A stretch of 64,000 bases of DNA. Source: Jatrophihabitans telluris (GTDB lineage Bacteria > Actinomycetota > Actinomycetes > Mycobacteriales > Jatrophihabitantaceae). Positions 1-64,000 of the stretch are shown one piece after another. The translations under genes and the position numbers were made by a program. The stretch lies in assembly GCF_023516435.1 (NCBI RefSeq), contig NZ_CP097332.1, positions 3,968,001-4,032,000 of the forward strand, in the 5' to 3' direction. Under the pieces are notes generated by a model, which did no database searches, was not told where the DNA came from, and was given only the letters and a program-made list of their open reading frames with translations. Within the stretch, counting starts at the first letter, position 1. Each line of letters begins with the position of its first letter.

Positions 1-273
1 CGCGACCGCCCGAAGTCCCTCGACCTCAGGGCGGAATCCCGTTGCCGAACCCGAACGCTCGACCGGTGGCCGGACATAGGTACGCGGAAATAGCGCGACA
101 GTCACGATTGCCCCCGCAAATCTCTGTGACCAACTGCATCAGTGCAGAGAACTTAACAGAAGATCTATGCCGGTGTCCCGCGTGATCCGGTGTGGAGTTC
201 ACCATCGGCCCTTTCTTGCCACCATCGCCCCGGGTGGACCGGCGTACAGCAGCGATCCCGATACCGTGACGGG

Positions 274-1104
274 GTGCAGATCGCCACCGGACATCCAGCC
301 GCCAAGCAGGTTCTCGGCCTCCTGCGCGGCCACGGACAACCGGGGAGCACCGACGCGCTCGAGGAGGCAGAACTCACCGTCGCGGAGGGATTCTGGGCCT
401 GCGAAGCAGTTCGGGATGCGGCTCGCGATCGCGGCCTACGCGTGGTGAGCGTGCTCTACTGCCCGCAGGTGTTGCGACCGGACGGTCTCGAGGTCGCTCA
501 CCAGCTGGCTGACCTCGCCGAACAGGCCTACGAGATCTCGGCCAAGACCCTGCAGCGGCTGGCCGAACGGGACCGCCCGGACGGTCTCATCGCCGTCGTC
601 GAACTACCGACATGGACACCAGGGTCGCTTGCGCTGGCAGAGCGCGCACTCGTACTGGTGGCCGACGGCATCGAACAACCCGGCAATCTCGGAACGCTCA
701 TCCGCACCCTCGACGCGTGCGGGGCCGACGCTCTGGTGCTGACGAATCCCCGGACGCGCCGGGCGAACGTCAAGGTGTTCCGGGCCAGCCACGGAACCGT
801 GTTGCGGGTTCCGTGCCTGAGCTTCGCCACGGTCGCCGACGGGCAGGACTGGCTGGACGGAGCGGGGTTCGGCGTCTACCTCGCCGATACCGAGGGCGCC
901 AGCCGATACTCCGACCTCGCCTACGCCGACCGAACCGCCCTCGTGCTGGGCAACGAGCGTTTCGGCATCGATCGGGCCTGGTACCGGGAGTCGGCGGCCA
1001 GGGTCTTCATTCCGATGCTGGGCGTGGCCGATTCCCTCAACGTCTCGATCTCGGCCGCGGTGCTGCTCTACGAGGCCCGATCGAAGCTGGCCGACTGGCG
1101 CTGA
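274..1104 (+). CDS. TrmH/SpoU-family RNA 2'-O-ribose methyltransferase
   Basis: Likely SAM-dependent methyltransferase acting on tRNA or rRNA ribose. All three SpoU motifs are visible: motif 1 as IEQPGNLGTLIRT (about residue 132), motif 2 as VLGNERFGI, and motif 3 as SLNVSISAAVLLYE near the C-terminus; together they form the trefoil-knot SAM site. The N-terminal 100 residues resemble the SpoU substrate-binding domain. I chose the GTG at 274 (276 aa) because the sequence from VQIATGHPAAKQ matches the usual N-terminal beginning; an in-frame ATG at 190 would add 28 arginine-rich residues of no family likeness. The gene stands alone; which nucleotide is modified cannot be read from the sequence. 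Confidence 0.85.
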   Translation: MQIATGHPAAKQVLGLLRGHGQPGSTDALEEAELTVAEGFWACEAVRDAARDRGLRVVSVLYCPQVLRPDGLEVAHQLADLAEQAYEISAKTLQRLAERDRPDGLIAVVELPTWTPGSLALAERALVLVADGIEQPGNLGTLIRTLDACGADALVLTNPRTRRANVKVFRASHGTVLRVPCLSFATVADGQDWLDGAGFGVYLADTEGASRYSDLAYADRTALVLGNERFGIDRAWYRESAARVFIPMLGVADSLNVSISAAVLLYEARSKLADWR

Positions 1105-1138
1105 CCGGTGGGCGAACCCCCTTTCTCACAAGGGTGAA

Positions 1139-2422
1139 TCACCGTGCTCGGACCTTGCGGCATGGGCTCCAGCGGTAGGCGCCGCTGGTGTTTCGGGCTG
1201 CGACTTTGAGGTAGTAGGTGTGGTGGTGGGTGAGGCGGGTGAAGAGGGCGGTGCGGCTGGTGGGGGTGGTGTCGATGGCGCGGGTGGCGCCGCCGGTGCA
1301 GGTGGGGTTGGTGTAGAGGCGGGCGTGGTAGGTGGTGACGGTGCCGATGCCGGGGTGGGCGGTGGACCAGGACAGGCGGGCGGCGGCGGTGGCGGGGGTG
1401 ACGCTGGTGGCCATGGTGGAGGGCAGGGCGCCGGCGGTGAAGGTGGTGATGGTGCGGGTGTTGACGGTGAGGCGGTAGGTGTGGCCGGCGGTGAAGGGGG
1501 TGGCGGCGTAGTAGAAGGCGGAGTGGGTGATGCCGTTGGCGCCGGCGAGGAATTGGCGGGCGAGGGAGCCGGTGGGGTAGGAGTTCTGGTTCAGGGTGCA
1601 GGTGGGCAGGTTCTGGGCGGTGCTGAGGTCGCGCAGGGTGCCGGTGGTGGGGGTGGGGGTGTGCAGGGGCCATTGGATGATGACGGGGGCGGAGACGAGG
1701 CTTTTGCTGGCCCAGGAGTGGCAGGTGTTGGTGGCGGTGGCGAAGGGTTCGGGGGATTCGGTGCCGATGGCGTAGGACAGCAGCGGGGTGGTGGCGTGGT
1801 TGGCGGGGAAGGCGATGATGCTGCCGTGGTAGCTGCCGGCGCGGCCGCGGTAGACGTCGACGGCGGCGGTGAAGGGCCAGGCCAGTGAGCCCGCGCCGTG
1901 GGGGGTGGGGGTGTAGTAGGCGCTGTAGCCGGTGCTGGTCAGGCGGGGGTCGAGCAGGGTCAGGGCGTGGAAGGCGGCGCCGAACCAGTTGGAGACCGCG
2001 GCGCGGTCGCTGACCGGGGCGCTGACGCGGGTGACGTCGCTGTTGTTGGCCGCGGCTTTACCGCCCGGGGTGGCGTAGGGGTTGGCGCCGCAGCCGGCGG
2101 CGCGGTTGGTCAGTTCGTCGTGGACGTTGGTTTCACAGCCCAGGGAGTGGTTGGCCAGGTAGCGGACGTGGACCGCTTCCTGGGCCTCGAAGCCGGGGTT
2201 ACGGCTGACACTGCCCAACCCGGCCAGGTGCCGGAAGTAACTCACCCAGCTGTACCCATTCGAATCCGAGGCCGGAGCACCACTCGTCGACACCGACGTG
2301 ACACCGATCGCCGCCGCCGAGGCGGGCGGGCTGAACACGATCAACCCGAGAGCCAGCGCGGCCACGCCGACCAGGGCGTGCGCCAGCCGGATCGGACGAG
2401 TCTGCAGCGCAGCGGCGGCCAT
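1139..2422 (-). CDS. Secreted CAP-superfamily protein with C-terminal fibronectin-III-like domain
   Basis: A 427-residue exported protein. Residues 1-37 form a signal peptide ending in ASA. Residues about 55-215 show CAP (SCP/PR-1-like) features: a SYFRHLAGLGSV helix, EAVHVRYLANHS, and HDELTN where the CAP histidine/glutamate pair normally lies. The C-terminal 90 residues, with a YHARLYTNPTC stretch and a final HTYYLKVAARN strand, look like a fibronectin type III fold. Four or more cysteines suit an extracellular life. Actinobacterial CAP proteins often act at the envelope, but the ligand is unknown. The codon choice is extreme: nearly every codon ends in C, giving long runs of GGT/GGG on the plus strand (see findings). 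Start supported by GAGAAAG seven bases upstream. Confidence 0.7.
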   Translation of the reverse strand: MAAAALQTRPIRLAHALVGVAALALGLIVFSPPASAAAIGVTSVSTSGAPASDSNGYSWVSYFRHLAGLGSVSRNPGFEAQEAVHVRYLANHSLGCETNVHDELTNRAAGCGANPYATPGGKAAANNSDVTRVSAPVSDRAAVSNWFGAAFHALTLLDPRLTSTGYSAYYTPTPHGAGSLAWPFTAAVDVYRGRAGSYHGSIIAFPANHATTPLLSYAIGTESPEPFATATNTCHSWASKSLVSAPVIIQWPLHTPTPTTGTLRDLSTAQNLPTCTLNQNSYPTGSLARQFLAGANGITHSAFYYAATPFTAGHTYRLTVNTRTITTFTAGALPSTMATSVTPATAAARLSWSTAHPGIGTVTTYHARLYTNPTCTGGATRAIDTTPTSRTALFTRLTHHHTYYLKVAARNTSGAYRWSPCRKVRAR

Positions 2423-2546
2423 CGGCTTTCTCGAATTCCTGGACCCTCCGGGCGAGGGCGGTCATCGAGTCAGACGGGGCGGCCTGCCGCCAATGTCGCT
2501 GCGAGTACGCGCTTTCTAACTGAGAGCGATCGAGTGCGGGCGGCGT

Positions 2547-3497
2547 TCACACCGGGACGACGTCCTCGGTCGCGCGCCTGCGCCGGCGGGTCTGCAGCAC
2601 CACGACGGAGGCGAGGACGGCACCGGCGCCCAGCACCTGCAGCGGCCGCAGCCCCTCACCGAACACCACCGCCGCCGACAGTGCCGTCACGACGGGCTCG
2701 ACGCAGGACAGGATCGCGGCCACCGGACCGCCCACCAGCCGCAGTCCGGCCAGGAAGGTACCGATCGCCACGACCGAGGGAACGAGCGCGAGCGCCACCA
2801 GCCATCCCCATCCCGCGGCCGCCGCCGGCGCATGGATAGACCCGGCCACGACGCCGTAACAGGTGACGCTGACGGTGGCCGCGGTACACACGATGGCCGA
2901 CAGCAGGTAGACGTCGAGCTCGGCGGGCAGCGTCGCCGCCACCGTGATGTAGAGCGCGTAGGTTCCGGCCGCGCCCAACGCCATCGCCACGCCCAACGCC
3001 GGCGAGCTGCCCCCGCCGGCGCCACCTTGCAGCAGCAGGACCAACCCGGCGGCCGAGCACAGCAGCGCGGCCAGCTTGCGTCCGTCCGGCGACTCGATAC
3101 GCCGGATCAACGCGATGACCAGCACGAGGGCCGGATAGACGTAGAGCAGCTGCGCCACCATCGCCGCGTTGAGTTTGGTCAACGCTCCGAAGTAGAAAGC
3201 CGACTGAAGCGCATAGCCGGCACCCCCCAGACCCACGGCCTTGACCAGGCTCAGCCGCGACGGGCGCGCAGGCCGGCGAACCGCCACGATGACCCAGAAG
3301 ACGACGGCGGCGATGCCGAAGCGGCCGACCAGCAGACTGCTCACGGTGAACCCGGACCGGAAGGACTCCTTGGCCAGGACCGCGGCCAGCCCGAAGGACA
3401 CCCCGGAGACCAGACACAACAAGACGCCCGCCGGACGACCGCTCGGGACCGCCGCAGGTGGTCCTACCCGCGCCGCCGGGGTCTGCACACTGCTCAC
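2547..3497 (-). CDS. EamA/DMT-family metabolite exporter
   Basis: A 316-residue inner-membrane protein of the drug/metabolite transporter superfamily. About ten hydrophobic helices fall into two EamA repeats: the first around residues 23-150 (opening VLLCLVSGVSFGLAAVL, with the typical FYFGALTKLNAAMVAQLLYVYPALV helix pair), the second around 165-300 (GVAMALGAAGTYALY, ending PVAAILSCVEPVVTALSAAVVFGE). Start is a GTG. It is divergent from a LysR regulator with only 70 bp between them, holding a perfect inverted repeat; the usual reading is that the LysR protein controls this exporter. Substrate, perhaps an amino acid or its analogue, is not visible. Confidence 0.85.
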   Translation of the reverse strand: MSSVQTPAARVGPPAAVPSGRPAGVLLCLVSGVSFGLAAVLAKESFRSGFTVSSLLVGRFGIAAVVFWVIVAVRRPARPSRLSLVKAVGLGGAGYALQSAFYFGALTKLNAAMVAQLLYVYPALVLVIALIRRIESPDGRKLAALLCSAAGLVLLLQGGAGGGSSPALGVAMALGAAGTYALYITVAATLPAELDVYLLSAIVCTAATVSVTCYGVVAGSIHAPAAAAGWGWLVALALVPSVVAIGTFLAGLRLVGGPVAAILSCVEPVVTALSAAVVFGEGLRPLQVLGAGAVLASVVVLQTRRRRRATEDVVPV

Positions 3498-3541
3498 AAC
3501 GTGAGGCTAGGACGGCATCAGACCCAGAGGTAGTCTTGGCT

Positions 3542-3560
3542 TCCTTGACCGAACCAAGGA
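3542..3560. promoter_or_regulatory. Inverted repeat, candidate LysR operator
   Basis: TCCTTG (3542-3547) and CAAGGA (3555-3560) form a perfect 6-bp inverted repeat with a 7-bp centre between the divergent EamA exporter and LysR genes. The right arm overlaps the AAGGA Shine-Dalgarno of the lysR-type gene, so binding would also hinder its expression, as in classic LysR autoregulation. Inference from position and symmetry only. Confidence 0.55.
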
Positions 3561-3567
3561 TATTCCG

Positions 3568-4491
3568 ATGATCACGCTGCACCAGTTCCGCTGCTATCTG
3601 GCCACCCTGGAAACCGGGTCGTTCACCGCGGCCGCCGAGCAACTGCAGCTGGCCCAACCGTCGGTGTCCGAACAGGTGCGGCTGCTGGAGCTGAGCGTCG
3701 CAACCCCGCTGTTCACCCGCGTCGGCCGCGGGCTGGTCGCCACCGAGGCGGCTCACGCGCTGCGGCCACACGCCGAACGGGCGCTGGCCGCGGTGGACGC
3801 CGCCCAGCACGCCGTCGCCTCGGTCCGCGACCTGGTCGCCGGGACCGTCCGGTTCGGCGTCTTCGGAACCGCGCGCATCTACCTGGCCGCCGACCTCGCC
3901 GCGGACGTCCTGGACCGCTACCCCGGAGTGCGGCTGGAACTGGTCGGACGCAACTCCCAGGAGGTGCTCACCGCCCTGCGCAGGGGCACCGTGGAGGCGG
4001 CGATCATCGCCCTGCCGATCGAGGACGAAGGCCTGCAGATCACCCCGGTGGTCCGCGACGAGGTCGTCTACGTCTCGGCCGACCCGCAGCGGCTCGCCCG
4101 TCCGGTCACGCCGGCTGATCTGGCCACCGCGACCCTCGTGCTGTCCGAGGCGAGCTGGGGCAACGCCGACTCCACCCGGCGCCAACTGGCCCGCGCCGTC
4201 CAGTCGGTCGGCGGCACACTGCGCCCCCGGGTGGACGTCGAGGACATCGAGATCGCGCTGGAACTGGCCGCGCGCGGCGTGGGGGACGCGATCACCGCAC
4301 GCGGCCTGCTCCATCGACTCGGCGACCGCCTCGATCCCGGACTGGGCTGGGTGTCGCTGCGGCCCAAGATCTGGGACGAGTTCGCCGTCGTCCACCGGCG
4401 CGGAGCCGAGCTGTCGCCGGCCAGCCGGGCCGTCACCGAACTAGCGGTGGCGCGGATGGCCGAGATCGGCCTGCTGTCGCGCCGTCGCTGA
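3568..4491 (+). CDS. LysR-family transcriptional regulator
   Basis: A 307-residue LysR-type regulator. The N-terminal winged helix (residues 1-60) contains TGSFTAAAEQLQLAQPSVSEQVRLLE, here read in two parts: the FTAAAEQL helix and the recognition helix PSVSEQVR. Residues about 90-290 form the periplasmic-binding-like effector domain, beginning VRFGVFGTARIY. The start ATG has AAGGA seven bases upstream. It is transcribed away from an EamA exporter across a 70-bp gap with an inverted repeat, so that transporter is the likely target. The effector is unknown. Confidence 0.9.
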   Translation: MITLHQFRCYLATLETGSFTAAAEQLQLAQPSVSEQVRLLELSVATPLFTRVGRGLVATEAAHALRPHAERALAAVDAAQHAVASVRDLVAGTVRFGVFGTARIYLAADLAADVLDRYPGVRLELVGRNSQEVLTALRRGTVEAAIIALPIEDEGLQITPVVRDEVVYVSADPQRLARPVTPADLATATLVLSEASWGNADSTRRQLARAVQSVGGTLRPRVDVEDIEIALELAARGVGDAITARGLLHRLGDRLDPGLGWVSLRPKIWDEFAVVHRRGAELSPASRAVTELAVARMAEIGLLSRRR

Positions 4492-4499
4492 GCCACCCC

Positions 4500-4517
4500 G
4501 GTTACCGGCGCGTAACC
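4500..4517 (+). terminator. Small inverted repeat after the LysR gene
   Basis: GGTTAC (4500-4505) and GTAACC (4512-4517) can pair round a GC-rich six-base loop just after the LysR stop codon. There is no T-run, so it is at best a weak terminator or an mRNA-end stabiliser. Confidence 0.35.
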
Positions 4518-4591
4518 CGGAGGGCCACCTGTCGTTGAAGCCAGCGCACGGATGGTTACCGAGGTTTAGCGACGGGACGGGCGACAACGCG

Positions 4592-6103
4592 ATGCTGCTG
4601 AAGACGAAGGCGGCGCTGACGGCGCTGGCCACCGGCCCGCTGCTCCTCGGCGCGGTGGTGGTCGCCGACGATCCGGCCGGCGCCGGCGCGGTTGTGTCGC
4701 AGTCCCGGGGCCAGTTCCTGTCGGGCGTGATCGGCGGAACCTCGCTGGACCAGGTCGCGGGCATCGACCCGGTCACCGCGGTGAACTCCGGCGGCGACAG
4801 CGTCACCCACCGGGACACCCTGTCGGTTCATGCCCTGATGAACGCCGTGAACCTGCCGCTGTCCGGCGTTGGGCAACTTCCCGGCCACGACGCCGTCCAC
4901 CTCGGCGCGGTCAGTCAGTTCGCGCAGGCGAATCCCGACGGTTCCGCCCATGGCGCCTCCGGGGCGATCAGCAACTCCGGCGGCATCGCGGTCGGCGGGT
5001 CCGCTGCCGCGCCGGCCGACGCCAGCCTCGACCTGTCCGGGATGAGCGAGGCGTCCCCCTTGAGCCGGCTCGGCAACGTGCGGCTGGGCCTGGGAGCGTT
5101 GTCCGCGAAAGCCGACCAAGCCAGCGGCGCGGCCGGCGCACAGACCGGGACCTACCAGATCGCGGGCTTGACTCTCGACCTCAGCTCACCCGCCCTGGCC
5201 GGGGTGACCGGGCCGCTGGTGGACAAGCTCAGCAGCTCGCTGGCCTCGATGGCCGGTCAGCTCAACTCCGCCGGCCTCGGCGTCGTAACCGTGACCGGGA
5301 TCGACAGGTTCCCATCGGCCGCTGACGCGCTGACCTCGCTGTCGCTGGGTGGCGGCGCGATCACCGGCGACCTCAAGACGGGGACGGTCCACATCGACCT
5401 GGCCGCGTTGTTGAAGGCCGCAGGACTGGATCTCAACGGGCTGCCCCCGAACACCTCGTTGATGCCGTACCTGAGCAGGGCCCTGTCCGCGTCGATCCCG
5501 ACCGCGGTCTCGTCCATGCTCAGCACGCTGCAGCACCGCTACGCCGACGCCTTCGCCAATCTGGGATTCAGCATCGCAGGCACCCCGATCGACGCCGGCC
5601 AACTGAAGCTGCTGACCCCGACGCTCGACCAGGTGTCCGGATCCCTCACCAAGGCCCTTACCGACGCGTCCGCGCAGTTCGCGAACACGGTCTTCCTGCC
5701 ACTGGCCTCGGCGTTCGCCGCCAACCTCGACATCATCGTCAACGGGCAGGCCAGCTCAGGCGGGACCTTCACCGAGTCCGCGGTGCAGCTCAAGCTCGGC
5801 TCCGGCGCCACCAGCGCACAGTTGGTGTTGGCCAGCGCGTCGGTCGGGCCCAGCTCGGTCCTGACCGACGCGCCCGCACCGGCGAGTACACCGTCCGCGG
5901 TCAGCAATCCGCCGGTTGGAAGGTCGAGGATCAAGATCGACGCCGGCGGTGGCAGCTCGGGTAGCCGACCGGGGTGGCTGCTGGGCGCCGGAGCCGGATT
6001 CACCGTGGTGGCGCTGGCCGCCGCCCTCATGCCGGCTCGCCGGCGGCCCCTGTCTGAGCGGCCCCTGTCTGAGCGACGCCTGTCTGAGCGACGCCATGAC
6101 TGA
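4592..6103 (+). CDS. Choice-of-anchor G-type secreted surface protein
   Basis: A 503-residue exported protein. A short basic start (MLLKTKAAL) leads into a hydrophobic signal sequence to about residue 30. It then has SQSRGQFLSG, typical of actinobacterial choice-of-anchor G proteins, and a long Ala/Gly/Ser-rich extracellular body of beta-type repeats. The C-terminus is a Gly/Ser spacer, one membrane helix (LLGAGAGFTVVALAAALM) and a basic tail, the usual cell-wall anchoring layout. The tail is made of four 15-bp repeats encoding PLSER/RLSER units that run into the next gene. A TTG at 4535 with GGAGG upstream is an alternative start. The next gene is a sortase, overlapping by 8 bp, so the pair likely works together at the cell surface. 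Confidence 0.7.
   Translation: MLLKTKAALTALATGPLLLGAVVVADDPAGAGAVVSQSRGQFLSGVIGGTSLDQVAGIDPVTAVNSGGDSVTHRDTLSVHALMNAVNLPLSGVGQLPGHDAVHLGAVSQFAQANPDGSAHGASGAISNSGGIAVGGSAAAPADASLDLSGMSEASPLSRLGNVRLGLGALSAKADQASGAAGAQTGTYQIAGLTLDLSSPALAGVTGPLVDKLSSSLASMAGQLNSAGLGVVTVTGIDRFPSAADALTSLSLGGGAITGDLKTGTVHIDLAALLKAAGLDLNGLPPNTSLMPYLSRALSASIPTAVSSMLSTLQHRYADAFANLGFSIAGTPIDAGQLKLLTPTLDQVSGSLTKALTDASAQFANTVFLPLASAFAANLDIIVNGQASSGGTFTESAVQLKLGSGATSAQLVLASASVGPSSVLTDAPAPASTPSAVSNPPVGRSRIKIDAGGGSSGSRPGWLLGAGAGFTVVALAAALMPARRRPLSERPLSERRLSERRHD
6039..6098 (+). repeat. 15-bp tandem repeat spanning the end of the anchor-G gene and start of the sortase gene
   Basis: About four copies of a 15-bp unit (core CCTGTCTGAGCG) encode the repeated LSERP/LSERR tail. 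The last, degenerate copy supplies both the stop of the surface-protein gene and, in another frame, the ATG of the sortase gene. TGA occurs out of frame in every copy. Confidence 0.8.
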
Positions 6104-6725
6104 GCGGCGGCGGGCGATACTGCTGGCCAGTGCTGCGCTCGCCGCGTTCGCGGTCCTCAGCTACCTGTGCTTTCCGTGGCACCGTTCCGCGACGGCCGAG
6201 GTGGTGCCGCTGCCCAAGACCGTGACCTCTTCGGCGCGCCACTTGGCACCGGTGGTAGTCCCGGCCCGCTTCCCCCGCGACACCGTGTCGCTGCCCGGTC
6301 AGTCGGTGACGGCGCCGATCGACCCGGCGCGGGTGGGGGCCGATGACTACCTGCAGATCCCGGGCGACGTGCAGCGAGTCGGACACTACGTCGGAGGTGG
6401 TGGGCTGGACGGGACCGTCGGCGACCTGCTGCTCACCGGGCACGTGAACTACGCCGGTCAGGGCACCGGCGCTTTCGGACGGATCGGCCGGCTGCACGTG
6501 GGCGATGCGGTCATCACCCGCGGCAGCGGCCGCACCCAGGCCTGGCGGGTCACCGGCCTGACCAGCTACCTCAAGTCCGACGGGCTGCCGGCCTCGATCT
6601 TCCGGCCCGGCGGCCCGCGGGTGCTGACCCTGGTCACCTGCGGCGGAACGCTGGACACGAAGGCACACAGCTACCTGTCCAACATCGTCGTCACCGCCAA
6701 GCCGGCCCCGGTCATCGCGCGCTGA
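6096..6725 (+). CDS. Class E/F-like sortase
   Basis: A 209-residue membrane-anchored sortase-fold protein. One N-terminal helix (residues 8-24) anchors it with the catalytic domain outside. The sortase histidine is seen in LLLTGHVNYAG and the cysteine in LTLVTCGG. The third catalytic residue, arginine, is not obvious: after the cysteine the chain reads TLDTKAHSYLSNIVVTA and has no arginine until the last residue (see findings). ATG at 6096 is chosen because it precedes the membrane helix and overlaps the upstream surface-protein gene by 8 bp, implying coupled translation. The neighbour is the obvious substrate or partner, but a LPxTG-like site there is not clear. Confidence 0.75.
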   Translation: MTERRRAILLASAALAAFAVLSYLCFPWHRSATAEVVPLPKTVTSSARHLAPVVVPARFPRDTVSLPGQSVTAPIDPARVGADDYLQIPGDVQRVGHYVGGGGLDGTVGDLLLTGHVNYAGQGTGAFGRIGRLHVGDAVITRGSGRTQAWRVTGLTSYLKSDGLPASIFRPGGPRVLTLVTCGGTLDTKAHSYLSNIVVTAKPAPVIAR

Positions 6726-6812
6726 GCGCCGCCGTCGCCCACCCGCCGTCACCCACCCGCCGCCGGCCGCCGTCACCCACGTGCCGCCGGCCGCTGTCAC
6801 CCACCCGCCGGC
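6726..6812. repeat. Imperfect GC-rich tandem repeat between convergent genes
   Basis: Three to four imperfect copies of a unit built on GTCACCCACCCGCCGCCG follow directly after the sortase stop codon and fill the gap to the convergent Rossmann-protein gene. No coding sense was found here. Confidence 0.7.
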
Positions 6813-6817
6813 GGCGC

Positions 6818-7357
6818 TCAGGACGCCGGGCGCGTGCTCCAGGGCCGGACGACGCCGAGCAGGGTGTCCTGTCCAGTGGCCAGAACCTCAACTGCCGCCG
6901 CGGAAATCTCCTCCGGCGTGTGCCACCGTCCCTCACTCGTCCAGCCGAGCAGCAGGGACCGCCAAGGCGCGGCCTGGCGTGCGGGAAGCTCGGACAGGCA
7001 GAAGGCGGCCGGGTCGGCCCCTGGGGCGGGTTGGGCGTATTCGCTCACCAGCAGGTCGACGACCGGGCCGTCGGTGAGCAGCCGCAGCACGGCCAGCGTT
7101 TCGTCGTCGGCCACCGGGGCGTAGACCACGGCTGCGGAGAAGGACGCGACGATGGCGGTGAGGGTTCGTAACAAGCCCTGGGTGTCGAGGTAATCGGCGG
7201 CCGCGGGAATCAGCCGCGGACCGAGCACGGCGGCGAGTTCGGCAAGCTCGGGCGCCGACCGGGCCACCCCGACCACCGTGCGTCCGTCCTCGACCAGCCG
7301 CACCACCGCGGGTCGAAGAATGCCGGTCGCGCCGAGGACGAGAACGGGCGCCGGCAT
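6818..7357 (-). CDS. NAD(P)-binding Rossmann-fold protein (short-chain dehydrogenase-like)
   Basis: A 179-residue protein beginning with a beta strand and glycine-rich nucleotide loop, VLVLGATGILRPAV, as in short-chain dehydrogenases. It is shorter than a full SDR enzyme and I see no YxxxK active-site pair, so it may be a degenerate or accessory member. ATG at 7357 lies 4 bp after the stop of the dehydratase gene, making it the last gene of the FAH hydrolase-GH4-dehydratase operon. Its role there, perhaps redox handling of a sugar intermediate, is inference only. Confidence 0.6.
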   Translation of the reverse strand: MPAPVLVLGATGILRPAVVRLVEDGRTVVGVARSAPELAELAAVLGPRLIPAAADYLDTQGLLRTLTAIVASFSAAVVYAPVADDETLAVLRLLTDGPVVDLLVSEYAQPAPGADPAAFCLSELPARQAAPWRSLLLGWTSEGRWHTPEEISAAAVEVLATGQDTLLGVVRPWSTRPAS

Positions 7358-7361
7358 CGGC

Positions 7362-9083
7362 TCAGAAGGCCTGACGGGGAACCGCGTCGCCGCTGCCGCC
7401 GACGAGGAAGTCGAAATCGGCACCGGTGTCGGCGCCGCCGACGTGATCGACGAACAGCCGGAGGTAGCCGCGCTCGGTTCCGGGCACGGGCCGCGGCTGC
7501 CAGGCCGATCGTCGCTTGGCCAGCTCCGCCTCCTCGACCAGCAGCTCCAGGCTCCGGTTGGGTACGTCCAGGCAGATCCGATCACCGTTTCGAACCAGCG
7601 CCAGTGGACCGCCGTCGGCGGCTTCGGGAGCCACGTGCAGGACCACGGTTCCGTAGGACGTCCCCGACATCCGGGCGTCGGAGATCCGCACCATGTCCCG
7701 AATCCCCTTCTCCAGCAGGCGTTTGGGCAAGGCCACGTTGGCGATCTCGGGCATGCCCGGGTAGCCCTTGGGACCGGAGTAGCGGATGACCAGCACGTCG
7801 TCGGGTTCGATGTCGCAGTCGGGATCGTCGGCCTCGCTCAGGTAGTCCTCGACGCGATCCCACACCCGTGCCCGGCCGGTATGGACGAGCAACTCCGGCG
7901 ACGCCGCGGACTGCTTGATCACCGCACCGTTGGGCGCCAGGCTCCCCCGCAGCACCGCGATGCCAGAACCCGCGGGTTTCAAAGGAGATTCGGCGGTCAT
8001 GATGACCTGGTCGTCGAAGCACTCGGCTCCGAGATAGTTCTGACCCAGCGGCTGACCGGTGACGGTCAGCGCCTGGCGGTCGAGCAGATCCCCCATCCGC
8101 TCGACCACGACACCGAGGCCGCCGGCGTAGCAGAAGTCCTCCATCAGGAACTGTCCGGCCGGCATCAGGTTGACCAGGGTCGGAACGTCAGCGGCCAGCG
8201 CGTCGAAGTCGTCCAGGCTCAGTTCGACCCCCACCCGTCCGGCCAGGGCGAGCAGATGCACCACCGCGTTCGTCGACCCGCCGATGGCGGCATTGGCGCG
8301 GACGGCGTTCTCGAACGCGGCCCGAGTGAGGATCGTCGACGGGCGCAGGCCTTCGCCGACCATCTCCACGATCCGCCGCCCGGCCAGGTGCGCCAGCTTC
8401 TTGCGGCGCGAGTCGTTGGCGGGCAGCGCGGCGCTGCCCGGCAACTGCATGCCGAGCACCTCGGTGAGCAGCGCCATCGTCGAGGCCGTACCCATGGTCA
8501 TGCAGTGACCGTTGGACCGGGCCATACAGCCTTCGGCCTCGGCCAGCTCCGCCGCGGACAGCTCGCCCGCGCGGAACTGTTCGGTCAGTCGCCAGATCGA
8601 GGTTCCCGATCCTATGTCGGTGCCGCGGTACTTGCCGTTGAGCATCGGGCCGCCGGTGATCAACAGGGTGGGCAGATCGACGCTGGCCGCGCCCATGAGG
8701 TAGGCGGGTGTGGTCTTGTCGCAACCGGCGAGCAGCACCACCGCGTCCAGCGGGTTGGCCCGAAGGGTCTCCTCGAGGTCCATCGAGATCAGGTTGCGCA
8801 GGATCATGGCGCTCGGCCGGACGAGCGGTTCACCGGCCGAGGTCGTCGGGAACTCGTAGGGGACGCCGCCGGCCTGCCAGATGCCCCGCTTGACATGTTC
8901 GGCCAGTTCGCGGAAGTGCAGGTTGCAGGGCGTGAGCTCGGACCAGCTGTTGGCGATTCCGATCACCGGACGGGTGCCGTCCAGAGCGTCGTCGGGCAGA
9001 CCCTCGGAGCGCAGCCAGGACCGGTGCATGATGCCGGTCTTGCCTTTCGCGGCGAACCAGGCGGCACTGCGCAGGGTGCCCAT
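7362..9083 (-). CDS. IlvD/Edd-family sugar-acid dehydratase
   Basis: A 573-residue dehydratase that removes water from a 2,3-dihydroxy acid to give a 2-keto-3-deoxy acid. Three cysteines that bind the Fe-S cluster in this family are visible in TPCNLHF (about residue 54), GCDKTTP (about 123) and HCMTMGTAS (about 196). The N-terminal IMHRSWLRSEG and the GKYRGTDIGSG stretch are like L-arabonate/D-xylonate-type sugar-acid dehydratases rather than biosynthetic IlvD. It overlaps the GH4 gene by one base (TGATG), so translation is coupled. Together with an upstream uronidase-like GH4 enzyme and a FAH hydrolase it suggests breakdown of a sugar acid. Substrate is not fixed. Confidence 0.88.
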   Translation of the reverse strand: MGTLRSAAWFAAKGKTGIMHRSWLRSEGLPDDALDGTRPVIGIANSWSELTPCNLHFRELAEHVKRGIWQAGGVPYEFPTTSAGEPLVRPSAMILRNLISMDLEETLRANPLDAVVLLAGCDKTTPAYLMGAASVDLPTLLITGGPMLNGKYRGTDIGSGTSIWRLTEQFRAGELSAAELAEAEGCMARSNGHCMTMGTASTMALLTEVLGMQLPGSAALPANDSRRKKLAHLAGRRIVEMVGEGLRPSTILTRAAFENAVRANAAIGGSTNAVVHLLALAGRVGVELSLDDFDALAADVPTLVNLMPAGQFLMEDFCYAGGLGVVVERMGDLLDRQALTVTGQPLGQNYLGAECFDDQVIMTAESPLKPAGSGIAVLRGSLAPNGAVIKQSAASPELLVHTGRARVWDRVEDYLSEADDPDCDIEPDDVLVIRYSGPKGYPGMPEIANVALPKRLLEKGIRDMVRISDARMSGTSYGTVVLHVAPEAADGGPLALVRNGDRICLDVPNRSLELLVEEAELAKRRSAWQPRPVPGTERGYLRLFVDHVGGADTGADFDFLVGGSGDAVPRQAF

Positions 9084-10468
9084 CAGCGGAACCGGGGCAG
9101 GTGCTCGAGCTGCGCCTCGATCAGCGCATCGGTGAGCGCGGCGGCGGCCGACGGATCGGTGACCGCCCCGTCGGCGATCATCGCCTCGACGACCAGGTCA
9201 CGATCACCGTTCATGGCCGCCTCCACCGACAGATAGACCGAGGACAACCGCCGGTTCAGGATGGCGGTCAGTGGCGCGCCCAGGTCGGGCACCGCGATCG
9301 GTCGGATGCCACGCGCCGTCGCCACACCGGGAATCTCCAGCGCGGCGTCGTGGGGCAGGCCGGGGACGCTGCCGTTGTTGAGCACGTTGCAGCTGAACAT
9401 CTCGCGGGAATCGGTCAGCACCGATCGGATGATCGCGATCAGCTGTTCCTGCTCGCCGGTCGAGCGGTCGAAGACGGTTTCGTCCAGGGGCACCGTGCCG
9501 TCGGCCTGGGCGATCATCGACTGGTAGCGATTCTCGCCCCACTCCAGGATCTCCGGCACCGAATACGCGTCCACCCCGAGGGTCTTGCCGTAGTAGGCGC
9601 CGCGCGGCCAGCGTTCGGGAAAGAACTCGGTCACGTGCCGGTCCTCGGCTGCCGGGAACGCGCCGTAGCGCAGGAACAGTTCCCACGAGAACGGGTTGTT
9701 CCACGCCTTGGTGGCGTCGGCGAAGATATTGCCGAGATCGCCGGGACTCGGTGGTTCGGCCAGCTCGGCGAGCACCTTCGCCCGCACGAGCGGCCACGCG
9801 TCGGCGCCCTGCCAGCGAAAGTCGTAGATGAACGTGAGGTGGTTGATGCCGGCGTAGAGGGTCGAGGTCTGTTCGAACGGCTTGCCGATGAACGCCGCCA
9901 GGTGATGCTGCACGTGGTGCATGCCGTGGCACAGACCGACGACACCGTCGGCACCGGCGTACTTCGTCATGGCCATGACGTTGGCGGTCATGGGGTTCGA
10001 GTAGTTGAAGAAGTGTGCCTGGGGGGCGAGGTCGACGACGTCGCGGGCGATGTCGACCAGGACCGGTGTTGTGCGGATCAACCGTGAGATGCCGCCCGGC
10101 ATGATCGAGTCGCCCACGGGCTGGAAGACGCCGTGAGCCATGCACACCTCATGGTCGGTCTGCCAGGCCGGCCGCCCGCCGACGCCGACGCAGGTCACCA
10201 CGAACTCCGCGCCGGGCAGCACCGATCGCCGATCGACGGACCCGCTGACGCTGATCTGCTCCTCGGCCCCACGGGCGGCGATCATCTTCTCGGCCAGGCC
10301 TACCGCCTTCGACAGCGCGACCTCGTTGACGTCGACCAGGCGGATGTCCCAGCTGCCCAGATCGCGGGCGGAGATGAGGTCGGCGAGCAGACCGCGGGTG
10401 AACACAGCACTGCCCGCACCGATCAGGACGATGCTGTGCTGCGGGGCGTGGCCGAGCGCGCGGCTCAT
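9083..10468 (-). CDS. Glycoside hydrolase family 4 enzyme, probable alpha-uronidase
   Basis: A 461-residue GH4 enzyme, which hydrolyses glycosides by an NAD- and metal-dependent redox mechanism. The NAD loop LIGAGSAVFTRG is at the N-terminus, followed by DVNE (adenosine-ribose acidic residue). The metal site is represented by CHGMHH (about residue 170) and GINHLTF (about 199). In GH4 the CHGx form of this motif is found in alpha-glucuronidases and alpha-galacturonidases, whereas glucosidases and phospho-glycosidases carry other forms; so a uronidase is favoured. One-base overlaps (TGATG) join it to the FAH gene upstream and the dehydratase downstream. ATG at 10468 is chosen over an upstream frame extension. 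Confidence 0.85.
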   Translation of the reverse strand: MSRALGHAPQHSIVLIGAGSAVFTRGLLADLISARDLGSWDIRLVDVNEVALSKAVGLAEKMIAARGAEEQISVSGSVDRRSVLPGAEFVVTCVGVGGRPAWQTDHEVCMAHGVFQPVGDSIMPGGISRLIRTTPVLVDIARDVVDLAPQAHFFNYSNPMTANVMAMTKYAGADGVVGLCHGMHHVQHHLAAFIGKPFEQTSTLYAGINHLTFIYDFRWQGADAWPLVRAKVLAELAEPPSPGDLGNIFADATKAWNNPFSWELFLRYGAFPAAEDRHVTEFFPERWPRGAYYGKTLGVDAYSVPEILEWGENRYQSMIAQADGTVPLDETVFDRSTGEQEQLIAIIRSVLTDSREMFSCNVLNNGSVPGLPHDAALEIPGVATARGIRPIAVPDLGAPLTAILNRRLSSVYLSVEAAMNGDRDLVVEAMIADGAVTDPSAAAALTDALIEAQLEHLPRFR

Positions 10469-11319
10469 CAGAAGTACCTCACCCTGTTGCTCAGCAGGCC
10501 GATTCCGGCCACGCCACATTCCACCAGGTCACCGTCACCGAGGAACAGCGGCGGGGTGCGGAATCCACCGCAGCCCGGCGGCGTCCCGGTGAGGATGAGG
10601 TCGCCCGGTTCCAGCGTGGTCGTCTCGGTGAGGTAGTCGAGCAGGAAGTCGATGTCGAAGATCAGGTCAGCGGTGCTGGCGTCCTGCATCAGACGGCCGT
10701 TGACCTCGGTGTAGATGCGCAGCCCGTGCGGGTCGCTGACCTCGTCCGCGGTGACCAGGGTCGGGCCGATGGGGCAGAAGGTGTCCATGCTCTTGGCCCG
10801 CGTCCACTGGCCATCGCGGAATTGCACGTCCCGCGCCGAGACGTCGTTGGCGACGGTGTAGGCCGCGATGTGGGCGCGGGTGCCGCGCTCGGAGGGCCCG
10901 CACCGGGCGCCGATGACGACGGCGAGTTCGGCCTCCCAGTCGACGTCGGTGGTGACGCTCTTGGGAATGCGGATCTCGTCGTGGGGACCGGTGATCGATG
11001 AGCTGTACTTGGCGAAGGTGAGCGGCTCGGCCGGGGCCTCGAGCCCGGTCTCGGCCGTGTGGTCGGCGTAGTTGAGACCGATGGCGATGATCTTGCCCGG
11101 CCGACGCAGCGGCGCCGCGAGCTGGGCCTCGGCCAACGAAACCCGTTGCCCCACTGGGGTAATCGCGTCGGCGTCGGCCCCGGCACGAAGCCAGCCGAGC
11201 CAGGGGTCGGCGGTCTCAGCGTCGCCGAGGGAGACCGGCTGTACCCATTGCTGGGGTCCGTCGCTGAGCAGCACGGCGGGCGTGGCGTGGTCATCGATAC
11301 GCACAACGGCAAGCCGCAT
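10468..11319 (-). CDS. Fumarylacetoacetate hydrolase-family protein
   Basis: A 283-residue cytoplasmic enzyme of the FAH superfamily, which cleaves or hydrates C-C bonds in 2-keto or 2,4-diketo acids. Hallmarks are IAIGLNYADH (about residue 78), the metal ligands in DWEAELAVVIG (about 127), VANDVSARD and KSMDTFCPIGP, and the C-terminal LILTGTPPGCG. The KSxDTFCPxGP form is shared with 2,4-diketo-3-deoxy-L-fuconate hydrolases. First gene of the operon, with promoter and operator just upstream. It probably acts on the keto-deoxy acid made by the co-transcribed dehydratase. Confidence 0.85.
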   Translation of the reverse strand: MRLAVVRIDDHATPAVLLSDGPQQWVQPVSLGDAETADPWLGWLRAGADADAITPVGQRVSLAEAQLAAPLRRPGKIIAIGLNYADHTAETGLEAPAEPLTFAKYSSSITGPHDEIRIPKSVTTDVDWEAELAVVIGARCGPSERGTRAHIAAYTVANDVSARDVQFRDGQWTRAKSMDTFCPIGPTLVTADEVSDPHGLRIYTEVNGRLMQDASTADLIFDIDFLLDYLTETTTLEPGDLILTGTPPGCGGFRTPPLFLGDGDLVECGVAGIGLLSNRVRYF

Positions 11320-11392
11320 GCTTCAGGACTCCGTTCGAGGGGAGGACGTCGGATGCGGCTGCGCGAGCGATCGTCGCCCGCACACCGCCCGT

Positions 11393-11445
11393 CGAGCATA
11401 AATGAGCATTGCACTGTTGACAATGCTTGTTTCTGCTCGAAAATG
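11393..11445. promoter_or_regulatory. Overlapping divergent promoters with TGCTC operator repeats
   Basis: Minus strand: TTGTCA (11423-11418), a 17-bp spacer and TATGCT (11400-11395) precede the FAH operon. Plus strand: TTGACA (11417-11422), a 17-bp spacer and AAAATG (11440-11445) precede the gene at 11451, so both promoters share one -35 block. On the minus strand TGCTCA (11408-11403) and TGCTCG (11398-11393) are direct repeats 10 bp apart; a third TGCTCG (11434-11439) lies on the plus strand. The same 10-bp-phased repeat occurs at 20110. A separate inverted repeat AGCATTG/CAATGCT spans 11405-11427. Confidence 0.6.
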
Positions 11446-11450
11446 ACTGA

Positions 11451-12419
11451 ATGGAACGTAATTCTCGAGGTGTTCTCGTCCGCCACGTCGAGCCGTTTCC
11501 GCCCACCGCCGGAACTCCGGGACTCGCGCAGGGCAGTTACGGACAGCGCGGCAATCTCGAACTCGTCATCCCAGATCCTCTCGACGGCTTCTGGGTGTTC
11601 TGGTTCAACGCCGACCTGGACGAGCGGCACGCCGGCGCTGCCCTTGGCCGCTGGAGCGGCGGGCTGCACGTGCCGACCCGATCGCTGCTGAACCGGGTGA
11701 GCATCGCCCAGGTTCCCTTCGGCCCGAACTTTCTGGAGGTGGCTACCGAAGGCAGCGACGGCCGGCAACGCTGGTACTGGACCCCCACCGACGGCTTCGT
11801 CCACGACGGCCCACTGCCGGACGGCCCGAGCGGGAATGGTCCGGTGGCGGTGAATGATTCGCTGATCACGGTGGCCGCGGACCGGTGCGTGGTCTCCGGC
11901 GCGTCGAACTACCCGACGCTGGATTGGGTTGCGGACGGCCCGACGATCGCCGGCGTTCGCTCCGCGAGCATTGCCGCCCTCGCCGGCAGGGTCGCTCTTG
12001 CCGTTGTGCGTTCTGACGGTGTCGGCGCACTGTTCGTGGGGGACGCGCCCGTGGTGAGGATCGAGGGCGACTGGCGCGAACTGGTGGTGGCCGGCGCCGC
12101 GGTGCGACGGTCCGAGGGCTGGCAACTGGTCGGGATCGATCAGGGCGGGATCGTCCAACTCATCACGGTCACCGACACCGATGCCACCATGGTGGTCGAG
12201 CGGGTCGAGCGGGCCGAGCTGGGCCGGCCCGAGCCGGCGGCTGCGGTAGCCGCCACGACAAGCTCGCTCGGCGAAGGCACGGTGGAGATCGTGGTGCGGC
12301 AAGCAGACCGGCTGCTGCACCTGCGCGTCAGTGGCGGCACGACGCAGGTGAGCGAGCTGACGAGCGATGTCTGGGTGGCGCTACCGCGGCCCGCGACCGT
12401 CCATCGCCGGTCGCCGTGA
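11451..12419 (+). CDS. Unrecognised protein, probably beta-rich
   Basis: A 322-residue protein I cannot place in a family. It has no signal peptide or membrane helix. The sequence consists of many short hydrophobic strands separated by Gly/Asp turns (LEVATEGSDGRQRWYWT, VALAVVRSDGVGALFVGD, WQLVGIDQGGIVQLITV), which suggests a beta-propeller-like or other all-beta fold. The ATG lies about six bases after a good -10 element, so the mRNA may be leaderless. It is divergent from the FAH/GH4/dehydratase operon and shares its control region, so a role in recognising or handling the same sugar is plausible but unproved. Confidence 0.7.
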   Translation: MERNSRGVLVRHVEPFPPTAGTPGLAQGSYGQRGNLELVIPDPLDGFWVFWFNADLDERHAGAALGRWSGGLHVPTRSLLNRVSIAQVPFGPNFLEVATEGSDGRQRWYWTPTDGFVHDGPLPDGPSGNGPVAVNDSLITVAADRCVVSGASNYPTLDWVADGPTIAGVRSASIAALAGRVALAVVRSDGVGALFVGDAPVVRIEGDWRELVVAGAAVRRSEGWQLVGIDQGGIVQLITVTDTDATMVVERVERAELGRPEPAAAVAATTSSLGEGTVEIVVRQADRLLHLRVSGGTTQVSELTSDVWVALPRPATVHRRSP

Positions 12420-12454
12420 CCTCGCTCGGCGCAGGACGTGCGGACGTGAGGCTT

Positions 12455-12512
12455 GTCAGGGACAACCTGACACGCGTAAGGTGCAGCCTGACACCGTCAG
12501 GGGCGCCCTGAC
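12455..12512. promoter_or_regulatory. Cluster of GTCAGG/CCTGAC inverted repeats
   Basis: Five half-sites stand in 58 bp: GTCAGG at 12455, CCTGAC at 12466, CCTGAC at 12487, GTCAGG at 12496 and CCTGAC at 12507. Neighbours pair into three inverted repeats (TGTCAGG-5-CCTGACA, CCTGAC-3-GTCAGG, GTCAGGG-3-CCCTGAC). They end 24 bp before a gene for a zinc-finger/HTH protein, so self-regulation is the simplest guess. Confidence 0.55.
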
Positions 12513-12536
12513 GCCACCGCTTCCTCCGGAGGGCCG

Positions 12537-12917
12537 ATGCCGACCACCGTGCTCCATTGTTCGTTCTGCACCAAAGCCGCCCCGCAGGTGGCCAAACTGA
12601 TCGCCGGACCCGGGGTGTACATCTGCGACCAGTGCGTTGGGCTCTGCACCACGATCCTCGCGGGCGAGCGGGCACAGCACCCGGGCGACGAACCGGACGC
12701 CGGAGCCACACGGGACATCGCCGCCTGGCAGGACATGACCGACACCGAACTGCTGGAGCACCTGCCCAAGATCGCCGCGTCCGCCGCTCGGGTCGAGGAA
12801 AGCCTGAAACTGTGGGTGAATCACGCGCGCGAGCGCGGCCTGACCTGGGCCCGCGTCGGCGAAGCGCTGGGCATGACCCGCCAGTCGGCGTGGGGCAGAT
12901 TCTCCGACGAGCCGTGA
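12537..12917 (+). CDS. ClpX-type C4 zinc-finger protein with HTH-like C-terminus
   Basis: A 126-residue protein. Residues 7-40 hold CSFC and CDQC, the four-cysteine zinc finger of ClpX N-domains, but no AAA+ module follows. The C-terminal 35 residues ([19 protein letters not shown]) read as a helix-turn-helix. This layout occurs in small actinobacterial regulators or adaptors. SD GGAGGG lies three bases before the ATG. A dense set of inverted repeats stands upstream. It converges on the NodB-like gene with a 3-bp gap. Not a ClpX, and the target is unknown. Confidence 0.75.
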
Positions 12918-12920
12918 GCC

Positions 12921-13604
12921 TCAGACGAGCCGCTGGATCATGGTGTTGCTCACCAGATACCGGTATCCCGCTTCCCGAATGGCCTGGTCATGCCGGGCCG
13001 ATCCACCGAACGGACTCCCCCACAAGAAGGCCATGGCCGGTGAGTTCTGTCCGGTGACGGCGTCCATCCGGCGCTTGGGGCGCACGATCTCGCGCAGCAG
13101 GTCCTCGTCGGTGACGATGTCGGCGATGCCGTCGTGGGAGGACGTGTGCGGCGTGACGGTGTGCCGTGCCGACAGCGCCGCGACCTCGTCCCAGGACATC
13201 GCCAGCCGGTCTCGTCCGATCTCCTCTCGGACCAGATCGATGTTGTGTGACCGGGCGAAAGCCTCCTGCTCCGCGGGCGGGCAGTCGACGAACCCGGTGC
13301 ACACGAAGAACCACGCGGACAGACCCAGGGCGTCGCACACAGGACCCGCGACCTCGGCCGAGTTCCGGTAACCCTCGTAGAAGACCGGGATGAAGCCGGG
13401 TTCGGAGGAGACCCAGGCTCCCGTTTCGTAGAAGGTGTCCAGCTCGGCCAGCGAGACGCAGCGGTATCTGGCGGCCAGCGCGCCCAACTCGGCGGCCAGA
13501 GATTCGCGTTGTGAATCGGGGGTGTTGTGGTAATTGACCACCCGGATGAACCGGCCGGCCGCAATGGCATCACGATGCTCGGTGAAGCCCGGCATCGCGC
13601 TCAT
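12921..13604 (-). CDS. NodB-like (polysaccharide deacetylase-fold) protein, copy 2
   Basis: A 227-residue protein paralogous to the one at 13889-14575. Shared landmarks, in order, are VVNYHNTP, VFYEGYRNSA, CTGFVDCPPAEQE, an RLAMSWDE helix, VTPHTSSHDGI and PKRRMDAVTGQ. HTSSH matches NodB metal-binding motif 2, and the first block aligns with motif 1 (normally TFDDGY), but its two aspartates are replaced by Tyr and Glu. It may therefore bind a different metal or do different chemistry. ATG at 13604 overlaps the stop of the small-protein gene (ATGA). It is the last gene of the DeoR-linked operon. Confidence 0.7.
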   Translation of the reverse strand: MSAMPGFTEHRDAIAAGRFIRVVNYHNTPDSQRESLAAELGALAARYRCVSLAELDTFYETGAWVSSEPGFIPVFYEGYRNSAEVAGPVCDALGLSAWFFVCTGFVDCPPAEQEAFARSHNIDLVREEIGRDRLAMSWDEVAALSARHTVTPHTSSHDGIADIVTDEDLLREIVRPKRRMDAVTGQNSPAMAFLWGSPFGGSARHDQAIREAGYRYLVSNTMIQRLV

Positions 13605-13879
13605 TGCCCGTTCACGATCACGCTGGTGGCCTGCAGGCTCGAGATCAGACAGCCCAGATCCCCCTCGCGTTGGGAGGCGAACGCATCGGCGCGGACCGCG
13701 CTCAACAGCGCGGCGATCCGGCCGCCGTCGGCGAGCACGGCCGGGTCCCCGACCGTGGGCGCCGGTGCGCCCACGCTGAACAGCGCCAGCACCATCGGGA
13801 TTCCCTCGCTGCCGAAGTCCCTGTCCTGTGCCGCGCGCAAGGCCGAAAGGCCCGACACGGCAGCGTGTTTCTCGGTCAT
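13601..13879 (-). CDS. Small conserved partner protein, copy 2
   Basis: A 92-residue protein, paralogous to the product of 14568-14855. Both contain EGIPM followed by a hydrophobic strand, a variable middle with ADG, a helix, and a closing GD.G.(V/L)ISxL block. No known family was recognised, and there is no signal peptide or cysteine motif. It always precedes a NodB-like gene here and overlaps it by 4 bp, which argues for a stoichiometric complex. The gap to the preceding NodB-like gene is 9 bp. Confidence 0.65.
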   Translation of the reverse strand: MTEKHAAVSGLSALRAAQDRDFGSEGIPMVLALFSVGAPAPTVGDPAVLADGGRIAALLSAVRADAFASQREGDLGCLISSLQATSVIVNGQ

Positions 13880-13888
13880 CTGCTGCGA

Positions 13889-14575
13889 TCATCCAATCCG
13901 GTGAATCAGGGTGTTGCCGATGAGGTAGCGGTATCCGGCGGCTATCAGCGCCTCGTCGTGGGGTGCCGACACCCCGAAGGATGTCCCGTGGAGCCAGGCG
14001 AAAGCCGGCGCGGACTGACCGGTCACGGCGTCCATCCGCTGCTTGGGCTGGACTACCTCGCGCCAGAAGTCATCGGTGTCGTCGGAGGAAACGTCGTTGA
14101 TGCCGACGTGGGAGGCGGTATGCGGGGTGACCAGGTGCCGTACCGAGAGCTCACCGATCTCATCCCAGGTCATGGCCAGCCGGTCCTGCCCGATCTCCTC
14201 GGGCACCAGCCCGATCCAGTGCGAGCGGGCGTAGAACTCCTGCTCGGCGGGTGGGCAGTCGACGAAGCCCGTGCAGATCGGGAACACCCCGGTCAGGCCG
14301 AGATCATCGAGGATGGGCGCTGCCACGGTCGCGGAGTTCCGGTAGCCCTCGTAGAAGACCGGGACGAATACCGGGCGCGACGTCGGCCAGCGGCCGGTCG
14401 CGAAGAAGCCGTCCAGATCGGCGAGGGTGATCGTGTCGAAGGTCTCGGCCAGGGCTGACAATTCCGCCCGCAGTGCGCCGGCCTGGGAAGGCGGGGTGTT
14501 GTGGTAGTTGACGACCCGCAAGAAATGGCCTTCGGTCAGGGCGTTCAGGTGGCGGCCGAAGCCCAGGTCAGCCAT
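13889..14575 (-). CDS. NodB-like (polysaccharide deacetylase-fold) protein, copy 1
   Basis: A 228-residue protein closely related in sequence to copy 2. It has VVNYHNTPPSQ, VPVFYEGYRNSATVAAPIL (the NodB motif 1 region with Tyr-Glu in place of Asp-Asp), CTGFVDCPPAEQ, VTPHTASHVGI (motif 2) and PKQRMDAVTGQ. No signal peptide, so a cytoplasmic substrate is likely, unlike secreted chitin or peptidoglycan deacetylases. Its start lies 8 bp inside the small-protein gene. It lies in the same operon as an ABC sugar importer and a DeoR regulator, so it may act on an imported sugar derivative. Confidence 0.7.
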   Translation of the reverse strand: MADLGFGRHLNALTEGHFLRVVNYHNTPPSQAGALRAELSALAETFDTITLADLDGFFATGRWPTSRPVFVPVFYEGYRNSATVAAPILDDLGLTGVFPICTGFVDCPPAEQEFYARSHWIGLVPEEIGQDRLAMTWDEIGELSVRHLVTPHTASHVGINDVSSDDTDDFWREVVQPKQRMDAVTGQSAPAFAWLHGTSFGVSAPHDEALIAAGYRYLIGNTLIHRIG

Positions 14576-14855
14576 GCTCCGGTCCCACCGACTCAGCGAG
14601 CGGGGTCAGCTCGTGCGCGGCCACGACCAGGCAGCTGATCACGCCCCCGTTGTCGCCGTCGCGCATCGTCGGTCCCATGGCTTGCTTGGCCTGGGCGACC
14701 CGCGCGGCAAAGGCCTGACCATCGGCACGCACGGCCGCATGCTGAGCGGCCGGGAAGGCAACACCGGTGCGCTCGTCGACCAGGCCGACGATCATCGGAA
14801 TACCTTCGCGATTCTTGGCCCTGGTCATCGCTTGGCGAAGCCGCGACAACGACAT
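14568..14855 (-). CDS. Small conserved partner protein, copy 1
   Basis: A 95-residue protein opening MSLSRLRQAMTRAK, then REGIPMIVGLVDE, a helical middle, and DGDNGGVISCLVVAA. It aligns with the 92-residue product of 13601-13879 over most of its length. It overlaps the following NodB-like gene by 8 bp. The family was not recognised. It lies 50 bp after the DeoR gene and begins the first of two tandem small-protein/NodB-like modules. Confidence 0.65.
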   Translation of the reverse strand: MSLSRLRQAMTRAKNREGIPMIVGLVDERTGVAFPAAQHAAVRADGQAFAARVAQAKQAMGPTMRDGDNGGVISCLVVAAHELTPLAESVGPEHG

Positions 14856-14905
14856 CGGTTACTGCCCCTTCGTTTGCGTGCCTGCGAACCCGTTCGGCTC
14901 GCGGG

Positions 14906-15664
14906 TCAGACCAGACGGACGTCGACCCCGCCGGCGCGCAGTTCGTGCACGGCGCTCGACGGTGCCCCCGAATCGGTGATCACCACGTCGATCTGCTCGA
15001 CGCTGGCGAGGCGGACGGGGCCGCGCTGGGTGAACTTGGTGCTGTCGGCCAGCACCACCAGCGACCCGACGCCCTCCAACAGCTTGCGGTCCGTGCTGGC
15101 CTCGTGCACCGATGCCCCGGTGAGACCGACCGAGGCATCCAGTCCGTAGGTGCCGGTGAACGCCGTGTCCACCCGGAATTCCTCCATCGCGTGCTCGGCC
15201 AGCGGGCCGAGCAGCGACATCTCCGCGTGCCGCAGGATCCCGCCCAGCACGACCACGGTGATGTTGGCCTGCCGGGACAGCTGTACCGCCACGTTGAGCC
15301 CGTTGGTCAGCACCGTCAGGCCGTCGCGCCCGTGCAGGAACGGCAGCATGGCCTCGGTCGTCGTCCCGCCCGTGATCAGGATCGTCGAGTTGTCCTTGAC
15401 CAGACTGGTCGCCGCTTCACCGATGCGCCGCTTCTGCGCCGAGTGCTCGCTCTGGCGAGCCATGTGGGCGACCTCGAGGTCGTTCTCGATCAGGCTCGCG
15501 CCGCCGTGCACCCGGGTGAGCAGCCCTTGGGAATCCATTTCCTTCAGATCGCGGCGGATGGTGGACGCGCTGACGCCGATGGCCTCGGCCAGCTCGTTCA
15601 CCTGACCGATGCCGTGCGAACGCAGATGCCTCAGCACCTCACGCTTGCGCTCATGACTCAGCAT
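14906..15664 (-). CDS. DeoR-family transcriptional regulator
   Basis: A 252-residue sugar-responsive repressor. The N-terminal winged helix shows LAEAIGVSASTIRRDLKEM and the diagnostic LTRVHGGA. The C-terminal domain (from about residue 75) is the phosphosugar-binding fold with ITGGTTTEAMLP and VVLGGILR. DeoR proteins usually sense a phosphorylated pathway intermediate, which the PfkB kinase at 20168 could supply. The start lies 2 bp after the dehydrogenase stop, inside the ABC operon. Candidate operators are the TGCTC repeats at 20110 and 11393. Confidence 0.9.
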   Translation of the reverse strand: MLSHERKREVLRHLRSHGIGQVNELAEAIGVSASTIRRDLKEMDSQGLLTRVHGGASLIENDLEVAHMARQSEHSAQKRRIGEAATSLVKDNSTILITGGTTTEAMLPFLHGRDGLTVLTNGLNVAVQLSRQANITVVVLGGILRHAEMSLLGPLAEHAMEEFRVDTAFTGTYGLDASVGLTGASVHEASTDRKLLEGVGSLVVLADSTKFTQRGPVRLASVEQIDVVITDSGAPSSAVHELRAGGVDVRLV

Positions 15665-15666
15665 CC

Positions 15667-16725
15667 TCAGTATCCCTGCACTCGATCGACCAGGTTCAGC
15701 AACGGGCGCCCGGCGTCGAAGCGACGCAGGTTCTCGCACACGATGTCTAGCACCTGAGCAGAGTAGTCGGGCGCAAGTCCGCTCACATGCGGAGTCACGA
15801 ACACGTTCGGCTCGTCCCACCAGGAGTTGTCGGCGGCCAACGGCTCATCGTCGAAGACGTCCAGCACGGCGGCGCGGATCCGCCCGCTGCGCAACCCCGC
15901 ACGCAGCGCTGACTCGTCGACGATCCCGCCGCGGGCCACGTTGATGAGCACCGCCTGGTCCTTGAGGACGTCGAGCACCTCGGCCGAGACGAGATCGCGG
16001 GTGGCTGCGGTCAAGGGCACGACCACGACCAGATAGTCCGAGCGGCGGGCGACCTCGCTCAGCTGCTCCGGCGCGAACAACTCCACGGCGGCAGGACTCG
16101 TCTCGAGCGGGGCGGCGCCGTAGAACTCATCGGCACCGGCGACGCGCCGCCCCGCGGTCCGGCTGACCCCGAGGACGTGCATGCCGAAGGCCTGCGCCAG
16201 CCGGCCGATCTCGCGACCGATCCGGCCGTAACCGACGACGCCGACGGTCGCGCCGCGCACTGGGGCCGGAAGCATCCGCTGCCAACGGTCCTCGGGTGTG
16301 GGCCAGTCGTGCCCGGACCGCGCCTGCAGCAGCGCGGGCAGCCGGTGCGCGGTGCCCAGGATCGACCAGAGCACGTACTCGGCCAGCGGTACCGGTGAGA
16401 CTCCGCCGATCGTCGTGAGCGAGATCTGCTGACCGGCCGGGTGGGCCCAGATCGGCAGGGCCTGCAGGTGATCGACGCCGGAGGTGTCCAGTTGCACCCA
16501 GCGCAGCCGGGGCGCCTGTCGGGGGTGGCAGAACACCGTGGACGTGTGCAGCACGTCAACCTGGGCCCAGACCTCGTCCGGGATCTCGCTGTCGTGATCG
16601 CAGGTCCACTGCCGGACCTCGACGTCCTGGCAACAGCTCGCGATCCGTTTCAGGAAATCCTCGTCGAAGGCAAGCGTGGACAGGTAGTTGATCCGCGCCC
16701 GGCCGGTGAACGCGGCACGGCTCAT
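15667..16725 (-). CDS. D-isomer-specific 2-hydroxyacid dehydrogenase
   Basis: A 352-residue NAD(P)-dependent oxidoreductase interconverting a 2-keto acid and a D-2-hydroxy acid. The dinucleotide loop VGVVGYGRIGREIG (about residue 155), catalytic arginine in NVARGG, glutamate in VFDDEPL and histidine in VTPHVSG are all present. ATG at 16725 overlaps the stop of the ABC permease gene by 4 bp (ATGA). In a cluster with sugar-acid enzymes it may reduce a uronate-derived keto acid; phosphoglycerate-type activity cannot be ruled out. Confidence 0.85.
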   Translation of the reverse strand: MSRAAFTGRARINYLSTLAFDEDFLKRIASCCQDVEVRQWTCDHDSEIPDEVWAQVDVLHTSTVFCHPRQAPRLRWVQLDTSGVDHLQALPIWAHPAGQQISLTTIGGVSPVPLAEYVLWSILGTAHRLPALLQARSGHDWPTPEDRWQRMLPAPVRGATVGVVGYGRIGREIGRLAQAFGMHVLGVSRTAGRRVAGADEFYGAAPLETSPAAVELFAPEQLSEVARRSDYLVVVVPLTAATRDLVSAEVLDVLKDQAVLINVARGGIVDESALRAGLRSGRIRAAVLDVFDDEPLAADNSWWDEPNVFVTPHVSGLAPDYSAQVLDIVCENLRRFDAGRPLLNLVDRVQGY

Positions 16726-17603
16726 TTGATACCCGAGCGGGCGAGGCCTTGGACGAAGTACTTCTGGAAGGCGACGAACAGGACCACCATCGGCAGGGCC
16801 ATCAACAGGCTCATGGCCATGATCGCTCCGTAGTTGGTGGTGTACTGGCCCTTGATGTCGGTGACCAGGCCGATCGGCACGGTGAACTTCTGGTTGTCGG
16901 AGAAGAACACGATCAGAGGCCAGGTGAAGTCGTTCCACTCGTACATGAAAGTCATCAGGGTGAGTACCGCGACCAGTGGCCGGCACAGCGGCAGGACGAT
17001 CGAGCGGAAGGTGCGAAAGATACCGGCGCCGTCGCAGCGGGCCGCTTCGAGCAGTTCGTCGGGGATCGCGATGAAGAACTGCCGGGCCAGGAAGATACCG
17101 AACACCGATGCGCTGCTGGGCAGGATGACCGCCCAGATGCTGCCGAACATGTTCAGCTTCACGACGAGCTTGAACTGGGCCACCATGATCGCCTGGATGG
17201 GGATCATCATGGTCGACAGCAACAACAGGAAGATCGGGTTCTTGCCGCGGAAGTTCAGCTTGGCGAAGGCGAAACCGGCGAGCAGGTTCACCAGCACGGT
17301 GATCACCGTGACGAGCACCGCGATGACGAGGGAGTTGCGGAACCAGCGGGTCACCGGGAAGTTGCGGATCGGGTCACGGAAGTTGTCCAGCGTGAAATGC
17401 GCCGGCCACAGATGCAGGCCGCTGCGGTAGAGATCGGCCTTCGTGGACACGGCCGTCAGCAGCATCCAGTACAGCGGGAACAGCATGACCAGGGCGATCA
17501 CCAGGGCCAGCGCGAACCGCAGCCAGTAGAAGCGACCGCGAGCCCGCTTGCGCATCACTCGATCGCTGCGGGGGCTGGTGGAGGCCAGCATCGTCGTTGC
17601 CAT
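16722..17603 (-). CDS. Carbohydrate ABC transporter permease (MalG type)
   Basis: A 293-residue membrane permease with six predicted helices. The first is near residues 30-50 (ALVIALVMLFPLYWML), and the cytoplasmic EAA loop that docks to the ATPase is seen as EAARCDGAGIFRTFRSIVLPL. It belongs to the MalG/second-permease group of CUT1 importers. It follows the partner permease by 9 bp and overlaps the dehydrogenase gene by 4 bp. No ATPase gene lies in this operon, so a shared MsiK-type ATPase elsewhere is likely, as is common in actinobacteria. Confidence 0.9.
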   Translation of the reverse strand: MATTMLASTSPRSDRVMRKRARGRFYWLRFALALVIALVMLFPLYWMLLTAVSTKADLYRSGLHLWPAHFTLDNFRDPIRNFPVTRWFRNSLVIAVLVTVITVLVNLLAGFAFAKLNFRGKNPIFLLLLSTMMIPIQAIMVAQFKLVVKLNMFGSIWAVILPSSASVFGIFLARQFFIAIPDELLEAARCDGAGIFRTFRSIVLPLCRPLVAVLTLMTFMYEWNDFTWPLIVFFSDNQKFTVPIGLVTDIKGQYTTNYGAIMAMSLLMALPMVVLFVAFQKYFVQGLARSGIK

Positions 17604-17612
17604 CGTGTCGTC

Positions 17613-18581
17613 CTAACTGGCCAGGTCGCGGTTACGGGACAGCCGCCAGTTCAGGGCGGTGATCACCAGCGTTATCAGATAGATCACCACGCCGATCGCC
17701 GCCGCGTACCCGAGTTCGCCCGATCCGTGCTCATCGAAACCGACCTTGTAGGCGTAGGTGACCAGGGTGGTGGTGCTGTAGTTCGGACCGCCGTTGGTCA
17801 TGGCGTAGACGGTGTCGAAGACCTGGAACGAGTAGATCAGGTTCATGATCAGCAGGAAGAACGTCGACGGCCCGAGCAGTGGGAGCGTGATGGCGCGGAA
17901 CCGCTGCCACGCCGAGGCACCGTCGACCATGGCGGCGTCGTGGTACTCCGGGTCGACACCCTGCAGGCCGGCCAGGTAGATGATCATGTCGAACCCGACC
18001 CGGATCCACAGCGTGACCAGGACGAGCGAGACCATCGCCCACTTGCCGTTGGACTGCCAGTCCGGACCGTTGATGCCCAGGGCGTGCAGGAAGTTGTTGA
18101 CGAAGCCGGAGTACTGATCGAACATCCAGGCGCCGATCAGGCCGGACGAGACGCCGGAGATGACCAGGGGCAGGAAGATGATCGATCGGATCAGCTTGCG
18201 TCCGGGCAGCACGCCGTTGAGCAGGATCGCCATGCCCAAGCCCACCGCCATGCCCACCGGGACGGTGAGCAACGTGAAGAGCGCGGTGTTCCACAGCGCT
18301 TCCCAGAAGACCGAGTCGCGGATGATGTCGACGTAGTTGTTGATCCCGAGGAACTGGGAGGGCCCGAGGGAGCCGATCTTCTGCATGGACAGCCAGAAGG
18401 CCCAGACCAGCGGCAGCAGCAGGAAGACGGCGACCAGCACCAGGTTCGGCAGCAGAAACGCGCCTGCCGTCGGGCCGTGACCTCGGCTGGTCACGGCCCG
18501 TCGGCGCCGGGGCCGGAGCCCGGCACTGCCTTGCAGCGCTTCGGCCGGTAGTTCGGTGACCAGCGAAGGCGATGAACTCAT
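17613..18581 (-). CDS. Carbohydrate ABC transporter permease (MalF type)
   Basis: A 322-residue permease of the CUT1 sugar importer class, with a basic N-terminal tail and six helices starting about residue 38 (FLLPNLVLVAVFLLLPLVWAF). The EAA loop reads DAAMVDGASAWQRFRAITLPLL. It lies between the solute-binding protein gene (10 bp) and the MalG-type permease (9 bp) and pairs with the latter to make the membrane channel. Confidence 0.9.
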   Translation of the reverse strand: MSSSPSLVTELPAEALQGSAGLRPRRRRAVTSRGHGPTAGAFLLPNLVLVAVFLLLPLVWAFWLSMQKIGSLGPSQFLGINNYVDIIRDSVFWEALWNTALFTLLTVPVGMAVGLGMAILLNGVLPGRKLIRSIIFLPLVISGVSSGLIGAWMFDQYSGFVNNFLHALGINGPDWQSNGKWAMVSLVLVTLWIRVGFDMIIYLAGLQGVDPEYHDAAMVDGASAWQRFRAITLPLLGPSTFFLLIMNLIYSFQVFDTVYAMTNGGPNYSTTTLVTYAYKVGFDEHGSGELGYAAAIGVVIYLITLVITALNWRLSRNRDLAS

Positions 18582-18591
18582 GAGGTCGAAC

Positions 18592-19950
18592 CTAGCTGCC
18601 GATGGAGGTGTTTACGCCGTCAGCGATGGCCTGCAGCGTCTTGGCGGTGGCCTGCCCGTTGAAGGCGAGCTCGAGCTGGTCCTGCAGCAGGGTGTTGATC
18701 TTGCTGAAGGCGGGCACCGACGTCTCGGTGGTGATGGTCTGCGACAGCGTGGTCGCCTGCTGGGCAAACACTTTCACCGCGTCCGGGGCGGTGGCGTAGC
18801 TCAGCGAGGACGAGGCCAGGGACTTCAGCGTCGGCAGCTCGATGGCCTGCTCGCAGAAGTACTTCATCGAATCTTCGGACACGATGAACTTCAGGAAAGC
18901 CGCAGCCAGATCGGGGTTCTTGGTCGCCTTGTTCGCCACGATCGCGTTGCCGCCGAGGTCGGTTGCGGCGGCGGTGTCCTTCGGCATGAACGTGACGCCC
19001 CAGTTGCCCTTGTAGCCGCTCTTGGGGTCGGCGATCTCCGGCACCAGGAAGTCGCCGATGAAGGTCATGGGCACGGTCTTGCCGAGGAAGAACTCGTCGG
19101 AGTACTTCGCGCCCTTGATGGTGTTGGACGCCGGCACCCACTTGTTGGTGAAGAAGCTCTTGGTGAAGTCCAGTGCTTTCGTGCCCGCCGCGCTGGGCAG
19201 GGCGGACTTCTTCAGGTCTGGGGTCAGCAGCGAACCGCCCGCCTGGTAGAGGAAGCTCAGCCATCGGTAGGCCCCGGCCTTGGTCCAGTCGTAGGCGAAG
19301 GGGAACTTGCTGGCCGGCAGGGCAGAACGGAGCTTCGTCGCGACCTGGGAGAACTCGTCCCAGCTCCAGGCGTTGGCGAGGCTGTCGGGGACCGAGGTGA
19401 TGCCGGCGCTGGCGAAGGCGTCCTTGTCGTAGACGATCGCGGTGCAGTCGGTCTGATGCGGCACGCCGAACGGGATGTTCTGGTACTTGATGGCGTCCCA
19501 CAGGGCGGGGAGAAAGGCATCGATGTCGCTGGAGCTGAAGTACTGGGTCAGGTCCATCAACGCACCCGCGGAGGAGTACTTGCCCATCGTGGTGTAGTCG
19601 ACCCGGAAGATGTCGGGTGCGTTGCCGGCCTGGATGCCCCGGTCGATACCGGCGAAGAAACCGTCGTAGGGGACGACCTTGAGGGTGATCTTGGCGCCCG
19701 GGTTGGCGGCCTCGAACTTCTGCTTGACGTAGTTGAAGCCGGCCGTCTCGCCGGTGCTGCCACCCCAGAAGGCGAAGGTGAGTTGCCCGGTCTGCGGGCC
19801 GAGGCTCGACTTGGCACCGGTCGAGCCACTCGCCTTGACGGTGGCGTCGGTGGTACCCGAGTTGGAGTGGACGGAGGTACAGGCACTCAGCCCGAGCAGC
19901 GTGGCAGCTCCCGCAGAGCCGGCCAGAAAACCGCGCCGTGACAGATCCAT
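18592..19950 (-). CDS. ABC transporter sugar-binding lipoprotein (family 1)
   Basis: A 452-residue extracellular solute-binding protein. The N-terminus SRRGFLAGSAGAATLLGLSAC joins a twin-arginine motif to a lipobox, so it is probably Tat-exported and lipid-anchored at the cysteine near residue 24. The body has the family-1 opening TFAFWGGSTGET and typical VKQKFEAANPG helix. ATG at 19950 is used because it starts directly before the twin arginines. It is the first gene of the importer-dehydrogenase-DeoR-NodB operon, with a good sigma70-type promoter about 100 bp upstream. Confidence 0.9.
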   Translation of the reverse strand: MDLSRRGFLAGSAGAATLLGLSACTSVHSNSGTTDATVKASGSTGAKSSLGPQTGQLTFAFWGGSTGETAGFNYVKQKFEAANPGAKITLKVVPYDGFFAGIDRGIQAGNAPDIFRVDYTTMGKYSSAGALMDLTQYFSSSDIDAFLPALWDAIKYQNIPFGVPHQTDCTAIVYDKDAFASAGITSVPDSLANAWSWDEFSQVATKLRSALPASKFPFAYDWTKAGAYRWLSFLYQAGGSLLTPDLKKSALPSAAGTKALDFTKSFFTNKWVPASNTIKGAKYSDEFFLGKTVPMTFIGDFLVPEIADPKSGYKGNWGVTFMPKDTAAATDLGGNAIVANKATKNPDLAAAFLKFIVSEDSMKYFCEQAIELPTLKSLASSSLSYATAPDAVKVFAQQATTLSQTITTETSVPAFSKINTLLQDQLELAFNGQATAKTLQAIADGVNTSIGS

Positions 19951-20055
19951 CGTGAGGACTCCCTGATTCAAGTGGCCAGTGGTGTGCGGGTGGCAGGCCA
20001 TCGAGCGTGACGACGGCGTCACCCTGTCATCGACCGCCAGTTGACTGTGGTCCTA

Positions 20056-20084
20056 GTTCTAGTTTGCCGCGCACGAAACGTCAA
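20056..20084 (-). promoter_or_regulatory. Promoter of the ABC importer operon
   Basis: Reading the minus strand, TTGACG (20084-20079), a 17-bp spacer and TAGAAC (20061-20056). This would give an untranslated leader near 100 bases before the binding-protein gene. Confidence 0.5.
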
Positions 20085-20109
20085 TACCATTCATGTAACG
20101 GCACTTCTC

Positions 20110-20125
20110 TGCTCACTTTTGCTCA
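20110..20125. promoter_or_regulatory. TGCTCA direct repeat, candidate DeoR operator
   Basis: TGCTCA at 20110-20115 and again at 20120-20125, one helical turn apart, midway between the divergent promoters of the importer operon and the PfkB kinase gene. The same phased repeat (TGCTCA/TGCTCG, spacing 10) is found at 11408-11393 before the FAH/GH4 operon. Confidence 0.55.
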
Positions 20126-20132
20126 GTATTGA

Positions 20133-20161
20133 TTGACCTGGCCGAAATCCCCCCTTAATCT
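20133..20161 (+). promoter_or_regulatory. Promoter of a leaderless PfkB-kinase mRNA
   Basis: TTGACC (20133-20138), a 17-bp spacer and TAATCT (20156-20161). Transcription would start six or seven bases on, at or next to the GTG start codon at 20168, and there is no Shine-Dalgarno. A leaderless mRNA is the natural reading. Confidence 0.6.
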
Positions 20162-20167
20162 GGCGCG

Positions 20168-21196
20168 GTGACATCGATCGACTCCGACGTGCCGGCAGAG
20201 GTGCCAGTAGAGGTGCCGGTAGAGGTGCTGGTGCTGGCCGAGCTCAACCCGGACCTGTTGCTCAGCGCGCCGTCGGCGACGGTGTCCTTCGGCCAGGTCG
20301 AGACCGAACTCAGCGACAGCCGTCTGACTCTGGGCAGTTCGGGAGCGATCACCGCCGCCGCGCTGGCCGCTCTCGGTGTGCCGGTCGGGCTCTGTGCCAC
20401 GGTCGGTGACGACGAGTTCGGCCGCGGGGCCGTCACGATGTTGCGCGCAGCCGGCGTGGACGCGTCCGCGGTGATCGTGCGACCTGAACTGCGCACCGGT
20501 ATCACGGTCGTCGTCAACGCCCCGGGCGGCGATCGGGCCCTGCTCACCTACCCCGGCGCCATGGCCGCGCTGGCCGCCGGCGACGTACCCCCCGCGGCCC
20601 TTGCCCGCGCTCGACACGTCCACGTGAGTTCGATCTTCCTCCAGCACGCGCTACGGCCGGGGTTGGCCGCGCTGTTGAAGGACCTGCGCGATCGCGGCGT
20701 GAGCACGTCCCTGGACACCGGCTGGGACCCCGCCCAACGCTGGGACGACATCGCCGAGCTGCTGGCGCACCTGTCGCTGTTGCTGCCCAACGCCGCCGAG
20801 CTCGAGCAGCTGTGCGCGCGGCTGGACATCGAGGCCACGCCCGGCTCGCCCGACTGGTTCGTCGAGCCGGCGCGGGCGCTGGCCCGACGTGGGCCCACGG
20901 TCGCCGTCAAGCTCGGCGGCAACGGTGGGTACGTCACCGACGGCACTGCCGAGGGCAGCTGGCAGATCTGCACCGAGCCGCTCGAACCGGTGGACACCAC
21001 CGGCGCCGGGGACAACTTCAACGCCGGCTACCTCAGTGGCCTGCTCGCCGGTGCCGCCCCTGCCGACTGCCTGGCCGCGGCGATCGCGGCCGGCCGGGTG
21101 TCGGTCACCGGTCACGGCGGCACCGGCCGCCTGCTGACCCCCGCCGAGCGGGACGCCGAAGTGGCGCGCCTGTCCCCGACTGCCCACCGCCCGTAA
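20168..21196 (+). CDS. PfkB-family carbohydrate kinase
   Basis: A 342-residue ribokinase-like sugar kinase. The first core strand is EVLVLAELNPDLLL, the GSSGAITAAALAALG segment forms the substrate-side glycines, and the C-terminal anion-hole/catalytic motif is DTTGAGDNFNAGYL with the base Asp. The N-terminus carries a short VPVE repeat made by a 12-bp tandem duplication. Start GTG has no SD but lies at the predicted transcription start. The gene is divergent from the sugar importer and followed by an SIS-domain gene, so it likely phosphorylates the imported sugar or its keto-deoxy acid. Confidence 0.85.
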   Translation: MTSIDSDVPAEVPVEVPVEVLVLAELNPDLLLSAPSATVSFGQVETELSDSRLTLGSSGAITAAALAALGVPVGLCATVGDDEFGRGAVTMLRAAGVDASAVIVRPELRTGITVVVNAPGGDRALLTYPGAMAALAAGDVPPAALARARHVHVSSIFLQHALRPGLAALLKDLRDRGVSTSLDTGWDPAQRWDDIAELLAHLSLLLPNAAELEQLCARLDIEATPGSPDWFVEPARALARRGPTVAVKLGGNGGYVTDGTAEGSWQICTEPLEPVDTTGAGDNFNAGYLSGLLAGAAPADCLAAAIAAGRVSVTGHGGTGRLLTPAERDAEVARLSPTAHRP

Positions 21197-21242
21197 CCGA
21201 ACCGCCTGCAGCTCATCACAAGCACGACTACTGGGAGAACCG

Positions 21243-22133
21243 ATGACCGAGAGCGCCACCTATGCGGAGAACACGCTGCGTGAGATCTTCAGCCAGCCCG
21301 AGACGTGGGCCCGGGCACTCGCGCAGGTCGCCGCGGGCGTACCGCTGCCCGCCGACGGGGAGAAGATCCTGTTCCTGGGCTGCGGGACCTCGTACTACAT
21401 CGGCGAGGCCTACGCCCGCCTGCGCAACGCCCTCGGCAAGGGCCAGACCCGGGCTTTCGTCCCCACCGAGCTTTCCTATGTGGAACCGGACGAAACCGTG
21501 ATCGTGCTGTCCCGCTCGGGCACCACCAGCGACGTGATCAGCCTGGCCAAGGACCTGCGCTCCCAGGGCCACCGCGTGGTCGGCATCGTCGGGACTCCGC
21601 AGACGCCGATGATCGACGTGTGCGACGACGTGATCATGATGGCCTACGCCGACGAAGTGTCCGTCGTCCAGACCCGCTTCGCCTCGACGGCGTTCACGCT
21701 GCTGCGCGCCAGCCTGCAGCGGGAGTTGGGCTACCTGCCCGAGCAGGCGGCCCAGGCCCTGACCCGCGACCTGCCCGACACTCCCGAACACGTCGTCTTT
21801 CTCGGCACCGGATTCTCTCTCGGCCTGGCCCACGAGGCCGCGCTGAAATGCCTGGAATCATCGGGCATGTGGGCCGAGGCCTACGCGGTGATGGAGTACC
21901 AGCACGGTCCCATCTCCGCCGCCGGACCCGGGACCGTCGTGTGGCCGCTGGTCCCGGTCCCGGACTCGGTCTCCGACGGGGTCCTGGCCACCGGCGCGCG
22001 GCTGGTGATCCCGACTCTGGACCCGCAGGCGGAACTCGTCTCCATCCACCGCCTGGCGGTGGCGATGGCGGCCGCGGCGGGCCGCAATCCCGACGTGCCC
22101 CCGTACCTGTCGCGCTCGGTCCAGCTGGACTGA
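21243..22133 (+). CDS. SIS-domain sugar isomerase/deaminase-like protein
   Basis: A 296-residue cytoplasmic protein with two phosphosugar-binding SIS domains. The first shows LFLGCGTSYYIGEAYA (about residue 42) and VLSRSGTTSDVI (about 90). The second shows VFLGTGFSLGLAHEAALKCLE and the catalytic-side AYAVMEYQHGP, as in AgaS and the isomerase half of GlmS. These families act on amino-sugar phosphates. SD GGGAG precedes the ATG. It lies 46 bp after the kinase gene, suggesting the pathway sugar passes through an amino-sugar or ketose phosphate. Confidence 0.85.
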   Translation: MTESATYAENTLREIFSQPETWARALAQVAAGVPLPADGEKILFLGCGTSYYIGEAYARLRNALGKGQTRAFVPTELSYVEPDETVIVLSRSGTTSDVISLAKDLRSQGHRVVGIVGTPQTPMIDVCDDVIMMAYADEVSVVQTRFASTAFTLLRASLQRELGYLPEQAAQALTRDLPDTPEHVVFLGTGFSLGLAHEAALKCLESSGMWAEAYAVMEYQHGPISAAGPGTVVWPLVPVPDSVSDGVLATGARLVIPTLDPQAELVSIHRLAVAMAAAAGRNPDVPPYLSRSVQLD

Positions 22134-22139
22134 CCACCG

Positions 22140-22445
22140 ATGCCGGTCATCATCGTGCACGGACCGCCCACGGAATCGGCACAAGCCCTGCTGCACAAGG
22201 TGAATCAGGCCGTCGCCGGCGCGCTGGGACTGCGGCCCGTCGATGTCCACTCCATGTTCAGCCCGGCCGGACCGGCCGCCACCGGCGAGCAGCCCGACTC
22301 GGCGTGGCCGACCGCGTTGTTGCACGGGCGCGCGCGGCCGCCGGAGTTGATGGCGGCCGCGGTCAACGGCGTTTCGGCCGTGCTGGCCGAGGAATTCGAC
22401 GTAGCGCCGGGACGCGTCTGGGTCCAGTGGGTGCTCACGGGTTAG
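22140..22445 (+). CDS. Small tautomerase-like protein
   Basis: A 101-residue protein beginning MPVIIVHGPP. A proline straight after the initiator Met followed by a beta strand is the signature of the 4-oxalocrotonate tautomerase superfamily, where Pro-1 is the catalytic base; the helix TESAQALLHKVNQAVAGALG fits the same fold. It lies 6 bp after the SIS gene and could act on a keto-enol intermediate. The likeness is short, so confidence is moderate. Its 3' end overlaps the convergent kinase gene by 11 bp. Confidence 0.6.
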   Translation: MPVIIVHGPPTESAQALLHKVNQAVAGALGLRPVDVHSMFSPAGPAATGEQPDSAWPTALLHGRARPPELMAAAVNGVSAVLAEEFDVAPGRVWVQWVLTG

Positions 22446-23961
22446 CCGGACCGGGCAGCCACACCCGGACGGTGGTCCCATCCGCTCGGCTGTCCAGCGA
22501 CAGTCGCCCGCGGTGCGCGCTGACCACCCCGCTGACGATGGCCAACCCCAGCCCGGACGAGGCGCCGTCGGCGACGGGCACGCCGCGGGCACGGCTACGT
22601 CCCTTGTCGGCGCGAACGAAACGCTGCGTCACCGTGGGCAGCAGGTGTTGCGGGATACCCGGTCCGTCGTCGTGCACCTCCAGCAGGACACCGTCGGAGT
22701 CGGCCCGTCCCGACACCGTCACGCGCGTACCTGCCGGGGTGTGATGGCGGGCGTTGCCCACCAGGTTGACCAGGACCTGGCGTAGTCGATCCGGATCGCC
22801 GGTTACCGACAAAGGCTCCGGCGGCAACGACAGATCGAAGCGATGGGTCGGATCGGTCAGACGGGCGTCCTCCACGGTCTCCAGCACCAGGCGGCTGACG
22901 TCGACGTCCACCTGGGCCAGCGGCTGCCCGGCGTCCAGTCGCGCCAGCAGCAACAGCTCGTCCACCAGGCGCGCCATCCGCGTGGACTCGGCCGCGATCC
23001 GCTCCAGCGACGCGCTCACCTGCCCCGGAAGGGGGCCGGACTGCTGCGCGATCAGCTCGCTGTGGCTGTGGATGACGGCGACGGGGGTCCGAAGCTCGTG
23101 GCTGGCGTCGGCCACGAACTGGCGCAGCCGCTCCTCGCTGCGATGCCGTTCGTTCAAGGACTGCTCGACGTGGTCGAGCATGTGGTTGACGGCCAACGCC
23201 AACGTCCCGATCTCGGTGCGATCGTCCGGGGCCTCGACGCGCTCGGGTAATTGCGGGTCGCCGGCGAGCGGCAGCGTCGCGATCCGGCCTGCCGTGGCGG
23301 TCATTCGCCGTAGGGGCCGCAGCGTCGAGCCGACCGCCAGCGAACCCAGACCGGCGACCAGCACCACGACAACGGCGAAGACCGCGGTTTCCACGAGGAG
23401 GACGTGCGCGACGGTCTGGTGCACCCCGGTCTCGGGGAGCCCGGTGATCAGCACGTCGCCGTCGCGGCCGTTGAGAACCAGCACCCGGTAGTGGCCAAGG
23501 TCCGGGAAGGCGACCGAACGCCGGCCGGTGGTCGCGGCCACGGTGAGCAGGCGGGCCCTGTCGGCCGCGGACACCGTCGCGTTCACGCTGGGGTTGGCGT
23601 TGGGATTGATGTTCGGGTTGGCGTTGGGGTTGATGGTGGCGTTGGCGTTGGGGTTGATGTTGGCGTTGGCGTCGGGTACGACCCCGGCGGCCGTCACGGT
23701 CCCGGCGGATACCCTCGCTCCGAGCGTCCCGGCCGACTGCCCGATCGTCGAGGTCTCGGCGTTGTCCGCACCCTGGTCACTGTGCTCCAACGCGATGGCG
23801 TAACGGTTTCCGGCCGCGTCCAGCTGCTGATCGAGCCGATGCAACAGGAACGAACGAAGCGCCACCGTGCTCGCGCCACCGACTCCCGCGCAGGCGATCA
23901 ACAGCAGCGCGGCCAGCAGCAGGCTGAGGCGGGTGCGCAGCGTCCAGGCCGAGGGGCGCAC
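22435..23961 (-). CDS. Two-component sensor histidine kinase
   Basis: A 508-residue membrane kinase. One helix near residues 13-35, an extracellular sensor of about 150 residues, a second helix near 185-208, a HAMP linker, HisKA with the phospho-acceptor in DASHELRTP, and HATPase_c with NLVGNARHH, DDGPGIP and SGLGLAIV. The sensor carries an Asn/Pro/Ala tract of NPNA-like units (about residues 97-130) encoded by a GTTGGCGTTGGG-type tandem repeat. The response-regulator gene lies 6 bp upstream. The divergent flavin/haem electron-transfer genes are its probable targets. Confidence 0.9.
   Translation of the reverse strand: MRPSAWTLRTRLSLLLAALLLIACAGVGGASTVALRSFLLHRLDQQLDAAGNRYAIALEHSDQGADNAETSTIGQSAGTLGARVSAGTVTAAGVVPDANANINPNANATINPNANPNINPNANPSVNATVSAADRARLLTVAATTGRRSVAFPDLGHYRVLVLNGRDGDVLITGLPETGVHQTVAHVLLVETAVFAVVVVLVAGLGSLAVGSTLRPLRRMTATAGRIATLPLAGDPQLPERVEAPDDRTEIGTLALAVNHMLDHVEQSLNERHRSEERLRQFVADASHELRTPVAVIHSHSELIAQQSGPLPGQVSASLERIAAESTRMARLVDELLLLARLDAGQPLAQVDVDVSRLVLETVEDARLTDPTHRFDLSLPPEPLSVTGDPDRLRQVLVNLVGNARHHTPAGTRVTVSGRADSDGVLLEVHDDGPGIPQHLLPTVTQRFVRADKGRSRARGVPVADGASSGLGLAIVSGVVSAHRGRLSLDSRADGTTVRVWLPGPANP
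23585..23682 (-). repeat. In-gene tandem repeat encoding an NPNA-rich tract
   Basis: Six- and twelve-base units (GTTGGC, GTTGGGATTGAT on the plus strand) repeat through about 100 bp, encoding Asn-Pro-Asn-Ala-like units in the extracellular part of the histidine kinase. Likely a flexible spacer that varies in length by slippage. Confidence 0.75.
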
Positions 23962-23967
23962 GGCTGA

Positions 23968-24807
23968 TCAGTCCGTCGCCGGTTTGAGGACGTACCCGAC
24001 GCCTCTCACGGTGTGGATCATGGGCGGGCGTCCCAGGTCGAGCTTCTTTCGCAGATAGCTGACGTACAACTCCACGACGTGGCCCTGCCCACCGAAGTCG
24101 TAATCCCAGACCTGATCGAGGATCTGGGCCTTCGACAGCACCCTCCTCGGATTGCGAGCGAGGTAGGTCAGCAGGGCGAACTCCGTCGCGGTGAGTTCGA
24201 GCAGGTTCGCACCGCGTCGAACCTCGTGCGCGTCCTCGTCGATGACCAGGTCACCCACGACGATCCGGTTGCCGTCCCGCGAACGCGCCAGGCCCGCCCT
24301 GCGCACCAGTGCCCGGGCCCGGACGAGGACCTCCTGCAGGCTGAACGGCTTCGTCACGTAGTCGTCGGCCCCGGCCGAGATTCCCGCGATGCGGTCCGCG
24401 ACCCCGTCCCGCGCGGTGAGGAAGAGGACGCAGACGTGCTCGGACCCGAGCCTGAGCCGCCGCAGCACCTCCAGCCCGTCCAGGTCGGGCAGCATCATGT
24501 CGAGGACCACCAGGTCCGGCAGGAACTGCTCGGCGATGCGCAGGCCGTCCGCGCCCGCCAATGCGCCACGGACCTCGAAGCCGTCGAAGCGCAGTGCGCT
24601 GACCAGCGCGTCCGTGATGCCGGGCTCGTCATCGACCACCAGCGCTCGCGGCGGCCCGCCGTCCGGCCGGTGCAGCGTCCCCGAGGGCAGGGTTCCCGAC
24701 GGTGTCGTCAAGGGCAGCGCTCCCGACGGCAGCGTTGTCGGGGGTTGCCTTACCGAAGGTGGCGCGGTGACCGGCTCGCCGGCGCGGGAGGATTCGCTCG
24801 TGCTCAC
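23968..24807 (-). CDS. OmpR/PhoB-family response regulator
   Basis: A 279-residue regulator. A low-complexity Ser/Thr/Pro/Leu tail (residues 1-52) with short TPSGTLPSG repeats precedes the receiver domain, which has ALVVDDEPG, the phospho-acceptor Asp in VVLDMMLPD and the lysine in VTKPF. The C-terminal winged helix reads ELTATEFALLTYL and ends HTVRGVGYVL. The kinase gene follows by 6 bp. Two inverted TTCAGAGCT sites in the divergent intergenic region are candidate binding boxes. Confidence 0.9.
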   Translation of the reverse strand: MSTSESSRAGEPVTAPPSVRQPPTTLPSGALPLTTPSGTLPSGTLHRPDGGPPRALVVDDEPGITDALVSALRFDGFEVRGALAGADGLRIAEQFLPDLVVLDMMLPDLDGLEVLRRLRLGSEHVCVLFLTARDGVADRIAGISAGADDYVTKPFSLQEVLVRARALVRRAGLARSRDGNRIVVGDLVIDEDAHEVRRGANLLELTATEFALLTYLARNPRRVLSKAQILDQVWDYDFGGQGHVVELYVSYLRKKLDLGRPPMIHTVRGVGYVLKPATD

Positions 24808-24860
24808 CAGACCAGGATGGCTGATCCGGGGCCGCTGGCATGCGGCCGAAGCTCTGGATC

Positions 24861-24950
24861 AGCTCTGAATCGGCGCAGGGCTGTCTCTGACCGGAGCCCC
24901 CCTGCGTTTGATCGACCGAACCACAGGCCGTTGAGAGCACGTTCAGAGCT
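24861..24950. promoter_or_regulatory. Inverted TTCAGAGCT boxes in the divergent control region
   Basis: AGCTCTGAA at 24861-24869 and its exact complement TTCAGAGCT at 24942-24950, one near each divergent gene start. A 9-bp perfect match in a 160-bp gap is suggestive of response-regulator boxes. Confidence 0.4.
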
Positions 24951-24970
24951 AGCTCGGATTGACTGGAGAG

Positions 24971-26347
24971 ATGATGCCGACCAGGGCCCGCCCGACGCCG
25001 CCCGCGGCGACCTGGGTGCCGACGGGTCCGGCGCTGCTGCCGCCGCTCGCTCTCACGGCGATGTGGTTCGGCGCGGCGCTGGCCCTGCTGCTGTGGTGGC
25101 AGGACACCCAGTACGTCTCAGGACTCGATGGCTGGCTCACCAACGCGGGACGGCTGACGGGTCTGCTCGCCGGCTACCTGCTGGCGTTGTTGCTCGCGCT
25201 CATGGCTCGGGTCCCCGCGCTCGAACGGGGCATCGGGACGGACCGGCTGGCGCGCTGGCACGCCAGCCTCGGCCGGTACACGGTGTGCCTGTCGGTGACG
25301 CACGCACTGCTGATCCTCTGGGGTTATTCGCTGACCGCGCACGTCAACCCCGTCTCGCAGACCTCCACCCTGCTCCTGAGCTACCCGGACGTGCTGATGG
25401 CGACGGTTGCCCTGGGGCTGCTGGTGCTGGTCGGTGTGGTGTCGGCGCGAGCCGCCCGCCGGCGGATGTCCTACGAGACCTGGCACTTCATCCACCTGTA
25501 CACCTATCTCGCGGTCGCGTTGGCGTTCAGCCACCAGTTCGCCACCGGCGTCGACTTCGTCGACAACGCGCCGGCACGCTGGCTGTGGTCGGCCATGTAC
25601 CTGAGCGTCGCGCTCACGCTGGTGTGGTTTCGCTTCCTCACCCCGCTGCTCGTGGCCCGGCGGCACCAGATGCGGGTGGTGGCTGTGCACCGGGAATCTG
25701 CGGACACGGTCTCCGTGTGGATCGGCGGACGGCAACTGGATCGTCTCAAGGCCGAGTCCGGGCAGTTCTTCCGCTGGCGGTTCCTGACCCGCGAGCGGTG
25801 GTGGGCGGCCAACCCCTACTCACTGTCGGCCGTCCCGCGCCCGGATCTGCTGCGCATCACGGTCAAGGACCTGGGCGACCACAGCCGGGATCTCGGCACC
25901 ATCAGTCCCGGGACCCGGGTGCTGGCCGAGGGCCCGTTCGGTGCGTTCACCGCTCGCAACGCCAGCGGCCGTGGCAAGGTGCTCCTCCTCGCGGGCGGCG
26001 TCGGCATCACGCCCATCCGCGCGCTGTTCGAGTCACTACCGGCGGCACCCGGAGCGCTCACCCTGATCTACCGCGCCAGCGCGCCGCAAGACGTCGTGTT
26101 CGCCGAGGAGCTCCAGCACATCGCGGCGGGGCGGCAGGCCCGGCTGCTCTACCTGTTCGGGCCCCGAGGGTCTGCCGGCCGGCCCGATCCGCTCCAGGCC
26201 GATAACCTCCTTCGGACGATTCCGGACCTGGCCGAGCACGAGGTCTACCTGTGCGGGCCGCCCGGGATGACCGACGCGGCCCAGCGAGAACTACGCCGTG
26301 CCGGTGTCGGCCGACGCCATGTCCATGTCGAATCCTTCACCTTCTGA
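24971..26347 (+). CDS. Ferric-reductase-like membrane oxidoreductase (haem + FAD/NAD domains)
   Basis: A 458-residue electron-transfer protein. Six helices occupy residues 20-230, with haem-ligand histidines in RWHASLGR, SVTHALL, TWHFIHLYTYL and AFSHQF. The C-terminal half is a ferredoxin-reductase unit: FAD-binding NPYSLSAVPR and NADH-binding LLAGGVGITPIR, ending with CGPPGM and ESFTF. It should move electrons from cytoplasmic NAD(P)H across the membrane. ATG at 24971 has GGAG three bases upstream. It is followed at 9 bp by the FMN-binding protein gene. Confidence 0.85.
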   Translation: MMPTRARPTPPAATWVPTGPALLPPLALTAMWFGAALALLLWWQDTQYVSGLDGWLTNAGRLTGLLAGYLLALLLALMARVPALERGIGTDRLARWHASLGRYTVCLSVTHALLILWGYSLTAHVNPVSQTSTLLLSYPDVLMATVALGLLVLVGVVSARAARRRMSYETWHFIHLYTYLAVALAFSHQFATGVDFVDNAPARWLWSAMYLSVALTLVWFRFLTPLLVARRHQMRVVAVHRESADTVSVWIGGRQLDRLKAESGQFFRWRFLTRERWWAANPYSLSAVPRPDLLRITVKDLGDHSRDLGTISPGTRVLAEGPFGAFTARNASGRGKVLLLAGGVGITPIRALFESLPAAPGALTLIYRASAPQDVVFAEELQHIAAGRQARLLYLFGPRGSAGRPDPLQADNLLRTIPDLAEHEVYLCGPPGMTDAAQRELRRAGVGRRHVHVESFTF

Positions 26348-26356
26348 GGTCGTCCA

Positions 26357-26944
26357 ATGCGCCGCGTACTTCTCGCCGTCACCGGCACCATCGCCGGGCT
26401 GGTCGCGCTGCTCAGCTTCAAGACCCACGCGGCCATCACCGGGCAGGCCTTGCCGCAGGCCAGCCTGCCGGGCTCCAGCTCGACATCCTCGGACTCGGCA
26501 TCCTCCGGCGCGGCATCCTCCGGCGCGGCATCGTCCGGCGCGGCATCGTCCGGCGCGGCATCGTCCGGCGTGACATCGTCCGGCGCACCCTCGTCCGGCC
26601 CGCCATCGCCCGGCTCATCGAGCGCATCGGGCACGCCGGCCCCGAGCAGCCCTTCCTCCTCGGCCGCGAGCCAGACCTACACCGGCCAAGCGATCTCGAC
26701 CCGTTACGGGGTCGTCCAGGTGCGGATCACCGTCCGCGCAAAGCGAATCACCAACGCCGCCTTCGTTCAGCTGACCGCCTTCGACGGGCATTCGGCCGAC
26801 ATCAACGCTCAAGCGGGCCCGATCCTGCTGGAGCAGACCTTGAGCGCCCAGAGCGCGCAGATCGATGGAGTCTCCGGCGCGACCTTCACCACCGACGGGT
26901 ACGAGCAGTCGTTGCAGAGCGCCTTGGACCAGGCCGGTATCTGA
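26357..26944 (+). CDS. Exported FMN-binding-domain protein
   Basis: A 195-residue exported protein. Signal helix at residues 3-20, then a Ser/Gly/Ala linker (about 33-90) of repeated SSGAA units, then an FMN_bind domain with YGVVQVRITV and SGATFTTDGY; the Thr of the latter block is where ApbE attaches FMN. It therefore receives covalent flavin outside the membrane and should pass electrons from the membrane reductase upstream. The ApbE gene follows with a one-base overlap (TGATG). Confidence 0.85.
   Translation: MRRVLLAVTGTIAGLVALLSFKTHAAITGQALPQASLPGSSSTSSDSASSGAASSGAASSGAASSGAASSGVTSSGAPSSGPPSPGSSSASGTPAPSSPSSSAASQTYTGQAISTRYGVVQVRITVRAKRITNAAFVQLTAFDGHSADINAQAGPILLEQTLSAQSAQIDGVSGATFTTDGYEQSLQSALDQAGI
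26500..26605 (+). repeat. 15-bp in-gene tandem repeat (Ser-Ser-Gly-Ala-Ala linker)
   Basis: About seven copies of a 15-bp unit (TCCTCCGGCGCGGCA and variants) encode the extracellular linker of the FMN-binding protein. The copies grow more divergent toward the 3' end. Confidence 0.85.
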
Positions 26945-27687
26945 TGGGAATTCGGCACGTCGAGGCGGTGATGGGGACGATGTTCTCCATCGAGATCCGT
27001 GACGCTCGCTTGACCGGCTCGGCCGCCGAACGCGTGCTCGAACCCCTGCTGGCGCGGTTGCACGCCATCGATGCCGACTACTCCCCGTTCCGCCCGGACA
27101 GCCTGGTCAGCAGGGTCAACCGGGGCGAGCTGAGCGAGAGGGACCTGCCCGCCGAGGCGAAGACGGTCCTGAGGGAGTGCGAGCTGTGGCGGGAGCTGTC
27201 CGGGGGCGCGTTCGACGTCCGGGCCACTGGGCGTCTGGATCCCTGCGGGTACGTCAAGGGCTGGGCGATCGCCGAGGCGTCCCGGCTGCTGGCCGAAGCC
27301 GGTTCGACCTGGCACTGCGTCAACGGCGGCGGCGACGTCCAGGCGGTCGCCCCGGCCGACGTCCGACCTTGGCGCGTTGCCATCGCGGACCCGCGCGATC
27401 GGGGCCGGACGGTGGCAACTCTCACCGGGCACACGCTGGCGGTCGCCACCTCCGGAAGCGCCGAACGAGGTGAGCACATCGCCGACCCCCGCACGGGAAG
27501 GCCGGCCACGGGCGACCTGCTGAGCCTGAGCGTCTACGGCCGATCGATCATCGACTGTGACGTGCTCGCGACGGCCGGCTACGCGATGGGCGCCGACGTG
27601 TGCGGATGGTTCACCCAGCGACCGCATCTGACCGCGTACGCGGTCCGTGCTTCGGGCACGAGTTGGCTCGGCCGACCGGCTGCCTAG
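26944..27687 (+). CDS. apbE: FAD:protein FMN transferase
   Basis: A 247-residue ApbE-family flavinyltransferase, which moves FMN from FAD to a Thr in partner proteins. Visible are VMGTMFSIEI, DADYSPFRPDSLVSRVN, the LDPCGYVKGWA stretch, VNGGGDVQA and the C-terminal IIDCDVLATAGYAMG metal-site region. No lipoprotein signal is seen, so it may act in the cytoplasm or be carried by its partner. Starts on the stop codon of the FMN_bind gene. Its TAG stop shares the CTAG palindrome with the convergent aldolase gene. Confidence 0.85.
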   Translation: MGIRHVEAVMGTMFSIEIRDARLTGSAAERVLEPLLARLHAIDADYSPFRPDSLVSRVNRGELSERDLPAEAKTVLRECELWRELSGGAFDVRATGRLDPCGYVKGWAIAEASRLLAEAGSTWHCVNGGGDVQAVAPADVRPWRVAIADPRDRGRTVATLTGHTLAVATSGSAERGEHIADPRTGRPATGDLLSLSVYGRSIIDCDVLATAGYAMGADVCGWFTQRPHLTAYAVRASGTSWLGRPAA

Positions 27688-28535
27688 CGGTTGGCCACCA
27701 CCGTGGCCAAGGCCGCCACGGTGTCGGCGATCGCCTCGCGCGCGGGCGAAAGGTACTTGCGGGGATCGACCAGCGCCGCATCGCCGGCCAGCGCCGAGCG
27801 AACCGCCGCGGTCATGGCGATGTTCAGGGCGGTGCCGATGTTCACCTTCGCGATCCCGGCCTCGACGGCGTGCCGGATCTCGCTGTCAGGAACGCCGGAA
27901 GAGCCGTGCAGTACGAGCGGCACGGCCAGCGAGTCGGCCAGCTCGGCGATCAGCTCCAGGTCCAGGCTCGCCGAGCGGGTGGTCATCGCGTGCGAGCTGC
28001 CGACGGCTACCGCGAGCGCGTCGACCCCGGTGGCAGCCACGAATGCCCGGGCTTCGAGCGGATCGGTGCGGACCCCGGCGGCGTGCGCGCTGGCCGGCGC
28101 GTCGGGCTTGCCGCCGACGTAGCCGAGTTCGGCCTCCAGATACAGTCCCTGAGCGTGCGCCCAGTCCGCCGCGCGGCGGGTCGCGTCGAGATTGTGCTGA
28201 TAGGGCTGGGCTCCCGCGTCGAACATGGCCGAGGAGAAGCCGGCCCGCGCCGCTTGGTGCAGTAGTTCGACATCGTCGACGTGATCCAGGTGAAGTGAGA
28301 CCTCTACTGCGGCTGATTCGGCCACGGCGGCGGCCCCCCGCGCGATCGGCAGCACGCGGTTGCCGTGGAAGCGCACGGCGTTCTGGCTGATCTGCAGAAT
28401 GACCGCCACACCGGCGCGCTCGGCGCCGGTCACGATGGCCTCGGCGTGTTCGAGGGTGATCACGTTGAACGCCGGCACCCCCACCCGGGCTTGCGCCGCG
28501 GCGGCGACGAGATCGGCGGTTCTGGCCAGGGGCAT
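27684..28535 (-). CDS. Class II fructose/tagatose-bisphosphate aldolase
   Basis: A 283-residue zinc-dependent aldolase cleaving ketose 1,6-bisphosphate to DHAP and glyceraldehyde 3-phosphate. It opens VGVPAFNVITLEHAEAI, has the metal-binding HLDHVDD, EAELGYVGG, the HGSSGVPD zinc-histidine loop and KVNIGTALN phosphate site. Shorter than central-metabolism FbaA, so a catabolic (GatY/KbaY-like) role is likely. It starts one base after the stop of the PfkB-type sugar-phosphate kinase gene, whose product would supply its substrate. Confidence 0.85.
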   Translation of the reverse strand: MPLARTADLVAAAAQARVGVPAFNVITLEHAEAIVTGAERAGVAVILQISQNAVRFHGNRVLPIARGAAAVAESAAVEVSLHLDHVDDVELLHQAARAGFSSAMFDAGAQPYQHNLDATRRAADWAHAQGLYLEAELGYVGGKPDAPASAHAAGVRTDPLEARAFVAATGVDALAVAVGSSHAMTTRSASLDLELIAELADSLAVPLVLHGSSGVPDSEIRHAVEAGIAKVNIGTALNIAMTAAVRSALAGDAALVDPRKYLSPAREAIADTVAALATVVANR

Positions 28536-28536
28536 G

Positions 28537-29565
28537 TCAGGACTCTCCTTCAGTGGCCACGGTGACAGCGTCATCAGCCACAATGACGGCCGCATCGGCT
28601 TCATCGGCTTCATCGGCCGCATCGGTGACGGCGCGGGTGGTGGACACGGACTCGATCAATACGCGCGGACGAAGGCGCGCGCGGGTGGCCGGATCGATCT
28701 CGCCGGCGACCTCTACGGCGACGGCGGCGGCGGACGTCGCGATCCCGTCAGCCAGGATGGCGGGCCAGTCCTTGCCCGCCCGGACGCCGGCCGCGACGGC
28801 GGCGACGAGGGAATCGCCTGCGCCGGTGGGATTGCCGCGGACTCGTTCGGGTGCGCCGGCCTGCCAGGTGCCGTCCGGAGTGACCGCGATGAGGCCTTGT
28901 TCACCACGCGAAACGAGCACCACCGACGGGCCCCGGTCCGCCAGCTCGGCTGCCGCGAGGTGGACGTCGTTGGCGCTGGTCAACGATCGACCGACGAGCT
29001 CGGCCAGCTCGTGATGGTTGGGTTTGACCAGGAACGGACGGGCGGGCAGGGCCGTGTCGAGCGCGGGCCCGTCAGCGTCGAGAATCGCGGGCACCCCTTC
29101 GAGGTGGGCGAGCTCGATCAGCTCGCCGTACGCGCCCGGTTCCAGCCCGCGCGGCAGGCTCCCGGCCAGCACGAGCAGGTCGGCGGACTTCATCTCATCC
29201 CGAAAAACCTCGACGAACACGGCCCATTCGGCCGGTGTGATGACCGGCCCGGGTTCGTTGAAGACGGTGGCGTCGGCAATATCTACGACCGTAACGGTGC
29301 GGCGGGTGTCGCCGGCGGTCGGGACCAGACGATGGTCCAGCCCGGCGGCGGCGAGGTCGTGGGCCAGCTGTTGCCCCGTGGTGGAGCCGGCGAAGGCCAG
29401 CAATCGCGCCGGTTCGCCGAGCTGGCGCAACACCCGGGCGACGTTGACGGCTTTGCCCCCGGCGCGATGTCGAACCTCCCGGACTCGATGGGAGGCCCCG
29501 GGCTGGATCCGATCCACGGTGTAGGTGACGTCGATGGCCGCATTGAGGCAGACGGCGAGGATCAC
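28537..29565 (-). CDS. PfkB-type sugar-phosphate kinase (1-phosphofructokinase/tagatose-6-phosphate kinase)
   Basis: A 342-residue kinase of the FruK/LacC group. It starts MILAVCLNAAIDVTYTVD, continues with HRAGGKAVNVARVLRQLG, and carries LVLAGSLPRGL, KPNHHEL and the catalytic NPTGAGDSL. The acidic C-terminal tail is an imperfect ADEADEADAA repeat. With the aldolase directly downstream it forms a kinase-aldolase pair that turns fructose 1-phosphate or tagatose 6-phosphate into triose phosphates. No PTS gene is adjacent; the phosphorylated sugar may come from another kinase such as that at 56458. Confidence 0.85.
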   Translation of the reverse strand: MILAVCLNAAIDVTYTVDRIQPGASHRVREVRHRAGGKAVNVARVLRQLGEPARLLAFAGSTTGQQLAHDLAAAGLDHRLVPTAGDTRRTVTVVDIADATVFNEPGPVITPAEWAVFVEVFRDEMKSADLLVLAGSLPRGLEPGAYGELIELAHLEGVPAILDADGPALDTALPARPFLVKPNHHELAELVGRSLTSANDVHLAAAELADRGPSVVLVSRGEQGLIAVTPDGTWQAGAPERVRGNPTGAGDSLVAAVAAGVRAGKDWPAILADGIATSAAAVAVEVAGEIDPATRARLRPRVLIESVSTTRAVTDAADEADEADAAVIVADDAVTVATEGES

Positions 29566-29599
29566 GGGCGAACTCTATCGGTTCTGAGAGACTGGACGA

Positions 29600-29998
29600 G
29601 TGAGCTCTCCCACCAGGTGCCCGTGCGGTTCCGGCGATTCCTACCCGGACTGCTGTGGTCGCTACCACGCCGGGCGGCCGGCGCCGACCGCGGAAAGCCT
29701 GATGAGGTCGAGATATTCGGCCTTCGCGATGGGCCTGCCCGACTATCTGCTGCGCACCTGGCACCCGGACACCCGGCCGAACGAGCTGGAACTGGACGCC
29801 GCCCAACGTTGGCTGCGCCTGGACGTGCTCGGCGTCTACGGCGGTGGCCTGCTCGACGCCGAGGGCACGGTCGACTTCCAGGCGCACTACCGCCGGACCG
29901 GCGTCACGACCAGCCGGGGCATGCAGAGCGAGGTCAGCACCTTCCGGCGCGAAGGCAGCGAATGGCGTTACTACGACGGAGTCCGGAGCTTGCGGTGA
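29600..29998 (+). CDS. YchJ-family zinc-binding protein
   Basis: A 132-residue YchJ/UPF0225 protein. The N-terminal SEC-C-like finger CPCGSGDSYPDCCGRYH, the LMRSRYSAFAMG helix, WLRLDVLG and the closing WRYYDG are all family marks. Biochemical role unknown. GTG start, first of a three-gene run joined by overlaps (4 and 11 bp). Confidence 0.9.
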   Translation: MSSPTRCPCGSGDSYPDCCGRYHAGRPAPTAESLMRSRYSAFAMGLPDYLLRTWHPDTRPNELELDAAQRWLRLDVLGVYGGGLLDAEGTVDFQAHYRRTGVTTSRGMQSEVSTFRREGSEWRYYDGVRSLR

Positions 29999-30621
29999 CT
30001 GTCCCGCGAGCGCGGATCCTGCCCGCCTCCCACCGTCGGGCAGTGCCGTGGAAGAACGGCGGTGGGGTGACCTTTCCCGTCGCTTCCAGCCCGGACGGCG
30101 TCGATCCGACGGCGCCGTTCGATTGGCGCGTCAGCATTGCCTCGATCAGCCGCGACGGAGGCTTCTCCACGTTCACCGGTATCGACCGCGTGATCGTCGT
30201 GATCGACGGCGCGGGTGTGGTCTTGACGGTGAACGGCGCGACGGTACCGCTAGGGCCCCTGGCCCCCTATGCCTTTGCCGGCGAGGCGGAGGTTTCGGGC
30301 CGCCTGGTCGAGGGCGCAACTCTCGATCTGAACCTGATGACGCGACGAGGCAAGACCACCGGATCGATGGAAGTGATCCGGCTGCCTGAGCAGGGTTTGC
30401 CGCTGTCGCCCACACAGGGCGAGACCATCGTCGCGGTTTGTCTGTCCGCGGGCGGTTGCCTCGGCGATGTCGTCCTGCAACCCCGGGACGCTGTCATCGT
30501 GGATTTCGCCGACACTGGATTCGATGGCGCGGCCGGCTCTGACGAACTGCCGCCAATCACCGGTGTGGCCACCCCGGTCGCTGTGCTCCGGGTGCGGAAG
30601 GTGGCCGGTCGTGGCGGGTGA
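29995..30621 (+). CDS. HutD/Ves-family cupin protein
   Basis: A 208-residue bicupin-like protein of the HutD/Ves family, which starts with an R..PWKNGGG motif seen here as RRAVPWKNGGG, followed by WRVSIASISRDGGFSTFTGIDR read across a strand pair. HutD is linked to histidine use in other bacteria but no hut gene is near. GTG at 29995 overlaps the YchJ stop (GTGA), with GGAG six bases upstream. Confidence 0.8.
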   Translation: MTVPRARILPASHRRAVPWKNGGGVTFPVASSPDGVDPTAPFDWRVSIASISRDGGFSTFTGIDRVIVVIDGAGVVLTVNGATVPLGPLAPYAFAGEAEVSGRLVEGATLDLNLMTRRGKTTGSMEVIRLPEQGLPLSPTQGETIVAVCLSAGGCLGDVVLQPRDAVIVDFADTGFDGAAGSDELPPITGVATPVAVLRVRKVAGRGG

Positions 30622-31696
30622 GGATTCCACGCGGCACTGGCATCAGGTTCGGCAAATCGTTCGGCCCACGCTCGGAGTGCTCGCTCTGCTGCTGGTCATC
30701 AACTACGTGTTGCTGCCGCAGATTGCCGGTGCGCGCAAGACGATCCACCTGCTGTCCGGGGTGAATGTGTGGTGGCTGGTGGTCGCCGCGGCCGCCGAGA
30801 TCGCCTCCTTGCTGGCCTATGTGCGGCTGAGCCAGTTGACGCTCCGCTGGCCGTCGCTGCGGTTTCGGACGATGTCCCAGATCGATCTCAGCACCCTGGC
30901 GCTGAGCCACGTGGTGCCGGCCGGCTCGTTGGTGGGCGTCGGCGTCGGCTACGCCTTGATCGTGCGAGCCGGGGTGCCGCGCAGCCAGGCGGTGACGGGC
31001 AAGACCGTGCAGACAGTCGGTTCAGCCGTGATCCTGAACGTCATCCTGGCCGTGGGTCTGTGTGCGGCACTGGTCCTGCACGGCAGCGACCCGCTGTACG
31101 GGCCGATCGCGGCGGCCGGCCTGGTGCTGCTGGTATCGGTTGCGATCATCACGGTCCTCGTGCTGCGCCGTCAGCAACGCATCATCGAGCTGTTGACCCG
31201 GCTGCTCAGCCGACTACCGCATGTGGATCCCGCCGTGGGGCAGCGGCTGGTGAGCTCACTTGCGGACACGCTGCGGACCCTCGGCCGGGACCGGACCTTT
31301 CTTCGCCAGACCCTGTTGTGGGCGACGTTGAACTGGATGCTCGATGCGCTGTCGCTGTGGTGCAGCGTGCGAGCCTTCGGCCACGCGCTGGGGCCGGTTG
31401 GTTTGGTTGTGGCCTACGGCCTGGCCAACGTCGCCGCGGCGCTGCCGTTCACACCGGGCGGATTGGGAATCGTTGAGGGCATCCTCGTGCCCACCCTGGT
31501 CGCCTTCAACACGACGCGTGGCATCGCGATCCTCGGAGTGCTCGCCTGGCGGTTGTTCAGTTTCTGGATCCCGATCCCGATCGGACTGGCCTGTTACGCC
31601 CCGCTGGTCGCCCGGGGAGACCACACCGAAGAGCCCGAGCCGGACGGGGACGAGGCCGAGCAGACCGAGCCCGGCGCACGTGAGCCACGCACGTGA
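30611..31696 (+). CDS. YbhN/AglD-type multi-pass membrane protein (UPF0104, flippase-like)
   Basis: A 361-residue membrane protein with eight to nine helices, from LGVLALLLVINYVLL near residue 16 to the C-terminal AWRLFSFWIPIPIGLACY. The family includes the lysyl-phosphatidylglycerol synthase membrane domain; no cytosolic synthase domain is attached here, so a lipid or glycolipid flipping role is a guess. TPGGLGIVEG is the usual conserved loop. GTG at 30611 overlaps HutD by 11 bp. The acidic tail runs into the 13-bp repeat, in which its stop codon lies. Confidence 0.75.
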   Translation: MAGEDSTRHWHQVRQIVRPTLGVLALLLVINYVLLPQIAGARKTIHLLSGVNVWWLVVAAAAEIASLLAYVRLSQLTLRWPSLRFRTMSQIDLSTLALSHVVPAGSLVGVGVGYALIVRAGVPRSQAVTGKTVQTVGSAVILNVILAVGLCAALVLHGSDPLYGPIAAAGLVLLVSVAIITVLVLRRQQRIIELLTRLLSRLPHVDPAVGQRLVSSLADTLRTLGRDRTFLRQTLLWATLNWMLDALSLWCSVRAFGHALGPVGLVVAYGLANVAAALPFTPGGLGIVEGILVPTLVAFNTTRGIAILGVLAWRLFSFWIPIPIGLACYAPLVARGDHTEEPEPDGDEAEQTEPGAREPRT

Positions 31697-31806
31697 GCCA
31701 CGCACGTGAGCCACGCACGTGAGCCGCGCACGTGAGCCACGCACGTGAGCCACGCACGTGAGCCACGCACGTGAGCCACGCACGTGAGCCGCGCACGTGA
31801 GCCGCG
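31676..31806. repeat. Ten-copy 13-bp tandem repeat containing CACGTG
   Basis: The unit GTGAGCCACGCAC (with rare A-to-G change) begins at 31680 and recurs every 13 bp to 31797. Each copy carries the palindrome CACGTG and a TGA; the second holds the stop of the YbhN-type gene. Because 13 is not a multiple of three, any length change keeps a stop close by in every frame. Confidence 0.95.
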
Positions 31807-31897
31807 GGAGGGACAGGTCGAAGCGCACGATTCGAGCGACAGCAATGGCACGCTCGTCCCCCCTGATCCAGCGGCTTTCCGGTCCGTTTCCGGGTGC

Positions 31898-33304
31898 TCA
31901 AGGATCCGGAGCTTCCCGGTTGCCGACCGGCCCGCTTGCCAGATCGGGCACTGGTCGCCGCGAACCGCTGTCATCCGGAGCGCTCGATGGCCGCCCGGTC
32001 CGGTCCTGCTGCTCCCCCGGCGGTGAGCAGAGCCGACGTTCCGGCCGCGCCGTGAAGCGATGGCGGGTGCCCAACGACCACGTATGGACGGCGTCGGCGG
32101 CCCGGGTATGTCGGAAGTGGCCTTTGGTCTTTCCTTGATGATGGCGCTTGCAGGTGGGGCTGAGATTGTCGGCCGTGGTCAGCCCGCCCCGCCCGAACGG
32201 CTGGACGTGATCGAGTTCGGAATCGTGGGAGGGATGTCCGCAGCCCGGAAAGACACAGCTCGGTTCGTTGTGCAGCACGAGCTGACGTACGGGCTCGCTC
32301 GGCCGGTAGCGACGCGACAGTTGCACCGCCGTCCCATCGTCGCCGGTGACCACTCGGCGCCAGGTGGTGTCCTCGGTGTGAACCAGCTCCCGCACGAGTG
32401 TGAGAGGCACGGGTCCGTAACCGTCGAGCCAACCCGGGTGCTGATCGAGTCCGAGCAGGGTGGGCAGCGCGACGTGCACGTTGAGCTGGGCTCGCCGCCT
32501 GCGGCGCTCCGGTAGCGCAGCGATCGGGATGCCCCTCAGCACGGCATCGCGCAGCAGGTCGCTTCGTTGCTGCTCCACGCATCGCTCATCGCTCGGTCCG
32601 AGCTGGGCTACGGCACCCTGGATGCGGCGGTACACCTCGACAACATCCGCGGCCGGAGCGGTCCAGCGCAACTGCATCAGGTGATCCTCGAGGACCTGGA
32701 GTTCGATCCGTCGCCCGCGCGCGGCAACCGTCGCTCGGCGGTCGGCCCCAAGGGGGTCCAGGCGCAGCACGGCCCGCTCGACCACCCGACCGAGCCGCGC
32801 AGGGGTGTGCTCATCGACCCGTTCGAGCACCGTCGCCTCATAGGAAGCCCGGGTCTCGACGTCGACAGCCGACCCGCCCTCGGCGGCGGCAGCCGCCAGG
32901 CGATCGAAGCCCTCGACGATCCGGCGGACATGGGCGGCACCGATCAGCCCGGCCTGCAGGGCTTCGCTGGTTCGCGGCAAGTCACGGACAAGCGTGCGCG
33001 CGTCGGCGATCCGTTGGCCCATTCCGCGCGGTGGCACTCGCAGGACCGCGGCGGCCTGTTCGCGCGAAATCTGATATGGCGTGTCGTCCTGCTCGACAAA
33101 GTAGGTCAGCGCCCGCGCCGCCAAGGCCACTGTCATGCTCTGCAGTCGATTGACCACGGTCAGCAGATCGAGCTGAGCGTCGGTCGATAACGTCTCGAAA
33201 CGCGCGAGCCCGGCCAGAGCGAGCGTCAGCGCGGCCGGCGAAGGCACAGCGCTCGCAGCGTTCGCCAACCACGTTTCCAGTTGCTCTGGATCAGAGGTAT
33301 TCAC
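31898..33304 (-). CDS. DUF222/HNH-endonuclease (13E12-repeat family) protein
   Basis: A 468-residue protein of the actinobacterial 13E12 family. The N-terminal DUF222 part is helical (residues 20-290). The C-terminal HNH nuclease is CVFPGCGHPSHDSELDHVQPF followed by NLSPTCKRHH, read in pieces; Cys pairs and the DH...N...H residues are intact. Such genes occur in many near-identical copies per genome and are suspected of selfish or recombination activity. GTG at 33304 has GGAG upstream; longer frames lack a good start. A Pro/Arg/Ser-rich tail suggests recent 3' drift. Confidence 0.85.
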   Translation of the reverse strand: MNTSDPEQLETWLANAASAVPSPAALTLALAGLARFETLSTDAQLDLLTVVNRLQSMTVALAARALTYFVEQDDTPYQISREQAAAVLRVPPRGMGQRIADARTLVRDLPRTSEALQAGLIGAAHVRRIVEGFDRLAAAAAEGGSAVDVETRASYEATVLERVDEHTPARLGRVVERAVLRLDPLGADRRATVAARGRRIELQVLEDHLMQLRWTAPAADVVEVYRRIQGAVAQLGPSDERCVEQQRSDLLRDAVLRGIPIAALPERRRRRAQLNVHVALPTLLGLDQHPGWLDGYGPVPLTLVRELVHTEDTTWRRVVTGDDGTAVQLSRRYRPSEPVRQLVLHNEPSCVFPGCGHPSHDSELDHVQPFGRGGLTTADNLSPTCKRHHQGKTKGHFRHTRAADAVHTWSLGTRHRFTARPERRLCSPPGEQQDRTGRPSSAPDDSGSRRPVPDLASGPVGNREAPDP

Positions 33305-33541
33305 GACTCCGAGCCTAACCGCCACAGACGATGCCCGCAAGAGGCTTTCGCCTTATCGCATAAGCCTAAACGCGATCGAGCCAATGCTACGGACTGCCCT
33401 GCGGAGGACCATACGTCGAACCTCCGACAACGCCGCGACAGTTATCCACAGGCCGATAGACCCAGCGTGTTCGGCACCGTCGAGCCGACGATCCCAGCCT
33501 CACGGCGCGCCGTAACCCGGGCGATACGAAAGGGTGCCAGT

Positions 33542-34942
33542 GTGTGGCCCGTGACGGATACGACGGTAATTGTCGACGACCCTAACCGGAACTACGGCGA
33601 CAAGGTCGTCGCGGTCGAACCCGGTGGAGTGGAATTCATTCCGCTGGACGAGCGGCACGGCCGCCCGCTGCAGATGCTGTGGACGTGGACCTCCCCCAAT
33701 ATGGAATTCGCCACCGTCGGCGTCGGAATTCTCGGCCCACTGTTCTTCGGGCTGTCGTTCTGGCAGTCGGTCTGGGCGATCGTCCTCGGCACCGCAGTCG
33801 GCGCAGGCACCCAGGGCATCCTGTCGTCGTGGGGACCCGGACACGGCCTTCCCCAGATGGTGATCAGCCGCAGTGCCTTCGGGTTCTTCGGCAACATCCT
33901 GCCCGCCGGCATCAACGCGCTCGTCGCCGGCATCGGCTGGTTCGCCGTGAACAGTGTCAGTGGTGCGCTGGCCCTGCACGCCCTGGTCCACGCACTGCCC
34001 AAGGGCGGCTGCCTGGTGATCGTGGTCGCCGCGGAACTCGCGCTGGCCTTCTTCGGCCACAACCTCGTCCAAGCTTTCGAGCGCTACGCCTTCCCGGTGC
34101 TGGCGGTCATCTTCGTCGTGGCCAGCATCTGGGTGCTGACCAAGAGCCACCCCGGCGCGAAACACACCGCAAGCCCGGGCGGATGGTTGCTGATGTTCGG
34201 CGCCACGTTCGGCTACGCCGCGGGCTGGAACCCCTATGCGACCGACTACACCCGTTACCTGCCGCCGGAATCCTCCGGGCGGGCTACTGGATTCTGGGCT
34301 GCGCTGGGTGTCTTCTGGTCGTGCTCGCTGCTGGAGATCGCCGGCGCCGGCGCGGTGACCGCCGGACAGTCCCAGATCGACCCCAGCTCGTTGACCAACC
34401 TGCTGCCGACCTGGCTGGGCAAGCTCGCGCTCGTGGCAGTGGTGGTCGGTGCGGTGGCCGCCAACGCGCTCAACGTGTATTCGGGGTCGATGTCGTTCAT
34501 GGCCCTCGGGATCAGGCTGCCGACGCACGCCGCCCGCGCCGCCGTGGCCCTGGTTTTCGGCGTCGTCGGGATGATCGTGGCGTTCGGCGGACTGAACGAC
34601 GCGTCCAAGTACGAGAACTTCTTGCTGGTCATCGCCTATTGGATCGGCCCTTGGCTCGGGGTCGTGCTCGTTGACCGATGGCTGCGCCGCGGTACCGACA
34701 TCCAGGCCCTGCTGGGCGATCGAAAGTACCTGAACTGGGCCGGCCCGATCTCGATGGCCCTCGGCATCGTCCTGTCGATCTGGCTGTTCTCCAACCAGAC
34801 GAAATACCACGGCGTGCTCGTGAACAACCATCCAGGACTCGGTGATCTCACGTTCGAGGTCGGGTTCCTGATCGCCGCGGTCAGCTACTTCTTCCTTTAC
34901 CGGGCGACGAAACCGGCACAGGGAACGGCGCGCGCCACGTGA
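33542..34942 (+). CDS. NCS1-family nucleobase permease
   Basis: A 466-residue transporter with twelve helices of the nucleobase:cation symporter-1 family (cytosine, uracil, allantoin and thiamine carriers). It shows WTSPNMEFATVGVGIL in helix 1, LPQMVISRSAFGFFG, helix-6 WNPYATDYTRYLP, and NALNVYSGSMS. GTG at 33542 has AAAGGG seven bases upstream; a second in-frame GTG lies at 33551. The next gene, a cytosine-deaminase homologue, overlaps it (GTGA), strongly suggesting cytosine or a like base as the cargo. Confidence 0.88.
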   Translation: MWPVTDTTVIVDDPNRNYGDKVVAVEPGGVEFIPLDERHGRPLQMLWTWTSPNMEFATVGVGILGPLFFGLSFWQSVWAIVLGTAVGAGTQGILSSWGPGHGLPQMVISRSAFGFFGNILPAGINALVAGIGWFAVNSVSGALALHALVHALPKGGCLVIVVAAELALAFFGHNLVQAFERYAFPVLAVIFVVASIWVLTKSHPGAKHTASPGGWLLMFGATFGYAAGWNPYATDYTRYLPPESSGRATGFWAALGVFWSCSLLEIAGAGAVTAGQSQIDPSSLTNLLPTWLGKLALVAVVVGAVAANALNVYSGSMSFMALGIRLPTHAARAAVALVFGVVGMIVAFGGLNDASKYENFLLVIAYWIGPWLGVVLVDRWLRRGTDIQALLGDRKYLNWAGPISMALGIVLSIWLFSNQTKYHGVLVNNHPGLGDLTFEVGFLIAAVSYFFLYRATKPAQGTARAT

Positions 34943-35400
34943 CGGTCCCCACGCCGTTCGACCCTGCCGCGTGGCTGACCGTCGCCGTGGACGAGGCCCG
35001 AAAAGGTCTGGCCGAAGGCGGAATCCCCATCGGTGGTGCGCTCATTGCCGCCGACGGCACCGTGCTGGGTCGGGGCCACAACCGGCGGGTGCAGAACGAC
35101 GACCCGTCGGTTCACGGCGAGACCGACGCTTTTCGCAATGCGGGCCGGCAACGCAGCTATCGCGGCACGACGATGGTCACCACCCTGTCGCCGTGCTGGT
35201 ACTGCAGTGGACTGATCAGACAGTTCGGCATCGGACGCGTCGTCATCGGTGAAGCCCGGACCTTCTACGGCGGACACGACTGGCTGGCTGAGAACGGCGT
35301 GGAGATCGTCCTGGTCGACGACCCGACCTGCGTGCAGCTGATGACGACCTTCATCGCCGACCGGCCGGAGCTGTGGAACGAAGACATCGGAGTGGAGTGA
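34939..35400 (+). CDS. Cytosine deaminase-like (yeast FCY1-type) nucleobase deaminase
   Basis: A 153-residue zinc deaminase of the CDA fold. The zinc/catalytic residues are in VHGETDAF (His and Glu) and SPCWYC (two Cys). The context TLSPCWYCSGLIRQFGIGRVVIGE parallels yeast cytosine deaminase rather than TadA or guanine deaminase. It starts inside the stop of the permease gene, so uptake and deamination are coupled. A dioxygenase gene follows at 4 bp, which would be unusual for simple cytosine salvage and hints at a modified base. Confidence 0.85.
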   Translation: MTVPTPFDPAAWLTVAVDEARKGLAEGGIPIGGALIAADGTVLGRGHNRRVQNDDPSVHGETDAFRNAGRQRSYRGTTMVTTLSPCWYCSGLIRQFGIGRVVIGEARTFYGGHDWLAENGVEIVLVDDPTCVQLMTTFIADRPELWNEDIGVE

Positions 35401-35404
35401 GCGG

Positions 35405-36355
35405 ATGGCCCCGGTACCCGTCATCGATCTGACGCGCTGGTTCGACGGAACCGACCGTACGGGCGTCGCCGCCGAAGTTGACGAAGCCTTGCAGGACGTC
35501 GGTTTCATGCTCGTCACCGGACATGGCGTAGCCCGCGCGGCTCGGCAGGACCTTCGGCAAGCCGCGCGGACGTTCTTCGCCCTGCCGACGCAGACCAAGA
35601 ACCGGTACGCCGTCACCGTGGCCGGCCGCGGTTGGCTGCCGCCAGGCGTCGAGGCCAACGCATACTCGGAGGGAACACAGACCCCGCCGGATCTGAAGGA
35701 GTCCTATTCCGTCGGCGCGGACGATCGAACCGGCACGCTCGACGGTTACTGGTTCCAGCACAACGTCTACCCGATCGAGGTGGCCGCGCTGCAGCCGTGC
35801 GTCGAGAGCTACCTGACCACGATGAAGCGGCTCTCCGACGAGTTGCTCACCATCTGTGCGGTTTCGCTCGGCCTGGAGGCGGACTTCTTCACCCGGCACA
35901 CCGCAGCCGCAACCCACACCATGAACATCAACTGGTACCCGCCGATGCCCTACACCGGGACGCCGGCGGACAACCAGTTCCGCATCGGGCCGCACACCGA
36001 TTTCGGCACCGTGACCGTGCTCGATCGTGAACCCGGCAAAGGGGGTCTGCAGGTGTGGACCGAGTCGGACGGGTGGCAGGACGCCCCGTTCGTCGAGGAT
36101 GCCTTCACGATCAACACCGGGGACCTGTTGGCGCGATGGAGCGGGGACCGGTGGAAGTCGAACCGTCACCGCGTGCTGCCGCCGCAGGCCGAGGCGCCGG
36201 AGGAGGACCTGATCTCGCTGGTCTATTTCTACGAAGCCGACCGGGACACGATGGTCGAGGCGTTGGGCCCTCCCATCGGTAAGCCGAACGACTACCGGCC
36301 GGTAAGGTCGGCCGACTTCCTGCGCGAACGGCTGGACGCCATCACCGTCGGCTGA
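35405..36355 (+). CDS. 2-oxoglutarate/Fe(II)-dependent dioxygenase (isopenicillin N synthase-like)
   Basis: A 316-residue oxygenase with the N-terminal DIOX_N segment (VPVIDLTRWFDG, GFMLVTGHGV) and the jelly-roll core. Iron ligands are HTDFGT (His, Asp) and SNRHRVLPP (His); the 2-oxoglutarate arginine would be the Arg of HRVLPP or nearby. Bacterial relatives oxidise amino acids, ethylene precursors and, in fungi, thymine. Joined in one run with a nucleobase permease and deaminase, it may oxidise a pyrimidine. Its stop codon opens a 7-bp repeat array. Confidence 0.85.
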   Translation: MAPVPVIDLTRWFDGTDRTGVAAEVDEALQDVGFMLVTGHGVARAARQDLRQAARTFFALPTQTKNRYAVTVAGRGWLPPGVEANAYSEGTQTPPDLKESYSVGADDRTGTLDGYWFQHNVYPIEVAALQPCVESYLTTMKRLSDELLTICAVSLGLEADFFTRHTAAATHTMNINWYPPMPYTGTPADNQFRIGPHTDFGTVTVLDREPGKGGLQVWTESDGWQDAPFVEDAFTINTGDLLARWSGDRWKSNRHRVLPPQAEAPEEDLISLVYFYEADRDTMVEALGPPIGKPNDYRPVRSADFLRERLDAITVG

Positions 36356-36416
36356 CCGCCGACCGCCGACCGCCGACCGCCGACCGCCGACCCGCTGACC
36401 GCTGACCGCTGACCGA
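36351..36416. repeat. 7-bp tandem repeat at the dioxygenase stop codon
   Basis: About six GACCGCC units followed by three GCTGACC units. The first copy contains the TGA stop of the dioxygenase gene; later copies contain further TGA triplets. Confidence 0.9.
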
Positions 36417-36474
36417 CGGGCCGGTATGGTCTAGACGATCGCGCCTCGGGCGCACTCGTGATAGCTGAAGGAGG
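36402..36474 (+). promoter_or_regulatory. Candidate promoter and strong RBS of the maltokinase-cap-like gene
   Basis: CTGACC (36402-36407), lying in the last repeat units, is 17 bp before TATGGT (36425-36430). A very strong Shine-Dalgarno AAGGAGG (36468-36474) lies five bases before the ATG at 36480. If real, the tandem array supplies the -35 element. Confidence 0.4.
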
Positions 36475-36479
36475 CCGGC

Positions 36480-37139
36480 ATGGCGGTCATCCACAACACG
36501 ACGCTGACTCCGACCAAGCTCGAACTTCTGACCGCTTGGCTGCCCGATCAGCCGTGGTACCAGGCGGTCGACGCCGCCCCCGAACTGTCTCGAGCGGGGG
36601 GTTTCCGGCTGGATGATCCGGCGGGTCAGGTTGGAATCGAGTTCATGCTGGTGGTGGATGTCGCGACCGGCGCTGCCGTAAGTTACCTCGTGCCGCTGTC
36701 CTACCGGTCCGAGCGACTTCATCCAGACGGCGTCGGGCTGATCGGTACCACCCAGCATGGTGTCCTCGGGCAGCGCTGGGTTCACGACGGCGCACACGAC
36801 CCCGTCGTCGCGGCTCAGCTGCTCGCGCTTCTTCAACGGCAGGCTGAACCCCAGTCCCAGAGCATCAGCAACACCACCGAGCCGACCGTCATCGCGGAGT
36901 TCTTCGCTCCGCCACCCATCGTCGCGCACCGGTTCTCGGTGTCCGAAGGCCGCCAGGGAACCGAGATTCGCGCCGAGGCTCTCGACGGTACGGCTGTGTC
37001 TATGCGGCTGGAGCGCAGACCGCGACCAGGGTCGGACGTCGACGCCGAGGCGGACGCCCTCGGTCGGTTGACCGGAGGGTGGACCCTGCCGGACGCATCA
37101 GCGGTTCGTGGCCTGCTCGCCACCAGCCACGCGGGTTGA
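36480..37139 (+). CDS. Stand-alone maltokinase N-terminal cap-like protein
   Basis: A 219-residue protein starting MAVIHNTTLTPTKLELLTAWLPDQPWY, the kind of N-terminal cap found on mycobacterial maltokinases and on separate actinobacterial proteins (CG0192-like). The kinase body is absent. SYLVPLSYRSE and the GVLGQRWVHDGAHDPV block continue the cap fold. Exact role unknown; such caps may bind other proteins or regulate kinases. Very strong SD. It lies 3 bp before the LLM oxidoreductase gene. Confidence 0.75.
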   Translation: MAVIHNTTLTPTKLELLTAWLPDQPWYQAVDAAPELSRAGGFRLDDPAGQVGIEFMLVVDVATGAAVSYLVPLSYRSERLHPDGVGLIGTTQHGVLGQRWVHDGAHDPVVAAQLLALLQRQAEPQSQSISNTTEPTVIAEFFAPPPIVAHRFSVSEGRQGTEIRAEALDGTAVSMRLERRPRPGSDVDAEADALGRLTGGWTLPDASAVRGLLATSHAG

Positions 37140-37142
37140 GCC

Positions 37143-38165
37143 GTGGGTGACCAGGCGCCGAAACCGTTACGGCGGTTGGGCTTTCTTACGATCGGCCTGT
37201 TCGACGGGACCAACCCCCAAGCCGGCCACGAGTCCACGCTGGAGGTCATCCAGCTCGGCGAGCAGCTTGGGTTCGACAGCGCTTGGGTGCGGCATCGTCA
37301 TCTGCAATACGGCATCTCCTCACCCGTTGCCGTGCTGGCGGCCGCGTCCCAACGGACGAGCCGGATCGAGCTCGGCACCGCCGTCATCCCCCTCGGTTGG
37401 GAGAACCCGCTGCGATTGGCGGAGGACCTGGCCACCGTCGACATCCTGTCCGGCGGCCGGCTCAATCCAGGAGTGAGCGTCGGCCAGCCGATGCACTACG
37501 ACGCCGTCGCTCCCGCGCTGTATCCCGACACCGCCGACGCCGAGGATTTCGGCTACGAACGGGTCTCACGCCTGCTGCGTTTCGTGCGAGGGGAGCCGGC
37601 CACCGACTTCGCGGGAAAGGAGGGCATCGAGGTGTTCTCCGATCGCGTGGAACCACACTCGCCGGGCCTCGCCGCACGGATGTGGTACGGCGGAGCGAGC
37701 CGGCGATCGGCTGAATGGGCAGGTGAGAACGGGATGAACTTCCTGACCAGCAGTGTGGTGAAGGCCGAGGAGTCCGACGACTTCGGCCAGATCCAGCTCG
37801 GACACATCCGCGCGTTCCGCGGTCGCCATCCGGATGGGGAGGGCGCCCGGGTATCCCAGGGTCTCGTCGTCATTCCGACCGACAGCGCATCGGCGGAGCA
37901 GCGCCGCAGGTACGAGAGCTATGTGGATTCCCGCCTGCCGCGGACCGCTGCGCCGCAAGGACCGGCTCGCCTGCTCTTCGCCCCGGATCTGATCGGCACG
38001 TCGGAGCAGATTGCCGAGGCGTTGTACCGGCATCCGGCCTACCGCGAGGTCGACGAGGTCGCGTTCGCACTGCCCTTCAGCTTCGAACACGAGGACTACG
38101 TGCAGCTGCTGACCGACATCGCGACTCGCCTGGGCCCGGCGCTCGGGTGGCGACCCGCCGGTTGA
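37143..38165 (+). CDS. LLM-class flavin-dependent oxidoreductase
   Basis: A 340-residue luciferase-like TIM-barrel protein using FMN or F420. It opens LGFLTIGLFDG, has STLEVIQLGEQLGFDSAWV, ISSPVAVLAAASQRTSRIELGTAVIPL and DILSGGRLNPGVSVG, the standard strand-helix order of the family. GTG start three bases after the cap-like gene. Substrate unknown. Confidence 0.85.
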   Translation: MGDQAPKPLRRLGFLTIGLFDGTNPQAGHESTLEVIQLGEQLGFDSAWVRHRHLQYGISSPVAVLAAASQRTSRIELGTAVIPLGWENPLRLAEDLATVDILSGGRLNPGVSVGQPMHYDAVAPALYPDTADAEDFGYERVSRLLRFVRGEPATDFAGKEGIEVFSDRVEPHSPGLAARMWYGGASRRSAEWAGENGMNFLTSSVVKAEESDDFGQIQLGHIRAFRGRHPDGEGARVSQGLVVIPTDSASAEQRRRYESYVDSRLPRTAAPQGPARLLFAPDLIGTSEQIAEALYRHPAYREVDEVAFALPFSFEHEDYVQLLTDIATRLGPALGWRPAG

Positions 38166-38179
38166 GCGGGACGAGTTCG

Positions 38180-39001
38180 TCAGCCGACCCGGTCTGCCAC
38201 TACGAGCAGGTACTCCCAGTGCATCACGCCGGTGGAGGCGCCGTGCGCATCGGCCAACGCCAGCAAGGCCTCCTCCAGCCTCGTCGTCGCCTGCTGGTCG
38301 TCGGCGAGGTTGCGGAACGCGGCTATGGTCGGGCCGTAGTAGCGGCTGAAGAAGTCGAGGAATTCCCGAGCCGAGCCGAAGCGATCCACCGTCAGAGTGC
38401 GACGTTCGGCCCGCACGTTCGTGACCGAGTCGCCCAGAAGTTCTCGCACGTGTGACTCCTCGCCCCACAGGGGACCCGGCGACGCTCCGGGCGGGGGCGG
38501 GGCGACGAACGGCTTCATCGCGGCGAACATCTGGCCGATGAATCCCTGGGGGGTCCAGTCGATCAGCGCGATCCGGCCCCGGGCCGCCGTGACCCTGACC
38601 AGTTCGTCGGCGACCGGCTGATGGAAGGGGGCGAACATGACGCCGACGCAAGACATCGTGACGTCGAATTCCCCGTCGGAGAAGGGCAGATGCTCGGCGT
38701 CGGCCTCCTGCCAGGTGATGGACAGCCCTTGCTCCTGGCAACGGTGCCGGCCGATCTCCACCAGCTCCGGCGTGAGATCGGTCGCGGTCACCTGCGCCCC
38801 GGCAAGCGCCGCCGGAACGCTGGCATTACCCGATCCGGCCGCTACGTCCAGCACCTTCTGGCCGGACCCGATGCCGGCCTCGGTCACCAGGACCTGGCCG
38901 AGTTCCGCGATGACCTCGACGGCCACCCGGTCATAGTCGCCCAACGCCCATAACGCGCGGTGCTTGGCCTTGATCGGATCCAGCACGATCGACTGCTCCA
39001 T
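38180..39001 (-). CDS. Class I SAM-dependent methyltransferase
   Basis: A 273-residue methyltransferase of the UbiE/Methyltransf_11 type. SAM motif I is KVLDVAAGSGNASV (about residue 48), followed by the acidic TATDLTP, ADAEHLPF and FDVTMSCVGVMF. Proline-rich PPPPG insert near residue 160. Convergent with the LLM gene; the acceptor molecule is unknown. ATG at 39001 is preferred to an upstream frame extension. Confidence 0.85.
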   Translation of the reverse strand: MEQSIVLDPIKAKHRALWALGDYDRVAVEVIAELGQVLVTEAGIGSGQKVLDVAAGSGNASVPAALAGAQVTATDLTPELVEIGRHRCQEQGLSITWQEADAEHLPFSDGEFDVTMSCVGVMFAPFHQPVADELVRVTAARGRIALIDWTPQGFIGQMFAAMKPFVAPPPPGASPGPLWGEESHVRELLGDSVTNVRAERRTLTVDRFGSAREFLDFFSRYYGPTIAAFRNLADDQQATTRLEEALLALADAHGASTGVMHWEYLLVVADRVG

Positions 39002-39165
39002 GATGTTTCCCGCCTGCTCGGCGCGGCCACCCACTGACCGCAACTGCACTTACCGTAGGAAAGACCAGCGGTCCCGGCATCGGTGCTGACACCCAATCGG
39101 GAGGCGGTCTCACCGGCTCTCACCGCCGTACGCGTAGTCGCCAGTCGCTCAACCGCCGATGCAGG

Positions 39166-40260
39166 CTAGGCGGGCGTGAACAGCCTTGTCGTCGCCGCGA
39201 CCCGGGCGGATCGGCCACCCACGCCGAGTTTGGTGTAGATGTTCTGCAGGTGCCGTTCGACCGTACGCAGGCTCAGCTGCAAATCCTCGGCGATGGCGGC
39301 ATTGTCGCGTCCGTCCGCCGCCAGCCGCAGCACCTCGAGCTCGCGCGCCGACAGGACATCCTCGAGGCGACTCGCGACCTCGGGCGGCCGGTTCGCCGGC
39401 ACATCAGGCTGCAGGAACCGCTGCACCTCATCGACGAAAACGGACCACGCCGGTTCCCCCTCCAGCAGGATGTGGTTGTCGCTTTCGAGGGGCACCAACC
39501 GGGCATTGGGGATCGTGGCGGCCAGGTGCCGTCCGTGGTGGAACTCCCGCATGCGGTCTCCGAGGGAATGCAGCACCAGCGTCGGAATGTCCAGTTGGGG
39601 CAGCAGAGCGTCGGCGTCGGCGTGGAACCGTTGCCGGCGGGACAGATGGGCCGTGCTGGCCGAGGCAGCGACCCGTTGCAGGTCATCGAGCCAGGACATT
39701 TGTTCCTCGGTGGCGTTCGGGATCATCAGGCTGGTGAAGACCCGTCGAAACGTCGAGTCCGGACGGGCCCAGCCGACTTTGATGAGCTGGGAGAAGGCTT
39801 CTTCGAGGGCAAGGTCGTCAGCCGAGAGACCCCTCGAGGCGCAGGAGTAACTGCCCCAGAACAGGAGTCGGGTCACCCGTTCGGCATGCCGTGCCGCGTA
39901 GCTGATGGCCACCGGGCCGCCCTGGGCCATGGCCATCAAGGCGAACCGGTCGTATCCCGCCGCATCGGCTACGGCCTCCAGATCGCCGATTCGCGCGGGC
40001 AGGCTGTGATCGGTGACGTCCCAGTCGGAAAGGCCATGCCCGCGCTCATCGAAACGGATGACGGTGGCGAAGCGTCCGAGATCGACGAGGACGTGGCGCC
40101 AGACGGGGCTCTCCCAGTCGAACTGCAGATGGCTGAGCCAGCAGGTCGAAATCAGCAGCGGCGGACCAGTGCCGTGCACCGCGTAGGCGATCCTGACCCC
40201 GTCGGCGGACCGGCAGAACCGCACCTGTTGCGGAGGCTGCGATCGGTCGGGAACCGCCAT
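39166..40260 (-). CDS. LuxR-type regulator with an alpha/beta-hydrolase sensor domain
   Basis: A 364-residue fusion. Residues 15-285 are an alpha/beta hydrolase (FDERGHGLSDW, later GDRMREF with the acid and SDNHILL with the histidine). The nucleophile elbow, normally G-x-S-x-G-G, reads A-M-A-Q-G-G, so the catalytic serine is alanine. Residues 300-364 are a LuxR/GerE HTH (LSARELEVLRLAADGRDNAAIA, read in parts, and SLRTVERHLQNIYTKLG). It probably binds an ester- or lactone-like ligand without cleaving it and controls transcription, perhaps of the divergent dipeptidase gene 63 bp away. Confidence 0.85.
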   Translation of the reverse strand: MAVPDRSQPPQQVRFCRSADGVRIAYAVHGTGPPLLISTCWLSHLQFDWESPVWRHVLVDLGRFATVIRFDERGHGLSDWDVTDHSLPARIGDLEAVADAAGYDRFALMAMAQGGPVAISYAARHAERVTRLLFWGSYSCASRGLSADDLALEEAFSQLIKVGWARPDSTFRRVFTSLMIPNATEEQMSWLDDLQRVAASASTAHLSRRQRFHADADALLPQLDIPTLVLHSLGDRMREFHHGRHLAATIPNARLVPLESDNHILLEGEPAWSVFVDEVQRFLQPDVPANRPPEVASRLEDVLSARELEVLRLAADGRDNAAIAEDLQLSLRTVERHLQNIYTKLGVGGRSARVAATTRLFTPA

Positions 40261-40323
40261 CGTTGGATGGTATCGCCGGCGGCGCGAATTGCCCGTTGGG
40301 GCGAGGGCGGGGACGATGGCCAG

Positions 40324-41220
40324 ATGCCGCTAAGGGGACGATCCGGGTGGTCGGCGTGCGTCGTCCTGCTGCTGGCGGCGACGCTCCTGGCCGGATGCGG
40401 GCGGGCACCGGCGGCTCACGCGGCCTTGGTGTCGTCACGGCCGGCCAACTCACAAAGGGCGCCCGCGCGAACCGGTGCCCCGCAGACTGCGACCCCGACG
40501 ATCGGCACCTCGTCGGCGAACCGGACCCGAGGTCTGACGCCCACCCATTCGCCGACCCGCACGCCTACCGCGCGACCCCCTGTAAAGGTGGCGCCAGCGT
40601 CGATCCCGCCGCTCTCGGCCGCCGCACGGGCCGAGGGCTTGATCGACGTTCGCAGCGTCGTCCCGGACGCGGTCATCGACCTGCGCTACGCGACCACGGA
40701 CAACTTCACCCGGACCCGGTTGTACCCGGCGAACGCGCGCTGTCTGGTGCACCAGTCCATGGTTGCGGGTCTGGTCACCGCGGCGCACCGACTTCGCGGG
40801 CTGGGATACCTGCTGGCGTTCTGGGATTGCTATCGACCGCATTCCGTTCAGGTTCGGATGTTCGCAGTCGTGCCCAACCCGAACTGGGTCGCCCGGCCCG
40901 GCCGCTACGCGCGCAGCCACGAAGCGGCCAGATCCGTTGACGTCACCCTCGCCCTTGCCGAGAGCGGCACGTCGTGTCCGTCGGCTCGTCGGGTCGATGA
41001 CCATTGCCTGCTGGACATGGGCACCGGCTTCGACGATTTCACCGCCCGCGCCTATGCGTTCGCCACTGCCGACGTCAGCCGCGTGGCGCGGGATCACCGA
41101 GCCACCCTACGCACCGCCATGAACGCCGGCGGCCTCAACGTCTACGTCGGCGAGTGGTGGCATTTCGACGGCCCTGGCGCAATGATCCAGCGACCGATCC
41201 TCGCGGCCCCGGTGAACTGA
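40324..41220 (+). CDS. VanX-type D-alanyl-D-alanine dipeptidase lipoprotein
   Basis: A 298-residue exported peptidase. Signal and lipobox VLLLAATLLAGC, a Thr/Pro-rich spacer to about residue 95, then the peptidase M15D domain: VIDLRYATTDNF, FWDCYRPHSVQ, zinc ligands in RSHEAARSVDVTL (His, Asp) and EWWHFD (His, with catalytic Glu). It cleaves D-Ala-D-Ala or other cell-wall dipeptides. No vanA/vanH gene is near, so a wall-recycling role is more likely than glycopeptide resistance. A perfect 18-bp hairpin follows the stop. Confidence 0.88.
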   Translation: MPLRGRSGWSACVVLLLAATLLAGCGRAPAAHAALVSSRPANSQRAPARTGAPQTATPTIGTSSANRTRGLTPTHSPTRTPTARPPVKVAPASIPPLSAAARAEGLIDVRSVVPDAVIDLRYATTDNFTRTRLYPANARCLVHQSMVAGLVTAAHRLRGLGYLLAFWDCYRPHSVQVRMFAVVPNPNWVARPGRYARSHEAARSVDVTLALAESGTSCPSARRVDDHCLLDMGTGFDDFTARAYAFATADVSRVARDHRATLRTAMNAGGLNVYVGEWWHFDGPGAMIQRPILAAPVN

Positions 41221-41256
41221 ACGCGCGGCGCTCCTCCCAAATCCCGCAGCGCTACA

Positions 41257-41265
41257 AAACGTCGA
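41257..41265. repeat. Candidate left attachment core
   Basis: AAACGTCGA, matching 47877-47885. Nine bases may match by chance in windows of this size (roughly one in twenty), so this needs a comparison with an empty site. Confidence 0.35.
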
Positions 41266-41304
41266 AGGCCCCCGCGATAAAGCGTTGCGGGGGCCTTCGA
41301 CGTT
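41258..41304. terminator. Perfect 18-bp stem-loop
   Basis: Arms 41258-41275 and 41287-41304 are exact complements (18 bp, GC-rich) round an 11-base loop. It would end transcription of the VanX gene; there is no long T-run. Its left arm overlaps the candidate left attachment core of the island. Confidence 0.75.
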
Positions 41305-41382
41305 GCGGGCGCACTGAGCCAACATTGGACCCAATCACTGTGGGACCGGATCGGTCGGCTACTGGCCCAGGGCATCCCGGAA

Positions 41383-41751
41383 ATGCCCGTTGAACCGGCG
41401 GAACCATTTCGGCCCCGGCAGCGGCAGATCCGGCTCAAGCCAGCCCAAGTCCATGCCCTTGTGCAGGACTACCAAGCCGATAGCGCTGTGTCTGTGGCAA
41501 AGGTAGCCCGGCAGTACGGCATCAGCCACAGGACCGCTACCAACCATCTGCATCTTGCTGGGGTGAAGATCCGGCTGCAGAAGACCGGGCTGCCTGAGGC
41601 TGAAGTGGCCAACGCTGTGGCGCTGCGTGAACAGGGCTGGACCTACAAGGCGATCGGAGAACGGTATGGCTGTAGCCATACGGCGGTGCGGGAGGCGATT
41701 CGGCGAGCAAGCAGTGAAAACGATCCCCAGTTGGGTCCTGCTCCCAAGTAG
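41383..41751 (+). CDS. Helix-turn-helix protein, resolvase-like
   Basis: A 122-residue DNA-binding protein with two HTH-like blocks: SVAKVARQYGISHRTATNHL (residues 37-56) and a second in WTYKAIGERYGCSHTAVREAI. Tandem HTH units like these occur at the C-terminus of resolvases and in transposase-like regulators. No catalytic domain is present. As the first gene inside the island's left end it could be a recombination directionality factor or repressor; this is inference from position. Confidence 0.6.
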   Translation: MPVEPAEPFRPRQRQIRLKPAQVHALVQDYQADSAVSVAKVARQYGISHRTATNHLHLAGVKIRLQKTGLPEAEVANAVALREQGWTYKAIGERYGCSHTAVREAIRRASSENDPQLGPAPK

Positions 41752-41834
41752 CGACGTCAGCCTGAACGTATTTGTCGGACCGCCGTAATACCGTCTCCTC
41801 AACCTCGTACGACTCGTGTAAAGCGGAGGGTGAG

Positions 41835-42494
41835 ATGGGCGCCAGCGAACTGGACGACAAGTTTGGTGATCGAGTTCAAGATCTGTTCAACACAACTTGG
41901 GCGAAGGCCGTGGCCGGGACCATCCTCTTCATGGTCAGCGTTTGGCTATGGGGTGCCGGCTACACCTACGTACACCACAACGGCACGCAGCCCATGGTGC
42001 GACCGCTGATCTGGTGGCAAGACCAGCTAGCCCAGCTCGGCATCCGCTACCCACGCTGGTTGCAGTCCGTCACCGACTGGCAAGCGCCAAATCGGGGCTC
42101 GGCGGTCCTACTCGTCCTGGTCGTCGCAGCCCTCGCCATGTCGGTGGCAGCCAGCAGCATCCAGGCACCGGGCTATCGATTGGTAGGAGTGCTGGCACTT
42201 GTGCTAGGAGCGCAGTGGTTCGGGCTCGCCCGAACTATGCGCTGGTACCTGCTACTCGTCGCGGCACTCATCTGCCTGGTCGCACTGGTTGCGATCTGGA
42301 CGAAGCACAACGACTCCGATCTGCACTTCAGCAGCGCATACGTCCTGATCAAGACTATCGACGGACCGCTCGGCTTTCCAGCCCTACCGCTGATCCTCCC
42401 ACTGTCGCTTATCTACAAGGCCGTAGTCACTTTGCGGACAAGGACGTTATCCCGCCAGAAGCCGATCTGGTATCGCTTACGCTGCAGGACCTAG
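41835..42494 (+). CDS. Multi-pass membrane protein of unknown function
   Basis: A 219-residue protein with about five helices (AVAGTILFMVSVWLWGAGY near residue 25, LLVLVVAALAMSVAA, LVGVLALVLGAQWFG, LLLVAALICLVALVAIW and LPLILPLSLIYKAVV). SD GGAGGG is four bases before the ATG. No family was recognised. The last 15 residues of this frame are basic and unlike the rest, while the -1 frame directly continues with a well-formed sequence (see next entry), so the 3' end may be frameshifted. Confidence 0.55.
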   Translation: MGASELDDKFGDRVQDLFNTTWAKAVAGTILFMVSVWLWGAGYTYVHHNGTQPMVRPLIWWQDQLAQLGIRYPRWLQSVTDWQAPNRGSAVLLVLVVAALAMSVAASSIQAPGYRLVGVLALVLGAQWFGLARTMRWYLLLVAALICLVALVAIWTKHNDSDLHFSSAYVLIKTIDGPLGFPALPLILPLSLIYKAVVTLRTRTLSRQKPIWYRLRCRT

Positions 42495-42649
42495 ACGAGA
42501 GCAACGCATCACTGGCCGAGACACCGGCTGCAAATGTCGTACGGGCACTTGCAGCTTGCCAGTTAGCAGCGAGCAGCACGCCAGAAGCCCGTTTCTGGTA
42601 CAGGCTGTCTCTCACGCCACAGGCCAAGGGAGCGTGGCGACCACGCTAG
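42415..42649 (+). pseudogene. Probable frameshifted C-terminal part of the membrane protein
   Basis: In the -1 frame relative to the membrane-protein gene, the sequence from FADKDVIPPEADLV to SSTPEARFWYRLSL is acidic, balanced in composition and protein-like for about 75 residues before a TAG. It has no start or SD of its own. It reads naturally as the lost cytoplasmic tail of the upstream gene, joined by a one-base change near 42415-42435 or by ribosomal frameshifting. Confidence 0.45.
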
Positions 42650-42682
42650 CCCGGGCCAAACGAGGCACTGACCGAGTACGGA

Positions 42683-43069
42683 TTACCCAAAGAACACCCC
42701 ATCCGGATCGCGCTCGATCTCAGCCAGCAATGGTTCCGGTGAACCAGCCGTGCCATGACCGGCGTAGTACTCCCAACGGCCGGTCTGTCTCATCCAGTAC
42801 AGCGACCAGGCCAGCTCCCGGCCGGCGATCGGCAGGTACCGCAGTTGAGCGATCGGTCCGGCGGACCAATCGTCGGGTAGTAGCTCGCCGGTGAATGGGT
42901 TTTTGGGCATCGAGCCGAGATAGTGACGTTCCACGATCGTCACCCGGTTACCCCGGGCTTTGGCTTCCACTCGGTACAGCAGTTCGTTGGTCTCTGGCAC
43001 CATCTGGATGCACCAGCGCTGGATCAACTCGACGGCCTCAGCAGGTGGCCGGTCAGCGGTGGCGGTCAT
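42683..43069 (-). CDS. DUF3024 family protein
   Basis: A 128-residue protein with the DUF3024 layout: an N-terminal RWCIQMVPE, a middle ending APIAQLRY-like IAQLRYLP, then WSLYWMRQTGRWEYY and the closing LLAEIERDPDGVFFG. The family is widespread in actinobacteria and has no known function. Its gene starts within the 3' end of the 411-residue protein gene (4-bp ATGA overlap), so the two are translated as a unit. Confidence 0.8.
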   Translation of the reverse strand: MTATADRPPAEAVELIQRWCIQMVPETNELLYRVEAKARGNRVTIVERHYLGSMPKNPFTGELLPDDWSAGPIAQLRYLPIAGRELAWSLYWMRQTGRWEYYAGHGTAGSPEPLLAEIERDPDGVFFG

Positions 43070-44301
43070 GCTGCTCGGCTCGCGGCCTGCTGCCAGTCGA
43101 CCAACTGTGGCTGCATCACTTGCACTGGGATCTCTGGGAGTTCGGCGTGAGCCAGTCCTTGCTGGTCGGGCGGGTACAACAACGCTTCCAGGGCATCGTC
43201 GGGCAGGGTTTCGGGTTCATCGCGCAGAAGCTGCTGCAGCTCCAGTCGGTAGATGCCATCCGTATCACTGTCTGGTGCTGGGGGCAGGCTGTCGGGGAAA
43301 GCGTGGCGCACATGGTCATAGACCTGATCGGCGAAGCGAGGCCACCAGCCGGTACCCCACCAGCGTTCGGTGAAGGCCGAGGAGCCGGCTACCGATAGCA
43401 ACCGCAGAGTGGCTTCTGGCCCGGCAACCCGTTCTATGTGCTGCCAGTCAGCAAGAGAACTGGCGACACTGTTCTGTACCAACGGCCAGTCCTCGCCCAA
43501 CAGTTCGCCGACACTGGCTCCGTCATCACGGCCGATTGAGCGTTCCGGATCCAGCAGCACCGCGCAGACACCGTTCCAGTCCACGCCCTTGGTAGTGAGG
43601 TAGGGACGGACAGCTTTGGTAGTCACGATGTTCAGCTTGGCCATAGCCACCTGGGAAATGATCTGACCACCGGCGTGGACGTCTTCCAAGGCGGTATTCC
43701 GCCAGCAGTGCAGCACGATCCCGTGGGTGGCAGCCATCAGGACGGGATCAGGCATCACGCCAGGCGCGTCGTGGGCCACACGCTGCACCACGCTGCCGTA
43801 AGCCTCATCGGCATCCAAGGCCTTCAAAGCCGTGATCGTTGGGCCACCCCGGAAGCGAGCAGCTACCCGGCCGACGTAGCCGTGGTACAGCCGGTTCATG
43901 AAACCTTTAGCGGCGGCAGGATCAGTGTCAGCGGCTAGCCGGATACGCGTCGGATCTAAGAGCCCAAGCGGTGCTGCAACATCACGCACCACGACTGGGA
44001 TCAGGCCATGCGACGACGCGATAGGTTCACTGGCTTTGGTCACCATGTCGAACAGACCGATACCGTCTTCTGGCTGATCCAGCAGCGACAGCGCCGGCAC
44101 GAACCGCAATGTCTCATCGAAACCGTCCCCAGCCCCGTATTCGACACCGAGCACCATGCAGGAACGCTGCAGCACCACCAGCATCGCGACCGAACCCGCA
44201 CCAAGCAGGGGCTGCTGCGTACGTGGCAACGCCTGCCAACCAGCATCAAAGAGTGGAGCCAGCAGCCCAGTAAGGTGATCAGGTAAAAATGACTGTGCCA
44301 T
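43066..44301 (-). CDS. Unrecognised 411-residue protein
   Basis: A soluble, Asp/Ala/Leu-rich protein without signal peptide, membrane helix or nucleotide-binding loop. Notable stretches are HGIVLHCWRNTALEDVHAG (about residue 195-213, with two His, a Cys and an acidic pair), VAMAKLNIVTTKAVRPYL, and a Trp-rich ERWWGTGWWPRF near residue 325. I recognise no family. It is the first gene of a two-gene unit with DUF3024 protein, under a good promoter with almost no leader. Cargo position on an island makes a defence, toxin-antitoxin or stress role possible but unproved. Confidence 0.65.
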   Translation of the reverse strand: MAQSFLPDHLTGLLAPLFDAGWQALPRTQQPLLGAGSVAMLVVLQRSCMVLGVEYGAGDGFDETLRFVPALSLLDQPEDGIGLFDMVTKASEPIASSHGLIPVVVRDVAAPLGLLDPTRIRLAADTDPAAAKGFMNRLYHGYVGRVAARFRGGPTITALKALDADEAYGSVVQRVAHDAPGVMPDPVLMAATHGIVLHCWRNTALEDVHAGGQIISQVAMAKLNIVTTKAVRPYLTTKGVDWNGVCAVLLDPERSIGRDDGASVGELLGEDWPLVQNSVASSLADWQHIERVAGPEATLRLLSVAGSSAFTERWWGTGWWPRFADQVYDHVRHAFPDSLPPAPDSDTDGIYRLELQQLLRDEPETLPDDALEALLYPPDQQGLAHAELPEIPVQVMQPQLVDWQQAASRAA

Positions 44302-44312
44302 ATACGCATCCC

Positions 44313-44340
44313 ATTATGGCAGCCCCTAGGCATTAGTCAA
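44313..44340 (-). promoter_or_regulatory. Promoter of the 411-residue/DUF3024 gene pair
   Basis: On the minus strand TTGACT (44340-44335), a 16-bp spacer and CATAAT (44318-44313), both near consensus, in an AT-rich stretch. Transcription would begin only a few bases before the ATG at 44301, so the leader is very short or absent. Confidence 0.6.
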
Positions 44341-44469
44341 GAAACATGTTAATAGATATTTAATAACTTGAGATCCGTTTCGGACTGTAACTAACAACCG
44401 CCAGTGAGACCATCACGGACGACCAGACCCCTCAAGAAAGCCACCGTCCACAAACCTCAAACGCAGTCA

Positions 44470-45261
44470 CTAGAACAACAGCCTCTCGATCCTCCCCAAG
44501 AGATCGCCTACGCCAACAACGGATCCCGAAATAATCGCAGCCGGGTAGGCCGACAGCTCCTCAGTACGCGCCGTAAGGTCACCGAGCATTGGTGTCGGCT
44601 GCTCGTATAGCAAAAATGCGTTTAGATCGTCGGGAATCAGTTGCACGTTCTCGCGAGTTAGGCTCAGCCGCTCCGCCCGCGACGATACGTTTGTGAAGGT
44701 GAGGGGCCGCGGGCCCAGGTCGACAAATAGCAGGGCACCGAGCGGAGCCTCGCCCGCCCCCAGAACAGTGATCAACGAGCCGCCGGCAAGTCCACCCGCA
44801 GAATCAGCCACAGTTCTGACGGTCTGAAGGCGCGCATTGCTGCTATCGAGGCGTTCGTCACCCACGATATCGGGGAAGCCTGCGTAGAAGGCCGCCACGA
44901 ACACAGCTCCGGACGCTGCGAGCAATGCATTCAGGACCAGCAGCAGCGGGATGTTGCGAACATCCACGAAGGCGAGTGCGGCGATGGCACCGAGAATCGC
45001 AAAGCTTACGCTCTCCGCAAGAATAGCTGCTTGTTTTCGATCCACAAGATCGGCCAAGACACCGGCATACATCGGTGACAGGAGGGTGGCGACAAGTGGG
45101 CCAGTCATTACCAGCGATACGGAGGTCGAATCTAGCTTGAGCGAGACGGCCAGATAGAAGGGCACGACGAGGGTGGTTGCGGTCAGTCCAAGCGCGGATA
45201 CTAAGCGCCCAAGCCAAAATATCCGCATAGTAGGCAGAGGTGGCGCCATTGTTCTGGACAT
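44470..45261 (-). CDS. Truncated MFS transporter with a foreign-looking C-terminus
   Basis: A 263-residue protein. Residues 1-185 are the N-terminal half of a major-facilitator carrier of the macrolide-exporter type: FWLGRLVSALGLTATTLV, MYAGVLADLVDRKQAAIL (motif A), six helices in all. The C-terminal half of an MFS protein is missing; instead some 80 mostly polar residues follow (TFTNVSSRAERLSLTREN... to IERLLF). The gene is probably a remnant or chimera formed within the island and unlikely to transport by itself. Confidence 0.6.
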   Translation of the reverse strand: MSRTMAPPLPTMRIFWLGRLVSALGLTATTLVVPFYLAVSLKLDSTSVSLVMTGPLVATLLSPMYAGVLADLVDRKQAAILAESVSFAILGAIAALAFVDVRNIPLLLVLNALLAASGAVFVAAFYAGFPDIVGDERLDSSNARLQTVRTVADSAGGLAGGSLITVLGAGEAPLGALLFVDLGPRPLTFTNVSSRAERLSLTRENVQLIPDDLNAFLLYEQPTPMLGDLTARTEELSAYPAAIISGSVVGVGDLLGRIERLLF

Positions 45262-45442
45262 ATGCTTCTTTTGTGTTCCTGATCTAGTGGGTGTTGACGA
45301 TACCGGGGCGCAGCCACGGTGCCGATCGAATCCGAGGATGCAATGCCCGTTGGTGAAACGCTAGCGGGAGCGCTCGTTCACGCAGCACAACCTTGCTTGC
45401 CCTACGGTCGGCTGCCAAGAGCGGGCTCAAGCATAAGAAGGT

Positions 45443-46000
45443 CTAGTCCTCCCATGTCGTAAGCCGCTGCCACAATTCCCACAGGGCTGTCTTGTTGCTA
45501 TCCCAAGTCAGCATCTGGGAGGCAGTTTCGTAGGACAACCAGCGTATTTCGGTATGCTCCTCGGATAGCCGCACTCGGTGGCCAGTAACGTCCGCCCCGA
45601 ACGCATACTCGGGAACGACGAAGGTGTTTCTCGCCCAGGACGAACGCTGTTCAAAGAAGTACGCCGGAATAGACGATCGCGTATCGAGCTCGATGATCGA
45701 GACTCGTCCGTCAATGGACAACTCCTCGCCGAGTTCTCGAGCGGCCGCCTCGCTCGGACCTTCAGTTCCTTCGCCACCACCTGCCACGCCCTGCCACGCA
45801 TCGAAGTCTGCACGATGGAGAACTCCAAAACGGTAACCTCGTGAGGTTCGCCGAAAGGGGATGACAAGTACTTGTATCGGTTGTCTGGTCACGTACCCGC
45901 CATTCGAATCGATGTGCGTGGCCAACGATAGCTGAGTGCTAGACCGACTGAGGGGCGTTTGCGCACCGAAATCTGGGGTCGCTCTTAGGCCCCGCTCCAC
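45443..46000 (-). CDS. NUDIX hydrolase
   Basis: A 185-residue pyrophosphohydrolase. The Nudix box is seen as GGGEGTEGPSEAAARELGEE, matching Gx5Ex7REUxEE, after an IQVLVIPFRR strand. The first 38 residues are irregular, so translation may really begin at an internal GTG near VTRQPIQV. Members hydrolyse nucleoside diphosphates linked to another group; this one has a dNTP/(di)nucleotide-type strand order but no specific mark. Island cargo, divergent from the recombinase genes. Confidence 0.8.
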   Translation of the reverse strand: MERGLRATPDFGAQTPLSRSSTQLSLATHIDSNGGYVTRQPIQVLVIPFRRTSRGYRFGVLHRADFDAWQGVAGGGEGTEGPSEAAARELGEELSIDGRVSIIELDTRSSIPAYFFEQRSSWARNTFVVPEYAFGADVTGHRVRLSEEHTEIRWLSYETASQMLTWDSNKTALWELWQRLTTWED

Positions 46001-46046
46001 CGGTTGGGGCTGGCTGGGGCGTGGCGTAGAACGAGGATGCCCTTGT

Positions 46047-46217
46047 GTGGCCAGCAGGATCGGACTAGCCGTTGACGCGGCCCGACTCGCCCGATCCAGC
46101 CAGCAGTACTACGCCATCGTGGAACGCCTCGCCGAGCAAGACGCTGAACTGCACCTGTATGACCTCACCGATGGGATCCAGTTGCTCTTCCTGGAATACG
46201 GATTGCGCCATGTCTGA
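46047..46217 (+). CDS. Small protein co-translated with the serine recombinase
   Basis: A 57-residue helical, acidic protein (SRIGLAVDAARLARSSQQYY, then VERLAEQDAELHLYDL and a hydrophobic end). GTG start with a weak GAGG about ten bases before. It overlaps the recombinase start by 8 bp, so it is likely translated together with it. A recombination co-factor is possible; nothing in the sequence proves it. Confidence 0.5.
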   Translation: MASRIGLAVDAARLARSSQQYYAIVERLAEQDAELHLYDLTDGIQLLFLEYGLRHV

Positions 46218-48201
46218 ACCCACCATCACCAACACTGACACAGATCCGGCCGCTACCGCCGCCGTGAAAGCCCTGATCTACCTGCGGGTTTCTACCGCCC
46301 GACAGGCCACCAAGAACGGTGAAGCCGAAGGCTATTCCATCCCCGCACAACGCCAGGCCTGCCTGCGACGAGCCCATGAACTCGGCGCCGTGGTGGTCGA
46401 GGAATACGTCGACGCCGGAGCCTCCGCCCGGTCGGCTGGCCGTGACGGCCTGCAAGCCATGCTCGATCGGGTGCGGGAGGGTGACATCTCCTACGTCATC
46501 GTTCACAAACTCGACCGCCTCGCTCGCTCCCGGATTGACGACGTCGAAATCCAGATCATCTTCCACCACGCCGGAACCACTCTGGTGTCCACCAGTGAAC
46601 AGATCGACGACAGTCCCTCCGGGTCACTGCTGCACGGCATCATGGCCACCATCGCCGAGCACTACTCCAAGAACCTGTCGTTCGAAGCCAAGAAAGGCCT
46701 GGCTGAGAAGATCAGGCGGGGTGGCACCACCGGCGTTGCTCCCTTGGGTTATCTCAACAGCACCGAGCGGGTCAACGGGGGGGAGGTCAAGACCATCACG
46801 CTGGACCCGGAACGGGCACCGCACATCCACTGGCTGTTCCAGCAATACGCCACCGGTGACTGGTCAATCTCTGACCTAAGGGATGCCCTGAAAGAACGCG
46901 GCTTCCTAAGCCGCACCACCCGGAAGCTGGTCGGTAAACCGATCACCTCAGCTCAAGTCCACCGCATCCTGGCCCACCCGTACTACAAAGGCATGGTCGT
47001 CTTCCACGGCCTAGCTCACCCAGGCAACCATGAACCCTTGGTAGACGAAGTGCTCTGGCAACAAGTCCAAGACCTCCTGGCCGACCGGCGCATCGCTGGT
47101 GACCGCTCCTGGCGACACGGGCACTACCTCAAAGCCGCCCTGCGCTGCAGTCGCTGTGACAGTCGACTGGGCTACGGCACCGCCAAAGGGAGGGGCGGGA
47201 ACTACGACTACTTCTTCTGCCTCGGCCGCTTCACCAAACGAACAAGCTGCGACCTGCCCTACATCCCGGTGCCCGAAACCGAAGCTGCTGTCCAAAAGCA
47301 CTGGCTCGCTGTTCGCTTCACCGACCAAGAGATAGAGACCTTCAGCAGCCGGGCACGGACAGATTTAGAACGCTCGGCTGAATCCGGCGCACGGTTGATC
47401 ATCGACCAGAAACGCCGCCTGGCCCAGCTGGACCGACAGGAACAAAAACTGGTCGAGGCCTACCTGGCCGACGCTCTTCCAGTGACCACCTTGAAACAAC
47501 GCCAGACCCAAGTCGGAGCTGAGATAGCTGACGCCAAACGGCTCATCCAAAATGCTCAGGCTGCCACCGACCAGGTCAAGAACCGACTGGAACAAGTCCT
47601 AGACCTCCTGACCCATGCTCATCTGCTCTACGAAACCTGTGCACCCGAAGCCCGAGAACTGCTCAACACGGCTGTCTTTCACAGCTTCCACGTTGACAGC
47701 ACCGATCCCGACACTGGCGTCCGAATCTCCCTGGACGCCCCCCTGACCCCGGTCATAGCCGCAGTCCTAGCTGAACCGGGCAAACAGGACACGGCTCCAG
47801 CGGCAGGGCCGGAACCCGGCAGCACCGGGGGCAAGAACGCAAAAACCCCCACAGGGCTTACGCCCTCCGAGGGTTCAAACGTCGATCAGTTGGCGGTGGC
47901 GGTGGGATTTGAACCCACGGAGGCTTTTACACCTCACACGATTTCGAGTCGTGCTCCTTTGGCCGCTCGGACACGCCACCGCCGGACAGACTACCGCCCG
48001 GCGCCCGAGCGGAGAAATCAGCCGGCACGCAGACCGGGCACGTACACCGGGCATGCGCGCCGGGCACCCAGACAGGGCACGGTGAGCGGGCATCGTGAAA
48101 GCGGGCATCGCGAGCCGACTCAGCGACGGCCGGCGAAGAACTCCGTCAGCAGCGCAGCGCACTCGGCCTCCCGCAGGCCGGTAACGACTTCTGGGCGGTG
48201 A
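46210..48201 (+). CDS. Large serine recombinase (site-specific integrase) reading into tRNA-Ser
   Basis: A 663-residue integrase. The resolvase domain (residues 20-165) has LIYLRVSTARQ with the catalytic serine, then SIPAQRQACLRRA and VIVHKLDRLAR. A recombinase domain follows (GVAPLGYL, HRILAHPYYKG), then the zinc ribbon (LRCSRCDSRLGYG ... FFCLGRFTKRTSC) and a coiled coil around residues 385-480. From about residue 555 the frame crosses a terminator and the antisense of tRNA-Ser, ending 220 bp beyond, inside antisense tadA. That tail is probably not native; excision would give another C-terminus. ATG at 46210. Confidence 0.85.
   Translation: MSEPTITNTDTDPAATAAVKALIYLRVSTARQATKNGEAEGYSIPAQRQACLRRAHELGAVVVEEYVDAGASARSAGRDGLQAMLDRVREGDISYVIVHKLDRLARSRIDDVEIQIIFHHAGTTLVSTSEQIDDSPSGSLLHGIMATIAEHYSKNLSFEAKKGLAEKIRRGGTTGVAPLGYLNSTERVNGGEVKTITLDPERAPHIHWLFQQYATGDWSISDLRDALKERGFLSRTTRKLVGKPITSAQVHRILAHPYYKGMVVFHGLAHPGNHEPLVDEVLWQQVQDLLADRRIAGDRSWRHGHYLKAALRCSRCDSRLGYGTAKGRGGNYDYFFCLGRFTKRTSCDLPYIPVPETEAAVQKHWLAVRFTDQEIETFSSRARTDLERSAESGARLIIDQKRRLAQLDRQEQKLVEAYLADALPVTTLKQRQTQVGAEIADAKRLIQNAQAATDQVKNRLEQVLDLLTHAHLLYETCAPEARELLNTAVFHSFHVDSTDPDTGVRISLDAPLTPVIAAVLAEPGKQDTAPAAGPEPGSTGGKNAKTPTGLTPSEGSNVDQLAVAVGFEPTEAFTPHTISSRAPLAARTRHRRTDYRPAPERRNQPARRPGTYTGHARRAPRQGTVSGHRESGHREPTQRRPAKNSVSSAAHSASRRPVTTSGR
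47841..47875 (-). terminator. Terminator of tRNA-Ser
   Basis: On the minus strand, AACCC and GGGTT enclose an inner AGGGC-GTAA-GCCCT hairpin, followed by a T-run. It lies 15 bp after the tRNA 3' end. If the 9-bp attachment core at 47877 is right, this terminator was brought in by the island. Confidence 0.7.
47877..47885. repeat. Candidate right attachment core
   Basis: AAACGTCGA, matching 41257-41265, six bases from the tRNA-Ser CCA end. Candidate crossover site for the adjacent serine recombinase. Confidence 0.35.
47891..47980 (-). tRNA. tRNA-Ser (anticodon CGA)
   Basis: Ninety bases including an encoded CCA. Acceptor stem GGTGGCG/CGCCACC, discriminator G, anticodon loop CTCGAAA in a CGACT/... 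stem, long variable arm (GTGAGGTGTAAAAGCCTCC region) and a TTCAAAT T-loop. Reads UCG codons. Its 3' end abuts the integrated island. Confidence 0.95.
48022..48112. repeat. Degenerate GGGCAC/GGGCAT repeat
   Basis: Seven or so copies of a short GGGCAT/GGGCAC motif at irregular 13-17-bp steps fill the gap between tRNA-Ser and the tadA stop. A decayed version of the tandem arrays seen elsewhere in the window. Confidence 0.5.
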
Positions 48202-48611
48202 TTGAGCCGACGATCGCGGACGACATCCCACAGGGATCCGGCCGCGCCCGCCTTCGGGTCCCAGGCGCCGAACACCAACCGCGACACCCGCGACAGCACG
48301 ACGGCACCGGCGCACATCGTGCACGGTTCGAGGGTCACCACGAGGGTGCACCCGTTGAGCTGCCAGTCCCCGAGAGCCTCGCCCGCGCGGCGCAGGGCCA
48401 CCACCTCGGCGTGTGCCGTCGGATCGAAACGAGCCTCGCGCTCATTGCGACCGGTCGCGATCACCTCGCCTCGGGGCGAGAGGACCACGGCCCCGATCGG
48501 GACGTCGCCGGTGCTCAGCGCCCCCTGGGCCTCGGCCAAGGCCAGCTCCATGGCCAGCTCCAGCGCCAGGTGGGCGTCGCGCGAAGGACGACGGCCGACG
48601 TCCGAACTCAC
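48120..48611 (-). CDS. tadA: tRNA-specific adenosine deaminase
   Basis: A 163-residue zinc enzyme that makes inosine at the wobble base of tRNA-Arg(ACG). Zinc and catalytic residues are HAE (in DPTAHAEVVAL) and PCTMCAG. DVPIGAVVL and the C-terminal LNHRPEVVTGL fit TadA. GTG at 48611 overlaps the stop of the upstream partner gene (GTGA), so I prefer it to longer frames. It lies in a run with two deaminase-associated genes. Confidence 0.93.
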   Translation of the reverse strand: MSSDVGRRPSRDAHLALELAMELALAEAQGALSTGDVPIGAVVLSPRGEVIATGRNEREARFDPTAHAEVVALRRAGEALGDWQLNGCTLVVTLEPCTMCAGAVVLSRVSRLVFGAWDPKAGAAGSLWDVVRDRRLNHRPEVVTGLREAECAALLTEFFAGRR

Positions 48612-49135
48612 CCGCGCACAGCCTCGAACTCGTCGAGGCAGCCGATCCGCTCGCACACCGACTCGATCAGATCCATCGGCAACGTGGACTCGTGCAGCGC
48701 GAGCTCGATCAGTTCGGGACCCTTCATGCCCAGATCCTCCACCAGGTCCGGGTCGCCGAACGGCGCGGCGTCATGACTGACCGTCGACATGCCCTCGGCC
48801 AGCTCGTCGTCGTCGAGGGGATCGCCCCCGATCTCGTCCAGACCATCGGCGAACAGAGCGGCCATCGGGTAGTCATCAGCGGCGTGGCCGTTGGACAGGA
48901 AGACCCGCACCGCCTCCTCGTCCAGGGCGCCGTACCCGCCGGGCGATGCGGCCGAGTCACAGCGCAGCAGCACGGCGTACTCGTCGTCCTGCTCCACGAA
49001 CAAGAACCGAATGGGTTCGTCGAAGTCCCGCAGCAAATCCACGGCGTCGTCAACCGATTCGCAGTCGTCCAGCGTCAGTTCGGTGATTCGCCACCCGCCC
49101 CGATCACCGAGTACCGCGCACGCGAAATGGCTCAC
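48608..49135 (-). CDS. tRNA adenosine deaminase-associated protein
   Basis: A 175-residue acidic protein of the actinobacterial family that always neighbours tadA. It begins MSHFACAVLGDRGGWRITEL, has FLFVEQDDEYAVLLRCD, an acidic DPLDDDELAEG loop, and ends ESVCERIGCLDEFEAVRG. Its 4-bp overlap with tadA suggests translation in step with the deaminase. Molecular role not known. Confidence 0.85.
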   Translation of the reverse strand: MSHFACAVLGDRGGWRITELTLDDCESVDDAVDLLRDFDEPIRFLFVEQDDEYAVLLRCDSAASPGGYGALDEEAVRVFLSNGHAADDYPMAALFADGLDEIGGDPLDDDELAEGMSTVSHDAAPFGDPDLVEDLGMKGPELIELALHESTLPMDLIESVCERIGCLDEFEAVRG

Positions 49136-49142
49136 CGGCGAC

Positions 49143-49631
49143 CTACCGCTGACCGGCCCTGCTGAGCGAGAGCGCGCGCCCGTACTGCTCGGTGAGCCCG
49201 ATCCGATCGAAGATCGTCTCCAGCATCTCGTCCGGGTAGGCGTCCAGGTCGTCGAGGATGCCCTCCATCTCGTCCTCGGCGAGACCCAGATCGGCGAACA
49301 GGTCCAACTCGCCGATCGGCCAGACCTCGTCCAGCTCGTCTTCCTCGGGCGGGTCCTCGCCGAGACGATCCAGCACCTGGGCCGCCAGCGGGAACTCGAC
49401 GGCGGCGGTGAGGTCAGATAGCACCAGGTCGATCCGGCCGCCGTGGGAACGGGCCATCAGGAAGAACTCGTCGTCCACGCTCGCGAGCACGAACGGGCCA
49501 CCCTCGGGTGGTTGGCCGCGTAAGGCGGAGAGCAGCACACCGAGGTCGTCGAGGACGGACGGCGGCAGCGGCTCGCAACGCCATAGCCCGCCGTCCCGGA
49601 AGGACGCGAGAGCAAAACCACGCTGTGCCAT
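49143..49631 (-). CDS. Second tRNA adenosine deaminase-associated protein (paralogue)
   Basis: A 162-residue acidic protein resembling its downstream neighbour in length, layout and ending (LETIFDRIGLTEQYGRAL compared with IESVCERIGCLDEFEAV). It opens MAQRGFALASFRDGGLW and has EDPPEEDELDEVWPIGELDLFADLGL. Probably arose by duplication; it lies 7 bp from the other copy and heads the tadA operon. SD GGAGG about ten bases upstream of the ATG. Confidence 0.8.
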   Translation of the reverse strand: MAQRGFALASFRDGGLWRCEPLPPSVLDDLGVLLSALRGQPPEGGPFVLASVDDEFFLMARSHGGRIDLVLSDLTAAVEFPLAAQVLDRLGEDPPEEDELDEVWPIGELDLFADLGLAEDEMEGILDDLDAYPDEMLETIFDRIGLTEQYGRALSLSRAGQR

Positions 49632-50007
49632 GACCGAAAGGCCTCCTGCACCCCACTGGTGGGTGCCATCGATGTCGGATCCTGATCGAGTTGTCGGATG
49701 GAATCGTATGGACAGTTGTGGGCGGCTGCGGACAACGCCATCCGGAACCGTTCATCCCGGATGTCAGTGTCGATCGTGGCACGTCCTGTTCGCGAACAAC
49801 AGTCCGTATCCCCGGGCACGTCACGGCGACCGGCGGGGCCGCTCACACCGCCACCGCCGCGGCCGTCCGGGTACGGCGGCCATCCGGGGAGGCGCAGATC
49901 ACGCGGGTGGGTCGCTACGTTCCTATCTCGTGTCGGGCAGGCATCAGAACGGTCACGCTCAGCTACGAGCCAGGCAATGTCGGTGACTTCACGACTACCG
50001 TCGAGGG
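49632..50007. other. Divergent non-coding gap between the tadA operon and tyrA
   Basis: About 376 bp with no convincing gene, RNA or repeat. It must hold the promoters of both divergent transcripts, but I see no hexamer pair good enough to assign. Open frames here have poor composition and no RBS. Confidence 0.5.
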
Positions 50008-51147
50008 GTGCCTGCAACCCTGACTCGGATCGCCGTCCTCGGCCTCGGCCTGATCGGTGGATCGGTGCTGCGCGCCCTTGATTCCGGCGGCTACCCGGTG
50101 GTCGGCTACGACCCGGACCCGGGGGAGTCCGGTGCCGCCCGCGGCGCGGGCTTCGACCTGGCCCCTTCGGCCGCGGCCGCGGTCACCGGTGCGGACCTCG
50201 TGATCCTGGCGATGCCGCTCCCCCAGCTTCCAGCGGCGCTGGCCGAGATCCGCCCCGCGCTGGCGGCCGACGCCATCGTCACCGACGTCGGCACCCTCAA
50301 AGCGCCCGTACTCGGCCAGGTTCGCAGCCAGCTACCCGGCGTGAAGTTCGTCGGCGGCCACCCGCTGGCCGGCACCGAGCAGTCCGGCTTCCTGGCCTCG
50401 GACCCGATGCTCTTCCGGGACGCCCCCTGGTCCCTGACCCTGGAGGACGACACCGACCTCGACGCCTGGCTGACCCTGGCCACGCTGCTGTGCGACCTCG
50501 GCGCCAAGCCGGTGCCCACGACCGCCGCTGAGCAGGACACCGCGATCGCCCGAGTCATCGGGCTGCCGCATGTGCTGGCCGAGGCGCTGGCCCTGACCGG
50601 TCTGCACGGCGGCGAGCTCGGATTGTCGCTGGCGGCCGGTTCGTACATGTCCGGCAGCCGCGTAGCCAGGACCCGTCCGGAGCTGGTCGCCACCTGGTGC
50701 GACGGCAACGAGGCCTTGGTCAGTGCGCTCGACGACGCCATCTCCTGGCTGTCCTCCAGCCGGGACTCCCTCGCCGCCGGCGGTTCGATCCTGCCGTTGG
50801 CGCGCGCCGGCCATCACGCCCGGATGGACTGGGAGAACCGCGCGTTCCTGCCGGTGGATCTGCCTGCCGACGTGTCCGCGCTGCGCGAGCACGGCCGCAG
50901 CGGCGGCTGGATCACCGCGGTGATCGACCTCTCCGGCACCGGCGTCGACGCGGCCACCGGCGCGGCCGCCGATAAAGCCGCTAACAAAGCCGCTAACAAC
51001 GCGGACGACAGCCCGTACAGCCACGACAACGCCCTGCCCCAGACGGACGCGGGCATCCGACTGCTGGGCATGCGCCCGGTGTCGACGATCGTCCGTGAGG
51101 CGCACCAGCACGCCCGCTCCGACCGGGCGACCAGCGGCCACAGCTGA
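50008..51147 (+). CDS. tyrA: Prephenate dehydrogenase
   Basis: A 379-residue NAD-dependent enzyme of tyrosine synthesis. The dinucleotide loop is IAVLGLGLIGGSVLRAL; VTDVGTLKAPV, GGHPLAGTEQSGF (catalytic His) and GLPHVLAEALAL follow as in TyrA. The C-terminus has a low-complexity DKAANKAANNADD stretch (short 15-bp duplication) and DAGIRLLGMRP. GTG start. Followed at 17 bp by the asparaginase gene. Confidence 0.9.
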   Translation: MPATLTRIAVLGLGLIGGSVLRALDSGGYPVVGYDPDPGESGAARGAGFDLAPSAAAAVTGADLVILAMPLPQLPAALAEIRPALAADAIVTDVGTLKAPVLGQVRSQLPGVKFVGGHPLAGTEQSGFLASDPMLFRDAPWSLTLEDDTDLDAWLTLATLLCDLGAKPVPTTAAEQDTAIARVIGLPHVLAEALALTGLHGGELGLSLAAGSYMSGSRVARTRPELVATWCDGNEALVSALDDAISWLSSSRDSLAAGGSILPLARAGHHARMDWENRAFLPVDLPADVSALREHGRSGGWITAVIDLSGTGVDAATGAAADKAANKAANNADDSPYSHDNALPQTDAGIRLLGMRPVSTIVREAHQHARSDRATSGHS

Positions 51148-51164
51148 CCAGCGACAATCGGGGC

Positions 51165-52130
51165 ATGATCCGCATCCAGCCCGGCCCCGTCCTTGTCGAA
51201 GTCGAACGCAGCGGCGTGGTCGAATCGGTCCACACCGGCCACGTGATCGTCCTCGACGCCGACGGCACCGTGCGGTCCAGCACCGGCGATCCCGACCAGC
51301 CGATCTTCGGCCGATCCAGCCTCAAACCGCTGCAAGCGGTCGGACTTCTGCGCGCAGGTCATCCATCCGACGATCTGAGCGAGGTCGCCCTGGCCGCGGC
51401 CAGCCATTCCGGCTCGGATGAGCACCTTCGCCGGATCGAGGCGGCGCTCAATTCCGACGGCCTCACCGAGCAGGATCTGGAATGCCCACCGGACCTGCCC
51501 ATCGGCCTGGCCGAGCGTCGCAAGTACCTCACCGAGGGACGCAGCGAACGAAGGCTGGCCATGAACTGCTCCGGCAAGCACACCGCGATGCTGCGAACCA
51601 GCCTCCGCAACCGGTGGCCGATCTCGGGGTACCTCGCGCCTGACCACCCGCTGCAGGCGCACCTGGCGGCGACCGTGGCCCAACTGTGCGGCGAGCCGGT
51701 GGCGGCGACCGGCGTCGACGGCTGTGGCGCCCCGTTGTTCGGACTGAGCCTGTCCGGCATCGCCCGGGCATTCAGCCGGATGGCCTCGGCGACCGGTGGC
51801 GAGCTGCACACGGTGGCCGAGGCGATGCGCCAGTACCCGGATCTGGTGGGTGGCAGCGGACGAGCTGTGACCCGGCTGATGCAGGGCGTGCCCGGGCTGA
51901 TCGCCAAGGATGGGGCGGAGGGCGTCTTCGCCGCGGCGCTGCCCGACGGTGGCGCGGTCGCACTCAAGATCGACGACGGCGCCGAACGGGCGGCTCAGGT
52001 TGCGGTCGTCGCCGCACTCCGACAGCTGGGAGTCTCCGGCGCCGCGCTGGACGAGCTCGGCGTCCTCGAAGTCCTCGGCGGCGGATCACCGGTCGGACGG
52101 ATTCGCCCGGCACTGCCTCTCCGGCACTGA
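51165..52130 (+). CDS. L-asparaginase II (thermolabile, Rhizobium-type)
   Basis: A 321-residue asparaginase of the PF06089 type, unrelated to E. coli AnsA/B. Characteristic are FGRSSLKPLQAVGLL, ASHSGSDEHL, the catalytic MNCSGKHTAML, and GVDGCGAPLFGLSL; PDLVGGSGRAVTRLM closes the site. It hydrolyses asparagine to aspartate and ammonia in the cytoplasm. The stop codon sits in the first copy of a 14-bp repeat. Confidence 0.9.
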   Translation: MIRIQPGPVLVEVERSGVVESVHTGHVIVLDADGTVRSSTGDPDQPIFGRSSLKPLQAVGLLRAGHPSDDLSEVALAAASHSGSDEHLRRIEAALNSDGLTEQDLECPPDLPIGLAERRKYLTEGRSERRLAMNCSGKHTAMLRTSLRNRWPISGYLAPDHPLQAHLAATVAQLCGEPVAATGVDGCGAPLFGLSLSGIARAFSRMASATGGELHTVAEAMRQYPDLVGGSGRAVTRLMQGVPGLIAKDGAEGVFAAALPDGGAVALKIDDGAERAAQVAVVAALRQLGVSGAALDELGVLEVLGGGSPVGRIRPALPLRH

Positions 52131-52186
52131 CTCTCCGGCACTGCCTCTCCGGCAGTGACGCTCCGGCACTGACCCTCCGGCAGTGA
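52117..52186. repeat. Five-copy 14-bp tandem repeat at the asparaginase stop codon
   Basis: Units of CTCTCCGGCACTGA and close variants at 52117, 52131, 52145, 52159 and 52173. The first contains the asparaginase TGA stop; four of five copies keep a TGA. Confidence 0.95.
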
Positions 52187-52297
52187 CCGTTCCGCGCCGG
52201 CCCGCGGCACGGACGCGGGACACTCGCAGCTGTGACATAGACCGTCCGGGGCCGGCGCGGTCCGACCTGCCCGCCAGAACGTCGTAGCCTCTCCGCT

Positions 52298-54808
52298 ATG
52301 ACCGACGTACAGGCCGCTCGCAAGGAGCAGCTATCAGGACAGGCAGCGGCGCCCGCCCTGACCGCCAGCATCTCGCTCCCGGAGCGGTTGAGCTATCGCG
52401 TCAAGCGCGTGCTGCTCGGACCACCGCTGGTCTCGAGCCAGATGCACGAGGAGAAGCTGTCCAAGCGGCTGGCCCTCGGTGTGCTGTCCAGCGACTGCAT
52501 CTCCTCCTCCGCCTACGGCACCGAGGAGATGCTGATCATCCTGCTCGGGGTGTTCGGCCTCGCCGGCTTCCACATCCTCGCGCCGATGACCGCGGTCATC
52601 CTGGTCATCCTGGTGCTCATGACGCTCTCCTACCGGGAGGTCGTCATGGTCTACACCCGGGCCGGAGGTTCCTACGTCGTCTGCCGGGAGAACTTCGGCT
52701 ACAAGATGGCCCAGGTCGCGGCCGTCGCCCTGCTGATCGACTACATCGTCACGGTCGCCGTGCAGACCGCGGCCGCGGTGGCCGCCATCACCTCGGGCAT
52801 CCACGGGCTGATCCCGTACAAGACCGAGATCTGCATCGTCCTCATCATCCTGCTGGCGTACGGAAACCTGCGCGGTATCAAGGAGGCAGGACAGGCTTTC
52901 GCCTTCCCGACCTACTTCTTCTTCATCTCGGTCACCGTCGTCATCGTGATCGGCGTGGGACGGGAGATCTTCGGCGACCTGCCCAAGTACGGTCTCGATC
53001 GTGTCGTGGGCGGCGAGCATCAGCTGCCGATCGTCGACGGGGGTCATCCCATCCTGTCCGGGCTGGCGATCTTCTACCTGCTCAAAGCGTTCGCCAACGG
53101 TGGCGCCTCACTGACCGGGCTGGAAGCCATCTCCGACGGAGTGAGCGCGTTCCAGGCCCCGAACGGACCGAACGCCCGCCGCACCCTCGGCATCATGTCG
53201 GCGATGCTGGCCTTCCTGGTCATCGGCATCGGTTACCTGTCGATGCAGACCCACGCCGCGCCGTTCCACGACGGCACGCCCACGGTCATCTCCCAGGTGG
53301 TGCGGGCGTCCTTCGGTGAGGGCACCATCGGCCACATCGGCTTCGTGATCGTGCAGTTCGCGACGGCCCTGATCCTGATCACCGGCGCGAACACCCCGTT
53401 CACCGGCTTCCCGTTCCTGGCCAACTTCGTCGCCGAGGACTCGTTCCTGCCCCGCCAGTTGACTCGCCGCGGACACCGGCTCGCCTTCAGCAACGGCATC
53501 TTCATCCTGACCTTCTTCTCGATCGTGCTGCTGATCGCGGGACGGGCCAACGTCGACAAGCTGGTGCCCTTCTACTCCCTCGGCGTGTTCACCGGCTTCA
53601 CCCTCGCCGGCTTCGGGATGGCGAAGTACCACACCATTCACAAGGAGGCCGGGTGGAAGAAGAAGTGGTGGATCAACGCCTCCGGCGGGGCACTGTCGCT
53701 GGCGATCGTGCTGATCACCGCGGTGGTCAAGTTCACCGAGGGCGCCTGGGTGGTGCTGGTGGTGGCTCCGCTGCTGTGGCTGTTGCTGATGCGGCTCAAC
53801 CAGCAGTACCGGGCCGAAGCACGCTCGCTGGACCTGGTCACGTCCTCGCCCCGGTTCGGCAAGGGCGGTTCGGCCCACTACGCCCGCCATGTCGTGCTGG
53901 TCTTCGTCGACCGTCTGGACCTGGCCGTCGTGCGCGCGCTGCGCTACGCGGGTTCGCTCCGGCCCACCGAGCTGCGCGCGGTCCACATCTCCCTCGATGA
54001 CGAGCGGGCCAAGGAGCTGGAACGCGAGTGGATCGAGCGCGGCCTCGGCGACCGGGTCCCGTTGGAGATCGTCGAGTGCCCGGACCGGCGCCTGATCAGG
54101 GCAGCGAGCGAGACCGCGCTCGGAGCCGTCGTCGGCGAGCGGGCCGAGGTCACGGTCTTGCTGCCGCGCCGGACGTTCCGACGGCTGTCCCAGCGCCTGC
54201 TGCACGACCGGACCGCCGATCGCATCGCCAACGCGATGGCCAAGATCCCGCACGTCTCGGCCACCATCGTCCCGTTCGACACGACACTGGACGAAGTCCA
54301 GGAACAGGAACTCGAACGCCAGCGGGCCAAGGCCGAGAAGAAGCTGGCGATGCCCACCCTGGACGCCGAGGCCCCCGACCACGTCGGGGCTCCCGAGATC
54401 GAACCGACGGCTCCCGGCGAGGGCACCGGCGCGGTGTCCCCGACCCGCGCACCGGAACCGTCCGGTCGCGGCGAGGACGAGGCGAGCACCGAACCTGAGA
54501 TCGAGGCCGAGCCGGACGAGAACGGCGTGATCCCGATCGCCGGGGTGAAGTGGAAGCAACGGGTCACGATCCAGGGCCGGATCAAGATCGTCCAGGTCGG
54601 CACCACGGCCGGCAAGTCGCTGGAGGCACAGGTTTTCGACGAGACGGGCGGCATGCGGTTGCTTTTCTTCGGACGCACCCGGATCCCCGGCATCGAACCT
54701 GGTTCGGTGGTGCGCGTCAGCGGCACGGTCGGTGAGTACAAGGGCCACCTGGCGCTGGCCAATCCTCGCTACGAGCTCTTGCCTGCTGAGTCGGGGACCA
54801 AAACCTGA
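52298..54808 (+). CDS. KimA-like APC transporter fused to a C-terminal OB-fold domain
   Basis: An 836-residue protein. Residues 30-500 form about twelve helices of the APC superfamily and match the KimA potassium importer pattern (KRLALGVLSSDCISSSAYGTE, read in parts, YREVVMVYTRAGGSYVV, LLKAFANGGASLTGLEAISDG). Residues 520-660 are a cytosolic universal-stress-like domain (HVVLVFVDRLDLAVVRALRY). After a Glu/Pro-rich linker, residues 745-830 are an OB fold (WKQRVTIQGRIKIVQVG ... FFGRTRIPGIEPGSVVRVSG), like the separate OB protein encoded beside such permeases in other actinobacteria. KimA proteins are c-di-AMP-inhibited, which fits the riboswitch at 63209. Confidence 0.8.
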   Translation: MTDVQAARKEQLSGQAAAPALTASISLPERLSYRVKRVLLGPPLVSSQMHEEKLSKRLALGVLSSDCISSSAYGTEEMLIILLGVFGLAGFHILAPMTAVILVILVLMTLSYREVVMVYTRAGGSYVVCRENFGYKMAQVAAVALLIDYIVTVAVQTAAAVAAITSGIHGLIPYKTEICIVLIILLAYGNLRGIKEAGQAFAFPTYFFFISVTVVIVIGVGREIFGDLPKYGLDRVVGGEHQLPIVDGGHPILSGLAIFYLLKAFANGGASLTGLEAISDGVSAFQAPNGPNARRTLGIMSAMLAFLVIGIGYLSMQTHAAPFHDGTPTVISQVVRASFGEGTIGHIGFVIVQFATALILITGANTPFTGFPFLANFVAEDSFLPRQLTRRGHRLAFSNGIFILTFFSIVLLIAGRANVDKLVPFYSLGVFTGFTLAGFGMAKYHTIHKEAGWKKKWWINASGGALSLAIVLITAVVKFTEGAWVVLVVAPLLWLLLMRLNQQYRAEARSLDLVTSSPRFGKGGSAHYARHVVLVFVDRLDLAVVRALRYAGSLRPTELRAVHISLDDERAKELEREWIERGLGDRVPLEIVECPDRRLIRAASETALGAVVGERAEVTVLLPRRTFRRLSQRLLHDRTADRIANAMAKIPHVSATIVPFDTTLDEVQEQELERQRAKAEKKLAMPTLDAEAPDHVGAPEIEPTAPGEGTGAVSPTRAPEPSGRGEDEASTEPEIEAEPDENGVIPIAGVKWKQRVTIQGRIKIVQVGTTAGKSLEAQVFDETGGMRLLFFGRTRIPGIEPGSVVRVSGTVGEYKGHLALANPRYELLPAESGTKT

Positions 54809-54962
54809 GAGTGGACGTGCGCCTCAGGCCCGCGCAGTGGGTGCCGGACGGCCCACCCGGACCCGGCGTTTTGGAGCTGGCGGGCGCCCTCCCCTATGCT
54901 GAGCACGCCTTCCAGCGGGGCTAAGATAGTGCGGTTGCCTGAAGGGTCCCTTCGGGTGGCAC

Positions 54963-55035
54963 GCCCTCATCGTCTAGTGGCCTAGGACGCCGCCCTTTCA
55001 CGGCGGTAGCACGGGTTCGAATCCCGTTGGGGGTA
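54963..55035 (+). tRNA. tRNA-Glu (anticodon TTC)
   Basis: Seventy-three bases. Acceptor GCCCTCA pairs TGGGGGT with two G-U pairs, anticodon stem GCCGCC/GGCGGT with loop CTTTCAC, T-arm CGGGTTCGAATCCCG. First of the Glu-Asp-Phe tRNA group common in actinobacteria. Confidence 0.93.
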
Positions 55036-55162
55036 CGGCAGCCGGTCACATGGCCGCGATTCGGTAGCGGACGCGGACGCGTGTAGGGTTGCTGAGGTTT
55101 CGCAGGTGACCGGGTTTCGCTGGCCCGGGTTGCACGCGAGTTGTACACAAGAGGCCTACCAA

Positions 55163-55236
55163 GGCCCCGTAGCGCAGTTGGTTAGCGCGCCGCCCTGTCA
55201 CGGCGGAGGTCGCGGGTTCGAGTCCCGTCGGGGTCG
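55163..55236 (+). tRNA. tRNA-Asp (anticodon GTC)
   Basis: Seventy-four bases. Acceptor GGCCCCG/CGGGGTC, discriminator G, anticodon loop CTGTCAC, T-arm GCGGGTTCGAGTCCCGT. Lies 127 bp after tRNA-Glu and is followed by a hairpin terminator. Confidence 0.95.
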
Positions 55237-55249
55237 CTCCACAGCGAAT

Positions 55250-55281
55250 GAAGGCCCGGTCTCGGTAGAGGCCGGGCCTTC
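55250..55281 (+). terminator. Terminator after tRNA-Asp
   Basis: GAAGGCCCGG (55250-55259) pairs with CCGGGCCTTC (55272-55281), a 10-bp GC-rich stem with a 12-base loop and a TCGTCTTCGTC tail. Confidence 0.8.
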
Positions 55282-55313
55282 GTCGTCTTCGTCCGTCCTG
55301 CCATGCTGGTCCG

Positions 55314-56078
55314 ATGAGCTCCTCCGCAGCGCCCGTGCTGCTCGCAATCGCGCACGGCACCCGCGACCGCGCCGGGATCGCCGTGCTGGAGCGGCTGGCC
55401 GAAGCGGTCCGTGCCGAACTCGCCCGCCAAGGCCAGTCCGGAGTCGGCCGCCAGGGCCAGTCCGGAGTCAGCGTCCAGCTCTGCTACGTCGACGTGGCCG
55501 CACCGAGCCTGGCCGATTCCCTGGCCGGCCTGCACGGTCCGGTCGTGGCGGTCCCGTTGTTGCTGGCCACCGGGTACCACGTCGCGATCGACATTCCTGC
55601 TGTCGTGGACGGCTATCCAGACCAGATCACGGTCACCGAGCCGATCGGGCCGGACGAACGGATCAGCCGCGTCGTCCAAGCCCGCCTGGACGAACTCGGC
55701 ACGCCCGCACCCGAGGGGATCGTCGTGGTGGCGGCGGGCTCGTCCGATCCCGCCGCACGCGACCAGCTCGCCGAGGTTGCCGGGCACCTACAGGCTGGGT
55801 ACCGGCATCGTGTGCTCATCGGACAGCTGACCGACGCCGACCCGCTGGCCGGCGTCGGTCCCGGCACGGTCGTGGCGAACTACCTGCTCGCGCCGGGGTT
55901 CTTCGACTCGAAGCTGCGGCGGATCGCCGCTCCACGCCCGGTCTCAGCACCGATCGGAGCCCACCCGCTTGTCGCCGAACGGATCGTCGAGCTCTACCGC
56001 AAGGGGTGTGATCAGCTGGCGATCGGTGCCGGGCCGACCGGTCGAACCCAGTTGGGTGCTGAGCGTCGGGACCTGTAA
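55314..56078 (+). CDS. Sirohydrochlorin/cobaltochelatase-like CbiX protein
   Basis: A 254-residue chelatase of the CbiX type, inserting iron or cobalt into sirohydrochlorin. The metal-site histidine is in LLAIAHGTRDRAG; the second-domain VAVPLLLATGYHVAIDIP gives the other His pair. It appears as a two-domain form. Residues 38-54 contain a tandem duplication RQGQSGVG/RQGQSGVS from a 24-bp DNA repeat. The gene sits between tRNA-Asp and tRNA-Phe, away from other sirohaem genes. Confidence 0.82.
   Translation: MSSSAAPVLLAIAHGTRDRAGIAVLERLAEAVRAELARQGQSGVGRQGQSGVSVQLCYVDVAAPSLADSLAGLHGPVVAVPLLLATGYHVAIDIPAVVDGYPDQITVTEPIGPDERISRVVQARLDELGTPAPEGIVVVAAGSSDPAARDQLAEVAGHLQAGYRHRVLIGQLTDADPLAGVGPGTVVANYLLAPGFFDSKLRRIAAPRPVSAPIGAHPLVAERIVELYRKGCDQLAIGAGPTGRTQLGAERRDL
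55429..55476 (+). repeat. 24-bp duplication inside the chelatase gene
   Basis: Two near-identical 24-bp copies with core GGCCAGTCCGGAGTC encode the repeated Arg-Gln-Gly-Gln-Ser-Gly-Val segment. In-frame, so harmless to reading. Confidence 0.85.
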
Positions 56079-56116
56079 ACTTCGGCAGGCCCGCGGTCCT
56101 CGACGGCGGGTGGTTC

Positions 56117-56193
56117 GGCCAGGTAGCTCAGTTGGTACGAGCGACCGCCTGAAAAGCGGTAGGTCGGCAGTTCGATCCTGCCCCTGGCCACCA
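56117..56193 (+). tRNA. tRNA-Phe (anticodon GAA)
   Basis: Seventy-seven bases including encoded CCA. Acceptor GGCCAGG/CCTGGCC, discriminator A, anticodon loop CTGAAAA, T-loop TTCGATC. Third tRNA of the Glu-Asp-Phe group. Confidence 0.95.
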
Positions 56194-56457
56194 ACAGATC
56201 GCGCAGAATCCCTGGGCTCCAGAAGCGGGGCCACAGTGTTGGAACCATTCTCTGGTAGCCACCGGTAAGCCAGGTTTGGACAGGGCGCGGCACGTGGCCG
56301 GAGCGATCGCCAACGACAACCGGGACCACCTCGGTCCGGTCCAGAGCCTGCGTGCGGCCGGGCGTCGCGACCGTCGGGAAGCCGCTGGCGCTCTTGCGGG
56401 CTGCCGTTCGCGCATCCGTCCCTTCCGGAATAAGCGCGTCGATGACCGCAGCGCTGT

Positions 56458-57222
56458 TCAGCTCGTCGGCGTGGGTGTCGCGACGAGGTCGCCTGGAGCG
56501 GGGCTGACGACATCACCGGTGAGGATCAGGTCCGCCCGCTCGCGTGTCGCCTCGATGCGCTCGGCGTTGCGCTGATCGGGCCCAGCCGCCCAGGCCCGAG
56601 CTTGCTCGGGCGACTTGCCGAACCGTTCATGCCGCGCCACGAGGCGCTGCATCCTCAGGTCCGTCTCGATGTCGCAGAACCACACCTCGTCCAGGACCGC
56701 CCGCGCTCGGGGCCAGGGTCCCTCATCGAGCAACAGGTAGTTCCCCTCGGTGACGATCACTCGCGTCGCCTGCCCGACGGGGATGCTGCCCGCTATCGGC
56801 TGCTCGATGTCCCGGTCGAAGGCGGGTGCCCAGACGTCCTCCTCAGCCTGCCGCAGCCGCTGTAGGAGCGCGATGTAGCCGCCGGCGTCGAAAGTGTCGG
56901 GTGCGCCCTTGCGGTTCGCGCGCTGCAGCCGGCGGAGTTCGACATCGGCCAGGTGGTACCCGTCCATCGGAACGTGCGCCACATGCGAACCGATCCAGCT
57001 GCGTGCCGGATCGGTGGCCACGTCGCCGGGCCGGGCCCGGACCGTCCACTCGGCCTCGTGATGCAGGAGGGCCTGGACGAGGGCGAGCGCGAGCGTGGTC
57101 TTGCCCGAGCCCGGGGCCCCGACGATGCCCACGATGATTCGCTGTCCGGGGTGTTCGGCGACCAGCCGATCGACACGCCTGACCAGGGCGGTCAGATCTG
57201 CGGGGCCGGCCGACGCGGTCAT
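56458..57222 (-). CDS. FrcK-like sugar kinase (P-loop nucleoside/nucleotide kinase family)
   Basis: A 254-residue P-loop kinase. Walker A is GIVGAPGSGKTTLALAL (about residue 33), the VPMDGYHLAD acidic motif and RVIVTEGNYLLL (Walker B region) follow, with the lid RLVARHERFG. This uridine-kinase/pantothenate-kinase-like family includes FrcK of the fructose operon frcBCAK. Here it is the last gene after an Frc-like ABC importer and a ketose 3-epimerase, and starts within the epimerase stop codon (ATGA), so it probably phosphorylates the imported ketose. Confidence 0.8.
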   Translation of the reverse strand: MTASAGPADLTALVRRVDRLVAEHPGQRIIVGIVGAPGSGKTTLALALVQALLHHEAEWTVRARPGDVATDPARSWIGSHVAHVPMDGYHLADVELRRLQRANRKGAPDTFDAGGYIALLQRLRQAEEDVWAPAFDRDIEQPIAGSIPVGQATRVIVTEGNYLLLDEGPWPRARAVLDEVWFCDIETDLRMQRLVARHERFGKSPEQARAWAAGPDQRNAERIEATRERADLILTGDVVSPAPGDLVATPTPTS

Positions 57223-58094
57223 GCCGCCGCGCGTACGAGGAACAGCTGGTCGGTGATGAACTGGTGCGCGTGGCGAGCGAGGTCCTCGCCGTCGGTCCAG
57301 AGGTTGCGCCAGATCGCGAGATCGTTGGACAGCCCACTGGCCACCACCGCGGAGGAGAAGCTCTCGAACGTGATCGGACCCTGATAGCCGACCGTGTCGA
57401 GTGCGCGGAAGAACGGCGCGAAGTCCAGGTGGCCGGAACCGAGGTAGCCGCGGTGGTTCTCGCCGATGTGGACGTAACCCAATCGCTGACCGACTTCGAG
57501 GACGGGTCGCACGAAATCGTCCTCCTCGATGTTCATGTGGTAGGTGTCCAGGTGGATCAGAACGTTATCCGAGCCGATGTCATCAGCCAGGCGCAGGGCG
57601 TCACGCGCGGTGTTGATGACGTTGGTCTCGTAGCGATTGCAGATCTCCAGTCCGAGCGTCATGTCCAGTTGGGTGGCCTGCGCGGCGAGGTCCTGCAGAA
57701 CCGAGACCACGTTCTTTCGCCCGGCGTCGGAAAGCGGGTGGCCGTACTTGCCGAGCGCGCTGTAGAGCGCGCCGGTGAAGTGGGTCCCGCCGAGGGCATG
57801 GGTGATCTGCAGCGAATCGCTCAGTAGCTGCGCTCCGCGTTCGACGGTGTCGACGTCCTCACTGGATACGTCGGCGTCGAAGGCCAGGCCACGGGAACAG
57901 GCCACCGACAACCCGGCCTCCTCGAGCTGGCGCCTGGTCTGTTCGACATCGAGGTTGAGCGAATCGTGCAGGGAGATCTCGAGCAGGTCGTAACCGGTCT
58001 TCTTGGTCTGGCTGATGGCGCGGGTGACGGACTCGGGCGAGGTGTCGCCCGCCCAGACCAGGGCGTGGACGCCGATCGGGTTGGTGAAGCTCAT
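57219..58094 (-). CDS. D-tagatose/D-psicose 3-epimerase-like sugar isomerase
   Basis: A 291-residue TIM barrel of the AP-endonuclease-2 superfamily. The four metal/catalytic residues of ketose 3-epimerases are all seen: Glu in LGLEICNRYETNV, Asp in IHLDTYHMNIEE, His in VHIGENHRGYLGSGH and Glu in ITFESFSS. These match D-psicose/D-tagatose 3-epimerases best. It should convert an imported rare ketose to fructose or tagatose before phosphorylation by the FrcK-like kinase. Confidence 0.85.
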   Translation of the reverse strand: MSFTNPIGVHALVWAGDTSPESVTRAISQTKKTGYDLLEISLHDSLNLDVEQTRRQLEEAGLSVACSRGLAFDADVSSEDVDTVERGAQLLSDSLQITHALGGTHFTGALYSALGKYGHPLSDAGRKNVVSVLQDLAAQATQLDMTLGLEICNRYETNVINTARDALRLADDIGSDNVLIHLDTYHMNIEEDDFVRPVLEVGQRLGYVHIGENHRGYLGSGHLDFAPFFRALDTVGYQGPITFESFSSAVVASGLSNDLAIWRNLWTDGEDLARHAHQFITDQLFLVRAAA

Positions 58095-58185
58095 GGTGTG
58101 ACTTTCTGCTGGCAGGGAAGGGGGAAACGGGCCGAGGCTCGTACGGCCGCCGAGACAGCCGGCGGGCCGGTGAAGGGGGAATCGC

Positions 58186-58959
58186 TCAGGCCGCGAGGGC
58201 GCCTGTGATGAGACCGACGATCTCCTCGCCAGTGGTCTCCGCGGTCCGACGGCCGCCGACGCAGCGGCCGGCTCGCATGACCCACACCTGGTCGGACAGC
58301 CGCAGGACTTGTTCGAAGTTGTGGCTGATGAGCAGCACGGCGTGCCCGTCCTCGCGCAGTTTGTGGATCAGTTCCTCGACCTTGGCCGTCTCCTGAACGC
58401 CGAGCGCCGCGGTGGGCTCGTCCATGATCACGAGTTTGGAACTGAAGCTCGCCGCGCGGCAGATCGCGACCGCTTGGCGCTGGCCGCCCGACAGCCGCCG
58501 CACGCGGGAGGTCACCGCGGGAACGTTCACGGCCAGGGTCGAGACCATGTTCTCCGCCTCGCGTTTCATCGCGCGGCGGTTGAGCAGCGCGAACGGCCCC
58601 TTGCCGTAGACCTTTTCCCGGTTGAGGAACAGGTTCTGCCAGACGGTGAGGTCCTCGACGAGGGCGAGGTTCTGGTGCACGGTCTCGATCCCGGCCGTGC
58701 GGGCGTCGTCGGGGGTGTGGAAGTGGATCACACCGCCGTCGAAGGTGATCGCGCCGGAGTTGGGACGGTGAATGCCGGAGATGCAACGAACCAGGGTGGA
58801 CTTGCCTGCCCCGTTGTCACCGACCAGGGCCGTGATCTCGCCACGCTTGAGGTTCAGCGTGACGTTCTGCAACGCCCGGACGGGTCCGAAGGCCAGCGAC
58901 ACGTCCTCGACGACAAGGAGATCGGTCGCGGTGCGGGGGGTCATTTCGTCGATTGTCAT
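58186..58959 (-). CDS. Sugar ABC transporter ATP-binding protein (FrcA/RbsA-like, single domain)
   Basis: A 257-residue ATPase. Walker A ALVGDNGAGKSTLVRC, signature RLSGGQRQAVAICRA, Walker B KLVIMDEPTAALG and switch His in LLISHNFEQ are complete. One ATPase domain rather than the two of RbsA, as in FrcA. ATG at 58959 overlaps the permease stop (ATGA). Energises the CUT2-type importer with the next two genes. Confidence 0.93.
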   Translation of the reverse strand: MTIDEMTPRTATDLLVVEDVSLAFGPVRALQNVTLNLKRGEITALVGDNGAGKSTLVRCISGIHRPNSGAITFDGGVIHFHTPDDARTAGIETVHQNLALVEDLTVWQNLFLNREKVYGKGPFALLNRRAMKREAENMVSTLAVNVPAVTSRVRRLSGGQRQAVAICRAASFSSKLVIMDEPTAALGVQETAKVEELIHKLREDGHAVLLISHNFEQVLRLSDQVWVMRAGRCVGGRRTAETTGEEIVGLITGALAA

Positions 58960-59978
58960 TTCTGGAACCTTGAGAGAAGGGCGGCCAGGACGACGACCAC
59001 GCCGACGGACAGGGGCTGGTAGAACTGTGAGACTCCGAGCAGGGTCAGCCCGTTCGTCAGAGCTGTGAGTAACAGGGCGCCGACCACCGGGCCGAAGATG
59101 CTGCCGCGGCCCCCGACCAGGCTCACGCCGCCGAGGACGACCGCCGCGACCGAGTTCAGCAGGTACGCGGTATTGGCTGCGGGCTCGGCGGCGCCGACCC
59201 GGGAGACCAGCAGGATCGCGGCCAACCCGGCGAGGACTCCGGCGATCGCGTAGACGGCCAGCTTGATGCGTTGGGTCCGGACGCCAGTGGCGGCGGCCGC
59301 CTCGACCGAACCTCCGGTGGCCAGGACGTGCGTGCCGAAGCGGGTGCGGAAGTACACCACGTGCGCCAGCACCGCAACGATCGCGGCGATGATGAACGAC
59401 CAGCCCAGCAAGCCGATTCCTCCGCTGGACAGCTTGAGCAGCGTCGAGTTGATGACCGTGGTGGGCTTGCCGTTGGACAGGATCAGGGCCGCACCGGACG
59501 CCGCCGACAGCGTGCCCAGCGTGGCGATGAAGTCGGTGATCTTTCCCAGCGACACCAGCAGGCCGTTCACGATCCCCCACGCCAGTCCGGCGACGACGGC
59601 GACCACGCACGACAGTGCCAGGTTGCGCTGGTGCTCATAGGTCAGTCCGAACGCGACCGCCGCGAAAGTCATCACCGAGGCGACCGAGAGGTCGATGCCG
59701 CCGGTGGTGATCACGAACGTCTGCCCGACCGCCAGCACGATCAGGATTGCCGACGCGGTGAGCATCGCCTGAATGTTGCCGCTGGACAGGAAAGTCGAGT
59801 TGGCGGACTGGAACACGATGACCAGCAGGACGAGGCCGACAAGCGCGGCCCACTCGGCCCAGAAGCCGATGTCCTTCAGCCGCGCCAGCGGGGCGGGCCC
59901 TCGGGCAGCGCTTCGAAAGCTGGCCGTCTTGGCACCACTCTGCGCCGAGGTGCCGGAGGGGGTGTGGATGTTCGTCAT
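58956..59978 (-). CDS. Sugar ABC transporter permease (FrcC/RbsC-like)
   Basis: A 340-residue membrane protein with eight to ten helices of the BPD_transp_2 family. Landmarks are ANSTFLSSGNIQAMLTASA, VITTGGIDLSVASVMTFAAV, and the coupling-loop GGSVEAAAATGVRTQRIKLAVY, given in parts. The binding-protein gene lies 28 bp upstream. Forms the channel for pentose/ketose uptake. Confidence 0.92.
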   Translation of the reverse strand: MTNIHTPSGTSAQSGAKTASFRSAARGPAPLARLKDIGFWAEWAALVGLVLLVIVFQSANSTFLSSGNIQAMLTASAILIVLAVGQTFVITTGGIDLSVASVMTFAAVAFGLTYEHQRNLALSCVVAVVAGLAWGIVNGLLVSLGKITDFIATLGTLSAASGAALILSNGKPTTVINSTLLKLSSGGIGLLGWSFIIAAIVAVLAHVVYFRTRFGTHVLATGGSVEAAAATGVRTQRIKLAVYAIAGVLAGLAAILLVSRVGAAEPAANTAYLLNSVAAVVLGGVSLVGGRGSIFGPVVGALLLTALTNGLTLLGVSQFYQPLSVGVVVVLAALLSRFQK

Positions 59979-60006
59979 GACGACTTCCTTCTGAACACGT
60001 CCGCCA

Positions 60007-61044
60007 TCACTTGGTCAGATCGGCGAACGGGTCGGTGTAGGTGCCGAAGGGCTTCGGCGTGGCGGCCAGCGCCTTGGCGGCATCGGCCTTGGTCACCAGC
60101 TCGACCGGAGCCGCGACGTTGGGGGGCAGGGTCTTGCCGGCGGTGGCCGCCTTGCACGCCTCGACGCCCATCGAGCCGATGACGTACGGGTACTGCGCGA
60201 CGACTGCGGACAGCTCACCGTTCTGGACGGCGGTCAGCGCGTCCTTGATGCCGTCGACGGAAATCACCTTGACCGTGCCCGTCTTGCCGGCGGAGGCGAT
60301 CGCCCGGGCGACACCTAGCGCCATGTCGTCGTTGGCCACGAAGAAGCCGGCCAGGGTCGGGTTCGAACGCAGGATGGTCTGGGCTTGGGTCAGGGCTTCC
60401 TGACGGTCCCAGTTGGCCGCGATGGTCTGGGTGAACTTGATGGAACTCGTGCCGGCGATGCCCTGCTGGAAGCCGGTCACCCGGGCGCCGCTGGTCACGT
60501 CACCGGCGGTGCCGCCGATTGCCGCCACCGAGCCGCCGCTGGGGAGCAGCTTGACCATCTCGGCACCGGCGAGCTTGCCCGCCGCGGTGTTGTCCGTCCC
60601 GATGTAGGTCGCCACCGTCGCGTTCGCGCTCTTGGCCGCCGAGGCGTCCACCGGGGAGTCGATGTTGACGATCGTCTTGTGTTTGGCCGCCAGCTGAGCG
60701 ATGCCCTGGATCAGGTTGGTTCCGCTGATGGGATTGACGACGAAGCAGGAGTAGTCCTGGTTGGCCAGCGCGGCGAGCTTGTCGGCCTGCCCGGTCGTGT
60801 CAGTGATCGAGTTGGCAGCCTGCACCTCGACCGACACCGAGTCGGACGCGGCCTTGTCCTTCACGCCGCTTTCCATGGACTGGAAGAACGGGTTGTCCAG
60901 GCCCTTGATGACGACGGCAACCTTGCTCGAGCCGGATGTACCGCCGCTCGAGCTGGACTTGCCGGACGAGCAGGCGCCGAGCGCGAGGGTCGCGGCCACG
61001 GCGGCGGCCAGCGGAACGGTCAGGGTTTTCGACGGGACGTACAT
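60007..61044 (-). CDS. Sugar ABC transporter binding lipoprotein (FrcB/RbsB-like)
   Basis: A 345-residue periplasmic-binding-4 protein. N-terminal signal and lipobox ATLALGACSSG, Ser/Gly linker, then VAVVIKGLDNPFFQSMESGV, the standard opening of ribose/fructose binders; VANDDMALGVARAI and ISVDGIKDALTAVQNG lie near the hinge. Good SD GAGGAG upstream. First gene of the importer-ATPase-epimerase-kinase operon, controlled from the divergent region with a ROK repressor. Confidence 0.92.
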   Translation of the reverse strand: MYVPSKTLTVPLAAAVAATLALGACSSGKSSSSGGTSGSSKVAVVIKGLDNPFFQSMESGVKDKAASDSVSVEVQAANSITDTTGQADKLAALANQDYSCFVVNPISGTNLIQGIAQLAAKHKTIVNIDSPVDASAAKSANATVATYIGTDNTAAGKLAGAEMVKLLPSGGSVAAIGGTAGDVTSGARVTGFQQGIAGTSSIKFTQTIAANWDRQEALTQAQTILRSNPTLAGFFVANDDMALGVARAIASAGKTGTVKVISVDGIKDALTAVQNGELSAVVAQYPYVIGSMGVEACKAATAGKTLPPNVAAPVELVTKADAAKALAATPKPFGTYTDPFADLTK

Positions 61045-61082
61045 GGGAGCTCCTCGGTGGGTTTTTGACTACTGCTGGCATT

Positions 61083-61110
61083 ACTTTAGACTAGGATTGA
61101 GCAAAAGCAA
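61083..61110 (-). promoter_or_regulatory. Promoter of the frcBCAK-like operon
   Basis: On the minus strand TTGCTT (61110-61105), a 16-bp spacer and TAAAGT (61088-61083), giving a leader near 30 bases with SD GAGGAG. Within the spacer CTTTTGCTCA (61107-61098) is the same ten bases as in the DeoR-linked control region at 20116-20125. Confidence 0.5.
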
Positions 61111-61172
61111 TACCTGTTGTAACATAACTGCAACCACACCGTCGAAGACGACCAACCGAATTGGGGTTTGCC

Positions 61173-62381
61173 ATGGCCTCAGGGGCCGCTGTGCCGTCAG
61201 GCCGAGCAGGCGCGGTTGTCGATCTGCATCGGATCCTGTCGATGTTTCGCACCGGACAGTCGCTGACCCGAGCCGACGTCGTCCGCGTCAGCGGACTGTC
61301 CCGGGCCACGGCCAATCAACGTCTGGACGCCCTCATCGCGGGCGGACTGGTGACGACCGAGGAGCCGGCCAGCTCAACGGGCGGACGGCCGGCGGGCCTG
61401 TTCGCCTTCAACCGCACCCGCGGCGTCCTACTCGTTGCCGACATCGGGGCGACGGCGATGCGCCTGGCGCTGTGTGATCTCAGCGGCAGCGTGCTCACCG
61501 AGGTCGAGGAATCCATCGCCATCTCCGACGGACCGGTGGCCGTGCTCAAGGTGGTCGGCGAACACCTCACCACCCTGCTCCACCGAACCGGCCACGCGAG
61601 CGGGGACGTCATGGGCATCGGCGTGGACGTGCCCGGGCCCGTCGACTTCGCGACCGGTCGGGTGGTCAGTCCGCCGATCATGACCGGCTGGGACCGCTTC
61701 GACATCCCCGGTTGGTTCACCGGGACCTACGACTGCCCGGTCGTCGTCGACAAGGACGTCAACGCCATGGCCGTCGGCGAACACCGATTCAGCTTTCCCG
61801 ACGTATCCCACATGATGATGCTCAAGGTCGGCACCGGCGTGGGCAGCGGACTCATCGCGGCCGGCAAAGTGCACCGCGGCGCCGACGGCGCGGCCGGGGA
61901 TATCGGCCACATCCAGCTGAACCTTCCCGACGAGCGCGGGTCGGAGCCCCTGTGCCGCTGCGGGAACTACGGGTGCGTCGAGGCCTACGCCGGCGGGTGG
62001 GCGATGGCGCGGGATCTGCGAGAGGCGGGCAAGGACGTCCACACCGTCGATGACGTGCTCCGCTTCCTGCAGACCGGGGACGTCACCGCCCAACAACTGC
62101 TCCGCCGCGCCGGTCGAATCCTCGGGCGGGCGGTCGCCGACGCTGTGAACCTCTTCAACCCGCGAGTCATCGCGGTCGGTGGCCAGCTCGCCCATACCGA
62201 CGAACAGCTGCTGGCCGGCATTCGCGAGATCGTCTACCAGCGTTCTCTGCCGCTGGCCACGCGAAATCTGCAGATCGTGCGCAGCCGGCTCGATCCGCGC
62301 GCCGGGCTCGTCGGCCTGTCGGCGCTGCTCTCGGACGAGATCTTCTCCCTGGAACGCCTGGGCAGACTCTTCGCGCTCTGA
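61173..62381 (+). CDS. ROK-family transcriptional repressor
   Basis: A 402-residue repressor. The winged helix is LTRADVVRVSGLSRATANQRL (given in parts) near residues 32-55. The ROK sugar-kinase-like domain starts LLVADIGATAMRLALCD, with VPGPVDFATG and the zinc/sugar site GDIGHIQL plus CRCGNYGCVEAYAGG. Divergent from the frc-like operon; the ligand should be the transported ketose or its phosphate. ATG at 61173 preferred over an earlier TTG. Confidence 0.92.
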   Translation: MASGAAVPSGRAGAVVDLHRILSMFRTGQSLTRADVVRVSGLSRATANQRLDALIAGGLVTTEEPASSTGGRPAGLFAFNRTRGVLLVADIGATAMRLALCDLSGSVLTEVEESIAISDGPVAVLKVVGEHLTTLLHRTGHASGDVMGIGVDVPGPVDFATGRVVSPPIMTGWDRFDIPGWFTGTYDCPVVVDKDVNAMAVGEHRFSFPDVSHMMMLKVGTGVGSGLIAAGKVHRGADGAAGDIGHIQLNLPDERGSEPLCRCGNYGCVEAYAGGWAMARDLREAGKDVHTVDDVLRFLQTGDVTAQQLLRRAGRILGRAVADAVNLFNPRVIAVGGQLAHTDEQLLAGIREIVYQRSLPLATRNLQIVRSRLDPRAGLVGLSALLSDEIFSLERLGRLFAL

Positions 62382-62506
62382 AACCCGGACGGGACCGGTC
62401 CGGAGCGAGCGGTGGGTAGCGGGCCGATCGGCCGGAGGCGGATTGGTAGGTTGTGCTGCGGTCGGGGGCGGAGCGGTCCCGCCGAACCAGCGAAGGGCAA
62501 GCCCGC

Positions 62507-63115
62507 ATGAACGATCGGCCGGACCGAGTCTCGGTGGCGGTACTCGTATCGGGTGCCGGCTCGAACCTGCGCGCCCTGCATGCGGCGTCGCTGACAGCCG
62601 ACTCGCCGTTCCGAATCGTGCTCGTGATCAGCAACAACAGCGGCTCGGGCGGTCTGGCCTACGCGGCCGACCACGCCATCCCCACCCTCCACGTGTCCGG
62701 CCGAACCCATCCCGATCCCGGTGCCCTCGACGCCGAGCTGGTGCGTCAGCTGCAGGCACACCAGATCGAGCTCATCGTCACCGCCGGCTACATGAAGAAG
62801 GTCGGCCCGCGGGTCCTGGCCGAATACGCCGGACGCATCCTCAACATCCACCCGTCGCTGCTGCCGGCCCACGGCGGTCCGGGCATGTACGGCGCAGCGG
62901 TGCACCGGGCCGTACTCGCTGCGGGAGATCGGCTGAGCGGGCCGTCGGTGCACCTGGTCACCGACGAGTACGACGAGGGCGAGATCATCGGCCACCAGGA
63001 GGTCCCGGTGCTCGACGGCGACACCCCAGAGACGCTCGCCGCCCGCGTCCTCGTCGCCGAACACGAGCTGCTGCCCATGGTGGTGACCGAGCTCTCCCGT
63101 CGGCTTCGCCGCTGA
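62507..63115 (+). CDS. purN: Phosphoribosylglycinamide formyltransferase (GAR transformylase)
   Basis: A 202-residue folate-dependent enzyme of purine synthesis (third step). It opens VAVLVSGAGSNLRAL, has VISNNSGSG, YMKKVGPRVLAEYAGRILNIHPSLLP with the catalytic Asn-His, and VHLVTDEYDEGEII with the catalytic Asp. PurH is not next to it; the following gene is a secreted protein after a riboswitch. ATG at 62507. Confidence 0.93.
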   Translation: MNDRPDRVSVAVLVSGAGSNLRALHAASLTADSPFRIVLVISNNSGSGGLAYAADHAIPTLHVSGRTHPDPGALDAELVRQLQAHQIELIVTAGYMKKVGPRVLAEYAGRILNIHPSLLPAHGGPGMYGAAVHRAVLAAGDRLSGPSVHLVTDEYDEGEIIGHQEVPVLDGDTPETLAARVLVAEHELLPMVVTELSRRLRR

Positions 63116-63208
63116 CCGCCCACTCCGTGCCAGTTCACAGACGGCGTCGCGTAATCTGATCGAGACCTTCCGGTTCACCGCTCCCCACCAGGGTGGCGCC
63201 GGCCGGTC

Positions 63209-63389
63209 ACCGCCGAATCGACACTCGTTCCGCCGACCGCCCCTCGTGGCTGGCCGGCGGAACTCGTTGAGCCGAGGACCCACTCAAGTTCTGGGGTGAA
63301 TCGGCGCGAACGTCCAGGCCACCCCGCCCGGACACCGCGCCGTAGGGCACCTTCCCAGCCCGAACCCGGCAGCTAACTTGGTAGGCGGT
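63209..63389 (+). ncRNA. c-di-AMP riboswitch (ydaO/yuaA type)
   Basis: The 5' ACCGCC (63209-63214) pairs with 3' GGCGGT (63384-63389) as stem P1. Inside are the conserved CGCCGAATCG, GGGGTGAATCG and the 3' signature CCGAACCCGGCAGCTAAC...GGTAGGCGG that mark actinobacterial ydaO elements. It ends 26 bp before the GTG of a secreted wall-protein gene, the usual target class. c-di-AMP binding normally turns such genes off. Confidence 0.8.
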
Positions 63390-63415
63390 CGAGTGGAAGA
63401 GGAGTCTCGCCAGCC

Positions 63416-64000
63416 GTGGCGCCAGCTCGAATCGCACCAAAGCGCACCATCCGACTTGCCGTCGCCACTGGCCTGACCGTTGCCGCTCTCGGCCTCGGCA
63501 GCGTGTCCGCCCTGGCGAATCCGCACCTGCAGACGCCCGGCAGCGCTGACACCACCGGATCGGTGACGGACAAGCTGGCCACCCTCGCCACGGCCAGCGA
63601 GAAGCTGAGTGAACAACTCAACGCCGCCAAGCTCACCCTCGCCAATGCCTCGAAGGCGGCCAGGCTCGCCGACGACGCCGCGACGACCGCCGCGGCACAG
63701 GCAGCCGGCGCCCAGCGCGCGCTCGCCTCGTCGCTGGCGCAGCAGTACAAGGCCGGCTCGTTCGGCCAGACCGCGGCACTGTTCACGAGCGGGTCGGGCC
63801 AGAACTACCTCGACGAGTTGCAGTCGCTCAGCCAACTCAGCGCCCACCAGAGCGCCATCGCCGCCCAGGCAGTCGCGGCCAACGAGCAGGCGAAGTCGGC
63901 TCAGAGCCGGTCAGCCCAGGCGGTCGCCGAGGCCACCGCCCAGGAGCGGGCGGTCCAGCAACGGCAGACAGACCTCAAGGCTCAGATCAGCAAGTACCAG
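63416..64000 (+). CDS. Secreted coiled-coil protein, probably NlpC/P60 or Rpf-type wall hydrolase (3' cut by window end)
   Basis: The first 195 codons, with no stop before the window ends. A twin-basic start (APARIAPKRTIRLAVAT) and signal helix ending SALANP are followed by long Ala/Gln/Lys-rich coiled coil (from about residue 55), including LASSLAQQYKAGSFGQTAALFTSGSG, given in part here: QQYKAGSFGQ. This arrangement is typical of NlpC/P60 peptidoglycan hydrolases of actinobacteria, whose catalytic domain is C-terminal and would lie outside. Preceded by a c-di-AMP riboswitch, which supports a wall-remodelling role. Confidence 0.75.
   Translation, partial: MAPARIAPKRTIRLAVATGLTVAALGLGSVSALANPHLQTPGSADTTGSVTDKLATLATASEKLSEQLNAAKLTLANASKAARLADDAATTAAAQAAGAQRALASSLAQQYKAGSFGQTAALFTSGSGQNYLDELQSLSQLSAHQSAIAAQAVAANEQAKSAQSRSAQAVAEATAQERAVQQRQTDLKAQISKYQ

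Follow-up and report, generated by a model that had tools for sequence, protein, structure and literature searches.

Closest in fold to the proteins described here are PplD, a Streptococcus pyogenes deacetylase that acts on the cell wall, and the poly-β-1,6-GlcNAc N-deacetylases PgaB, IcaB and BpsB, CE4 enzymes with a circularly permuted NodB domain. In the PgaB/IcaB branch motif 5 is located at the N-terminus, according to an excerpt of PMC10967932, and the active-site residues of PgaB include His55, Asp114 and Asp115 (excerpt of PMC7112194). The PuuE allantoinase likewise has the NodB fold, with poorly kept motifs and a small substrate, as described in portions of PMC10967932 and PMC3084791; the former portion also describes it as metal-independent.

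Two further systems share components with the locus. One is the pathway of the SIS-type glucosamine-6-phosphate deaminases, the other the YcaO enzymes (peptide cyclodehydratases and thioamidation enzymes), a family known mainly for peptide modification. In a known case YcaO enzymes act on amide bonds (excerpt of PMC5589413).

Here we analyse a window of 64,000 nucleotides (positions 3,968,001-4,032,000) from the single-contig, 4.19 Mb genome of Jatrophihabitans telluris, in which two gene pairs, each coding for a small protein and a NodB-like protein, lie within a sugar-import operon. The NodB-like chains resemble PgaB, IcaB and BpsB in their barrel fold, HxxxH pair and N-terminal His, and share a P-x3-Q stretch with the PgaB-type structure 3vus. 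They differ from these enzymes in carrying Tyr or Phe for the base Asp and mostly Glu for the metal Asp, in having no signal peptide visible by eye, and in their small partner and sugar-import setting. With PuuE they share the fold, but they keep the metal His. The surrounding cassette recalls the SIS-type pathway, its SIS protein being nearest to an entry of that kind and kinases and an aldolase being present; however, this SIS protein falls below the GlmD and NagB-II cut-offs, and NagA lies outside the cassette. The YcaO family enters through other genomes: the partner at locus L022, from Nakamurella endophytica, has PF02624, but YcaO here accompanies a NodB-like protein and the importer of a sugar. 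Within the open-access PMC literature, outside which most subscription journals lie, we found no paper on the small+NodB pair and none joining 'YcaO' with 'NodB'.

Organization of the locus

The two pairs follow one another head to tail on the minus strand between positions 12921 and 14855, where they close a tight run of genes coding, in order, for a sugar-binding protein, two permeases, a D-2-hydroxyacid dehydrogenase, a DeoR regulator and the pairs themselves (Table 1). The four ORFs of the preliminary description, which had reported overlaps of 4-8 bp in one operon, were confirmed, all on the minus strand; the overlap is 8 nt between small_A and NodB_A and 4 nt between small_B and NodB_B, and a gap of 9 nt separates NodB_A from small_B. 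That description had also supposed a sugar as substrate, and the sugar ABC importer and DeoR regulator of the operon do place the pairs in a setting of sugar metabolism.

Table 1. Features of the locus, with positions counted from the first nucleotide of the window.
Feature	Position	Strand	Length (aa)	Basis and remarks
Conserved cassette protein c11	6818-7357	-		Rossmann-like by eye; no Pfam match
IlvD/Edd-family dehydratase	7362-9083	-		PRK06131 subfamily, above cut-off
GH4 NAD-dependent glycosidase-like protein	9083-10468	-		PF02056, PF11975
FAH-family hydrolase	10468-11319	-		Closest model 2,4-didehydro-3-deoxy-L-rhamnonate hydrolase, below cut-off
NodB_B	12921-13604	-	227	NodB_A paralogue; PF01522 over cut-off
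small_B	13601-13879	-	92	small_A paralogue
NodB_A	13889-14575	-	228	PgaB-like NodB fold without base Asp (VFYEGY); PF01522 and model
small_A	14568-14855	-	95	Partner protein, family unnamed; REGIPM motif; ORF, tblastn and profile alignment
DeoR/GlpR-type regulator	14906-15664	-		PF00455, PF08220
D-2-hydroxyacid dehydrogenase	15667-16725	-		PF02826
Sugar ABC permease 2	16722-17603	-		Relatives in 34/35 loci; carbohydrate permease annotation in L104
Sugar ABC permease 1	17613-18494 (start possibly 18581)	-		BLAST across loci; L104 annotation
ABC importer sugar-binding protein	18592-19950	-		Matches to solved sugar-binding proteins
PfkB-type sugar kinase	20213-21196	+		PF00294
SIS-domain phosphosugar isomerase/deaminase	21243-22133	+		PF01380; nearest solved entry named glucosamine-6-phosphate deaminase
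Small protein that we take to resemble tautomerases	22140-22445	+		Recurs in cassette; no Pfam match
Class II ketose-bisphosphate aldolase	27684-28535	-		PF01116; TIGR00167 above cut-off
Second PfkB-type kinase	28537-29565	-		PF00294; L104 counterpart annotated '1-phosphofructokinase family hexose kinase'

The NodB-like chains

NodB_A and NodB_B alike carry the motifs VFYEGY and PHTxSH. The Pfam model PF01522 (Polysacc_deac_1, cut-off 23.1) matches NodB_B over its cut-off at 26.8 bits and NodB_A under it at 16.7 bits, and a scan of both pairs against NCBIfam matched zero models. PF01522 is the sole Pfam match of the VFYEGY proteins, and a weak one. A profile of the NodB-like proteins (A1, 26 rows, both window proteins included) was aligned to five canonical proteins, one each from L018, L059, L060, L063 and L085; these came from ten loci scanned for ORFs with both canonical motifs, the other five holding no ORF by this pattern. 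As first read from the letters, both copies have VFYEGY where canonical proteins have TFDDGY and keep HTxSH: VFYEGYRN sits on TFDDGY, HTxSH coincides with the metal motif, and NYHNTP covers the N-terminal YH found in four of the five canonical proteins.

The position of the base, the first D of TFDDG, is occupied by Tyr in 23 of 30 NodB-like rows and by Phe in the other seven, and by Asp in none. At the metal Asp position we find Glu (22/30), Asp (4/30) and Asn (4/30), and both metal His are kept in all 30 rows. The earlier claim that the catalytic and one metal aspartate are altered therefore stands in full for the base; for the metal it applies in a milder form. H25 near the N-terminus and the metal His pair are invariant in the 26 aligned rows, as are N23 and D207. 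Judged from the alignment, H25 is likely the general acid and E76, H152 and H156 likely form the metal site, with Y75 placed at the position of the base Asp. The change at the metal site is mild, and the radical one is the loss of the base Asp.

The search of the PDB set with A1 returned eight chains, of which the best four are PgaB-type poly-GlcNAc N-deacetylases (4u10, E 3.6e-9; 3vus, E 2.6e-8) and the remaining four other polysaccharide deacetylases. The predicted structure of NodB_A (pLDDT 93.6) gave a similar picture with Foldseek, where PplD (E 1.2e-11, 15% identity), PgaB (E 3.0e-11), IcaB (E 3.8e-10) and also BpsB stand at the top. Profile matches and predicted fold together indicate that the family is an offshoot of the PgaB/IcaB N-deacetylases, in the permuted NodB branch.

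The small protein

The two small proteins are 37% identical, and their tblastn E-value of about 2e-6 shows that the resemblance is not due to chance. Neither has a match in NCBIfam. Pfam searched with 19 small proteins gave two families, each matched by a single member at an E-value no better than 0.019 and neither over cut-off; the best PDB match (E 0.0075) is to a capsid protein and was taken as chance. A kinship with the N-terminus of YcaO, where a similar stretch occurs (GIPM/GVPV), was considered and rejected, the hhalign probability being 0.3%.

A profile built from free-standing small proteins only (A2, 19 rows) was run on the six frames of the window and of the fetched loci. It matched 38 copies, and every one of the 38 is closely followed on its own strand by a NodB-like match or has one within the same ORF. 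Separate genes directly before the NodB-like gene account for 29 copies, and natural N-terminal fusions to the NodB-like chain for nine (L032, L033, L034, L036, L041, L098, L099, L101 and L102; five score <30 bits). Conversely, 16 of 54 NodB-like ORFs have no small match. Three alphaproteobacterial loci with two NodB genes in tandem contribute the second one each. Nine more ORFs come from one genus and represent five genes, four of which are present in two loci; they have a long N-terminal extension in which the three ORFs aligned show a similar motif, below significance. The rest are three divergent ORFs (the same gene in L017 and L047, and one in L093) and L103, a remote NodB-like match of 61 bits. 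Among 150 related genomes, for which the first pass scored at most 33 candidates per genome, the small protein was found in eight, all of them NodB-positive; NodB-like matches of at least 160 bits occur in 13, and the five without the small protein belong to the N-terminally extended genus. The co-occurrence of the pair raised in the preliminary description is thus seen across genomes, and the contrary picture of a small gene that mostly stands alone does not hold, every copy found in the fetched loci being adjoined or fused to a NodB-like chain.

The model of the fused L041 protein is confident overall (pLDDT 88.4, pTM 0.89), and its small part folds as helix-strand-helix-helix. As far as gene arrangement can tell, the small protein looks like an obligate partner of the NodB-like chain, and the earlier idea of a two-subunit enzyme gains real support.

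The surrounding sugar cassette

We compared 35 wide loci by BLAST at set thresholds, some of them cut by contig ends and six coming from one genus (Herbidospora). Permeases and NodB were each found in 34 loci, the binding protein in 32, the small protein in 28, the dehydrogenase in 24 and DeoR in 22, followed by SIS (20), PfkB (18), GH4 (15), aldolase (15), YcaO (12), the second PfkB (11), IlvD (7) and FAH (3). L047 is the sole locus without permease and NodB by BLAST; it has a divergent NodB (163 bits) and YcaO.

On an Arthrobacter plasmid the set is contiguous and is followed by an MFS transporter and then a Tn3-family transposase. The plasmid order is aldolase, 1-PFK-like kinase, small hypothetical protein, SIS protein, carbohydrate kinase, binding protein, two permeases, 2-hydroxyacid dehydrogenase, DeoR, small protein, NodB, an opposite-strand hypothetical protein, FAH hydrolase, GH4, IlvD/Edd dehydratase and a relative of c11. 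The window has a counterpart of each enzyme, importer and regulator class of this cassette. The plasmid GH4 is annotated as hypothetical and was recognised by its BLAST match.

The best solved relative of the SIS protein, searched with profile A5, is an entry named glucosamine-6-phosphate deaminase (E 2.4e-46), with GlmS entries also near; against the NCBIfam GlmD and NagB-II models it reaches 57.5 and 53.5 bits, far below the cut-offs of 580 and 430. The GH4 protein has both Pfam domains over cut-off (133.9 and 119.2 bits) and three NCBIfam matches, each of them under the cut-off; its alignment shows the CHG signature, which is linked to uronic-acid glycosidases. Judging from the GH4, IlvD and FAH proteins, the substrate may have an acidic sugar as its other half. 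For the PfkB protein at 20213-21196 no solved relative was found at E 1e-20, and both PfkB kinases are typed to family level only. The matches of the binding protein were considered as a guide to the substrate and proved too general to name a sugar. An ABC ATPase of this kind was found neither in the window cassette nor in L104; four alphaproteobacterial loci carry one.

Neither the scanned cassette genes nor the annotated cassette of the plasmid showed another recognisable amino-sugar deacetylase. Classical NagB is absent from the genome. The view that the whole genome is without another amino-sugar deacetylase proved wrong, since two NagA-type matches over cut-off lie outside the window, at about 1.109 and 1.582 Mb. 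The genome therefore has a deacetylase for phosphorylated GlcNAc, which weakens the argument from a gap in the pathway.

Alternation with YcaO

All 35 loci carry either the dehydrogenase (24) or a YcaO-type protein (12), and one, L048, carries both. The YcaO partner of L022 matches PF02624 with 161.8 bits against a cut-off of 25.7, and in the genome of the window neither this model nor the subfamily profile detected a YcaO. Searched genome-wide, the YcaO subfamily (A4) reaches at least 480 bits in 14 of the 37 genomes that are NodB-positive. In the 22 of these 37 genomes that were searched whole, the SIS subfamily (>180 bits) occurs in 7/8 without YcaO compared to 2/14 with YcaO; in the other 15, all without this YcaO, BLAST of the loci found SIS at each locus. 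Because SIS is mostly missing where YcaO is present, the one module tends to take the place of the other.

The YcaO subfamily was also found in six of 296 genomes of the window's class at E 1e-60. In four of the six the YcaO gene shares a run with two proteins, one resembling inositol-phosphate synthase and the other Gfo/Idh (seen by domain scan in L092, and for PIG-L in L094; the remaining ones are alike by eye), L096 stands apart from either setting, and L093 lies beside a divergent NodB-like protein. The subfamily is therefore not exclusive to the NodB setting, and in the YcaO tree, whose deep forks are weakly supported, the NodB-linked members do not form one clade. Both observations weaken the case for a joint function without removing it.

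History of the two pairs

NodB_A and NodB_B are 61-62% identical. In the tree, NodB_A has the Arthrobacter plasmid copy as its sister (73% identical, support 100/99), and NodB_B is placed without a resolved sister. The term 'tandem-duplicated', applied to the pairs at first reading, is thus apt for the layout; as a statement of recent or simple local duplication it is not supported by the tree, where NodB_A joins the plasmid copy and not NodB_B. Therefore the two pairs either differ in history or go back to an old duplication. The dN between the two genes (0.31) is below dS (0.93), so both copies look maintained.

No match to the family was found in the eight listed genomes of the same genus, several of which are incomplete. 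At >200 bits it is present in 5 of 396 sampled actinomycete genomes; 33 matched at E 1e-8, and the 28 of these with a best match no higher than 70 bits are omitted from the family count. Within the class of G545 the family is present in one of 289 genomes, G545 itself, on which the search was centred (G630, at 60 bits, was left out). This sporadic pattern suggests horizontal spread, and the catabolic cassette is apparently mobile.

Proposed function and alternatives

We tentatively propose that the pair is a two-subunit hydrolase, probably an N-deacylase, which acts on an imported amino-sugar substrate and feeds the kinases, deaminase and aldolase; we hold this to be possible rather than probable. 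Each pair would form one enzyme, apparently cytoplasmic. Its NodB-like chain would provide a barrel of the PgaB/IcaB type that lacks the base Asp but has a metal site of Glu/His/His and, at the N-terminus, a general-acid His, and the small chain may pack on this barrel and complete or shield the site. The complex would act by hydrolysis on a glycoside brought in by the ABC importer, at an N-acyl group, or a related C-N group, of its amino-sugar moiety. The freed hexosamine may then be phosphorylated by PfkB and deaminated by the SIS protein to a ketose phosphate, which the second PfkB would phosphorylate and the class II aldolase split. GH4 and the IlvD/FAH branch could handle the other, acidic part. 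An N-deacylase would complete this route, since the nearest enzymes deacetylate GlcNAc polymers and the cassette has a SIS deaminase-like protein, two PfkB kinases and an aldolase. The main argument against plain deacetylation is the missing base: with the base Asp lost in every row and the metal Asp replaced by Asn in some, ordinary deacetylation cannot be assumed. Likewise, the scarcity of SIS in YcaO-type genomes means that the amino-sugar route does not explain those genomes.

A more doubtful extension is that small+NodB represents a new two-component enzyme type, whose PgaB-like barrel can do without its own base Asp since a dedicated subunit supplies or replaces it. The unit would then mark a family of systems for sugar import in which YcaO, an ATP-dependent enzyme, can stand in for the dehydrogenase/deaminase module. 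If true, YcaO would here be a small-molecule sugar enzyme outside peptide chemistry.

The universal loss of the base could also be accommodated if the imported compound contained a cyclic amide, ureide or amidine and the pair opened this ring, like the PuuE allantoinase and with no acyl removal. NodB-fold enzymes outside CE4 exist, PuuE among them (excerpts of PMC10967932 and PMC3084791); HP0310 (3qbu), a close PuuE relative, stands at rank 31 in the fold search; and the partner YcaO enzymes act on amide bonds in the case described in part of PMC5589413. However, none of the PuuE entries named in PMC10967932 is among the 50 fold matches listed, the 3qbu match is weak (E 0.014), and the family lies in the permuted PgaB branch with both metal His kept, whereas PuuE is metal-independent (excerpt of PMC10967932). 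PuuE-type membership is therefore not supported, and we judge ring opening unlikely.

A shade less likely is a metal-dependent isomerase, epimerase or lyase acting on an imported sugar, which would retain the N-terminal His and the metal and have no need of a hydrolytic base. The aromatic residue at the base position in 30/30 rows beside an intact His pair would suit such a reaction, and the invariant N23, H25 and D207 point to an active site that is of another kind yet conserved; against this, hydrolases are the top matches in both the fold and the profile search. Less likely again is a non-enzyme, in which a dead deacetylase would serve as a sensor that binds sugar or as an accessory of the importer. 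It would agree with the lost base, with the near-constant permeases and with the ATPase missing from the window cassette and L104, but four alphaproteobacterial loci do have an ATPase, and L093 and L047 combine a NodB-like protein with YcaO and no recognised importer of this kind. Moreover, the metal His and the N-terminal His are conserved in both Actinomycetota and alphaproteobacteria, which would be unusual for a dead enzyme. Finally, a relative of ordinary polysaccharide deacetylases that has no function and is drifting, as the sporadic distribution might suggest, is very improbable given dN below dS, the same base loss and partner in two phyla, and the gene fusions.

The importer cassette, the fusion proteins, the PgaB link and the alternation with YcaO all go beyond the first reading of this DNA. 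The family of the putative two-subunit hydrolase is one of known fold with an unnamed partner, and the YcaO alternation is its most surprising part. Three elements come together at a single conserved importer of sugars: a family of small proteins without a name, a branch of deacetylases whose catalysis is rewired and, outside this genome, YcaO. This makes testable the chemistry of an entire catabolic cassette that is uncharacterised and apparently mobile and, if YcaO acts on the imported sugar there, the known scope of that family would be widened.

Further genes near the cassette and elsewhere in the genome

Beside the small and NodB-like pairs, the window carries two further genes of interest.

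Window genes beside the small and NodB-like pairs
Feature	Position	Strand	Remarks
Protein of unknown function	11451-12419	+	Recurs near the cassette in loci L020, L032, L034 and L036 of other genomes
126-aa protein	12537-12917	+	CxxC...CxxC start; convergent with NodB_B

The start of the 126-aa protein resembles a ClpX-type zinc finger. A further occurrence of the first protein is possibly found in L104, the plasmid NZ_CP012478.1 of Arthrobacter sp. ERGS1:01, where the catabolic cassette genes are contiguous (8344-29644); after them come genes for an MFS transporter and a transposase of the Tn3 family.

Outside the window, the J. telluris genome encodes another member of the SIS subfamily to which the cassette protein belongs (contig C1, 2088519-2089379; 292.6 bits) and two NagA-type GlcNAc-6-phosphate deacetylases above the cut-off (C1, 1109220-1110218 and 1581598-1582785). 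No classical NagB was found in this genome.

Related gene arrangements in other genomes

In loci L092, L094, L095 and L097, a related YcaO lies within a gene run that looks like a biosynthetic cluster. Its neighbours in the run are inositol-1-phosphate-synthase-like, methyltransferase-like, Gfo/Idh, metallo-beta-lactamase-like and xylose-isomerase-like proteins, as judged from domain scans of L092 and, for PIG-L, of L094; the remaining runs look similar by eye. In the alphaproteobacterial loci L037, L039 and L040 (about 8970-10670), a single small gene precedes two differing NodB-like genes, with the motifs LFEG and FYNG. These three proteins may form a three-chain complex.
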